From positions 1-37,529 of the forward strand of contig VEOW01000005.1 in the NCBI GenBank assembly GCA_012026785.1: a stretch of DNA of 37,529 nucleotides, read 5' to 3'. The DNA is from Chloroflexota bacterium (GTDB lineage: Bacteria; Chloroflexota; Limnocylindria; Limnocylindrales; CSP1-4). Position numbers and translations under genes: made by a program. This document shows, piece after piece, positions 1 through 37,529 of this stretch (the first letter of the stretch is position 1; each line of letters opens with the position of its first letter). A model generated the notes under the pieces. It was not told the DNA's origin and searched no databases. It saw nothing but the letters and a program-made list of their open reading frames with translations.

Positions 1-1162
1 CCGGCCGCCCCTGCGCGGCGTCCGGCCGCATCCGCTCGACGATCATGTCGGCCGTGATCAGGCCCTGGTAGGTCCCGCGGCGGTCGACGACGATGCCCGC
101 CTGGACGCTGCTCGCGAGCAGCATCGACAGCGCGTCCTTCAGCGTCGTGCGGCGATCCAGGAGCGGCGACATCTCTCTGGCCATGGCGGCCTGCAGCGGG
201 CCGTCGGACGGGATGTCGGCGCCGTTGATCCAGCCGATCGGCCGGCCGTCGGGTTCGAGGAGCAGGAGGTACGGGAATGGGTCGGCTGCGGCGCGGGCCC
301 TCGCCTCGGCGGCGGAATCTCCCGGGTGTGCCGTCGGCGCCCAGGCAGGCTCGAGATCGCGGACTCGCGCCAGCGCGAGGCGCTTGAGCCCGCGATCGGC
401 ACCGACGAATCGGGCCACGAACTCCGAGGCGGGGTTGGCGAGGATCTCATCGGGCGTGCCGAACTGGGCGAGGCGTCCGCCGACCTCCATCACCGCGACC
501 CGGTCGCCCATCTTGATCGCCTCGTCGATGTCGTGGGTCACGAACAGGATCGTCTTGGCCAGTCCCTCCTGGATCGCGAGCAGCTCGTTCTGGAGCCGCT
601 CCCGAACGATCGGATCGACCGCGCCGAATGGCTCGTCCATGAGCAGCACGGGTGGGTCGGCGGCGAGGGCCCGGGCCACGCCGCTCCGCTGGCGCTCGCC
701 GCCCGAGAGCTCGGCCGGATACCGGTTGCGATAGCGGTCAGCCGGCAGCCCGACGAGGTCGAGCAGCTCGTCGGCGCGGGCCCGGCGCCGGGCGCGGTCC
801 CAGCCGAGAAGGCGCGGCACGGTCTCGATGTTCTCGCCGACCGTCTGGTGCGGGAACAGCCCGACCTGCTGGATGACGTAGCCGATCTCGCGCCGCAGTT
901 CGATGACATCGCGCTGCGCCACGTCCACGTCGCCGACGAGGATCCGGCCGGACGTCGGTTCGATCAGTCGATTGACGAGCTTGAGGCTGGTCGTCTTGCC
1001 ACAGCCGGACGGCCCGACCAGCACGCAGATCGTCCCGGCGGGGACCTCGAACGACAGGTCCTCGACGGCCGCGGGGCCGGCGGCGGCCGCCCGGGCCGGG
1101 GCGGCCGCCGCCGGATAGCGCTTGGAGACGTGGTCGAAGACGACGCGCTGGGCCTGGGTCAC
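1..1162 (-). CDS. opuCA: Quaternary-amine/osmolyte ABC transporter ATPase, partial (OpuCA/ProV type)
   Basis: This is the ATP-hydrolysing subunit of a glycine-betaine/choline/proline-type importer, acting on the inner face of the membrane. Only the first 387 codons are present because the 3' end runs off the window. Visible motifs are Walker A GPSGCGKTT (residues 50-58), the Q-loop in YVIQQVGLFPHQT, signature LSGGE (152-156), and Walker B LLMDEPFGAVDP. A C-terminal region with two CBS-like stretches follows, as in OpuCA, where CBS domains sense ionic strength. An Ala-rich insertion (about 18-32) sits just before the Walker A strand and is unusual. The start is GTG at 1162. It has no Shine-Dalgarno sequence, but a GATACT hexamer ends 6 nt upstream, suggesting a leaderless mRNA. 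The permease and binding-protein genes would lie beyond the left edge. Confidence 0.9.
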   Translation of the reverse strand, partial: MTQAQRVVFDHVSKRYPAAAAPARAAAAGPAAVEDLSFEVPAGTICVLVGPSGCGKTTSLKLVNRLIEPTSGRILVGDVDVAQRDVIELRREIGYVIQQVGLFPHQTVGENIETVPRLLGWDRARRRARADELLDLVGLPADRYRNRYPAELSGGERQRSGVARALAADPPVLLMDEPFGAVDPIVRERLQNELLAIQEGLAKTILFVTHDIDEAIKMGDRVAVMEVGGRLAQFGTPDEILANPASEFVARFVGADRGLKRLALARVRDLEPAWAPTAHPGDSAAEARARAAADPFPYLLLLEPDGRPIGWINGADIPSDGPLQAAMAREMSPLLDRRTTLKDALSMLLASSVQAGIVVDRRGTYQGLITADMIVERMRPDAAQGRP

Positions 1163-1168
1163 GGCCGG

Positions 1169-1193
1169 AGTATCGCCGGTCCCGCCGACCGGC
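1169..1193 (-). promoter_or_regulatory. Candidate promoter and operator dyad of the opuCA-like gene
   Basis: On the minus strand a GATACT hexamer (1174-1169) ends 6 nt before the GTG start. Directly upstream lies a perfect inverted repeat, GCCGGTC (1175-1181) and GACCGGC (1187-1193), with a 5-nt centre. It occupies what would be the -10/-35 spacer, a usual repressor position. It could instead be a weak terminator hairpin for the upstream MerR gene, but no T-run follows. No convincing -35 is visible. Confidence 0.4.
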
Positions 1194-1254
1194 GGGCAGG
1201 GCCAGGGGCGAGCCCTGGGGGCGAGCCGGACGAGCCGGGACTGTCAGCCCGACG

Positions 1255-2148
1255 TCAGACGGGCGCCGATGCGAGATCCTGCTCGATCAGCTCGCGATCC
1301 TCGGGGTCGCCGATGCCGGCCAGGGAATCGCGGGCGCGCGCCCGCGTGATAGCCGCTGCGGCGTGATCACCGGCCACGGCCTGGGCGCGGGCGAGCCCCT
1401 CCAGCGCGGCGGGCACGTCCCAGTCATCGGCCACGCCCGCCGCGACGGCGCCCTCGGCCAGCTCGAGGCAGCGGCGAGCGTGCCACAGCGCCGGCTCACC
1501 GCGCCCCAGCGTCGAATAGACACGGGCGATCTGCCACTCGCTGCGGGCGCGGTTCGCGACCGTGCCGCCGCCCTTCGACCAGTGGTAGGCCGAGGCGTGG
1601 CAGGCGTAGAGCATCTCGTCGACCTGCTCGGGCGTCCGATTTGCCGACTCGAGCAGGGTCCAAACCTGGTTGTAGAGGGCCTTGCCGAGCGCCCGGTGCG
1701 CGTCGGCGTCCAGGCCGAGCGCATCGATGGTCGGGGGAGCCGCTGCTTCGGCTCCCGCGGTTGCCCCCGCGGTGTCGCTGGTCATGAGTGGCTCCCTTCC
1801 TTCACTGAGCTGACGGATGACATGGAGGACCCGGATCAGCCGGTTGAGTCGGGCTTCCAGGCGGGACCGGTGGACCGCCAGGCGGCGGCGCCGCTCGTCG
1901 GGGTCGTCCGTCCCCAGCAGCTCGCGGATCTCCTCGAGCGGCACCTCGAGATCCCGAAGCCGGGCGATCGCCCGAGCGGCTTCGAGCTGTTCCCGGGCGT
2001 AGCGCCGGTAGCCGGTCTCGGGATCGACCTGGACCGGGTGGAGCAGCCCGAGCTCGTCGTAGTGCCGCAGCGCCCCGATCGAGAGACCTGCCAGTCGGCC
2101 GAACCGCCCGATCGAGAGGAACTCGCCGGACTGGGCTGTGCGCGTCAT
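1255..2148 (-). CDS. MerR-family transcriptional regulator with helical C-terminal effector domain
   Basis: This is a DNA-binding regulator of about 297 aa. The N-terminus (about 12-80) is a MerR winged helix: LSIGRFGRLAGLSIGALRHY, then ELGLLHP and GYRRYAREQ. A coiled-coil dimerisation helix follows (about 80-120). The C-terminal ~175 residues look all-helical and TPR-like (LYNQVWTLLE, YHWSKGGGTVANRARSEWQIARVY). They are not the usual short metal-binding tail, so the ligand is unknown. The start chosen is ATG 2148 rather than ATG 2157, because the deduced -10 overlaps 2157 and would put the transcript start at 2148-2149 (leaderless). An in-frame ATG at 1785 has a strong Shine-Dalgarno site and could give the C-terminal domain alone. 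The gene precedes opuCA on the same strand with about 90 bp between, so it may control the transporter. Confidence 0.85.
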   Translation of the reverse strand: MTRTAQSGEFLSIGRFGRLAGLSIGALRHYDELGLLHPVQVDPETGYRRYAREQLEAARAIARLRDLEVPLEEIRELLGTDDPDERRRRLAVHRSRLEARLNRLIRVLHVIRQLSEGREPLMTSDTAGATAGAEAAAPPTIDALGLDADAHRALGKALYNQVWTLLESANRTPEQVDEMLYACHASAYHWSKGGGTVANRARSEWQIARVYSTLGRGEPALWHARRCLELAEGAVAAGVADDWDVPAALEGLARAQAVAGDHAAAAITRARARDSLAGIGDPEDRELIEQDLASAPV

Positions 2149-2155
2149 GCCCGCC

Positions 2156-2186
2156 ATCGTGGACCCTCGACCCGCTCGAGAGTCAA
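2156..2186 (-). promoter_or_regulatory. MerR-type promoter/operator with 19-bp spacer
   Basis: On the minus strand TTGACT (2186-2181) is followed by exactly 19 bp and then CACGAT (2161-2156). The spacer and flank carry an inverted repeat, GACCCTCGA (2162-2170) and TCGAGAGTC (2176-2184), matching at 8 of 9 positions around a CCCGC centre. An overlong 19-bp spacer filled by a dyad is the hallmark of MerR-activated promoters. It lies immediately upstream of the MerR gene and predicts autoregulation. Confidence 0.7.
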
Positions 2187-2268
2187 GCCCCTGCCCACGC
2201 AGTGCCTGTGCTTCTCGTCGCGCGCAGCTGCCGACCCCCCGAAATCCCTGCCGGATGTGCGGCGCGGG

Positions 2269-2541
2269 TCAGGTGCCGGCCTGTCGCTCCAGCTCGCGGT
2301 CGATCGCTCGAAGGATGAATCGGGCGGCCTCGGCGCTCTTGCCGCCGAGCTTCTGGCCCTCGTCCTGCTCGAGCGCGACCATCAGGTCGGCGAGCATCTG
2401 GTCCAGGAGCGGCGTCCGCTGCAGCGCGCCCTCGGCGAACGCGGCCTCCAGGATCGCCACCGCCTCGCGGGCGTTGTCCACGACATGGCCCCGGGCTTCC
2501 AGCCGCTCGCGGAACGCCGCGCGCGCCTCGTCGCCGGTCAT
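2269..2541 (-). CDS. Small helical protein of unknown function
   Basis: This 90-residue soluble protein is not a family I recognise. It is rich in Ala, Glu, Leu and Arg and looks entirely alpha-helical (EARAAFRERLEARG; DQMLADLMVALEQDEGQKLG). It has no cysteines, signal peptide or membrane segment. Its ATG at 2541 overlaps the stop of the upstream acetyltransferase gene as ATGA, so the two are probably translationally coupled and co-transcribed. That coupling, plus clean codon structure, is the main argument that it is real. An upstream in-frame extension to 2661 exists but lies inside the acetyltransferase gene and is unlikely. Confidence 0.65.
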   Translation of the reverse strand: MTGDEARAAFRERLEARGHVVDNAREAVAILEAAFAEGALQRTPLLDQMLADLMVALEQDEGQKLGGKSAEAARFILRAIDRELERQAGT

Positions 2542-3167
2542 GGGGCGGCACCCGTGCTGGTCGGAACCGATGCGTCGGCGCGGGAAGGGGTATCGGTGCT
2601 CGCTCGATGACGCCGCGCCTGCCACTCCGTGGCCAGGATGCTCATCCCGACCTCGTCCCACCAGCGGCCGTCGCGCCAGATCGCCTCGCGCGCCCGGCCC
2701 TCGACGATGAAGCCGCAGCGCAGATAGGCCCGAATGGCCCGCTCGTTGAACTCGAACACGGTCAGCGCAACGCGATGCAGGCCCAGCGTGTCGAAGGCGT
2801 GCTCCAGCATCAGCCGGGTCGCCTCGGTGCCGAAGCCACGGCCCCAGACGTCCTTCTCGCCGATCGTGATGTGGTACATGACCGAGCCGTTGTCACCATC
2901 GACCTGGCTGAACGAGCAGGTCCCGACGAGCCGATCGGTCGCCCGCTCGTGGATCGCCATCGTGAGGCTGTCGTCACCGAGGGCCCGGACCTGGAAGAAG
3001 CGCTCGATCTCGTCGACCCGCATCGGCGTTTCCTGGTAGCGGGCGAGGCGCGCGACCTCGGCATCGGAGTACCAGCGCCGGAAGGCCGCGAGGTTCTCCG
3101 GGGCGTGGCGGCGCAGCACCACGAGCTTGCCCTCGAGGGCCTCCGGGAACCACGCACGGCCGGCCAT
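2538..3167 (-). CDS. GNAT-family N-acetyltransferase (RimJ/RimL-like)
   Basis: This is an acetyl-CoA-dependent N-acetyltransferase of about 209 aa, probably cytoplasmic. The acceptor is unknown; the family acetylates ribosomal N-termini, antibiotics and polyamines. Typical features are the early strand KLVVLRRHAPENLAAFRRW, the beta4 segment GSVMYHITIGEKDVWGRGFG with the acetyl-CoA pyrophosphate loop (consensus Q/RxxGxG/A, here WGRGFGTEA), and the closing LGLHRVALTVFEFNERAIRAYLRCGF block. The C-terminal ~20 residues are Ser/Thr/Arg-rich and probably disordered. The start ATG 3167 is placed by the shared divergent promoter with the DNA ligase gene. There is no Shine-Dalgarno site. It overlaps the downstream small gene by 4 nt. 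Confidence 0.88.
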   Translation of the reverse strand: MAGRAWFPEALEGKLVVLRRHAPENLAAFRRWYSDAEVARLARYQETPMRVDEIERFFQVRALGDDSLTMAIHERATDRLVGTCSFSQVDGDNGSVMYHITIGEKDVWGRGFGTEATRLMLEHAFDTLGLHRVALTVFEFNERAIRAYLRCGFIVEGRAREAIWRDGRWWDEVGMSILATEWQARRHRASTDTPSRADASVPTSTGAAP

Positions 3168-3175
3168 CGGGAGGC

Positions 3176-3187
3176 ACGGTATACCAT
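3176..3187. promoter_or_regulatory. Overlapping divergent -10 elements around a GGTATACC palindrome
   Basis: Only 27 bp separate the GNAT start (3167, minus) and the ligase start (3195, plus). The palindrome GGTATACC (3178-3185) supplies a TACCAT hexamer on the plus strand (3182-3187, 7 nt before ATG) and TACCGT on the minus strand (3181-3176, 8 nt before ATG). Both transcripts would begin at or within a few bases of their start codons. Polymerase could bind in only one direction at a time. Confidence 0.5.
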
Positions 3188-3194
3188 CGCCCGC

Positions 3195-4961
3195 ATGCGG
3201 CGCTGGAGCGAGCTCGCCGAGCGCGTCGCCGCCACGACACGCACCTCCGAGAAGACCGGGCTCCTCGCCGAGTACCTCCGGACCCTCGACCAGGATGCGC
3301 TGCGGATTGCGGTCGTCTTCCTCACGGGGCGCCCCTTCCCCGAGGCCGATCAGCGCGCGACCGGCATCGGCTGGGCGACGATCGCCAACGCCGTGGCCCA
3401 GATGAGCGGAGCCGATCGAGCCGCCCTCGCCGAGGCCTACGACCGGCACTCGGACCTCGCCGCGGCGGTCGGGGACGTTCTCGAGGGCGTCGGGCACGCA
3501 CCACCGCCCGAGGCGTCGCCGTCGCTCCCAGAGGTGGCCGGAACGTTCGCAGAGATCGAAGCCGCGTCCGGGCCGGCGAGAAAGTCGGCGCTGCTCGCCG
3601 CGCTGCTCGCCCGGGCCGACCCACGAACCGCCCGGGGGATCGTGCGGGTCCTGTCCGGCGAGCTCCGGATCGGGCTCCGCGAGGGTCTCGTCGAGGCTGC
3701 CATCGCCCGAGCCTTCGAGCACCCGCTCGACGCGGTGAAGCGGGCCGGGATGCTGACCGGCGACATCGGCCGGACGGCCGTGCTCGCCCGCGAGGGCCGG
3801 TTGGACACGGCCGAGCTGGCACTCTTCCACCCGCTCAAGTTCATGCTCGCCTCGCCGGCCGAGGATGCCGCCGAGATCCTTCGACGCCTCGGCCCGACGG
3901 TCTGGGTCGAGGACAAGTACGACGGCATCCGCTGCCAGCTCCACCGCCTGGGCCGCGACGTGCGGCTCTACTCGCGCGACCTGCACGACATCTCCGGCCA
4001 GTTCCCGGAGATCGTCGAGGCGTCGGCGGCACTCCCGTGGGACGGGATCCTCGACGGGGAGATCCTGGCTTTCCGCGACGGGGCGGTGCTGCCGTTCATC
4101 GCGCTCCAGGCCCGGCTCGGCCGCAAGGACCCGCCGCCGTCCCTGCGGGCCGAGGTGCCGGTGATCTACGTGGCCTTCGACCTGCTCGGTCTCGGAACCG
4201 GGCCGGACGACGATCTCGACGCCGACGCTCGAACGGTCACGCCGCTGCTCGAGACACCGCTCCGGGAGCGTCGACGGTTGCTCGAAACCCTCGACCTGCC
4301 GCTCATCGACGGCGGCCATGGCGCCTTCGCCCTGGCCCACCTGTCGACGGCCGACTCGAGGGACGGCCTCGAGCTCGCGTTCAGCGACGCCCGGGCGCGA
4401 CGCAACGAGGGCCTCATGGTCAAGGACCCGACGAGCCCCTACTCACCCGGCCGACGAGGCTACGGCTGGCTGAAGATGAAGAAGGCCCTCGCAACGATCG
4501 ACTGCGTCGTGGTCGGCGTCGAGGTCGGCCATGGCAAGCGCCACGGCGTGCTCTCGGATTACACCTTCGCGGTCCGTGACGAGGCCAGCGACCAGCTGGT
4601 CACGATCGGCAAGGCCTACAGCGGGCTGACCGACGCCGAGATCGCGGCGATGACCCGCTGGTTCGAGGACCACACCATCAGCCGCCATGGCCGATATCGG
4701 GTGGTCGAACCCAGGGTCGTCGTCGAGGTCGCCTTCGATGTCATCCTTCGCTCGAACCGCCACAAGTCCGGGTTCGCCCTGCGGTTCCCTCGAATCGCCC
4801 GGTTGCGGCTCGACAAGGACCCCGCCGAGGCGGACACGCTCGAGACCGTTCGCGCCCTGTACGAAGGTCTCCAGGCCGGTGCCGAGCACCTCGTGACGGC
4901 CGGTGCCCGCAAGGTCGTGGCGCTCGCCGCCGGGTCCCGCCAGCGCCGGACCGAAACCTGA
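3195..4961 (+). CDS. lig: ATP-dependent DNA ligase
   Basis: This enzyme seals nicks in duplex DNA using ATP, via an enzyme-AMP intermediate. The 588-aa length and domain order fit the archaeal/LigB-like class: an N-terminal DNA-binding domain (about 1-200), a nucleotidyltransferase domain, then an OB fold. Motif I is EDKYDGIR with the adenylated lysine at residue 241. Motif III is near VIYVAFDLL, motif IV at NEGLMVKD, and motif V at GWLKMKK. The OB-fold segment VVEVAFDVILRSNRHKSGFALRFPR is also clear. Such ligases are accessory to NAD-dependent LigA in bacteria and are usually tied to repair. No Ku or primase gene is adjacent. The start ATG 3195 lacks a Shine-Dalgarno site and fits a leaderless transcript; longer upstream frames enter the GNAT gene and are rejected. 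Confidence 0.95.
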   Translation: MRRWSELAERVAATTRTSEKTGLLAEYLRTLDQDALRIAVVFLTGRPFPEADQRATGIGWATIANAVAQMSGADRAALAEAYDRHSDLAAAVGDVLEGVGHAPPPEASPSLPEVAGTFAEIEAASGPARKSALLAALLARADPRTARGIVRVLSGELRIGLREGLVEAAIARAFEHPLDAVKRAGMLTGDIGRTAVLAREGRLDTAELALFHPLKFMLASPAEDAAEILRRLGPTVWVEDKYDGIRCQLHRLGRDVRLYSRDLHDISGQFPEIVEASAALPWDGILDGEILAFRDGAVLPFIALQARLGRKDPPPSLRAEVPVIYVAFDLLGLGTGPDDDLDADARTVTPLLETPLRERRRLLETLDLPLIDGGHGAFALAHLSTADSRDGLELAFSDARARRNEGLMVKDPTSPYSPGRRGYGWLKMKKALATIDCVVVGVEVGHGKRHGVLSDYTFAVRDEASDQLVTIGKAYSGLTDAEIAAMTRWFEDHTISRHGRYRVVEPRVVVEVAFDVILRSNRHKSGFALRFPRIARLRLDKDPAEADTLETVRALYEGLQAGAEHLVTAGARKVVALAAGSRQRRTET

Positions 4962-5011
4962 CGGCGACCTCGTTCAGCACAGCGCTCGGCGCAACCCGTC
5001 TCCGTATGAGC

Positions 5012-5033
5012 GTCGCAGGCATATTCCTGCGAC
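5012..5033. terminator. Hairpin between convergent ligase and rhodanese genes
   Basis: A perfect 8-bp stem, GTCGCAGG (5012-5019) and CCTGCGAC (5026-5033), has a 6-nt CATATT loop. It sits between two convergent genes, as a bidirectional terminator would. No T-run follows on either side, so intrinsic termination is plausible but not proven. Confidence 0.45.
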
Positions 5034-5095
5034 AGGCATACCAGAGAGGGGGTGTCGCCCGTGGCTCCTTGGGCGGGCTGTCCGCCGCGGCGCCG

Positions 5096-5944
5096 CTACC
5101 GTTCCACCGGCAGGTCGAGGCGGTCGCCCCACTCGGCCCAGCCGCCGTCGTAGACGGCGACGTCGTCGTAGTCGAGCAACGTCAGGACGAAGGCCAGACG
5201 GGCGGCACCGATGCCGGCCCCGTCGTAGCAGACGAGTCGGCGGCCTCGGACGACGCCGGCCCGCGTCAGCAGGGCCCGAATCTCCTCGGCCTCGCGGAGC
5301 CGCTGCGAGCCACGCTCGTGCATGACCCCGACCGGCACGTTGATCGCGCCCGGGATGTGGCCGAGACGCTTGGCGTTGCCCTCGTGGCCCCGGTACTCGG
5401 GGTTCGCTCGGGCGTCGAGGATCTGGACCTCGGGTGAGCCGAGGAGCGCCCGGACGTCGACGGTCGACAGGCGGATTCGGGGGTTGAGGCGGGGTCGAAA
5501 CGTCGTCTCGGGGGCTGGCAGGCTGCTCGTGCTGAGTGGCCGGCCCTCGGCCTGCCAGGCCGTGTAGCCGCCATCGAGGATCCGGGCCGATTCGAAGCCG
5601 TAGACCCGGAGGCTCCACCAGACCCGCGCCGCATACAGCCCCAGCGTGTCGTCGTACAGGACGAGCGCCGTCGCGTCGCCGACGCCGGCGCGATGCATGA
5701 ACGAGACGACCTTCTCGGGCGGCGCCAGTCGCAGCCCGGGCGGCCCCTCCTCGCCGGCGACCTCGCTCAGCTCGTCGCGCCAGTCGACGTGGGTCGCGCC
5801 GGGCAGGTGTCCCGCCTCGAAGGCCGCCAGGGCGGTCCCGTCCGGGCGCCAGCGCGCGTCGACGACCCGGACCTCGGGCCGGCCGAGCTGGTCGGCCAGC
5901 CAGTCGGTGGTGGCCAGCAGCTCGGGACGCGCGAAACCGCTCAT
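5096..5944 (-). CDS. Two-domain rhodanese/sulfurtransferase-like protein (SseA family) lacking the catalytic Cys
   Basis: This is a 282-aa tandem rhodanese protein of the thiosulfate/3-mercaptopyruvate sulfurtransferase family. The N-terminal domain (about 10-135) carries the usual non-catalytic loop LVLYDDTLGLYAARVWW. The C-terminal domain (about 155-282) should carry the active Cys in a YCGAG-type loop, but here reads CYDGAGIGAA, with Asp at residue 241 in the nucleophile position. A Cys lies two residues earlier (C239) but outside the expected loop geometry. The family hallmark VYDGGWAEW is intact. The protein may therefore be a non-catalytic binder or have altered chemistry. The ATG at 5944 overlaps a tiny leaderless upstream ORF. 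It is divergent from a class-V aminotransferase, a possible sulfur-metabolism link. Confidence 0.88.
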   Translation of the reverse strand: MSGFARPELLATTDWLADQLGRPEVRVVDARWRPDGTALAAFEAGHLPGATHVDWRDELSEVAGEEGPPGLRLAPPEKVVSFMHRAGVGDATALVLYDDTLGLYAARVWWSLRVYGFESARILDGGYTAWQAEGRPLSTSSLPAPETTFRPRLNPRIRLSTVDVRALLGSPEVQILDARANPEYRGHEGNAKRLGHIPGAINVPVGVMHERGSQRLREAEEIRALLTRAGVVRGRRLVCYDGAGIGAARLAFVLTLLDYDDVAVYDGGWAEWGDRLDLPVER

Positions 5945-5967
5945 CGCCGATCGGAGGAGAGGGCCAT
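5941..5967 (-). CDS. Putative 8-residue leader peptide upstream of the rhodanese gene
   Basis: ATG 5967 lies exactly 7 nt after a TATGAT hexamer, matching the leaderless geometry seen elsewhere in the window. It encodes MALSSDRR and stops at TGA 5943-5941. That stop overlaps the rhodanese ATG (5944) as ATGA. Ribosomes loading on the leaderless 5' end could reinitiate at the rhodanese start, which lacks its own clear Shine-Dalgarno site. Too short for codon evidence; the case is positional. Confidence 0.35.
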   Translation of the reverse strand: MALSSDRR

Positions 5968-5973
5968 CGCCCG

Positions 5974-5980
5974 TATCATA
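5974..5980. promoter_or_regulatory. Overlapping divergent -10 elements (TATCAT / TATGAT)
   Basis: Plus-strand TATCAT (5974-5979) ends 6 nt before the aminotransferase GTG at 5986. Minus-strand TATGAT (5980-5975) ends 7 nt before ATG 5967. The two hexamers overlap almost completely, so this is a second back-to-back promoter like the one at 3176-3187. Confidence 0.5.
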
Positions 5981-5985
5981 GGCGG

Positions 5986-7221
5986 GTGGTCTCCCCCTTC
6001 ATGACGGACGCGGAGAAGCTCGCGGCCGTGCGGGCGGCCCTGCCGTCGCTGGCGGCCGCGATCCAGCTGAACACGGGCTCCGTGGGGCCGCTGCCGGCCG
6101 AGGTGGCGGCGGCGATGGCCGAGATCGAGGCCTACGAGCGCGACGTCGGCCGCGCCCAGTACGAGTACTTCGTCGACACGCTCCAGCGGATGGACGAGGC
6201 CCGCGCGGCGGTCGCGGCCGTCATCGGCGGCGACCTCGATGAGGTGGCGCTGACCCATGCCACGACCGACGGCCTCAACCTCGCGACCTGGGCGCTGGAT
6301 TGGCGCGCCGGCGATCGGGCGGTCACCACGACCCACGAGCACGCCGGCGCCCTCGGGCCGCTGTATGCGCTTCGTGACCGGCTCGGGCTCGAGCTCGGCT
6401 TCGCGGAGTTCGAGGGTGGCGCCTCGGACGACGAGATCGTGGCGAGCTTCGATCGGGCGATCGGGGAGGGGGCTCGGCTCGTCTCCTGCTCGCATGTCCT
6501 CTGGACGACCGGCACGGTCCTCCCGGTGGCGCGAATCGCCGCGCTCGCGCGCGAGCGAGGGGCGATCACCCTCGTCGACGGCGCCCAGGCGGCCGGCGCG
6601 ATTCCGGTCGCGGCGCGAGACCTCGGGGCCCAGATGTACTCCGTACCGGCCCAGAAATGGCTCCTCGGCCCGGAAGGCATGGGCGCGCTGTGGGTGGCCC
6701 GGGAGTTCCTGTCCCAGGCCCGCTCGACGTTCAACAGCTTCCTGTCGTGGGCGTCCTACGACGCCCGCGGATCGTACGAGCCGCAGCCCGACGCGCGACG
6801 CTTCCAGGTTTCGAACTTCCACCGGCCCTCGATCGTCGGCATGGCCCGTTCGATCGGCTGGCTGACGATGTTCGTCGGCCTCGAGTTCGTCCACCGGCGG
6901 GTGGCCGAGATGGCCGGCCGGGCCCACGACGCGCTGTCGGCGATCGACGGCCTGACCGTCCTGACGCCGCGCGATCGAATGGCCGGCCTCGTCACGTTCC
7001 GGATCGGGGGCTGGGAGGCGAAGGCGGCGCTCGACGAGCTCGCCGCCCGGACGTTCGCCATCGCCCGAACGGTGCCGCCGCTCGAGGCGATTCGAATCAG
7101 CCTCGGCTTCTGGACGAGCGAGGCCGAGATCGAGCGATTCGTCGATGGCGTCCGGCTCCTGGCTCGACACGCGCCCGGCTCGCTGCCGCCGCGGCGCACG
7201 CTCACGATCGTCGACCGATGA
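5986..7221 (+). CDS. Class-V aminotransferase (cysteine desulfurase/isopenicillin-N-epimerase-like)
   Basis: This is a PLP-dependent enzyme of 411 aa, fold type I. Recognisable segments are LNTGSVGPLP near the N-terminus, the cofactor-contacting THATTDGLNLATWAL, the Asp that pairs with the pyridine nitrogen in ITLVDGAQAAGAIPV, and the Schiff-base lysine in VPAQKWLLGPEG (K224). The late EAIRISLGFW substrate-binding arginine region is also present. No cysteine is found in the mobile loop expected of true IscS/SufS desulfurases, so epimerase, lyase or kynureninase-like chemistry is as likely. The start is GTG 5986 (leaderless geometry); ATG 6001 is the alternative. The stop overlaps the next gene as ATGA. 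Confidence 0.88.
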   Translation: MVSPFMTDAEKLAAVRAALPSLAAAIQLNTGSVGPLPAEVAAAMAEIEAYERDVGRAQYEYFVDTLQRMDEARAAVAAVIGGDLDEVALTHATTDGLNLATWALDWRAGDRAVTTTHEHAGALGPLYALRDRLGLELGFAEFEGGASDDEIVASFDRAIGEGARLVSCSHVLWTTGTVLPVARIAALARERGAITLVDGAQAAGAIPVAARDLGAQMYSVPAQKWLLGPEGMGALWVAREFLSQARSTFNSFLSWASYDARGSYEPQPDARRFQVSNFHRPSIVGMARSIGWLTMFVGLEFVHRRVAEMAGRAHDALSAIDGLTVLTPRDRMAGLVTFRIGGWEAKAALDELAARTFAIARTVPPLEAIRISLGFWTSEAEIERFVDGVRLLARHAPGSLPPRRTLTIVDR

Positions 7222-7616
7222 CCTCGTCGCCAGCGGCGCCCCCGCGCCGCTCGTGGCTCGCGATTCGCTGGCGCCAGTTCCGTAACGCTCCGCGGCCGGT
7301 CGTTCGCGCGGTGGCCTCGAGCGTCGCGGTGGCCGTCGTGCTCGGCGCGGGGTATCTCGTCTACGACATCGCTCTGACCCGCAACCCCGATCTGCCCGGG
7401 GGCGACCTGCGGCTGGCCGCGGCGGCCGCCTACGTGGTGGGCGTGCTCGTGGCCGGCTCGGTCGTGACCTGGTTGATCGTGCCGCTGCCGCGCGGCGCCG
7501 GCGCACGTTCCACGCGGACACCGTGGAGCGCCGCGCTGGGCCTGTTCGCGGCGGTTCCCGTCGCCTACCTCGTGCTCGTCGTCGCCCTCGAGGTCGTGAA
7601 ACCGCTGCTCACCTGA
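7218..7616 (+). CDS. Small integral membrane protein
   Basis: This 132-aa protein has about three transmembrane segments: VASSVAVAVVLGAGYLVYDI, AAAAYVVGVLVAGSVVTWLI and LGLFAAVPVAYLVLVVALEV. A basic, Pro-rich cytoplasmic N-terminus precedes them. I do not recognise the family. The ATG at 7218 overlaps the aminotransferase TGA as ATGA, so it is co-translated with it. The function may relate to the aminotransferase product, but nothing in the sequence shows that. Confidence 0.75.
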   Translation: MTSSPAAPPRRSWLAIRWRQFRNAPRPVVRAVASSVAVAVVLGAGYLVYDIALTRNPDLPGGDLRLAAAAAYVVGVLVAGSVVTWLIVPLPRGAGARSTRTPWSAALGLFAAVPVAYLVLVVALEVVKPLLT

Positions 7617-7655
7617 GGCGGAGGCGACTCGCCGGGGGCGGAGTAGGATGGCGGT

Positions 7656-7733
7656 GGGGGAGTAGCCCAGTTGGTTAGAGGCGCCGAGCTTATACCTCGG
7701 AAGTCGGAGGTTCGAGTCCTCCCTCCCCTACCA
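7656..7733 (+). tRNA. tRNA-Ile with UAU anticodon
   Basis: A full cloverleaf is visible. The acceptor stem is GGGGGAG (7656-7662) with CTCCCCT, including a G1-U72 wobble. The D arm has the conserved AGTTGG loop. The anticodon stem CCGAG/CTCGG encloses the loop CTTATAC. The T arm GGAGG/CCTCC has loop TTCGAGT, and the A73 discriminator is followed by an encoded CCA. U33, A37 and a 7-nt loop make the anticodon TAT (UAU), reading AUA isoleucine codons. The D stem is short (three pairs plus a C-A mismatch). TAGGAT (7644-7649) ends 6 nt before nucleotide 1, so the transcript may start at the mature 5' end. Confidence 0.92.
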
Positions 7734-7762
7734 AACCCCCTTTGGCGTGGGGTTGGCTGCGG

Positions 7763-8527
7763 TTACAGGGCCTCCCGGACGAGGCGGACGCCCCGGTTTC
7801 GCCGAGCGTCGTCGAGGGACCGCTGCGGCGGCAGGGAGGTCAGCCACTCGGCGACCTGGTCCGGCGCGAGCACGGCACACGAGGCCGTCCGGGTGATCCG
7901 TGGATCACGCCCGACGACCGCCGCGTACGTCTTCACGACGTAGTCGGAGTCCTCGTTCGACAGCCAGGCGCGGGCTCGATCGGCGTCACGGGCGGCCCGC
8001 TCGAGCGGGTTGTCGATGACCCGGATGCGGCCGTTGCCGACGCGGACCTCCCAGCTTCGAACGCCGCGCGACAGGACGGCCCCGGGCGGTGGCAGCTCCT
8101 CGATGACGGCCGCCCCGAACGGCCCGATGACCAGCTCGGGGATCGACTTGCCGCCGTCGCCGAGGCGCAGGTTGGTGGCCACGATGTGGTCGTCGCCGAT
8201 GGCCCGGGCGAGACGGACCGCCGGAGTGATCCGCGGCCGGCGAGCCCGCCAGCGATCGTGGGCCGTGGCGAGCTTGGCGACGCCCGCGATCCCGAAGGCC
8301 GCGGGAGCTGTCAGGCCGAGGGCCCAGGCGAGACCGCCCACGACCAGCTGGCCGGCGCTGGGCCGGGCCGTCGTCGGATTGAACAGCTCCAGGAAGCCGA
8401 CGCCGAAGACCAGCCACAGGACCGCGCCCGAGGTCGTGACGCACAGGACTCCGACGAGGATCGCCGACAGCACCGCGAGCCGGGAGGGGCGGCCGGCCTG
8501 GGCATGGCGGGAGACGATGACCTGCAT
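7763..8527 (-). CDS. Membrane protein with NERD-like domain
   Basis: This protein of about 254 aa has two N-terminal transmembrane segments (LAVLSAILVGVLCVTTSGAV; LVVGGLAWALGLTAPAAFGI). Its soluble C-terminal domain contains ELVIGPFGAAVIEELPPPG, resembling the NERD (nuclease-related) core, typically GP-G-hhVIE-K. The lysine expected after the Glu is absent, so nuclease activity is doubtful. The rest (GNGRIRVIDNPLERAARDADR) fits the NERD helix that follows. The start ATG 8527 is chosen because CACGAT ends exactly 6 nt upstream, the same arrangement as at 2148 and 11864. An in-frame extension to 8689 overlaps the divergent gene's promoter and reads as low-quality coding. The gene is convergent with the tRNA. 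Confidence 0.68.
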   Translation of the reverse strand: MQVIVSRHAQAGRPSRLAVLSAILVGVLCVTTSGAVLWLVFGVGFLELFNPTTARPSAGQLVVGGLAWALGLTAPAAFGIAGVAKLATAHDRWRARRPRITPAVRLARAIGDDHIVATNLRLGDGGKSIPELVIGPFGAAVIEELPPPGAVLSRGVRSWEVRVGNGRIRVIDNPLERAARDADRARAWLSNEDSDYVVKTYAAVVGRDPRITRTASCAVLAPDQVAEWLTSLPPQRSLDDARRNRGVRLVREAL

Positions 8528-8723
8528 GACGGCATCGTGGGCACTTCGGCCGGCGGCTCCAATGACCTGAACGGGCCAGTCCCCCTCGACAACAGGGCCA
8601 CCGCGTTGCCTGCCCGGGGCCCTCGGGACCCCCCGGACCCCCGTACCATTGCGGGCCCCCGGTGCGAGACCGATGCTCGGCTCATTCATCGCGGGTCATC
8701 TCGACCCAGGGAGAGCTGCACTC

Positions 8724-9431
8724 ATGGATGGTCTCGCACGCGCCGTCGGGCGCCTGTTGATCATGGCCGCGGTGCTCGCCGGCGTGCTCATCACGTGCCT
8801 CGTTGCCGGCGTCGGGACGACGATCGCGGTCGCGCTGGCGATCGTCCTGGCAGGCCTGGTCGGGCTCGTCGGCGTGGCCCGCCGGCCGCCGGCCGCCGGA
8901 GCTGGCGGCCGAGCCCCGCGGGCAGCCGCCGCGGCCGCCGGAGCGGCGACCGAGGCGGGACCGGCATCCGCGGTCTCGGCCATGAACCCGGCGACCGCCG
9001 ACCCGGCCGACCCCGAGGCGCTGATGCCGCGCTGGCGGCGGCCCTCGCTGCTGGAGGCTCGACGCGCCGATCCGACGCGAGCGCTGACCCGGACGCACAC
9101 CGCCCGCCGCTTCGACGACCGGCGCGCCGAGGCCGACCTGCGGGTCGTTCGCTACGCGATCGTGCCGCTCCTGGATCGCCCCGACGAGATCCTCGGGATC
9201 CGGCTCGCCGACCTCGGCAGCGGCGACGAGGTGGAGGTCATCACGGAGCACGCGGCATTTCTCGAGGTCATCAGCGCGACGGGCGAGCGCGGCTGGATCC
9301 ACCGCACGACCGTGCGGCAACCGGCAGCGACGTATCCGTCGGCGGCCGTCCAGGCAACCACCCGCGAGCCGGGCGAGCCGAATGTCGAGGACGCGCTGTC
9401 GGCGCTCCTCGCCGCTCGCGGCCTGCAGTAG
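8724..9431 (+). CDS. Membrane protein with C-terminal SH3-like domain
   Basis: This is a 235-aa protein. Two hydrophobic helices near the N-terminus (LLIMAAVLAGVLITCLVAGV; IAVALAIVLAGLVGLVGVA) form a hairpin anchor. An Ala/Gly-rich linker follows. The C-terminal ~80 residues (VRYAIVPLLDRPDEI, GDEVEVITEHAAFLEVISA, GERGWIHRTTV) match the bacterial SH3 (SH3b) pattern, which usually binds cell-wall or protein ligands. ATG 8724 is chosen for the AGGGAGAG Shine-Dalgarno site 8 nt upstream; a TACCAT hexamer at 8644-8649 could be its -10. The specific role is unknown. Confidence 0.68.
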   Translation: MDGLARAVGRLLIMAAVLAGVLITCLVAGVGTTIAVALAIVLAGLVGLVGVARRPPAAGAGGRAPRAAAAAAGAATEAGPASAVSAMNPATADPADPEALMPRWRRPSLLEARRADPTRALTRTHTARRFDDRRAEADLRVVRYAIVPLLDRPDEILGIRLADLGSGDEVEVITEHAAFLEVISATGERGWIHRTTVRQPAATYPSAAVQATTREPGEPNVEDALSALLAARGLQ

Positions 9432-9492
9432 GCCGGAACGGATTCGGGGGCTTCGGCCGATCGACGGCGGGGCGGGCCGGGCCAGTGCCGGG

Positions 9493-10425
9493 TCAGCCCC
9501 GCCGGCCACCCTTTCGAAGCACCAGCAGATGCTGGTGGGCGATGTTCGGCACGAAGTCGTTCGGGTAGCCGTAGGGTCGCAGGCGCGTTCCGGCCTGGTA
9601 CCAGATCAGGTCACCCTTGGGCACGAGGCCGACGCTGGCGGCGCGTGACGCCAGGTCGGCGCCGGTGAACAGGTAGCGCCCGCCCTGGTAGGCGTCGCGA
9701 ACGATCAGCACCGCGTAGCGGCCCGGTCGCAGGAGTCGTTCGAGCTCGACCAGGACGTCCGTCATTCGATCGAGGAAGGCCGGGTAATCGGGCAGGTTCG
9801 CGAGGTCGGCGGCCTCGTCGGTCACCATCGCGTAGTCGGTCCGCCGGTTCGAATGCTCCTCCGACAGTGGCCCTCCGGACATCGTCATCGGCAGCTGGAC
9901 GTTGTACGGCGGGTCGGTGGCGACGAGGTCGACCGATTCGGCCGGGAGCGTCGGGAGGATCGCGAGGGCGTCGCCGACGCGGAGCTCGCAGCCGCCCGGG
10001 TCGAACGCTCGGGGACCGCCGGGGGCGGTCGAGCCGAGGGCGGCCAGGAGCGGACCCGCCCCATCATGGTCGGCGAGTGCCGCGCGGACGACCGACTGGT
10101 AGACATCGGCCCAGCGCGGCGACAGCTCGACCCCCAGCGCCCGTCGCGGCCCCCGGGCGATCGCCGCGCCGAGGAGCGTTCCGCCGACGCCGGCGAACGG
10201 GTCGAGCACCAGCTCGCCGGTCTTGGTGAAGAACTCGATGAGGCGGGCCATGAGCCGGGGCGGCTTGTTCGCGCCGTGCTGCTTGCGCAGGCCGTGCCCG
10301 AGCTCGGACGGATAGGCGGTCGTCCACAGCGACTTCGTGAAGTACAGCCACTCCTCGCCGCTCAGCTCGTTGAGCGTGTTGCGGGGGTGGGGGGTGGCTC
10401 GGTCGGTGCGCGCTCGCGCCGTCAT
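9493..10425 (-). CDS. Orphan site-specific DNA methyltransferase
   Basis: This is a 310-aa S-adenosylmethionine-dependent methyltransferase acting on an exocyclic amino group of DNA (N6-adenine or N4-cytosine). The SAM-binding motif I, DPFAGVGGT (75-83), comes before the catalytic motif IV, DPPY (171-174). The opening block (WLYFTKSLWTTAYPSE, HGANKPPRLM) is typical of solitary methylases with this permuted order. No restriction endonuclease or specificity gene is nearby, so a regulatory or epigenetic role, or protection against phage, is possible. The gene follows the MFS exporter with only 14 bp between. The start ATG 10425 lacks a good Shine-Dalgarno site; longer in-frame readings enter the MFS gene. 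Confidence 0.85.
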   Translation of the reverse strand: MTARARTDRATPHPRNTLNELSGEEWLYFTKSLWTTAYPSELGHGLRKQHGANKPPRLMARLIEFFTKTGELVLDPFAGVGGTLLGAAIARGPRRALGVELSPRWADVYQSVVRAALADHDGAGPLLAALGSTAPGGPRAFDPGGCELRVGDALAILPTLPAESVDLVATDPPYNVQLPMTMSGGPLSEEHSNRRTDYAMVTDEAADLANLPDYPAFLDRMTDVLVELERLLRPGRYAVLIVRDAYQGGRYLFTGADLASRAASVGLVPKGDLIWYQAGTRLRPYGYPNDFVPNIAHQHLLVLRKGGRRG

Positions 10426-10439
10426 CCTCGTGGCCCGGC

Positions 10440-11780
10440 TTACTCGGTCAGCGGCAGCTGGTCGCCGCCGAGTGGCTGCTCGATGAGCGGCGGCGTCGTC
10501 CGGATGTGGCGGACGGGCGAGAACCACACGACCGCGATCGAGAGGACGCCCCCGAGGAGGCCGATCGCGAATGCCGCGCGGAGGCCGAACAGCTCGCCGA
10601 TCACGCCGCCGATCACGGCCCCGGCGAGGGTGAGCAGGGTCGTGAAGGTGTGGATCGTGGCATTGACCCGCCCGAGGATCCGATCCGCCGTGGCCGACTG
10701 GACGAGCGACACCTCGACGATCTCGTAGACGGTGCCGAACGAGTCGCCGATCAGCTGCTGGGCGCTCAGGAAGGCCGCGCCGACGAGCGCCGCGCCGGCC
10801 GGAGCGAGCGGAATGAGGGCGTTGCCGAGGGTGAAGCCGACCATGCCGATGAGGATCGTCGGGCCGATCCCGAAGCGCCGGGTCAGGCGGGGCGCGATGG
10901 CGGCGCCGGCCAGCGAGCCCGCGCCGCCGAGCCCGGCGATGATCCCGATGGCGGCCGGGCCGAGGCCCAGGTCCTCGGTCGCGAAGAGCAGGTAGACGGT
11001 CCCGAAGACCCCCCACAGGATGTGGGTGCCGCCGTGGGACAGGGCCAGCGCGCGGAGGGTCGGGGATCGCGCCACGATCCGCATGCCGTCGCGAATCTCG
11101 CGCAGCACCGGCTCCCGCTCGGCGTGCGATCGCGGCGGCGGCTCCTTCCGGCGGATGCTGGCCAGGAACGCCCCAGAGGCGAGGAACGTCAGCGCGTCGA
11201 TGGCAATCGCGATCGGGGCCGTGAACAGCTCGATCAGGAAGCCGCCGATGCCGAAGGCGCTGAACTCGGCGACGGAGCCGCTGGCGGTCAGGGCGCTGTT
11301 GGCCGCGACGAGCCGCTCGCGGGGCACGATCGTCGGTAGGAAGGCGTTGTCAGCGACGTCGAAGAAGGTCGTCAGGATCGCCGCGGCAAAGGCGACCAGC
11401 AGGAGGTGCGGCAGCGAGAGCGCCCCGAGGACGTAGGCGACCGGGATCGAGCCGAGCAGGACGGCCCGGCCGAGGTCGGCCCAGATCATGATCGGGCGCC
11501 GGCGAAGGCGGTCCACCCAGGCGCCCGCGACGAGACCGATCAGCAGGGCCGCGATCAGCTCCATCGAACGCAGGGCCGAGATCTCGAGCGGCCCCGCGTT
11601 CAGGACGAGGATGGCCGCGAACGGCAGTGCCGTGCGGGTGATCAGCGAGCCGAAGACCGAGATCGTCGACGCCGACCAGAGACGCAGGAAATCGCCGTCC
11701 CGCCAGAGGGTCGGGGCGGCAGTGCCGAGGTCGGGGGTCGCCCACGCGACCGTCGGGTCGCGGGGCGGGGGCTGGGCCAC
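10440..11780 (-). CDS. MFS efflux transporter
   Basis: This is a 446-aa major-facilitator protein with about 12 transmembrane segments, of the MFS_3/EntS-like exporter group. The inter-helix loop GAWVDRLRRRPIMIWADLGR matches the signature GxxxDrxgRr, and a related loop IAPRLTRRFG marks the second half. Such proteins export drugs, siderophores or macrolides by proton antiport; the substrate cannot be read from sequence. The start is GTG 11780, with TACAGT ending 6 nt upstream (leaderless geometry). It is divergent from the large LuxR-type regulator, whose target it could be, and is probably co-transcribed with the downstream methyltransferase. Confidence 0.88.
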   Translation of the reverse strand: MAQPPPRDPTVAWATPDLGTAAPTLWRDGDFLRLWSASTISVFGSLITRTALPFAAILVLNAGPLEISALRSMELIAALLIGLVAGAWVDRLRRRPIMIWADLGRAVLLGSIPVAYVLGALSLPHLLLVAFAAAILTTFFDVADNAFLPTIVPRERLVAANSALTASGSVAEFSAFGIGGFLIELFTAPIAIAIDALTFLASGAFLASIRRKEPPPRSHAEREPVLREIRDGMRIVARSPTLRALALSHGGTHILWGVFGTVYLLFATEDLGLGPAAIGIIAGLGGAGSLAGAAIAPRLTRRFGIGPTILIGMVGFTLGNALIPLAPAGAALVGAAFLSAQQLIGDSFGTVYEIVEVSLVQSATADRILGRVNATIHTFTTLLTLAGAVIGGVIGELFGLRAAFAIGLLGGVLSIAVVWFSPVRHIRTTPPLIEQPLGGDQLPLTE

Positions 11781-11863
11781 CGCGGGACTGTAGCCGTTGA
11801 CGACACGCGCCGCGCGGCAGAAATCACGTTCGGAGGCTGGTGCCCGTGTGGCACGATGGGCTC
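11781..11863. promoter_or_regulatory. Divergent promoter region between MFS and LuxR-type genes
   Basis: In the minus direction, TACAGT lies 6 nt before the MFS GTG. In the plus direction, CACGAT (11852-11857) lies 6 nt before ATG 11864. A GGAGG at 11832-11836 could alternatively serve GTG 11846 (9-nt spacing) or 11840. No strong -35 is seen in either direction. Confidence 0.4.
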
Positions 11864-14800
11864 ATGCCCGCGCGATACGTGAGCGAGGACTTCATCGGCC
11901 GTGACCGGGAGCTCTCACACCTCGCCGTCGCGCTGGAGGCCGCCCTCGACGGACGCAGCCCCCGGCTCCTGCTGGCCGGGCGCGGTGGGATCGGGGTCAG
12001 TCGCCTCGTGTCGGAGACCATCCGCCGCGTCGGCCGGCTCGGCGAGCCGGTCCGGGTTGTCCGGTGCACGGCCAGGCCGGCTCGCTCTCGGGACGCCTAC
12101 GCGCCCATCGCCGAGGGCTTCACGCCGTGGCTGGCGTCGCTCGAGGACGGCGCGCTGGCGCGGATCGTCGGCCCCGGGGCTGAGCCGCTCGCCCGGCTCC
12201 TGCCGAATCTCGCGCCGCGGCTGGGCTGGACGCCCGAGCGCTCGCGGCGGGCCGCCATCGCGCCCGAGCGGCGGGCGGCCTGGCTGAGCGAGGCGATCCA
12301 GGGTCTGCTGGAGCGCAGCGGGGAGCGGGAGCCGGTCCTGCTCGTCCTCGAGGACCTGCACCACGCCGATGCCGGGACCCGGAACCTGGCGGCATTCCTG
12401 GCCCGGGTCACCCGGCCGTCGCGGGTCTGCCTGGTCATGACCTACGGCAGCGATCGCCTCGCCCGCGGCCATCCGCTGCTGCCCCAGCTGGCGGCGATGT
12501 CGGCAGCGCCCGAGCCGCCCCAGACGGTCGAGGTCGGACCGCTTGACCGGTTCGACATCGCGCGCCTCGTTGCGGCCCTGGAGGGCGAGCGGCCGACCGC
12601 CGCCGCGCTGCTGCTCGTGGCCGAGCGCTCGGGCGGCGTACCACTGGTCGCCGAGGAGGTCCTGGCCGCCCGCCGCGAGCTGCCGGGCGTGTCGCTCGGC
12701 TCGCGCCTCGATGAGCTCGTCCTGGCCCGGATGGGCCGCCGCGGGCCGGAGTGCCGCCGGGTCATGCGGCTGCTCGCCACGTCCGGGCTGCCGATCGACC
12801 GTGGGACGCTCGCCCGCGTCGCAGCGGCGCACGAGTCGCTCGCCGACGGCCTGCCGCCCCGATCGACGACGCGCCCTCGCCGCGGTCGGGGCGCGCTCGA
12901 CGCCGACCTCCGGGCGGGCCTCGACGAGGCGATCGAGCACGGCTTCGTGGTCGAGGACGGCGACGCCCGGCTGGCGATCCGCCACGAGCTCGTCGCCCGG
13001 GCCATCGAGGACGATCTCCTGCCGGTCCAGCGGCGGCGTCACCACCTTGCGCTGGCCGCCGCCCTCGGCCCGAACCCGTCGGCGGCGCTGACGCACTGGC
13101 TGGCGGCGCACGAGCCGGCGCGGGCGCGGACGGCGGCGCTGGCCGTGGCGACCGCGGCCGAGGCACTGGATTCGGCGGGTGATGCCCTGGCGGCCCGCGA
13201 GCTGGCGCTCGAGCTGGGCCCGATCACCGCCGCCGGCCGGTCGGCCGAGGGCGGGTTGCTGATCGAGACGGCGGAAATCGCGCTCGCCGCCGGCCGTCCC
13301 GACCGAGCGCTGGCCTACCTGGAGACGGCCGCCGGCCGCTTCGGGGAGCGCGAGGACGCCGAGGTCAAGGCGGCCCTCCACGAGACCCTCGGCCGTGCGG
13401 CGAGAACCCTCGGCGATCATGACCGGGCGCTGGCGGAGCATCGTCGGGCCGCTTCGATCGCGCCGCGCGGCCCGAGCCAGCTGAGAGCCCGCGTCCTTGC
13501 CTCGCTGGCCCAGACGCTGATGCTGCTCGGCCGCTTCGCCGAGGCGGCGCGGGTGGCGGGCGAGGCCATCGCCCTGGCCCAGGCGGTTGGCCCGGCGGCC
13601 CGCTCGATCGAAGCCCATGCGATGGTCACGATCGGCGTCGCCGAGGCATGGGGCACGTCCAGCCCGGCCGGGATTCGCCGGCTCGAAACAGCTCGGGCCC
13701 TGGCGCGCGAGCTGGACGACCCCGACGTCGGTTTCCGGGCGACGCTCAACCTGACGACGTCGCTGGCGCTCGTCGGCCGCCGCGACGACGCGATCGCGAT
13801 CACCAACGAGGCCGTCGAGCAGGCTCGCGCCAACGGGCTGGAGGTCGCCTACGGCAACCCGCTGCGGGGCAACATCGCCGAGGCACTCTTCACGGCCGGC
13901 CGCTGGGCGGAGGCCCGCGACACGATCCGGCGGGCGCTCGAATGGAGCCCCGACGCAGTCGCCTTCGCTGACGCGTCGCTCACGGCGGCGATGCTCGAGG
14001 TCGAAACGAGCGTCGACGAGCGGGCGGCGAGCCTGCTCGGCTGGCGGCCGCTGGAGATCGACCACGCCCCCGACCCCCAGCTCGAGGTGCCGGCGACCCG
14101 CGCCGCGGCCTCGTTCGCGCTGTGGCGCGGCGACGTCGCCGATGCCCGGCGCTCGGTCGAGCGGGGCTGGGCCCTCGTCCGTGGCTCGGAGGACTGGGCG
14201 ATCACGGCCCGCATGGCGGCGACGTACCTCGAGGTCCAGGCGGCGGTCGCGGACGATGCTCGCGATCGGCGAGCGCTGCCCGAGGTGACCGGCGCCCGCC
14301 AGCGGGCACGCCGCGTCCTCGCCGAGGCCGAAGCGGCCCTCCGGGCAAGCGGCCTGCCGGCCGGCGCTCCGAGCCGGCTCGAGGCCGACGCGAATCTCGC
14401 CACGGCGCGCGCCTTCGGCGCGCGGCTCGAGGGCCAGGACGATCCGGCCCTGTGGGACGCTGCCGCCCAGGCCTGGAAGCGCGCCGGCCAGCCCTACCAG
14501 GTTGCCCGGTCGCGGTGGCGCCAGGCGGAAGCCGCGCTGCCCTCCCACGCCGCCCGGGTCGGCCGGGCCGCGGCCCGTGGGCCCCTGCTCGAGGCCGTCA
14601 GGATCGCCCGCGAGCTCGGGGCCAGGCCACTCCTGCGCGAGCTGACGACGCTCGCCGGCCGTGGGCTCATCAGCCTGCCCCGCGACGCGCGCGCCGCGGC
14701 GCCGATGCCGGTCGGGCCCGGCGCGCCGGCGAAAGGCGAGCCCGGATCACCGGGTCGCGCGCGGGTCGCCATCCCGGTCGAGGACGGGGTGGGCGATGGC

Positions 14801-15205
14801 CACCACGACATCCGGGACCGGCACGGCGAACCCATGGCCTCTCGCGCCGCATCTCCCGCCGGTGCCGAGCCGGCGTCCCCCGCACCGGCGGTCGCCCCGA
14901 TTGCCCGGCAGGCGATCGCCGCGGCCTTTGCCCGCGAGGACGAGACGAGCCGAACGAGCGAGACCTTCGGCCTCTCACGTCGCGAGCGCGAGGTCCTGGC
15001 GCTGATCGTGGAGGGCCGCACCAACCGCGAGATCGGCGAGCGGCTGTTCATCAGCCAGAAGACCGTCGGCGTCCACGTCGGCAACATCCTGGCCAAGCTC
15101 GGCGCCTCCGGACGGGTGGAGGCGGCGATGGTCGCGGTGCGTCTCGCGCTCGTGCCGAGCCCGGCGGCTCCGTCGTTCCCACTGTCGCTTCCCGCGACGA
15201 CCTGA
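11864..15205 (+). CDS. Large ATPase-type LuxR-family regulator with degenerate Walker A
   Basis: This 1113-aa protein has the LAL/MalT-like plan: an N-terminal ATPase module starting at FIGRDREL, a long TPR-like helical middle (about 420-950), a Pro/Ala linker, and a C-terminal LuxR helix-turn-helix (LSRREREVLALIVEGRTNRE, then KTVGVHVGNILAKLGA). The P-loop reads GRGGIGVS (39-46) where GxxGxGK[S/T] is expected, so the nucleotide-contacting lysine is Val45. Walker B is LLVLEDLHHAD. ATP hydrolysis is therefore doubtful and the module may work as a ligand-binding scaffold. Start ATG 11864 fits the CACGAT-6-ATG arrangement; GTG 11840 or 11846 are alternatives. Divergent from the MFS exporter, a plausible target. 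Confidence 0.88.
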   Translation: MPARYVSEDFIGRDRELSHLAVALEAALDGRSPRLLLAGRGGIGVSRLVSETIRRVGRLGEPVRVVRCTARPARSRDAYAPIAEGFTPWLASLEDGALARIVGPGAEPLARLLPNLAPRLGWTPERSRRAAIAPERRAAWLSEAIQGLLERSGEREPVLLVLEDLHHADAGTRNLAAFLARVTRPSRVCLVMTYGSDRLARGHPLLPQLAAMSAAPEPPQTVEVGPLDRFDIARLVAALEGERPTAAALLLVAERSGGVPLVAEEVLAARRELPGVSLGSRLDELVLARMGRRGPECRRVMRLLATSGLPIDRGTLARVAAAHESLADGLPPRSTTRPRRGRGALDADLRAGLDEAIEHGFVVEDGDARLAIRHELVARAIEDDLLPVQRRRHHLALAAALGPNPSAALTHWLAAHEPARARTAALAVATAAEALDSAGDALAARELALELGPITAAGRSAEGGLLIETAEIALAAGRPDRALAYLETAAGRFGEREDAEVKAALHETLGRAARTLGDHDRALAEHRRAASIAPRGPSQLRARVLASLAQTLMLLGRFAEAARVAGEAIALAQAVGPAARSIEAHAMVTIGVAEAWGTSSPAGIRRLETARALARELDDPDVGFRATLNLTTSLALVGRRDDAIAITNEAVEQARANGLEVAYGNPLRGNIAEALFTAGRWAEARDTIRRALEWSPDAVAFADASLTAAMLEVETSVDERAASLLGWRPLEIDHAPDPQLEVPATRAAASFALWRGDVADARRSVERGWALVRGSEDWAITARMAATYLEVQAAVADDARDRRALPEVTGARQRARRVLAEAEAALRASGLPAGAPSRLEADANLATARAFGARLEGQDDPALWDAAAQAWKRAGQPYQVARSRWRQAEAALPSHAARVGRAAARGPLLEAVRIARELGARPLLRELTTLAGRGLISLPRDARAAAPMPVGPGAPAKGEPGSPGRARVAIPVEDGVGDGHHDIRDRHGEPMASRAASPAGAEPASPAPAVAPIARQAIAAAFAREDETSRTSETFGLSRREREVLALIVEGRTNREIGERLFISQKTVGVHVGNILAKLGASGRVEAAMVAVRLALVPSPAAPSFPLSLPATT

Positions 15206-15213
15206 CCCGCGAG

Positions 15214-15251
15214 AAAAAGAACAAGACCCGGATGGGCACCGGGTCCTGTTC
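15214..15251 (-). terminator. Intrinsic terminator hairpin, best in the minus direction
   Basis: The stem GAACAAGACCCGG (15219-15231) pairs with CCGGGTCCTGTTC (15239-15251) with one mismatch and a 7-nt loop. On the minus strand it is followed directly by TTTTT (15218-15214), a proper intrinsic terminator. In the plus direction it follows the LuxR gene stop but the downstream sequence is only moderately T-rich, so it may work in both directions. Nothing annotated on the minus strand upstream needs it. Confidence 0.65.
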
Positions 15252-15391
15252 ATTCGTTGGCCCGACCGGGAGGAAGGAAACGGCCGGACCGGCAGGGGTG
15301 ATTGGAGTCGGCTACCAGCGACGCATGAGTGCAAGCTCCTTGCGATGAACTCCCCGCGACCTGTAGGGAAGCTGAACGTACGGGTGTGACC

Positions 15392-15424
15392 GTCCGGGGT
15401 CGATGCACCAAAGGTCCGGGGTCG
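15392..15424. repeat. Direct repeat GTCCGGGGTCG, 22-bp period
   Basis: GTCCGGGGTCG occurs at 15392-15402 and again at 15414-15424. Starts are 22 bp apart, about two helical turns, as expected of tandem operator half-sites on one DNA face. It lies about 160 bp upstream of alaX. Confidence 0.45.
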
Positions 15425-15528
15425 TCCTGGGACCATCGGCGGCTCGCACGCTCGAAGACCCCACCGGACCTCCCGCGACTGCTCCGTCGCGGCCCATCGA
15501 CCAGGGATCGCGACGGTACTGGTCGTCG

Positions 15529-15547
15529 CTTATCTGCGGCTTATCTG
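15529..15547. repeat. Direct repeat CTTATCTG, 11-bp period, upstream of alaX
   Basis: CTTATCTG occurs at 15529-15536 and 15540-15547. The 11-bp period is one helical turn. It ends about 25 bp before the TACGCT hexamer (15572-15577) proposed as the alaX -10, a typical activator position. Confidence 0.4.
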
Positions 15548-15583
15548 GTGCGGGCCGGCACCGTTCCTCGGTACGCTTCGGCG

Positions 15584-16342
15584 ATGCGCCGAGGCGAACA
15601 GCTCTGCTACACGGACGCGTATGCCCGCTCGGCGGTCGGCCTGGTCACCGCCGTCCTCGAGGGGACCGACGGTCGCTCTGCGGTCGCCCTCGATCGAACC
15701 GTCTTCTACCCCGGTGGTGGAGGCCAGCCGGCCGATGTCGGCTGGCTGCTGCGGTCAGGCGATGGTCGAGCGTGGGCCGTCCTCGGGGCCCGCAAAGAGG
15801 ACGGCGAGATCGTCCACGACATCGCGCCAGGCGAGCCGCCGACGCTCGGCGACGAGCTCCAGGCCGAGATCGACTGGGATCGCCGGTACCTCCTGATGCG
15901 AACCCACACCGCGCTCCACGTCCTGTGCGGCGTGGTCTGGCGGGACTACGGGGCCCAGGTCACCGGCGGCAACATGGAGCCCGGGTCCGGTCGAATGGAC
16001 TTCGAATTCGAACGGCTGTCGGGCGACCTCGTCGGTGAGATCGAGGTCAGGGTCAACGCCGAGGTCGAGGCCGGCCGCGAGATCCGCGTCCGGGTCCTGC
16101 CTCGCGCCGAGGCGTTCGCCATCCCCGACCTGATTCGAACGAAGATCAACCTGCTGCCAGCGGGCATCGACGAGGTCCGGACGGTCGAGATCGTCGGCCT
16201 GGACCTCCAGGCCGACGGCGGCACCCACGTCGCCAATACCCGCGAGGTCGGGCGCGTCCGGGTCGCCGGCTACGAGTCGAAGGGCCGGATCAACAAGCGC
16301 ATCCGGATCGTCCTGGAGAACCGGCTGCCGGGCGCCGGGTAG
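15584..16342 (+). CDS. alaX: AlaX-type alanyl-tRNA editing protein
   Basis: This 252-aa protein is homologous to the editing domain of alanyl-tRNA synthetase and should deacylate mischarged Ser-tRNA(Ala) or Gly-tRNA(Ala) in the cytoplasm. It starts with the family strand TVFYPGGGGQPAD. The first zinc-ligand motif HTALH is at H108/H112. The second motif reads DGGTHVANTREVG (211-223), giving H215 but Asp at the position where many AlaX and AlaRS proteins have Cys. The glycine-rich VTGGNMEPGSGRMDFEF loop is typical. Start ATG 15584 has TACGCT ending 6 nt upstream and no Shine-Dalgarno site. Longer upstream in-frame sequence lacks coding character. Confidence 0.88.
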   Translation: MRRGEQLCYTDAYARSAVGLVTAVLEGTDGRSAVALDRTVFYPGGGGQPADVGWLLRSGDGRAWAVLGARKEDGEIVHDIAPGEPPTLGDELQAEIDWDRRYLLMRTHTALHVLCGVVWRDYGAQVTGGNMEPGSGRMDFEFERLSGDLVGEIEVRVNAEVEAGREIRVRVLPRAEAFAIPDLIRTKINLLPAGIDEVRTVEIVGLDLQADGGTHVANTREVGRVRVAGYESKGRINKRIRIVLENRLPGAG

Positions 16343-16362
16343 CGTCGGTTCTCGCCGCTCGG

Positions 16363-17886
16363 CTAGGGCCCGTCAGGCCCCCTGGCCAGGATCTCGCCGG
16401 GCGGTGGGTTCACGGCATACGAGTGGTCCAGGCGGCGGCGGATCAGGACCAGGGCAAAGACGTTCACCAGGATCAGCGCCAGGACGACGACCATCGCGGC
16501 CCTCCGGAAGAAGCTGGCGGCCAGCTTCTCGTCGGCCAGGCCGCGGGCGGCCCCGGCCTTGGTCTCCGCCTCGTCGGCGAGCGAGGCCACGTCGGTGAGC
16601 TTCGTGGTATGGACCGCGGCACGGGCCCGGATGAGGTCGGTCTTCGCGCCTGCCAGCTCGACCTCGGCGTCCGACACGATCATGCCCACGCCGGCTGCCT
16701 CGCGAATCCGGGCCGCGGCCGCGTCATACGCGGTCGCGGCTCGGTCCAGGGCGCCGTGGATGCCCTCGGCCTGGGCATACAGCAGGGAGTCGGGGTGGTG
16801 GCAGGTGTCGCAGCGCCGGTCCGCGTCGTTGGTGAAGCGGTCGGCCGACAGGACGAGGCCGCGATCGACCGGGTCGTGGCAGATCGTGCAGTCGATGCTC
16901 GGCGGCTTCGGGTGGAAGAACCGCGACTCGTCCGGCAGGGCGACGTCGTGGGTCCCGTGGCAGGTCCAGCACTTGGGACCGATCTCCAGCTCGGCGTGGC
17001 GGCTCTGCTCGTACAGCGCCTGGGTCGCCGTGTGGCACTTGCCGCAGACTCCCACGACCTCGGCGCTCGACGGCGGCTGGGCGTCGTGGGAGCCGTGGCA
17101 CGAGGCGCAGGTCGGGGCCCGCAGGTCGGACTCGCTGAGCAGCGCCTTGCCGTGGACGCTCTCGGCGTAGATCGCCAGCTGGTTCGTCGGGATCCCGTAG
17201 GGCTCCATCAGGTCGGCGTCGGCGTGGCACGAGGCGCACAGCTGCGGGACGTTGAGGGGATAGACCTTGGCCGTGGGGGCGGAGGCCTTCTTGACGTCGT
17301 GGCTGCCGTGGCAGTCGGTGCAGATCGCGACGCGGGTGTCGCCGGCCGAGATGAGTCGCTCGCCGTGGACGCTGGCCTGGTACTTGGCGTACTGGTCGGT
17401 CGGGATCTGGTACTGCCGCATCCGATCCACGTCGGAGTGACAGGTTCCGCAGGTGGCGACCGATTCGGTCCGGCCGGGGCTGCCCCGGAAGCCCTTCGCG
17501 GGCGACATCGCGATCGTCACCTGGTCGGACGTCGGGTCGCCGCCATGGCAGTCGGCGCAGCCGATGCCGTTCTGGCCGTGGACGCTGGCCGCCCAGGCCT
17601 CGGTGATCTCGTGCTGGGCGTTGTCGATCGCGGTGTGGCAGGTCCGGCAGGTGTTCGTGTCGGGGGTGCCGCTGGCGTCCGGTCCGACTGGGACGACCGT
17701 GCTCGACGGGCCGGGCGCGACCGGCTCCGTGGCGGCCGGCGTCGCGGCCGGGGCCGTGGGCGTCTCCTGGGCCAGCGCGCCGGAGACGCCGAGGATCCCG
17801 GCGACGCCGAGGCTCGCGGCGAGCAGCCCCAGCCGCGCGACGGCCACCAGCCGAGCCCGAGTCGTCGGACGACGCCGGGCGGCCAT
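16363..17886 (-). CDS. Decaheme c-type cytochrome with C-terminal membrane anchor (bc-complex associated)
   Basis: This 507-aa exported protein has ten CXXCH heme sites. An N-terminal signal segment (GLLAASLGVAGILGVSGALA) and a Pro/Ala/Thr linker lead to the first heme at C80. Hemes 3-7 lie in a tandem repeat: CGTCHSDVD...SVHGERL...CTDCHGSHD is repeated as CASCHADAD...SVHGKAL...CASCHGSHD, with a third degenerate copy. A helical stretch follows, then one transmembrane helix (MVVVLALILVNVFALVLI, about 463-485) and a short tail. The start ATG 17886 shares its A with the TGA of the cytochrome b gene (TGATG), so the two are coupled. It occupies the place of cytochrome c1 and probably takes electrons from the Rieske protein. 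Confidence 0.9.
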   Translation of the reverse strand: MAARRRPTTRARLVAVARLGLLAASLGVAGILGVSGALAQETPTAPAATPAATEPVAPGPSSTVVPVGPDASGTPDTNTCRTCHTAIDNAQHEITEAWAASVHGQNGIGCADCHGGDPTSDQVTIAMSPAKGFRGSPGRTESVATCGTCHSDVDRMRQYQIPTDQYAKYQASVHGERLISAGDTRVAICTDCHGSHDVKKASAPTAKVYPLNVPQLCASCHADADLMEPYGIPTNQLAIYAESVHGKALLSESDLRAPTCASCHGSHDAQPPSSAEVVGVCGKCHTATQALYEQSRHAELEIGPKCWTCHGTHDVALPDESRFFHPKPPSIDCTICHDPVDRGLVLSADRFTNDADRRCDTCHHPDSLLYAQAEGIHGALDRAATAYDAAAARIREAAGVGMIVSDAEVELAGAKTDLIRARAAVHTTKLTDVASLADEAETKAGAARGLADEKLAASFFRRAAMVVVLALILVNVFALVLIRRRLDHSYAVNPPPGEILARGPDGP

Positions 17887-18971
17887 CAGCTCTGGGCCCC
17901 CCAGACGGTCAGCCCGACGATCACGACGACGCTCACGGCGGCCAGGCTCAGCGCGATCGGCCGGCGCCGCTTCGCCACGGCCGGGTTGCGGTCGAGGAAC
18001 GGCAGCAGGAGCAGGATCCCGATGGCCACGACGGGCACGAGGATGCCGATCGTTCGCGGCACGACCTTGAGGAGCTGGTAGGCCGACAGGAAGTACCACT
18101 CGGGCTTGATGTGCGGCGGGGTCACGAGTGGGTCGGCCTCCTCCTCGCGGCCGGCCGGCAGCACGGAGGCCAGGACCACGAGGGCCGCGAGCACGACGAA
18201 CCAGGCGATGACCTCGTCGAGGATGTAGTGCGGGAAGAACGGCTTCAGGGGTTCCTCGACCGGTCGCGCCGGCCCGCCCCGTCGCTCGGGCCGTGGCTCG
18301 AGGTGGCGGGGGCTGGCGAGCCCGAGCTGGTGGACGATCGTGAGGTGGACCACGACCAGCAGCCCGAGCAGCAGCGGCAGGACGAGGACGTGCATTCCGA
18401 AGAACCGGTTGAGCGTCGCGTCGGTCACGTCGGCGCCGCCCCGCAGCAGGTACAGCAGCGCGTCGCCGATCACCGGGACGCCTCCGGCAATCTCGGTCCC
18501 CACGGTCGTCGCCCAGTAGGCCTTCTGGTCCCATGGCAGGAGATAGCCGGTGAAGCCGAAGCCGATCGTGACCGCGAGCAGGAGCACGCCCACGACCCAG
18601 GTGAGCTCGCGCGGGTACTTGTAGGCGGCCTGGACGAAGATCCGGCCCAGGTGCAGCACGACGGTCGCGATCATCAGCGTCGCGCCCCAGTGGTGGACGC
18701 TGCGGATGAGCCAGCCGAACTCAACGACGCTGGTGATGTACTTGACGCTCTCGTAGGCGGCGTCGGCGGGCGGCTTGTAGTAGAGCGTCAGGAGGGTCCC
18801 CGAGACGAGCTGGACGCCGAACAGGAAGAGGGTGATGCCCCCGAGGTAGTAGGTCTGGGCGGAGACGGGGATGCGGACGTGCAGCATGGCGGCGAGCAGG
18901 CCGGAGATCCGGAGGCGCTCCTCGAACCAGGTGCCGACGCGGCTCGGGGCGGCCTCGGTCCGGGCGCTCAC
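17886..18971 (-). CDS. Cytochrome b subunit of a Rieske/cytochrome b (bc-type) complex
   Basis: This 361-aa integral membrane protein oxidises and reduces quinones at two sites and binds two b hemes. The four ligands are visible: H93 and H107 (spacing x13) in helix B, H194 and H209 (spacing x14) in helix D. The x14 spacing is the b6 type. The Qo-site motif PEWY is at 290-293 within TPPHIKPEWYFLSAY. The cytochrome b6 part and the subunit IV part are fused in one chain. About eight membrane helices can be placed. GTG 18971 starts 1 nt after the Rieske stop, with GGGAGCTGAG as Shine-Dalgarno sequence. Neighbours are Rieske and two decahemes rather than a cytochrome c1 or f gene. Confidence 0.95.
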   Translation of the reverse strand: MSARTEAAPSRVGTWFEERLRISGLLAAMLHVRIPVSAQTYYLGGITLFLFGVQLVSGTLLTLYYKPPADAAYESVKYITSVVEFGWLIRSVHHWGATLMIATVVLHLGRIFVQAAYKYPRELTWVVGVLLLAVTIGFGFTGYLLPWDQKAYWATTVGTEIAGGVPVIGDALLYLLRGGADVTDATLNRFFGMHVLVLPLLLGLLVVVHLTIVHQLGLASPRHLEPRPERRGGPARPVEEPLKPFFPHYILDEVIAWFVVLAALVVLASVLPAGREEEADPLVTPPHIKPEWYFLSAYQLLKVVPRTIGILVPVVAIGILLLLPFLDRNPAVAKRRRPIALSLAAVSVVVIVGLTVWGAQS

Positions 18972-18972
18972 C

Positions 18973-19497
18973 TCAGCTCCCGCTCGGGATGAGGACGATC
19001 TCGTCGCCCTCGATGGCCAGTGCCACCGGGGCGAGCGGCGCGGGCGGCGGCCCGGACAGCACGGCCCCGCTGGCCGGATTGAAGTGCCCGTCGTGGCAGG
19101 GGCAGACGATGTGCCGCACGGTCTCGTCGAAGTCGACGATGCAGCCGAGGTGGGTGCAGACCGCCGAGAACGCCTTGACCCCGGCCTCGGTGTTGCTGAC
19201 GATGACCGGGGCGCCGCCCATCGCCACGACTTTTCCGGTGTTGGCCGGGATGTCCTGGAGCGTGCCGGCGACCACTCGCCCGCCGCCGCCGCCCTGGGTC
19301 TTGGGCGGGACCAGGAACCCGACGACCGGGGCGACGATCATGCCCAGGGTCGAGGCCGCGGAGAAGCCGAGCAGGAAGCGCAGGAAGCGCCGTCGCCCCG
19401 AGGAGGGCGGCAGGTCCTGCGGCTGCGTCGCGTCGTGCCCGTTCGGCCCGTCGCGGCGTGCCGGCTGCGTTGTCTCTCCGATCGTCGCTGACTCCAA
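18973..19497 (-). CDS. Rieske [2Fe-2S] iron-sulfur protein
   Basis: This is the Rieske subunit of the bc-type complex, carrying electrons from quinol to the cytochrome c subunit. Cluster ligands are in CTHLGC (114-119) and CPCHDGHF (from C132), two Cys plus two His. The disulfide pair C119/C134 is present. A twin-arginine type signal-anchor GRRRFLRFLLGFSAAST (from residue 34) suggests Tat export with a retained N-terminal helix. A Gly-rich hinge (TQGGGGGR) links anchor and head. The TTG at 19497 is chosen for its AGGGAG site 7 nt upstream and a normal-length N-terminus. A longer reading to ATG 19593 exists but has no Shine-Dalgarno site and an unlikely N-terminus. Confidence 0.9.
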   Translation of the reverse strand: MESATIGETTQPARRDGPNGHDATQPQDLPPSSGRRRFLRFLLGFSAASTLGMIVAPVVGFLVPPKTQGGGGGRVVAGTLQDIPANTGKVVAMGGAPVIVSNTEAGVKAFSAVCTHLGCIVDFDETVRHIVCPCHDGHFNPASGAVLSGPPPAPLAPVALAIEGDEIVLIPSGS

Positions 19498-19623
19498 CCC
19501 GCTGCTCCCTCGGTTGGTGGATTCGCGATTCGGTTCAGGTCGGGTCGTTTGGCCCTTTCGGGCAGGATGACCGGCAGGGCCACGGCGAACCATGCATCGG
19601 CCGGTATGTTTTGGGCATAGGGG

Positions 19624-21168
19624 TCATGGTGAGGAGATGGATCCCGGCCGGGGCAGGACCTCCTCGTCGCCATGGCACTGGGCGCAGTACGTCGGCTGAT
19701 GACAGAACGCGCAGGCCTGGGCGCCGACGCGCCGGGTCACGTCGGCGTGGTTGAAGACCATGTCGTCGTGCGGCACCTGGACGGCGTTGGTGGCGTGGCA
19801 GTTCTCGCAGTACGTCGGCGTGTGGCAGGCGCCGCAGGTCGTCCCGGACGGGTCGACGGTCGAGATGTCGCGGGTGTGATCGAAGACCCACAGCGCCTCG
19901 AGGTGGTTCGCCGGCCGCTCGCCGATCAGGATCGCGGAGGTGTTCTCGCCGACCTGCGGGAAGGTGTGGCAGGTCGAGCAGGCCGAAGGGATGGCCTTGT
20001 CGGTGAGCGCACCGCCGACGACCTCGTAGTGACCGCCGTCATGGCATCGGAAGCATCCCGGGAAGTCGACGTGGCCGAGGTTGTCCGGGTAGGTCGTGCC
20101 GGTCACGCCCAGCTCGGGGCTCGCGACGAGCGGGTAGATCTGCTTGATCTCGTCGATCGCGCCGTTGATGTCGGCGGCGCGCGACCGGGCGATCAGGGGA
20201 TAGCCGCTGGCATAGAACTCCCGGATGCCCTCGATGGCCGCCTCCGCCTCCGCCTGGCTGTCGTAGTCACCTGACAGGGCGATGACCGCCTCGCGCTTGA
20301 TGAACGGTAGGTCCGCCGCGATGCTGCCGGCGTCGAGGGCGTCGTCGAGGGCCTCGTCGACCGGCGGCAGGCGGTGGCCGATGCGGTTGTGGCAGTCGAT
20401 GCAGTCCATCCGCCGCGTCGACTCTCCGGTGAGGAGCCGGTCGATGTCGGGCTGGACGTTCGTCGGGTCCGCGACCTCGCCCATCGAGATGAAGGTTCGC
20501 TTCGAGCCATCGGCGGCCGCGATCCGCACGAGATCGATCTGCTGGGCTCGGACGTCGGTGCTGGTGTACTCGACGTCGACCTGGATGTGCCAGTGGATGC
20601 CCCGCGTCGCGGTCCCGGTCCCGAGGCCGGACGGCCGCATGACCGTCGCGACCTGCTGCCGGGTGTTCGGTTCGTCGAGCGCGTAGCGGGTCCGCAGGAC
20701 GAGCTTCACCGGCCCGCCGTTCTCGATGAGCGGCTTGATGTCGTGACAGCGTCGGCAGGTGTCGGTCGTCGAGGGCAACGCCGCGTGGTCGGGTGGCGGG
20801 ATGGGCGTCGGGAAGGTGCCCGTCAGCAGCTCTACCAGCTGGCGGGTGCCATTGATCTTGGCCTTGACCCAGCCCTCGATCCCGGGCTCGACATGGCACT
20901 CGGCGCAGGCCAGCTCGCGATGCGGCGACAGCTCGTGACCGGCAAGCTCCGGGCCCATCGTGTGGCAGCGGCCGCAGAAGTCGGCGGTATCGGTCCATTC
21001 GACGGCGGCCACCCCGCCGATCGCGACGGCACCACCGAAGCCGGCCACCAGCAGGAACGCGATCAGCCGCCCCCGTCGGCTCCGGAAGGTCAGCCGCGGC
21101 AGGCGCGGCAGCCGGCTTCGAAGACGGGCCAGCCTCGAGCTCGCCGCCGCAACCTCCTCCGGCGCCAC
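19624..21168 (-). CDS. Decaheme cytochrome with NapC/NirT-like N-terminal module
   Basis: This 514-aa protein is anchored by one N-terminal helix (LIAFLLVAGFGGAVAIGGVA). Its first four hemes (CGRCHTM at 65, CAECH, CRRCH, CIDCHNRIGH) match the NapC/NirT quinol dehydrogenase pattern, although an insert of about 100 residues separates hemes 3 and 4. Six further CXXCH follow (CFRCH, CSTCH, CGACH, CENCH, CAFCH, CAQCH). The last four form two close pairs of the form CXXCHxPTYCXXCH. It could accept electrons from quinol directly or from the Rieske/b complex and pass them on. The start GTG 21168 is 12 nt after the resA stop, with GAGG as a weak Shine-Dalgarno site. Confidence 0.9.
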   Translation of the reverse strand: MAPEEVAAASSRLARLRSRLPRLPRLTFRSRRGRLIAFLLVAGFGGAVAIGGVAAVEWTDTADFCGRCHTMGPELAGHELSPHRELACAECHVEPGIEGWVKAKINGTRQLVELLTGTFPTPIPPPDHAALPSTTDTCRRCHDIKPLIENGGPVKLVLRTRYALDEPNTRQQVATVMRPSGLGTGTATRGIHWHIQVDVEYTSTDVRAQQIDLVRIAAADGSKRTFISMGEVADPTNVQPDIDRLLTGESTRRMDCIDCHNRIGHRLPPVDEALDDALDAGSIAADLPFIKREAVIALSGDYDSQAEAEAAIEGIREFYASGYPLIARSRAADINGAIDEIKQIYPLVASPELGVTGTTYPDNLGHVDFPGCFRCHDGGHYEVVGGALTDKAIPSACSTCHTFPQVGENTSAILIGERPANHLEALWVFDHTRDISTVDPSGTTCGACHTPTYCENCHATNAVQVPHDDMVFNHADVTRRVGAQACAFCHQPTYCAQCHGDEEVLPRPGSISSP

Positions 21169-21180
21169 GCGACCGACGCC

Positions 21181-21810
21181 TCAACCCTGGCCGGCGATCC
21201 GGGCCAGGGCCGCGTCCATGCCGGCTCGATCGAGCGTCCCGACGCGGACCTCGCGGAGGACCCCGTCGCGATCGACGAAGAAGTGCGACGGGATGCCAAG
21301 GATGCGGTACTCGGTGGCCATCCGGCCGGTCGGGGCGGGGACCCGGACGTAGGTGAGGCCGACCCGACCGGCGTAGTCAGCCACGGTCGCGGGGTCCTCG
21401 TTCATGTAGAACTGGACCACGACCAGGCCGCTGCCGGCGTGGGCTTCGAAGGCCGCCTGGATGTCCGGGTTCTCGGCTCGGCACGGCTGGCACCACGTCG
21501 CCCCGAAGGTGATCCAGACGGGCTTGCCGGCGAGGGCCGCGAGGCTGACCTCGGAGCCGTCGAGCGCGGTGGTTGCGAACGGCGGGGCCGCCTGGCCGAC
21601 GATCGGCGCTGGCCCTGTCGGCGAGCCGACCAGGTCGACCGGGGTCAGACCATCGGCGGTCGTGGCCGGTCGGTTGACGAGGGCCGCCACGGCCAGGATG
21701 ACGACCGCGGTGACGGCCATCAGCGCGAGGTTGCCGAAGCGGCCCCGCCCCGGCCGCACCAGGCCTGATCCGGTGGCGAGTGCCGGCGTGGCGGCCAGCT
21801 GGCGACCCAT
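21181..21810 (-). CDS. resA: ResA/TlpA-like thiol-disulfide oxidoreductase
   Basis: This is a membrane-anchored, externally facing thioredoxin-fold protein (209 aa) that reduces the CXXCH cysteines of apocytochromes before heme attachment. An N-terminal helix (LALMAVTAVVILAVAALV) is followed by the TlpA-type domain with active site WCQPC (C107, C110) and the cis-proline strand GIPSHFFVD. It receives reductant from CcdA, encoded three genes upstream. ATG 21810 is preferred: TGAGG lies 8 nt before it, and ATG 21843 would overlap ccsA by 23 nt. Confidence 0.92.
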   Translation of the reverse strand: MGRQLAATPALATGSGLVRPGRGRFGNLALMAVTAVVILAVAALVNRPATTADGLTPVDLVGSPTGPAPIVGQAAPPFATTALDGSEVSLAALAGKPVWITFGATWCQPCRAENPDIQAAFEAHAGSGLVVVQFYMNEDPATVADYAGRVGLTYVRVPAPTGRMATEYRILGIPSHFFVDRDGVLREVRVGTLDRAGMDAALARIAGQG

Positions 21811-21820
21811 CGTCGCGGCC

Positions 21821-22708
21821 TCAGTCGAGGCCGGCGTAGGCATGCAGCCCGCCGAAGAAGTAGTTGCCGAAGTAGGTGAACAGCGTCGCGGCGAAGCCGA
21901 ACATCAGCAGCCACGCGGCTCGCCGTCCGTGCCAGGCCCGGACGACCCGAGCGTGGAGGTACGCGCCGTAGATGAGCCACGTCACGAGCGAGGCCGTCTC
22001 CTTGGGATCCCAGCCCCAGTAGCGGCCCCAGGCGATCTCGGCCCACAGCGCGCCGAGGACGATGACGAGTGTCAGGAACGGGAAGCCGATGACGACGGCC
22101 CGGTAGCTGATCTCGTCGAGGATCGCCGGCCGCGGCAGGCCTCGGCGACCCGTCTCGGGCTGGATCAGGTACAGCAGCGCCGCCCCGAAGGCGACCGAGA
22201 AGCTGCCGTAGGCGACGATCGCCACCGCGACGTGGACGGTCAGCAGCAGGTTGTTCTGCAGCGCCGGCACGAGCGGCTCGGCGGCCGACGGGATCGTCGT
22301 CGCGTAGAGCAGCAAACCGATCGTGACCGGCAGCACCACCAGGCCGAGGGTCCGGAGGTGGTAGCGCCGTTCGAAGTACAGGTACACCCCCAGCGCCCCC
22401 CAGGCGAAGGCGACCGAGAACTCGTACATGTTCGAGAACGGCCCATGGCCGACGTGGATCGTCCGGAAGATGAGCGACGCCGCCAGGAACACGAACGCCA
22501 GCCAGGCGATGAGGGTCCCGTAGGTGGCCAGCGTGGCCGCGGCGCGCGAGCCGCTGACGGTGATCGTGCCGCCGCCCGCGCCCGCGCCGGCGAGGGCCGG
22601 TCGATTGGCCTGCATCCGGGCGAGGACCATCCCGGCCACGTAGCACGCGAACGCCAGGCCGGCCGCGAGGAGGCCCGCCACGAATGCGTACTCCGACATC
22701 TTGAACAT
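21821..22708 (-). CDS. ccsA: Cytochrome c synthase subunit CcsA/ResC
   Basis: This integral membrane protein of 295 aa, with ResB, forms the System II cytochrome c synthase that exports heme and ligates it to CXXCH. The heme-handling WWD-type segment is visible as WAEIAWGRYWGWDPKETAS, followed by an external His in YLHARVVRAWHG. About eight membrane helices are predictable, and SLIFRTIHVGHGPFSNMYEF is a typical CcsA region. The start ATG 22708 has AGGCAGG just upstream and lies 8 nt after the resB stop. An ATG three codons later is an alternative. Confidence 0.95.
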   Translation of the reverse strand: MFKMSEYAFVAGLLAAGLAFACYVAGMVLARMQANRPALAGAGAGGGTITVSGSRAAATLATYGTLIAWLAFVFLAASLIFRTIHVGHGPFSNMYEFSVAFAWGALGVYLYFERRYHLRTLGLVVLPVTIGLLLYATTIPSAAEPLVPALQNNLLLTVHVAVAIVAYGSFSVAFGAALLYLIQPETGRRGLPRPAILDEISYRAVVIGFPFLTLVIVLGALWAEIAWGRYWGWDPKETASLVTWLIYGAYLHARVVRAWHGRRAAWLLMFGFAATLFTYFGNYFFGGLHAYAGLD

Positions 22709-22716
22709 CTGCCTGC

Positions 22717-24183
22717 CTACCCTTCTCGACTGGGCGCCGGATCCAACCCGGCGCGGACGTCCTCGATGAGCGAGCCGAACGCGGCCTCGAAGGTCACGTC
22801 ATGTCGCGTGATCGCCGCGACCTGGATGCGCGCGCCGCCCGAGATCGGCCGAACGCGAGCCCACAGCCGGCGGGCTGGGAAGAAGAAGACCAGGGCCACC
22901 CCGCCGACCAGCAGCAGCGTGCCCAGCCACACGAGCGGCGCCCCGGGATCGCGCGAGGCGATGAGCCCGGTGAACTGCCGCTCGCGGAGGAAGGTGAAGT
23001 CGAGCCCGGCGACCGTGACCGGCTGGCCCTGGTCGACGACCTCGATGGCGGTCGGCGTCGAGGCCGTGCCCTGGTAGACCTCCAGCTGCATCTGGCCCGG
23101 ACGGATCGCCGGATCGACTCGCCCCGACGCGACCCCGATGACGTAGACGACGAGGTTCTGGGACGGCAGGGCGAAGCGCCCGATTGCCTTGGTGTCGTCG
23201 TTCGAGCGCCACAGCAGCGGCACGCCCGACTCGTAGACGAATGCCCCACTCGAGTCGGTCACCCGAACGTCGGCCGCCGGCCCGTAGAACGACTGGAAGA
23301 ACGACACGTCGCCGTAGCGCAGCGGGTCGTTGACCCGGATGGTCCGTTCCGCCACCTGGACGCCGTTCTCGTACAGCACCAGGTGGCTCGCGTAGTCGGC
23401 CGGCCGACCGTCGTCGTAGTAGGAGTCGCTGAACGACACGGCCTCGATCTCGAGGTTCGTGCCGTTGCCGATGGCGACCTTGGAGCCGACCGCGACCGCG
23501 AGGTCCTCGACTCGGAATCCGGCCTGGCCGAGCACGGCACCGGCCAGGATGAAGATGAGGCTCAGGTGGGCGATCACGGTCCCGAATGGCGCCCAGCGGA
23601 AGCGATCCGCGTACAGCGCGACCGCCTCGCCGTCGGCGCTCTCGATCGTCCGGTAGCCGCGGTGCGCGAGGGCTCGCTGGAGGGCGGCCCGGGCGACCTC
23701 CGGGGTCGTCGCGGCGTCGAGCAATTCGGCCAGCGGAGCGTGCTCCAGGAAGCTCTCGCTGACGGTCGTACGAGGGCGGGTCGCCTGGCGCCACAGCAGC
23801 GGGCTTCGGTTGATCGAGCAGGCGAGGATGCTCGTCGACAGCAGGACCACGCCGCCCTTGAACCAGATCGAGTTGAAGACCGAGAACAGTCCGAGGGCGT
23901 CGAGGATCCCGGTCCAGCCGCCGAACCGCGGGCGGATCGCCTCGAGCCAGCCCTGGTACGCCGCCGGATCGCCGGCGATGCCGGGCGGCGCCTGGGCGAC
24001 GAGCGTGCCGACGAGGGCGAGGGCCGCGAGGAACAGGAGCAGCGCCAGCCCGGTCCGCATCGAGATGAACAGGTGCCACAGGCGGTCGGCGAGGTCGGTG
24101 ACCGGCAGGCTCAGCTCGCCCTCGATGTCGTCGAGCGGGTCCTGTGCCGCCTGGAGCGTTCCGGTGCGGGCCGTTTGGCTCAT
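22717..24183 (-). CDS. resB: Cytochrome c synthase subunit ResB/CcsB-like
   Basis: This 488-aa membrane protein is the ResB partner of CcsA, holding the apocytochrome during heme attachment. It has three N-terminal helices (ALLLFLAALALVGTLVAQAP, FKGGVVLLSTSILACS, FGTVIAHLSLIFILAGAVLG), a large extracytoplasmic beta-rich domain, and a C-terminal helix (VWLGTLLLVGGVALVFFFPA). The FNSIWFKGG and AHLSLIFILAG segments are characteristic. ATG 24183 is chosen for the AGAGG site 7 nt upstream; it starts 10 nt after the ccdA stop. A longer frame to 24240 overlaps ccdA. Confidence 0.94.
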   Translation of the reverse strand: MSQTARTGTLQAAQDPLDDIEGELSLPVTDLADRLWHLFISMRTGLALLLFLAALALVGTLVAQAPPGIAGDPAAYQGWLEAIRPRFGGWTGILDALGLFSVFNSIWFKGGVVLLSTSILACSINRSPLLWRQATRPRTTVSESFLEHAPLAELLDAATTPEVARAALQRALAHRGYRTIESADGEAVALYADRFRWAPFGTVIAHLSLIFILAGAVLGQAGFRVEDLAVAVGSKVAIGNGTNLEIEAVSFSDSYYDDGRPADYASHLVLYENGVQVAERTIRVNDPLRYGDVSFFQSFYGPAADVRVTDSSGAFVYESGVPLLWRSNDDTKAIGRFALPSQNLVVYVIGVASGRVDPAIRPGQMQLEVYQGTASTPTAIEVVDQGQPVTVAGLDFTFLRERQFTGLIASRDPGAPLVWLGTLLLVGGVALVFFFPARRLWARVRPISGGARIQVAAITRHDVTFEAAFGSLIEDVRAGLDPAPSREG

Positions 24184-24193
24184 CGTGATGCCT

Positions 24194-24925
24194 CTAGATG
24201 CCGAAGGACGGGATGACCTGGGACAGCCGGCTGAAGGCATTGGTCAGCATCAGGAAGCCGATGCCGACGAGCATTGCGCCGGTGATTCGGGACACGGCCT
24301 GGTGGTGGCTCCGCAGCCAGCCGAGACGGCCGCTGACGCTGGCCGCGCCGAGTGCCACGAGGACGAAGGGAATTGCGAGCCCGATGGAATAGGCGATGAG
24401 CAGGAGCGTGCCCTCGGCGACGGTCGAGCTGACCGAGGCGAGGCCGATGATCCCGCCGAGGATCGGGCCGACGCAGGGCGTCCAGCCGGCGGCGAAGACC
24501 ACGCCCAGGAGGGCCGAGCGGCCGTAGCTGGGCGGCCCGACCGGCGCACCGAACTGGCCCGTTCCGCCGAGCGGACTGACCGGCAGGCGAACCTCTCGCC
24601 ACAGGGCGGTGACGTTGATGACGCCGGCCACGTGGAGGCCCAGGAAGACGAGGACGGCGCCACCGACCTGGCGCATCAGCCAGGCCTGATCGCGCAGCGC
24701 GTAGCCGAGCAGCCCGACCGAGGCCCACAGGCTGATGAAGACCACCGAGAAGCCGGCCACGAAGGCCAGCGACTGGAGCAGCGCGACGCGTCGCTGGTTC
24801 GGGGTGCCCTGCGGCGCTGCGCCGACCATGTAGCCGACGTAGGCCGGCACGAGCGGCAGGCAGCAGGGTGACGCGAACGAGACGACGCCGGCCAGGAGAG
24901 CGAGCGGGATGCCGACCAGGCCCAT
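24194..24925 (-). CDS. ccdA: CcdA-type transmembrane thiol-disulfide transporter
   Basis: This 243-aa membrane protein of six helices carries reducing equivalents from cytoplasmic thioredoxin to ResA. The two conserved reactive cysteines sit in SPCCLPLVPAY (C21, with an extra C22) and WTPCVGP (C151), each next to a proline as in CcdA/DsbD. The C-terminus ends at the membrane, without a DsbD thioredoxin domain. ATG 24925 has a full GGAGG site 8 nt upstream and starts one base after the upstream TPR gene stop, so translation is coupled. Confidence 0.95.
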   Translation of the reverse strand: MGLVGIPLALLAGVVSFASPCCLPLVPAYVGYMVGAAPQGTPNQRRVALLQSLAFVAGFSVVFISLWASVGLLGYALRDQAWLMRQVGGAVLVFLGLHVAGVINVTALWREVRLPVSPLGGTGQFGAPVGPPSYGRSALLGVVFAAGWTPCVGPILGGIIGLASVSSTVAEGTLLLIAYSIGLAIPFVLVALGAASVSGRLGWLRSHHQAVSRITGAMLVGIGFLMLTNAFSRLSQVIPSFGI

Positions 24926-24926
24926 C

Positions 24927-26132
24927 TCAGCTGCCTCCGGTCGCGCTTGGTACGGCTGCCGGCGAGGCGGATGCGGCCGGCTCGGGAGACGCTGACGACG
25001 CGGGCTCGGGCGATCCCGCAGGGGACGCTCCGGGCGAGCCGCTTGCCGCCGGCACCAGGCCCTCGAGGTGGGCCGCCACGGTCTTGGCGATGTCGCTGTC
25101 GGGGTCGAGCTCGATGACCTTGCGCCACTCCTGCTCGACCCTCGCGAGGTCCGGCGGCTCCTGGGCCAGGTACAGGAAGCCGAGGTCGTAGTGGGCCTCG
25201 ACGTTGTCCGGCTCCAGCTCCACGACCTTGGTCCAGGCCGTCTCGGCCTCATCGAGCTTGCCGAGGTTGTAGGCGGCGGCACCGGCGCCGAGCAGGGCCG
25301 AGATGTTCTCCGGCTCGACGGCCAGGAGCTTGTCCAGCCAGAGCGCGGCGGTCGCGAAGTCGTTGACCCCGAAGTAGATGTTCGCCAGTCCCTGGAGCGC
25401 CTCGACGTCCTCCGGGTCGGCGGCCAGCCGCGTCATCAACGCCGTGACCTGGGCCTGGTCGACGACCGGACCGCTGGCCTGGGGAGCCGGTGTGCCGGTG
25501 AGGCCGGGGACCGACGGCTCGCCGAGCTTGAAGCCGATGACACCGACGGCGCCGAGGGCGACCACGATCCCGGCCGCGAGGCCCACCCGCCGAAGGCCGC
25601 CGCGACGGGCCTCGGCCCGAACCTCGAGCTGGCCGGCTCGGCCGCGGACGACGCGCTCGACGTGCCGGCGGCGCTCGGTATCCGGACGCGGGGTGACCGC
25701 GGGCTCGTACCAGTCGCCGCCCCCAAGGGCGTCACCGAGCATCGCCGCTCCGGCATGGTTGCCGTTTCGCCGCTCTCGGGTTGCCGCCCGAGATCGATCG
25801 CGTTGGCCCGTCGCACGGCGGCCCTCGCGTGACGGCGCAGGCACGGGTTGGTCGACGGACTGGAGATCGTCTCCCAGCAGGGCGGTCTGCTCGGCCGTGC
25901 GGGTGCCCGGATGCCCGCCGGTCCGAAGCAATACGTAGGCCTCGTCGGCCTCTCGCATCCGGGCGTAGGCCCAGGCGCGAAGGGAGGCCGGCGCGGTGGT
26001 GAGGAAGGCCGCGATCTCGTCGTGCGCCGCCTCGACCTGGTCGTCGCTCGCGGCCCCGTTCAAGCCGAGACGACCCAGCAGCGTGACCTCGCTGCTCGGG
26101 GGGCGCTCGGGGTCGTGGGACGAAGGGCGCAT
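24927..26132 (-). CDS. Membrane-anchored TPR protein (CcmH/NrfG-like maturation factor)
   Basis: This 401-aa protein has a charged, poorly conserved cytoplasmic N-terminal region of about 190 residues and one membrane helix (LAAGIVVALGAVGVIGFKL). Three to four TPR repeats follow (VEALQGLANIYFGVNDFATA, ISALLGAGAAAYNLGKLDEA, VEAHYDLGFLYLAQE). The C-terminal ~40 residues are Ser/Ala/Pro-Glu low complexity. TPR proteins of this layout (CcmH/CycH, NrfG) present apocytochromes to the heme ligase. Its position directly before ccdA-resB-ccsA-resA supports that role; the partner is inferred. ATG 26132 is 11 nt after the upstream gene's stop. Confidence 0.8.
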   Translation of the reverse strand: MRPSSHDPERPPSSEVTLLGRLGLNGAASDDQVEAAHDEIAAFLTTAPASLRAWAYARMREADEAYVLLRTGGHPGTRTAEQTALLGDDLQSVDQPVPAPSREGRRATGQRDRSRAATRERRNGNHAGAAMLGDALGGGDWYEPAVTPRPDTERRRHVERVVRGRAGQLEVRAEARRGGLRRVGLAAGIVVALGAVGVIGFKLGEPSVPGLTGTPAPQASGPVVDQAQVTALMTRLAADPEDVEALQGLANIYFGVNDFATAALWLDKLLAVEPENISALLGAGAAAYNLGKLDEAETAWTKVVELEPDNVEAHYDLGFLYLAQEPPDLARVEQEWRKVIELDPDSDIAKTVAAHLEGLVPAASGSPGASPAGSPEPASSASPEPAASASPAAVPSATGGS

Positions 26133-26143
26133 CGGACTGCTGC

Positions 26144-26668
26144 TCAGGCCGGTGGGAGCGGCGTGACCGTTCCCGGGGCCCGGCCCCCGAAGGTCGCGTC
26201 GACCTCGTCGCGAATCTCTGCCAGCGACGCGCCGTCGGCGAGCATCTGCTTGGCCATCAAAGCCGTCTCGACGCAGACATCGCAGTACGAGGCGTGCTCC
26301 TCGAACTCGAGCGAGGCACCCGGTTGGGTCGGCTTGAAGAAGCAGTCGAGGTTGCTGCGGTGGTCCATCGCCACGCAGCCGCAGTAGCACGGCAGCCAGG
26401 TAATGACGTCCGGCCGCGCGAGCGCGTAGGCGTAGGCGGCCTCGATTCGGGGATGGCTCCGGACGTAGTCGGGTCGGACGTTCCAGGTGGCCTGGGCCGC
26501 GGCGTCGAAGGCCGGGTCGCCCATCGCCGGCGTGTGCTCGGCCGCCGGGCCGCCGACCCAGCCGTCGGGCTCGCTGCCACCGCCGCAGGCGACGACCGTC
26601 GGCGCGACCAGGAACGTCAGGGCGATCACGAGTGCAAGGCGGATGCTCGGGCGGCGCAGTCTGTCCAT
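26144..26668 (-). CDS. PCYCGC-motif lipoprotein
   Basis: This is a 174-aa putative lipoprotein. A basic N-terminus and hydrophobic helix (LALVIALTFLVAPTVVA) end at a lipobox-type Cys. The mature part has the diagnostic PCYCGC motif (LPCYCGCVAMDH), a further Cys in NLDCFF, and a CxxC in SYCDVCVETALMA. The family function is not established; the cysteine pairs suggest metal binding or thiol chemistry outside the membrane. ATG 26668 is preferred because it begins the signal peptide cleanly and has GACAAT ending 6 nt upstream; ATG 26704 is an in-frame alternative. It opens the maturation cluster, so a role in cytochrome assembly is inferred. Confidence 0.82.
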   Translation of the reverse strand: MDRLRRPSIRLALVIALTFLVAPTVVACGGGSEPDGWVGGPAAEHTPAMGDPAFDAAAQATWNVRPDYVRSHPRIEAAYAYALARPDVITWLPCYCGCVAMDHRSNLDCFFKPTQPGASLEFEEHASYCDVCVETALMAKQMLADGASLAEIRDEVDATFGGRAPGTVTPLPPA

Positions 26669-26788
26669 GCCCGGATTGTCGAGTTGGGGGGTCTTCTCAA
26701 CCATCCGCCGAGGGGCACGATTCGGATAGAGCCGAACGGCCCGCCGGGTCGGGACCTGCCCGGTCGATATAGGCCCGGGTATAGGGCG

Positions 26789-29080
26789 TCAGTAGCGCCA
26801 GTTCCCGTGATCAACCCCGTGGCAGCGGAGCGTGCAGCCGTTGCCGGCGTCGTCGTAGTCGAGGACTCCCTGGTAGGTGGGGTTGCTGCCCCCGTACGGC
26901 TGGACGTTGGGCGCGAAGTTCACGAGGCGGCGCTCGGGTTCCTGGCCGTCCACGGCGTAGGTCGTGCCGTGGGTCCGGAAGTGGCACTCGGCACACAAGG
27001 CGTTGCCGAGCCCGGCCCCGTCGTCGTCGACGGTGCCGCCGAGCGGTCCGCTGAAGGACTGAATGTCCGCCGTATGGGTGCCGTGGAGCGGGAAGTTGCT
27101 GTCCAGGCGGGGACCCTGGCTGGTGTCGACGAACGGCGCCTCGGCGTGGCAGACATAACACAGAGCGAAGTTCGACGCCTGGTACGCCGCGGACGGGCTC
27201 TTCAGGTCCCGGTCACGCAGCGGCGCGATGAGCATCGAGCGGTTCGGGACCGCGTGCGGGGCGAGGGGGCTGCCCGGATCTGGCGGCGCGGCCGGGTTGG
27301 CCTTGCGGGAGTCGCCGTGGCAGCTCACGCAGCGGACCGTCGAGTCGACGCTGAACGTCCACAGCTTGTAGGGCGAGGTGCCCTGGAGGCTGCGAGCCAT
27401 CTGGGACGTCGAATTCGTCCCCGCGGCTTCGACCGGGTGGTAGGACGCGTTGGCCGGGTTGAGCTCGACCGCCTTGTCGAGGGCCCACGTCGATGGGCCT
27501 CCGGTCTGCGGCTGGAGGTCGGTGAAGCCGGAATGGCACTTGAAGCAGAGCTGGTACTCGAAGGTCGACTCCTGCTGCCACTCGTAGGTCGGCTCCGTGC
27601 CTGCGGCGCCATTCGTGACGACCACGCCGGCGGCGCCGAGGAGCGGTCCGGAGGCCGTCCAGCCGGCTGCCGTCTGGGCAGCCGGGCTTGCGTCGGAGCG
27701 GTGGGGCTGGTGGCAGTCGGCGCAGGCCGCATGCCGGTCGAGGACGCCCTCGACCTCGGGCTCGCGATCGCTGAGGTGCGTGGAGGCGGTCGTTGCCGGG
27801 TGCGAGTACCACGAGCCGGTGTCGGGATCGTTGGCCGGGACCGTCGGGGCGGTGTACTCGGCATCGATGTTCGCGGTCGCCCCGGTGCCGTCATGGCAGG
27901 TCAGGCAGAGGTTGGACTGGGGCGGCGGCTGGATCGCCAGGAGCGGCCCCTGGGCCGTATGGGTGGCGTGGCAGGCCGCGCACTTGTCGGTCGTGAGCGT
28001 GTAGTCGCCGTGCGGCGTGACGAACGCCTCGGCGCTCAGCGCCCACGTCGTCGCAACCCGCGGCGCGCGGATCGACGGTGCCCCGACGACCTCGCCCGAT
28101 CGCTGGCCGGCCGACAGCTCGACCGGTGGGCGGCCGCCCATTCGAAGCATCGCCCCCTCGAGCATCTCGACGGCGTCGGGGCCGTCGGCCAGGCGAACCG
28201 CGTACGTTGCTAGCCACGCGGCGCTGGCGGTGGCCCGCACCGTGAAGGAGATCTCGGTGAACTCGTGGGCCGCGAGGGTGATCCGGGCGGCCGGGTTGAC
28301 GCCCGCCACGGCCAGGCCGGCCGCGGCGATTCCGGCAGGGCTGTCGCTCGTGGCCAGGCGGAGGTCGGCGACGGCGATGGTTCGAGCTCCCTCCTCCTCG
28401 CCGCGCAGCACGTTCGCGCTCGTGTACAGCGCGACGTCGGGCACTGGGTCGATCGCCGGGACGCGCTGCCAGCTGTCCGGCTCGGCCCCGAAGCCGAATT
28501 CGACGACCGGTCGGATCTCGATCGCTGCCTCGGCGTCGTTGACGACCCGGAATCGGACGACGTAGATCTGACCCCGCTCCACGCCCACGGCGGGAGCATC
28601 GAGCGCCCCGGCTTGAAGGGTTCCCGTCCTTCGATCGAGGGTGTCGATCCAGACGTGGTCGACATGCAGGCCGAGCGGCGCAGCGGTCGGGCTCGGCGAC
28701 GGCTCGAGGCGCGGATCGGCCGACGGATCGGACGACGGATCGGGTAGCGGCTCGCTCGAGGGATCCGGTGTCGGGTCCCAGGTCGGCTCGGGCGCCGGCG
28801 ACGGCTGGGGTTCGGCGGTCGGCGCCGCCGTCGGCTGCGGTTCGAACGTCGGTGTCGGCTCGGTCCCCGGGGTCGGCTCACTGCCCGTTGTCGGGCTCGG
28901 TTCGTCCACGGCGGTTGGGCTGGGCTCGGTGCTTGCCTCGGCGGTCGCTTCGGGGGCGGGAGTCGGCTCGAGTCCCGCCGTCATGCCGGACGTGACCGTC
29001 AGGGTAATCGCGACGAGCAGTGACTCCGCCACGAGCAGCAGGCCGGGCCGGCGCAGTCGACCTCGGCGGTGCGCGCTCAT
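26789..29080 (-). CDS. Large multiheme cytochrome with Pro/Thr-rich linker and beta domain (7 CXXCH + 1 CXXXCH)
   Basis: This 763-aa exported protein has a signal/anchor helix (LLLVAESLLVAITLTVTSGM, 14-33). A striking Pro/Thr/Ser/Glu linker (about 38-135) follows, then a beta-rich non-heme domain (about 137-345), then the heme part from about residue 366. Heme sites are CAACH, CLTCH, CADCH, CFKCH, CVSCH, CYVCH and CAECH, and near the C-terminus GCTLRCHGVDHGNWRY, a CXXXCH site. Several sites are followed by a second His (CHATH, CHQPH), typical of bis-His doubled-CXXCH cytochromes. The linker resembles a cell-wall-spanning spacer. The ATG overlaps the upstream hexaheme gene stop as ATGA. Confidence 0.88.
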   Translation of the reverse strand: MSAHRRGRLRRPGLLLVAESLLVAITLTVTSGMTAGLEPTPAPEATAEASTEPSPTAVDEPSPTTGSEPTPGTEPTPTFEPQPTAAPTAEPQPSPAPEPTWDPTPDPSSEPLPDPSSDPSADPRLEPSPSPTAAPLGLHVDHVWIDTLDRRTGTLQAGALDAPAVGVERGQIYVVRFRVVNDAEAAIEIRPVVEFGFGAEPDSWQRVPAIDPVPDVALYTSANVLRGEEEGARTIAVADLRLATSDSPAGIAAAGLAVAGVNPAARITLAAHEFTEISFTVRATASAAWLATYAVRLADGPDAVEMLEGAMLRMGGRPPVELSAGQRSGEVVGAPSIRAPRVATTWALSAEAFVTPHGDYTLTTDKCAACHATHTAQGPLLAIQPPPQSNLCLTCHDGTGATANIDAEYTAPTVPANDPDTGSWYSHPATTASTHLSDREPEVEGVLDRHAACADCHQPHRSDASPAAQTAAGWTASGPLLGAAGVVVTNGAAGTEPTYEWQQESTFEYQLCFKCHSGFTDLQPQTGGPSTWALDKAVELNPANASYHPVEAAGTNSTSQMARSLQGTSPYKLWTFSVDSTVRCVSCHGDSRKANPAAPPDPGSPLAPHAVPNRSMLIAPLRDRDLKSPSAAYQASNFALCYVCHAEAPFVDTSQGPRLDSNFPLHGTHTADIQSFSGPLGGTVDDDGAGLGNALCAECHFRTHGTTYAVDGQEPERRLVNFAPNVQPYGGSNPTYQGVLDYDDAGNGCTLRCHGVDHGNWRY

Positions 29081-30402
29081 GGGTTATCCAGGACGCCCGT
29101 GTACGGCACCGTGCGCGTCGGGTCGTGGCAGGCCTGGCAGGTGCCGCGGTTGTCGATCTTCAGCAGCCGGCTGGAGCCCGATGTCGAGGCGCCGGGGTAG
29201 GGGAAGTCACCCGAGTAGGCACCCGGCATCGCGGCGTTGGAGCCGTGGGCGACGTGGCATTGGGTGCACTCGCTCTCGTTGGTCTGGTGGCGGTACATGT
29301 AGATGGCGTCGCCACTTGGTGTGGTCGCGGCGCTGCGCGGTGCCGGGTAGCGGGTGTGACAGGCGGCGCACCAGGCCGTCATCTGGGCTCGCCAGCTCGC
29401 CCCGACCGTGCCGGCGGGCTGGTCGCCGATGCTGCCCGTCGCCGGGACGATCCCATGCGAATCGGCGTCGGGCGAGTCGGGGTCGTAGGTCGGCACGCCA
29501 TCCCACGACCGCCACGACCGCCAGTAGTCACCAGCGGTGGGATCGGTCCCCGTCTCGCTCACGAGCGTCCCCGGGATGACGGTGTAGTTGCGCGTCTCGC
29601 CGGCAGGCGGGAGCGGTGCGTCGGTGACATCGATGCCGGGATCGGCGACCGGAGTGAATGTGCCGCTCGTTGCGGGCGGCGCGGGGATCGGGTTGAGGAT
29701 CCGGTAGCGGCCGTTGCCGTGCGGGTTGTGGCACGACGTGCAGCCGAGCTCCACGGTTGGCCCTGCGCCAGCCGTCCCGAGAGGGCCGTTGCCCCACGCC
29801 GTGCCGGTCCCCGTGACGCCACCGTCGCCGTCGAGGTCGAGGTGGGCCGAGGTAGCCGCCAGTCCCGCCGGGAGCACCGGCACGAGGGTCGAGAAGCGGC
29901 TGACGACTCGGCCGCCCCGGCCATCGAAGCGGGGGTAGGACAGGCGCGATGGACGCAACGCTGCCGAGGCGTCGCTGCCGGAGCCGATGCGGGCGTAGGC
30001 GAAGCCGCCGCCCCGCAGGGCCCCCGCGACGGCGGTTGGGTCGGTCTCGTCCTGCGGCGCGTCGCCGAGGGAGCCCGCCGAGCGGAACTGGATGCCCAGC
30101 GTCACGTCAGTCGTTGCGCCCAGCCCGGCGGAGCCGTGACAGGTCAGGCAGAGGGCATCCGGCGTCGTGCTGACGATCAGGTACTCGCCCTGGGCGGTGT
30201 GCGCCCGGTGGCAGCCCGCGCAGGAGTCGGCGGTCAGAGTGGTGAGGCCGGAGTTGGCGTCCGCGACGTGCGGGCCGCCGTCAGCCGAGGCGATCGGCAC
30301 ACTGAGGATGAGTCCGGCGCCCAAGAGAAGCCAGGCACCGAGGATTGCGGTCGCCGTGGCGACCGATGCGCGAGCTCCGGTCCCGAAGACGGCGCGGCTC
30401 AC
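29077..30402 (-). CDS. Exported hexaheme cytochrome, OmcS-like (copy 1)
   Basis: This is a 441-aa protein with a signal peptide (ending about ASA, residue 40) and six CXXCH sites: CAGCHRAH (61), CLTCH (85), CTSCHNPHG, CAACH, CTQCHVAHG and CQACHD at the C-terminus. It is a clear paralogue of the next gene, sharing LTADSCAGCHRAHTAQGEYL and SRLLK(I/V)DNRGTCQACHDP. The order of hemes and accessory motifs (CxxCH-x2-H, GGGF, SAH, CxSCHxPHG-YRIL, WCAxCH, RHQ, CxxCHxAHxS) matches, from memory, Geobacter OmcS, whose hexahemes polymerise into filaments. Polymerisation here is inference. GTG 30402 has a GGAG Shine-Dalgarno site 7 nt upstream. Confidence 0.9.
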   Translation of the reverse strand: MSRAVFGTGARASVATATAILGAWLLLGAGLILSVPIASADGGPHVADANSGLTTLTADSCAGCHRAHTAQGEYLIVSTTPDALCLTCHGSAGLGATTDVTLGIQFRSAGSLGDAPQDETDPTAVAGALRGGGFAYARIGSGSDASAALRPSRLSYPRFDGRGGRVVSRFSTLVPVLPAGLAATSAHLDLDGDGGVTGTGTAWGNGPLGTAGAGPTVELGCTSCHNPHGNGRYRILNPIPAPPATSGTFTPVADPGIDVTDAPLPPAGETRNYTVIPGTLVSETGTDPTAGDYWRSWRSWDGVPTYDPDSPDADSHGIVPATGSIGDQPAGTVGASWRAQMTAWCAACHTRYPAPRSAATTPSGDAIYMYRHQTNESECTQCHVAHGSNAAMPGAYSGDFPYPGASTSGSSRLLKIDNRGTCQACHDPTRTVPYTGVLDNP

Positions 30403-30431
30403 GTGTCCTCTCCTGGCGCGTTCAAGTGGTC

Positions 30432-30463
30432 GTGGTGGCCGGGACGAGGTCGCCGGCCACCAC
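30432..30463 (-). other. Intercistronic hairpin between the twin hexaheme genes
   Basis: A perfect 11-bp stem, GTGGTGGCCGG (30432-30442) with CCGGCCACCAC (30453-30463) and a 10-nt loop, lies 14 bp after the stop of the upstream hexaheme gene. No T-run follows. It may be an RNA processing or stability element that sets different levels of the two cytochromes, or a weak terminator. Confidence 0.5.
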
Positions 30464-30477
30464 CGATTGGTTCGCCG

Positions 30478-32022
30478 TTATGGAACGTCGGGCATCGGGT
30501 CCGGGCCCAGGTACGTCCCGGCGGAGATCGTCCCCGTCGGGTCGTGGCAGGCCTGGCAGGTGCCGCGGTTGTCGACCTTCAGCAGTCGGCTCGAGGCCGA
30601 GGTCGACCCGTCCGGATACGGGAAGTCGCCCGTGTAGTCACCGGTCATCGCGGCGTTGGAGCCGTGTGACACGTGGCACGTCAGGCAGTCCCGTCCGGCG
30701 ACGGTCCGGTGCTGATGGTTGAACAGCGAATCGCCGGGGCGCGGATAGCGCCACGACGCGCCGGTGTCCAGCGGGTCAGCGGTATCGGGGTTGGGGTTGT
30801 TGTTTGCGAAGTACCGGGTGTGGCACGACGCGCACCAGGCCGTGATCTGCGCACTGAAGGTCGAGGGTCGCCCGTTGGGGGCACTGTTGGCCGTCGCGCA
30901 GCCAGGCTGGACGCTCGTGCTGTTGTTCACCGTCGGATCGCAGGTGGCGTTGATGCCGGGGTTCCACGGAACGTTGCGGGCAAAGTAGTCGCCGCCCGTC
31001 TCCGTGTAGTCCCCGGGGATGCTGTTGAAGGTCCCGGCGAGCGCTGCCGCCTCGACCTGGCTCGCATAGAGCAGGTACGTCGATTCGGTGCCCTCGGTGC
31101 CCTTCACCTGCATGACGGTGTAGTTCCGGGCGTCGTCTGCGGCCGGCAAGGTCGCGTCGGTGACCGGAACGCCACTCGTTCGCTCGACGGTGCCCTCCGC
31201 GCCACCGTCGGCGAGCACGTTCACGCCGGTCAGCGTGAAGTAGTTCGCAGAAACGGTTGCGACGGTGTAGCTCCCGTCCGCCACGGTGCTGTTGCCCGTG
31301 ATCTCGACCGTGTCGCCGACCAGGAGCGCGTGCGAAACCTCGGTGTAGATCCGATCGTTCGACGCGACCGTGGCCAGGATGTCGAGCTCCCAGACGTCAC
31401 TCATCCCCGTGGCTTCGGGGATCTTGTTGAGGATGCGGTACTGGCCGTTGCCATGCGGGTTGTGGCACGAGCCGCACGTCACGGTGACTGACGGTCCGGC
31501 GCCGCTCCCGACGGCCCCGTTGCCCCAGGCGACGCCCGGGTTGGCGAGACCGTTGGCGGCCATCTCGATGTGGGCGGAGGTGACGGCTTCCGCCGCACCC
31601 ACGCCAACCTTCGGTCGCTGCGACGCATCGGTGGCGTTTCGCAGATAGGTCAGCCGCGCCATGTTCCCGGCATCGATCCGGGCCATGTCGAAGCCGCCAC
31701 CGCGGAGCGCACCCAGGACGGCCGTCCCTCTCGGGTCGGTCGTGCCGACGGCGTACTGCAGGCCGGTCATGACATCGACCGCGGAGCCGGTGCTCGCCGC
31801 GCCGTGGCACGTCAGGCAGAGGCCCTCGGTCGAGGTTGCATTGATCAGGTACTCGCCCTGTGCCGTGTGGGCACGGTGGCAGCCCGCGCAGCTGTCGGCT
31901 GTCAGGGTGCTGAACCCCGAGTTGTTGCCAGCCACGTGGACGCCACCATCCGCAAACACAGGGAACGCGGCGAGGAACAGCCAGAGCGTGGCCCCTGCGA
32001 AGAGCAGGGCCAGACGTCTCAC
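30478..32022 (-). CDS. Exported hexaheme cytochrome, OmcS-like (copy 2, with beta insertion)
   Basis: This 514-aa protein has a signal peptide (LALLFAGATLWLFLAAFPVFA) and six CXXCH sites (CAGCHRAH at 46, CLTCH at 69, CGSCHNPHG, CASCH, CLTCHVSHG, CQACHD), in the same order as copy 1. Between hemes 3 and 4 it has about 75 extra residues of beta-repeat type (VGDTVEITGNSTVADGSYTV, then ANYFTLTGV), absent from copy 1. Two non-heme Cys in ATCDPTVNN...PGCATAN may form a disulfide. GTG 32022 is chosen for a perfect AAAGGAGG site (32038-32031) 8 nt upstream, the strongest in the window. High expression is plausible. Confidence 0.9.
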   Translation of the reverse strand: MRRLALLFAGATLWLFLAAFPVFADGGVHVAGNNSGFSTLTADSCAGCHRAHTAQGEYLINATSTEGLCLTCHGAASTGSAVDVMTGLQYAVGTTDPRGTAVLGALRGGGFDMARIDAGNMARLTYLRNATDASQRPKVGVGAAEAVTSAHIEMAANGLANPGVAWGNGAVGSGAGPSVTVTCGSCHNPHGNGQYRILNKIPEATGMSDVWELDILATVASNDRIYTEVSHALLVGDTVEITGNSTVADGSYTVATVSANYFTLTGVNVLADGGAEGTVERTSGVPVTDATLPAADDARNYTVMQVKGTEGTESTYLLYASQVEAAALAGTFNSIPGDYTETGGDYFARNVPWNPGINATCDPTVNNSTSVQPGCATANSAPNGRPSTFSAQITAWCASCHTRYFANNNPNPDTADPLDTGASWRYPRPGDSLFNHQHRTVAGRDCLTCHVSHGSNAAMTGDYTGDFPYPDGSTSASSRLLKVDNRGTCQACHDPTGTISAGTYLGPDPMPDVP

Positions 32023-32030
32023 TGTTCCCA

Positions 32031-32082
32031 CCTCCTTTCTGCTGTGATGGGTCTTGGCGGTGATAGCCGCCCATCCGGCGGC
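32031..32082 (-). promoter_or_regulatory. Strong RBS and competing hairpins before hexaheme copy 2
   Basis: AAAGGAGG (32038-32031, minus strand) sits 8 nt before GTG 32022. Just upstream, the segment 32066-32071 can pair with either 32077-32082 (GCCGCC/GGCGGC) or 32056-32060 (CCGCC/GGCGG), giving two mutually exclusive hairpins. This could be a translational switch or chance in GC-rich DNA. Confidence 0.4.
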
Positions 32083-32123
32083 CAGCGGGTCACTCGGGTG
32101 CACCTCCTCCGGGACGCCTTCCA

Positions 32124-33209
32124 TCAGTAGCTCCATAGCTGGACGCGGTCGTTGTTGGTGTCGCTCACGTAGAGACGGCCCCGGCCGTCGGCGGCGACGC
32201 CGTTCGGGAAGCTGAAGCGGCCGTCGGCGATTCCCTCGCCCCCGAAGAAGCCGAGGTATTCGAGCGTCGGGGTCACGTCGTCAGTCAGGCGATAGACGAG
32301 GACGCCCTGGCCGGTCGAGTCGCCGACGTAGATTCGGTCACGCCCGTCGGTCGTCAGCCCCCGGGGCAGGGCGAGCGCGCCCTTGCCGGTCCCTCGGCCG
32401 ACCTGGGCCAGCAGCGTCCCGTCAGCCCTGTAGGCCAGCAGGCGGCCGTTGTTGCTGTCTGCGACCAGGACGTTGCCGTCCTTGTCGATCGCGACGCCGT
32501 TGGGGAACGACAGCCGGTCGCTCTCGCCGAACGTCTGGACGAGGGTCAGCCCTCGATCGAACTTTTCGACGCGGGCAGTCGGACCGGACAGGTCGCTCAC
32601 GTAGAGGTTGCCCGCAGCGTCGAAGGCGAGGCCCATCGGCTGCCAGGCGGGGATGCGGCTGGCGAGAACCACCTCGCGGAGGAAGGCGCCGTCGCGGTCG
32701 TAGACGTAGATCGTGCCCATCGGCCGGTCCGACACGTACAGCTCGGAGGACATCGGGTCGATGGCCATCCAGACCGGCACATGGTCGGTCCCGGTCGAGG
32801 TCGGTGGGACGGCGGTGCCGACGATGGCGCCACCGGCGGCGTAGATGAGGACGGCCCGGTCACCCTCCGTCTGGGCGACATAGACGCGGTCGCCGTCCGG
32901 GCTCACTGCGATCCCGAGCGGGTTGGCGGCGCCGTAGAAGCTCGTGCTGTAGCCGGGCAGATCGATCGTCGTCGGGATCGGCAGCGGCAGCGGCTGGCGG
33001 AAGATGAAGTACCACAGCGCGAGGCCGATCAGGACGAGGAGCAGGCCGAGCAGGGCCAGCAGGGCGATCCAGCGTCGCCGCCGGCGGGACTCGTCGTAGT
33101 CTTCCGCCGTCGGGCCTCCCGGCCCGCCCTCCTGCTGCACGTCCTCGGGGAGCTCGACCGGGGCGTCGAGGCCCGGTGCCAGCTCGGGGTTGGCCGTGAT
33201 GCCGGTCAT
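32124..33209 (-). CDS. Membrane-anchored NHL-repeat beta-propeller protein
   Basis: This is a 361-aa protein with an acidic cytoplasmic N-terminus, a basic stop (RRRRRW) and one membrane helix (IALLALLGLLLVLIGLALWY). An extracytoplasmic six-bladed NHL propeller follows. Blades are recognisable from repeats such as PLGIAVSPDGDRVYVAQ, PMGLAFDAAGNLYVSD, PNGVAIDKDGNVLVADSNN and PNGVAADGRGRLYVSDTNND. It has no heme or metal motif. NHL proteins are also found beside omcS-type cytochromes in Geobacter (from memory), where a role in secretion or assembly is suspected. It starts at ATG 33209, overlapping the upstream TPR gene stop as ATGA. Confidence 0.9.
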   Translation of the reverse strand: MTGITANPELAPGLDAPVELPEDVQQEGGPGGPTAEDYDESRRRRRWIALLALLGLLLVLIGLALWYFIFRQPLPLPIPTTIDLPGYSTSFYGAANPLGIAVSPDGDRVYVAQTEGDRAVLIYAAGGAIVGTAVPPTSTGTDHVPVWMAIDPMSSELYVSDRPMGTIYVYDRDGAFLREVVLASRIPAWQPMGLAFDAAGNLYVSDLSGPTARVEKFDRGLTLVQTFGESDRLSFPNGVAIDKDGNVLVADSNNGRLLAYRADGTLLAQVGRGTGKGALALPRGLTTDGRDRIYVGDSTGQGVLVYRLTDDVTPTLEYLGFFGGEGIADGRFSFPNGVAADGRGRLYVSDTNNDRVQLWSY

Positions 33210-34165
33210 GATCCGCTCCCCTCGGCGTCAGTCGGGGTCGGGCCGACCCGGCCCAGCCCGAGGCCCGCGGCGCTGCTGGCCGGATCGATCTCGAGGGCCC
33301 GGCCGTACCATTCCGCGGCCCGGGCGTTGTCACCGCCCGTCTCGTACAGCAGTCCCAGCCCGATGGCCGCATCGAGTGCCGCATCACCCTCGACGAGGGC
33401 CAGCAGGGCCGGTTCGGCCGCCGCGCTGTCACCTGACATCAGCTGGGCCATCGCGGTGGCCCAGGCGCCCAGGGCTGCCTCGCCGGTCGCCTCGTACGCC
33501 TCGGCCAGGGCGACGTACGGCTCGCTCCAGCCGACCGGCACGAACGTCACCGAGGCCCGCAGGACGGTGATCGCCTTGCTTGGCGCCCCGGTGGCGATGA
33601 ACGCGGTACCGAGGAGGTACAGGGAGTCGGCGTCGGAGCGGCTGATCGCGAGGGCCTTCTCGAAGTGGCCGATCGCATCCTGGGGGCGGTCCTGCTGCAT
33701 CGCGATCGAGCCGAGGCCGTAGTAGGCAGCCTGCAGGCCCAGGTCGACGTGAGCCATCTCGCCATCCTTCGCGACCGCGACGACCGCTTCGAAGGCCTGG
33801 GCGGCTTCGTCGAGCCGGCCGAGCTCCTGGAGCGCCCGGCCCCGGCCGAGGTGGGCGGGTTCGAGGCTGACGCCGGCCGCGATGATCACGTCGTACTGGG
33901 CGATCGCCTCCACGTAACGGCCCTTGGCCGCATACGCGTCGGCAAGCTGTCCGCGGACGGCGATGTCGTTGGGGTTGTCGCGGACGGCCTGCTCGAGGCC
34001 CGCGATCTGCTGGTCGACGATCGCCGGCGCCGGTGGCCGCCAGCGGTCGGCGGCGTAGAAGGCCGCAAAGGCGAGGAAGGCCAGGACGACGAGCAGCGCC
34101 ACGCGCTTCGTCCAGCGCGTGAGGTCTGCATCGGATGCGTTTCGGACCGTGTGGATGGCATTCAT
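33206..34165 (-). CDS. Membrane-anchored TPR protein
   Basis: This 319-aa protein has an N-terminal membrane helix (VALLVVLAFLAFAAFYAADRW) followed by about six TPR units on the outside (DIAVRGQLADAYAAKGRYVE, PAHLGRGRALQELGRLDEA, AAYYGLGSIAMQQDRPQDA, DADSLYLLGTAFIATGAPSK, and a C-terminal ARAAEWYGRALEIDPASS). It differs from the CcmH/NrfG-like TPR protein at 24927-26132 and is coupled by ATGA overlap to the NHL gene. A scaffold or chaperone role for the secreted hexahemes is inferred. The start ATG 34165 has a weak AGGA site 9 nt upstream. Confidence 0.88.
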   Translation of the reverse strand: MNAIHTVRNASDADLTRWTKRVALLVVLAFLAFAAFYAADRWRPPAPAIVDQQIAGLEQAVRDNPNDIAVRGQLADAYAAKGRYVEAIAQYDVIIAAGVSLEPAHLGRGRALQELGRLDEAAQAFEAVVAVAKDGEMAHVDLGLQAAYYGLGSIAMQQDRPQDAIGHFEKALAISRSDADSLYLLGTAFIATGAPSKAITVLRASVTFVPVGWSEPYVALAEAYEATGEAALGAWATAMAQLMSGDSAAAEPALLALVEGDAALDAAIGLGLLYETGGDNARAAEWYGRALEIDPASSAAGLGLGRVGPTPTDAEGSGS

Positions 34166-34209
34166 CTGGGACGTCCTGGTTGCGGTTTCGATTGCGTGGC
34201 CGGGCCCGC

Positions 34210-34239
34210 CCCGGGGCGAGAAGGGAAGAGAGCCCCGGG
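34210..34239 (-). terminator. GC-rich hairpin upstream of the TPR-NHL-cytochrome operon
   Basis: CCCGGGGC (34210-34217) pairs perfectly with GCCCCGGG (34232-34239) around a 14-nt loop. It lies between the stop of the degenerate receiver gene and the TPR gene. There is no T-run, so it may be a weak terminator or an RNA structure in the operon leader. The rest of 34166-34384 shows nothing else I can name. Confidence 0.35.
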
Positions 34240-34384
34240 ACGGACTCGTCCACGAATGCCATGGTCGAGCCTGAAGGGCGCCGTTCCCATCCGCCGGGCG
34301 GTAGAAATCGGGTACAGCAGCTCGCGCGCGCGAAGGCGCGGGCTCTCTATCGCTCGGTCGAGTCGGCGGGTTGGTCCGGATGCG

Positions 34385-34780
34385 TCAGGAGGCGACCGGT
34401 GCGGTCCCGTGCGGGGCCCGACGGCCGGGCGTCGGACGCGAGCGCCGGGCTGCCGGGGCCCCCTGGATCGCGCGCAGGATGTCCTCGGGCTGGGGCGACA
34501 GCTCGTCCCGGTGATAGGCCCAGCTGGAACCGGCGTCCAGCCCGACGTCGATGAGCAGGGCAGCCGGGGCCAGGGCGAGGATGTCAGGGGCCTTCAGGGC
34601 GCCACGCTCCATCACGATCACGTCCGGCGCGTCGGCGAGCACGGTCGCGGCCGCCTGGAGATCTTCGACGTGGACGGCCTCGATGGCGAGGCCCGCGTCG
34701 GTGCGCAGGATGCGCGCCAGGCCCTCGCCGAGGAGCGGGTGCGCGTACAGGATGACGACGCGCCGAGCGTTCCTTGGCAC
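34385..34780 (-). CDS. Degenerate receiver-domain protein
   Basis: This 131-aa protein resembles a response-regulator receiver fold without an output domain. The opening strand reads VVILYAHPLLGEGLARIL, where the acidic metal-binding pair should follow the first strand but is absent. The phospho-acceptor position reads PDVIVMERG, with Glu58 in place of Asp. The C-terminal ~25 residues are basic and probably disordered. It likely cannot be phosphorylated and may mimic an active receiver. GTG 34780 is chosen for its GGAGG site 5 nt upstream; longer frames have no support. It sits between a true two-component system and the cytochrome operon. Confidence 0.7.
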   Translation of the reverse strand: MPRNARRVVILYAHPLLGEGLARILRTDAGLAIEAVHVEDLQAAATVLADAPDVIVMERGALKAPDILALAPAALLIDVGLDAGSSWAYHRDELSPQPEDILRAIQGAPAARRSRPTPGRRAPHGTAPVAS

Positions 34781-34949
34781 CACTGCCTCCGTCACGAGCG
34801 AAGTCGGGTTCGAAACTAGCCCTGCCGAACGCGGCCGTCCATCCGCTGGTGGGCACACCTTCGGTGCGGTTCGCTGTACCCAGCGGGGGAGTATCGAGCG
34901 AGCCATGCGAGCGCGCGGGCACCGAGCGGCGCCGCCGAAACGGGGCTCC

Positions 34950-35639
34950 TCAGCCCTCGCTGCCGAGGCGCAGCCCGAGCCCGTGCCGGACGACGTACGC
35001 CGCGGCCTGGATGCGGTTCTCCAGCTGCAGCTTCTCGAGGGCGTTGTGAACGTGGTTCTTGACGGTGCCCTCGGTGATCGACAGCCGGACGCCGATCTCC
35101 TTGTTGCTGAGGCCGTCGGCGACGAGCTGCATGATCTCGATCTCGCGCCGGGTGAGGCTCGGCTCGGGCGCGCTCGGCGTCGCCACGCGCCGGCCTTCCG
35201 GTCGTTCCCGGAACTCTCGCAGCAGCCGTCCCGCGATCGCCGGCGAGAGCACGGTCTCGTCGCGCATCACCGCCCGGATGAGGTCGTACAGCTGCTCCGG
35301 CCGAAGATCCTTCAGGAGGTAGCCGTGGGCGCCGTAGCGGATCGCATCGAAGAGGTGGTCGTCCTGCTCCGAGACGGTCAGGATCACGACCTTCGCGCTC
35401 GGGACCTCGTCCCGGATCCGGCGTGTGGCCTCGACGCCGTTCATGACCAGCATCTCGATGTCGAGCAGGACCACGTCCGGCTTCAGCGCGTGGGCCAGCT
35501 CGAGGCCCTGGAGCCCGTTGTCGGCCTCGCCGACGACGACGAGCCCTGGCTGATCGCCGACGAGGGTCGCGATGGCCCGCCGGAACAGCGGCTGATCGTC
35601 GATGAGCAGGATTCGGATCTCGGCGGTCATCTCGTGCAT
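34950..35639 (-). CDS. NarL/FixJ-family response regulator
   Basis: This 229-aa response regulator has a receiver domain (acidic pair DD in LLIDDQP, phospho-acceptor D60 in VVLLDIEM, T89 in ILTVSEQ, K110 in GYLLKD) and a C-terminal LuxR-type helix-turn-helix (LTRREIEIMQLVADGLSNKE, then GTVKNHVHNALEKLQL). It should be phosphorylated by the sensor kinase encoded one base upstream and bind promoters, probably including the downstream cytochrome genes. The start is ATG 35639, directly after the kinase TGA; ATG 35630 is an equally possible start. Confidence 0.93.
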   Translation of the reverse strand: MHEMTAEIRILLIDDQPLFRRAIATLVGDQPGLVVVGEADNGLQGLELAHALKPDVVLLDIEMLVMNGVEATRRIRDEVPSAKVVILTVSEQDDHLFDAIRYGAHGYLLKDLRPEQLYDLIRAVMRDETVLSPAIAGRLLREFRERPEGRRVATPSAPEPSLTRREIEIMQLVADGLSNKEIGVRLSITEGTVKNHVHNALEKLQLENRIQAAAYVVRHGLGLRLGSEG

Positions 35640-35640
35640 C

Positions 35641-37398
35641 TCAGTTTGGCGCCACCATCGCACCGTTGCCGGACCGCCCGCGCGAGCCGTCGGGAACGAG
35701 CGCGATGATCCGCGTGCCGCGACCGGGACCCGAGTCGATCCGCAGGCTCCCGCCGGCCAGCTGCATCCGCTCGCGCATCGTCTGGAGGCCGTAGCCACCG
35801 TCCCGGCTCTCCGGTGCGGCGTCGGGGTCGAACCCCCGGCCGTCATCCTCGACCACGATCGCCATCGTGCCCGGCTGGCCGGACGCGATCCGGCCGCGGG
35901 CGGTGGTCGCCCGGGCATGCTTGCGAACGTTCGTCAGGGCCTCCTGGATGACCCGGATGACCTGGATCTCGCTGGCTGCCGGCAGGGCGAGCTCGCCGTC
36001 GATCGTCGACTCGAACTCGACCGACAGCCCCGATTGCTGGGCGTACTTGTCGATGTAGGCGCCGAGCGCCTCGACCAGGCCCTGCGTGCGGCTCGCCTCG
36101 CGCAGTCCGAGGATCGCCTCGCGAACGTCGCGGTAGGCCTCCTCGTTGACCGCCGCGAGGTCCTCCAGCTCGCCGCTGATGCGACCACGGCCGGCGACCT
36201 CGGGACGGGCGAGCAGGGTCCGTAGGCGCAGGTGGTTGCTGCCGAGGACCTGGGCCAGGCTGTCGTGCAGCTCGCGAGCGATACGGTCGCGCTCGGCGAG
36301 GATCGCCCCCTGACGATCGCGCTCGCGGAGCCGGCCGCTGGTGATCGCGATCGCCGCGATTCCGGCGAGGGTCATGAGGTAGCGGCGATCCCGCTCGGAG
36401 AAGGCTTCGCCGGTGCGTCGGGCGATCCACAGCTCGCCGAGCAGCTCGCCGGGTGCCCAGATCGGGACCCGCAGCGCGGCGCCGTAGCTGGCCTCGTCGC
36501 CGATGGGGCAGCGATGGCGGCGCGTCGCGGCGGCCGTCGAGCGCGCGTCACCAGCGCTTGGCAGCTCGCAGGCCAGGCCGTCGGCGAGGGCGGCCGACAG
36601 CTCGGCGTTGGCGGCGAACGCCTCGAGCGTCGCCGGCGACAGGCACAGTCGGCCCTCGTCGGCCACGAGCCGCTCGCGGGCGCCCTCGACGATCGCCGTC
36701 AGGGTGTCGGCGAGCGGGACGTGGTTGGAGATCTGGAGCAGGGCCTGGTAGAGGGTGTGGCCCTCGTTCTTGCGACGCTGAAGATCGCTCACGAGCTGGG
36801 CGATCTGGACGGCTGCGGCGACCTGATGGGCGGCCGTCGAGAGCGCCTCGGACGACGGCAGCTCGGAAAGCCGGGCAGCGGGCAGGCGGATGTGGACCCG
36901 ACCGATCGGTGCCGCGCTGGTGGACAGCGGCAGCTCGACGAGATGATCCGGCGTCGCCAGGGCGTCCAGGTGGCCGTCGGCCGCCTGCACCGAGACCTCC
37001 CGGGGTGGCCCGGCCTCGGCGTCCAGCGGGTGGATGGTGGCTCGAGCCTCGGTCGCCCCCGTCGATTCGACGATCGCGTCGAGGGCGTGCCGGACGACAC
37101 CGTCGACGTCGACGTCGCCCTGGATGGCGGTCGCCACCGCATCGACGTAGGCCAGGTCCCGGTTGCGGCGGATGACGTGACGCTGCGCCCGCTCGAGGTA
37201 CAGGAAGATCGCCAGCCCGAAGGCCAGCGCGAAGGCGACCCCGAGGCCGGCGGCGACGAGGTTCGAATGGGGGGCCTCGAAGGCCGGCGCGATCAGCGCT
37301 GCCCGGCACAGCTCGAAGATCGCCAGGAACACGATCGGCGCGGCGATGCCGATGCGCTTGAGACGACGGAGATCGCGGAGACCCGCTTGCGCGTCCAC
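35641..37398 (-). CDS. NarX-type sensor histidine kinase with GAF-like domains
   Basis: This membrane sensor kinase is about 585 aa. Two N-terminal helices (about 17-36 and 47-68) with a short external loop anchor it. Two GAF-like regions follow (about 90-215 and 230-350), so it likely senses a cytoplasmic or redox signal. The HisKA_3 phospho-acceptor box is ERDRIARELHDSLAQVLG (H378). The ATPase has an N box (EALTNVRKHARA), G1 (VEDDGRGFDP) and G2 (GGYGLQTMRERM). No CxxC or heme motif is seen, so the ligand is unknown. GTG 37398 is preferred (AGAAGG 5 nt upstream); an in-frame TTG at 37443 is possible. It pairs with the adjacent NarL-type regulator. Confidence 0.9.
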   Translation of the reverse strand: MDAQAGLRDLRRLKRIGIAAPIVFLAIFELCRAALIAPAFEAPHSNLVAAGLGVAFALAFGLAIFLYLERAQRHVIRRNRDLAYVDAVATAIQGDVDVDGVVRHALDAIVESTGATEARATIHPLDAEAGPPREVSVQAADGHLDALATPDHLVELPLSTSAAPIGRVHIRLPAARLSELPSSEALSTAAHQVAAAVQIAQLVSDLQRRKNEGHTLYQALLQISNHVPLADTLTAIVEGARERLVADEGRLCLSPATLEAFAANAELSAALADGLACELPSAGDARSTAAATRRHRCPIGDEASYGAALRVPIWAPGELLGELWIARRTGEAFSERDRRYLMTLAGIAAIAITSGRLRERDRQGAILAERDRIARELHDSLAQVLGSNHLRLRTLLARPEVAGRGRISGELEDLAAVNEEAYRDVREAILGLREASRTQGLVEALGAYIDKYAQQSGLSVEFESTIDGELALPAASEIQVIRVIQEALTNVRKHARATTARGRIASGQPGTMAIVVEDDGRGFDPDAAPESRDGGYGLQTMRERMQLAGGSLRIDSGPGRGTRIIALVPDGSRGRSGNGAMVAPN

Positions 37399-37483
37399 CG
37401 TTCCCTTCTCTGACGCAGGCCCGGACGACGGGCCATGTGCCAAACAGTGTCACGCGATCGCCCTCAACCAGGGAGGCCGGTTC

Positions 37484-37502
37484 GGCCCGCGAGGAGCGGG
37501 CC
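37484..37502. terminator. Hairpin at the right edge
   Basis: GGCCCGC (37484-37490) pairs perfectly with GCGGGCC (37496-37502) around a 5-nt loop. It probably belongs to the end of a gene beyond the window or to the kinase promoter region. No T-run follows. Confidence 0.3.
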
Positions 37503-37529
37503 ATTCGGTCCCTTCCGGGCGTGACGCCG

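Follow-up and report, generated by a model that had tools for sequence, protein, structure and literature searches.

A bacterium of the phylum Chloroflexota, which appears to have no outer membrane, carries a conserved gene cassette for relatives of the Geobacter nanowire protein OmcS together with a stalked, putatively surface-exposed cytochrome that could tie such a wire to the cell, suggesting that electron-conducting wires may also exist in single-membrane bacteria. The stretch of DNA analysed here (the window; 37,529 nucleotides, 72% G+C) is an entire contig, VEOW01000005.1, of a 3.77 Mb, 260-contig metagenome-assembled genome (GCA_012026785.1). A preliminary description of positions 29077-34165 proposed two paralogous exported hexaheme cytochromes resembling tandem OmcS and OmcT, preceded by membrane-anchored and translationally coupled NHL and TPR proteins, and inferred a nanowire or wall-crossing conduit in a probably single-membrane bacterium. 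The genes are there as described, so this observation is confirmed, whereas the interpretation placed on them is only partly supported: OmcS-family homology, a conserved non-motif His for every heme, NHL and TPR as fixed partners, and a probable single membrane are all supported, but filament formation remains an inference.

All genes of the cytochrome region lie on the - strand. The two exported hexahemes, hexA (30478-32022, 514 aa) and hexB (29077-30402, 441 aa), each contain six CXXCH motifs in the order claimed by the preliminary description, from CAGCHRAH at the start to CQACHD at the end, and are paralogues with 49% and 42% identity in the two BLASTP blocks. The start of hexA is most likely the GTG at 32022, behind an AAAGGAGGTG ribosome-binding site (32029-32038), rather than 32136 as first thought. 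hexA and its nearest relatives also carry an extra beta-rich-looking segment between hemes 3 and 4 (IYTEVSHALLVGDTVEITG...YFTLTG) that hexB lacks, and for which no Pfam family was reported. Upstream, the TPR protein (33206-34165) and the NHL beta-propeller (32124-33209) each have one N-terminal hydrophobic segment, are predicted to be extracytoplasmic, and overlap each other by 4 nt, consistent with translational coupling. However, the NHL-hexA gap is about 101 nt and the hexA-hexB gap 75 nt, so coupling does not extend to these cytochromes.

The region first described stops short of a third cytochrome (26789-29080), which overlaps hexB by 4 nt, and of the co-located maturation and electron-entry genes. 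Beyond the third cytochrome, Pfam searches identified a PCYCGC-motif protein (PF13798; 26144-26704), a CcmI/CycH-like TPR protein that is conserved among relatives (24927-26390, start uncertain), a CcdA/DsbD-TM cytochrome maturation protein (24194-25282, start uncertain), the System II proteins ResB (22717-24240; cytochrome c maturation) and CcsA (21821-22708; heme handling), and a TlpA/ResA-like thioredoxin (21181-21843). These are followed by a NapC/NrfH-headed membrane cytochrome with 10 CXXCH (19624-21168; Pfam and NCBIfam), likely involved in quinol oxidation, a Rieske protein (18973-19593), a cytochrome b with b6 and subunit IV parts in one protein (17886-18971; Pfam and NCBIfam), and a decaheme cytochrome with a C-terminal membrane anchor (16363-17904; the ORF extends to 18534 and the start is uncertain). 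The last three (16363-19593) form a conserved group, an unusual bc-type complex with a multiheme partner in which cytochrome b has partial similarity to ExtP/ExtQ models. On the other side of the cassette are a NarX/NarQ-like sensor histidine kinase with GAF, HisKA_3 and HATPase domains (35641-37443, start uncertain) and a LuxR/NarL-type response regulator (34950-35918, with its true start inside the ORF), which are co-located with the cassette in many loci. Between the regulator and TPR lies a conserved small protein (34385-34906) that reads like a receiver domain, although searches matched it to no family. An ATP-dependent DNA ligase with all three Pfam domains (2607-4961, + strand) is also encoded upstream of the cytochrome region.

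All relatives recovered are Chloroflexota. A scan of 84,980 genomes returned 19 loci, all from this phylum, but the scan patterns were specific to this family and the result therefore says nothing about other phyla. Profile searches matched 18 of 400 genomes sampled over the phylum, 28 of 177 in the window's class and 39 of 396 in a second class, some of these matches being partial or only the N-terminal module. The cassette recurs in about 30 non-redundant loci across Chloroflexota classes (four further loci, L094, L095, L110 and L111, duplicate earlier ones and are not counted), which argues against a chance arrangement, and TPR and NHL lie directly upstream of the hexaheme(s) in every locus whose contig reaches far enough. 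In one locus, L012, an additional short seven-heme relative of the hexahemes (6458-7528, - strand) is encoded divergently upstream of TPR.

Is this family related to OmcS? Neither hexaheme alone finds OmcS in single-sequence phmmer searches of the PDB, which returned nothing useful. A 29-row family profile, however, retrieves OmcS as its top hit among 177,635 PDB sequences (E 6.4e-8), and a 68-row profile does so with E 3.9e-11, the next multiheme cytochrome scoring 4.3e-7. The alignment runs collinearly through hemes 1-5, with heme 6 near the C-terminus in both. The OmcS sequence used, identical to 6EF8 over the full 407 residues, scores 49.7 bits, against a mean of 5.9 and a maximum of 35.7 in 500 shuffled sequences that keep the heme motifs and every His, and OmcS exceeds all 1000 shuffles. 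Across 68 family members exactly 12 His columns are invariant, six in CXXCH motifs and six others, the full complement for bis-His ligation of six hemes; the preliminary description had named the lack of a conserved distal His for each heme as grounds for rejection. Ten of the 12 align with OmcS His, including H16, and for the other two OmcS has a His in the same inter-heme interval (H2; H257 or H309). I therefore accept OmcS-family membership on the basis of sequence.

It remains possible, though unlikely, that the resemblance is convergence of generic paired-CXXCH modules in an unrelated multiheme family. MtrA-like and octaheme proteins also score in the profile search, and masking the heme Cys/His in OmcS drops its score to 0.5 bits, so the signal is heme motifs together with their surroundings rather than surroundings alone. 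Foldseek searches with AlphaFold models of both proteins returned no OmcS match and nothing informative, but one model was poor (pLDDT 53) and the other modest (67.6), and OmcS itself is reported to give no Foldseek hits except close homologues (PMC9473688), so I treat this result as uninformative rather than as a refutation. Against convergence, OmcS ranks first by four orders of magnitude in addition to the collinear alignment, the shuffle result and the aligned His. A search of plasmid records with OmcS for more Geobacter-type homologues found no match. In the phylogeny, the window-class hexahemes of both positions form one clade (100/99) apart from the second class, which rules out descent of the tandem pair from an omcS-omcT pair; duplication appears to have happened within lineages and not once before the split from Geobacter. 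The OmcS branch is very long, which might be taken to favour convergence, and its placement carries no weight.

In most loci that extend far enough, a third cytochrome follows the hexahemes. The window's version contains seven CXXCH and, at residue 749, a possible eighth heme site of unusual spacing, CTLRCH (CX3CH). Its residues 356-406 (27863-28015; PHGDYTLTTDKCAACHATHTAQG...CLTCHDGT) match the start of the hexaheme profile with 49 bits, but it does not keep the hexaheme C-terminal half. The same module starts the heme part of all 22 such chimeras that could be scored, at 28-58 bits and with the +3 His (the putative donor) kept in 22 of 22, on which grounds I rejected the idea that this gene encodes an ordinary large cytochrome. 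In the window class the module follows a signal or anchor and a linker (28667-28972 in the window) in which 86% of 102 residues are P/T/S/E/D/A, whereas in Anaerolineae-type loci it is N-terminal and followed by at least five DUF11 domains and a proline/threonine-rich tail. The stalk is thus attached at opposite ends in two lineages while the module is kept. Very large chimeras carrying or matching the same module also occur (locus L104, 8877 onward; L107, 9994 onward; L101, 7443-11458): a 36-heme 1708-aa protein, a 15-heme 1734-aa protein, and 12- and 16-heme proteins beside the hexaheme cassette. The simplest reading is that the third cytochrome is a surface-tethered docking partner of the hexahemes, and in an OmcS-like polymer it could fill only one end, although this is inference.

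As for the envelope, Omp85 was found in none of 41 genomes (this one and 40 relatives) while 7 of 14 control genomes were positive, the controls behaving as expected. A single membrane is therefore likely, in agreement with the view that Chloroflexota lack a Gram-negative envelope (cited in PMC7399161). The genome has four heme-copper oxidase hits, so the organism probably respires oxygen too, this cluster need not be its main respiratory route, and, by inference, it would use the system when oxygen is short. T2SSF-family genes, as used by type IV pilus or Tad systems, are present elsewhere in the genome, but none is tied to the cluster. The presence of Rieske, cytochrome b, NapC-like proteins and a NarX-like kinase raises the alternative of a periplasmic-type respiratory module, a variant Rieske/cytochrome b complex with soluble carriers feeding an oxidase or nitrite reductase. 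I consider this very unlikely, since no terminal reductase was recognised in the window cluster, the stalk of the third cytochrome implies surface exposure, and in some relatives the cassette occurs without nearby Rieske/cytochrome b homologues.

The explanation I favour, although it is no better than evenly supported, is an extracellular electron transfer (EET) operon in which hexA and hexB would be exported by Sec and loaded with heme by the in-cluster System II proteins. Quinol would be oxidised at the membrane by the Rieske/cytochrome b/decaheme group and/or the NapC-headed decaheme, with electrons passing outward to the hexahemes. In this view the hexahemes most likely stack head to tail into a heme chain or filament as OmcS does, one subunit supplying the CXXCHxxH His of heme 1 as distal ligand to heme 5 of its neighbour, and the third cytochrome, on a wall- or surface-spanning stalk in the versions examined, would dock on one end and tie the filament to the cell. 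NHL and TPR, both predicted to be anchored outside the membrane, would help folding or assembly. The homology, ligand set, cassette, chimera and absence of Omp85 rest on the analysis itself, but polymerisation with inter-subunit ligation, its polarity, anchoring, and the roles of NHL and TPR are inferred. In OmcS filaments one heme (505) takes a ligand from the neighbouring subunit (PMC6584659). The donor is His16, the CXXCHxxH residue of heme 1, and its equivalent is invariant here. However, CXXCHxxH is common in paired-CXXCH cytochromes such as MtrA, so a conserved H16-like residue does not prove inter-subunit ligation. Identity to OmcS is only about 26-28% over aligned columns, and loops vary strongly (about 260-600 residues per mature protein). 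Furthermore, of the four G. sulfurreducens paralogues only OmcS is known to polymerise (PMC12977616), and whether cytochrome filaments are physiological conduits at all is disputed (PMC11077965). Filament formation is thus about as likely as not, or slightly less.

A possible alternative, somewhat less favoured, is that the hexahemes stay monomeric or form short oligomers and act as wall-crossing or surface metal/humic reductases, as proposed for multiheme cytochromes of Thermincola or Ardenticatena, with the clearly stalked third protein as terminal reductase. Most multiheme EET proteins are not filaments, and Ardenticatena maritima, a presumed monoderm Chloroflexota isolate, performs anodic and cathodic EET with surface multiheme cytochromes, no OmcS relation or cytochrome filament being reported there (PMC5808234). 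Yet the closest solved relative is the filament former OmcS, and several hexaheme genes per cassette plus a conserved chimera sharing their N-terminal module fit an interacting chain better than independent reductases.

Among known systems, the closest is G. sulfurreducens OmcS (6EF8/6NEF) with its omcS-omcT-osc region, which shares the hexaheme arrangement and order of motifs (CXXCHxxH at hemes 1, 3 and 5; W-C-A-x-C-H-T at heme 4; heme 6 at the extreme C-terminus in the short relatives), tandem paralogues, and nearby TPR, beta-propeller and two-component genes. The preliminary description placed an NHL-repeat gene beside omcS; published annotations give GSU2505 as hypothetical, GSU2508 as TPR, GSU2507 as histidine kinase, GSU2506 as response regulator and GSU3586 as YVTN propeller (PMC3495685, PMC10599522). 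An osc assembly operon, with the OscD propeller, OscEFG channel and OscH isomerase, exists in Geobacter (PMC13194489 and PMC12977616, citing Shen et al., 2025). In the Chloroflexota cassette a propeller (NHL) is fixed and no OscEFG-like channel or prolyl isomerase was recognised; the Chloroflexota system further differs from OmcS in lacking an outer membrane marker, and in its conserved stalked chimera, System II genes in the cluster and independent tandem duplication. OmcE (7TFS) also has interfacial His ligation between subunits, but gave only a local match to the N-terminal heme pair (E 0.004). OmcS homologues are spread widely (PMC10954620), including one with all six CXXCH in a Coriobacteriales genome, a lineage not known for an outer membrane (PMC7399161). 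That example is a single BLAST hit at 28% identity, reported without cassette context, and no Chloroflexota member is named there as an OmcS homologue. Chloroflexota multiheme cytochromes and EET are likewise known (PMC5808234, PMC7399161), but I found no description of this cassette or of the stalked chimera in the papers I could search, which leave out most subscription papers.

These findings extend the OmcS family, with a conserved partner set, to a phylum that appears to lack an outer membrane, where the outer-membrane secretion channels invoked for Geobacter cannot apply. Filament anchoring is still described as speculative in Geobacter (PMC12307469), and the stalked chimera gives a concrete, testable candidate for how a cytochrome filament is attached to the cell and fed with electrons. 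More tentatively, single-membrane Chloroflexota may build OmcS-family nanowires with a dedicated anchoring cap, a chimeric cytochrome that would donate the interface histidine from an OmcS-type N-terminal module and tether the wire through the cell wall by a proline-rich or DUF11 stalk. Finally, with hexaheme-profile matches in the window's class and in a second class, not all of them full hexahemes, the cassette is a usable genomic marker for possible EET in uncultured sediment and aquifer Chloroflexota.
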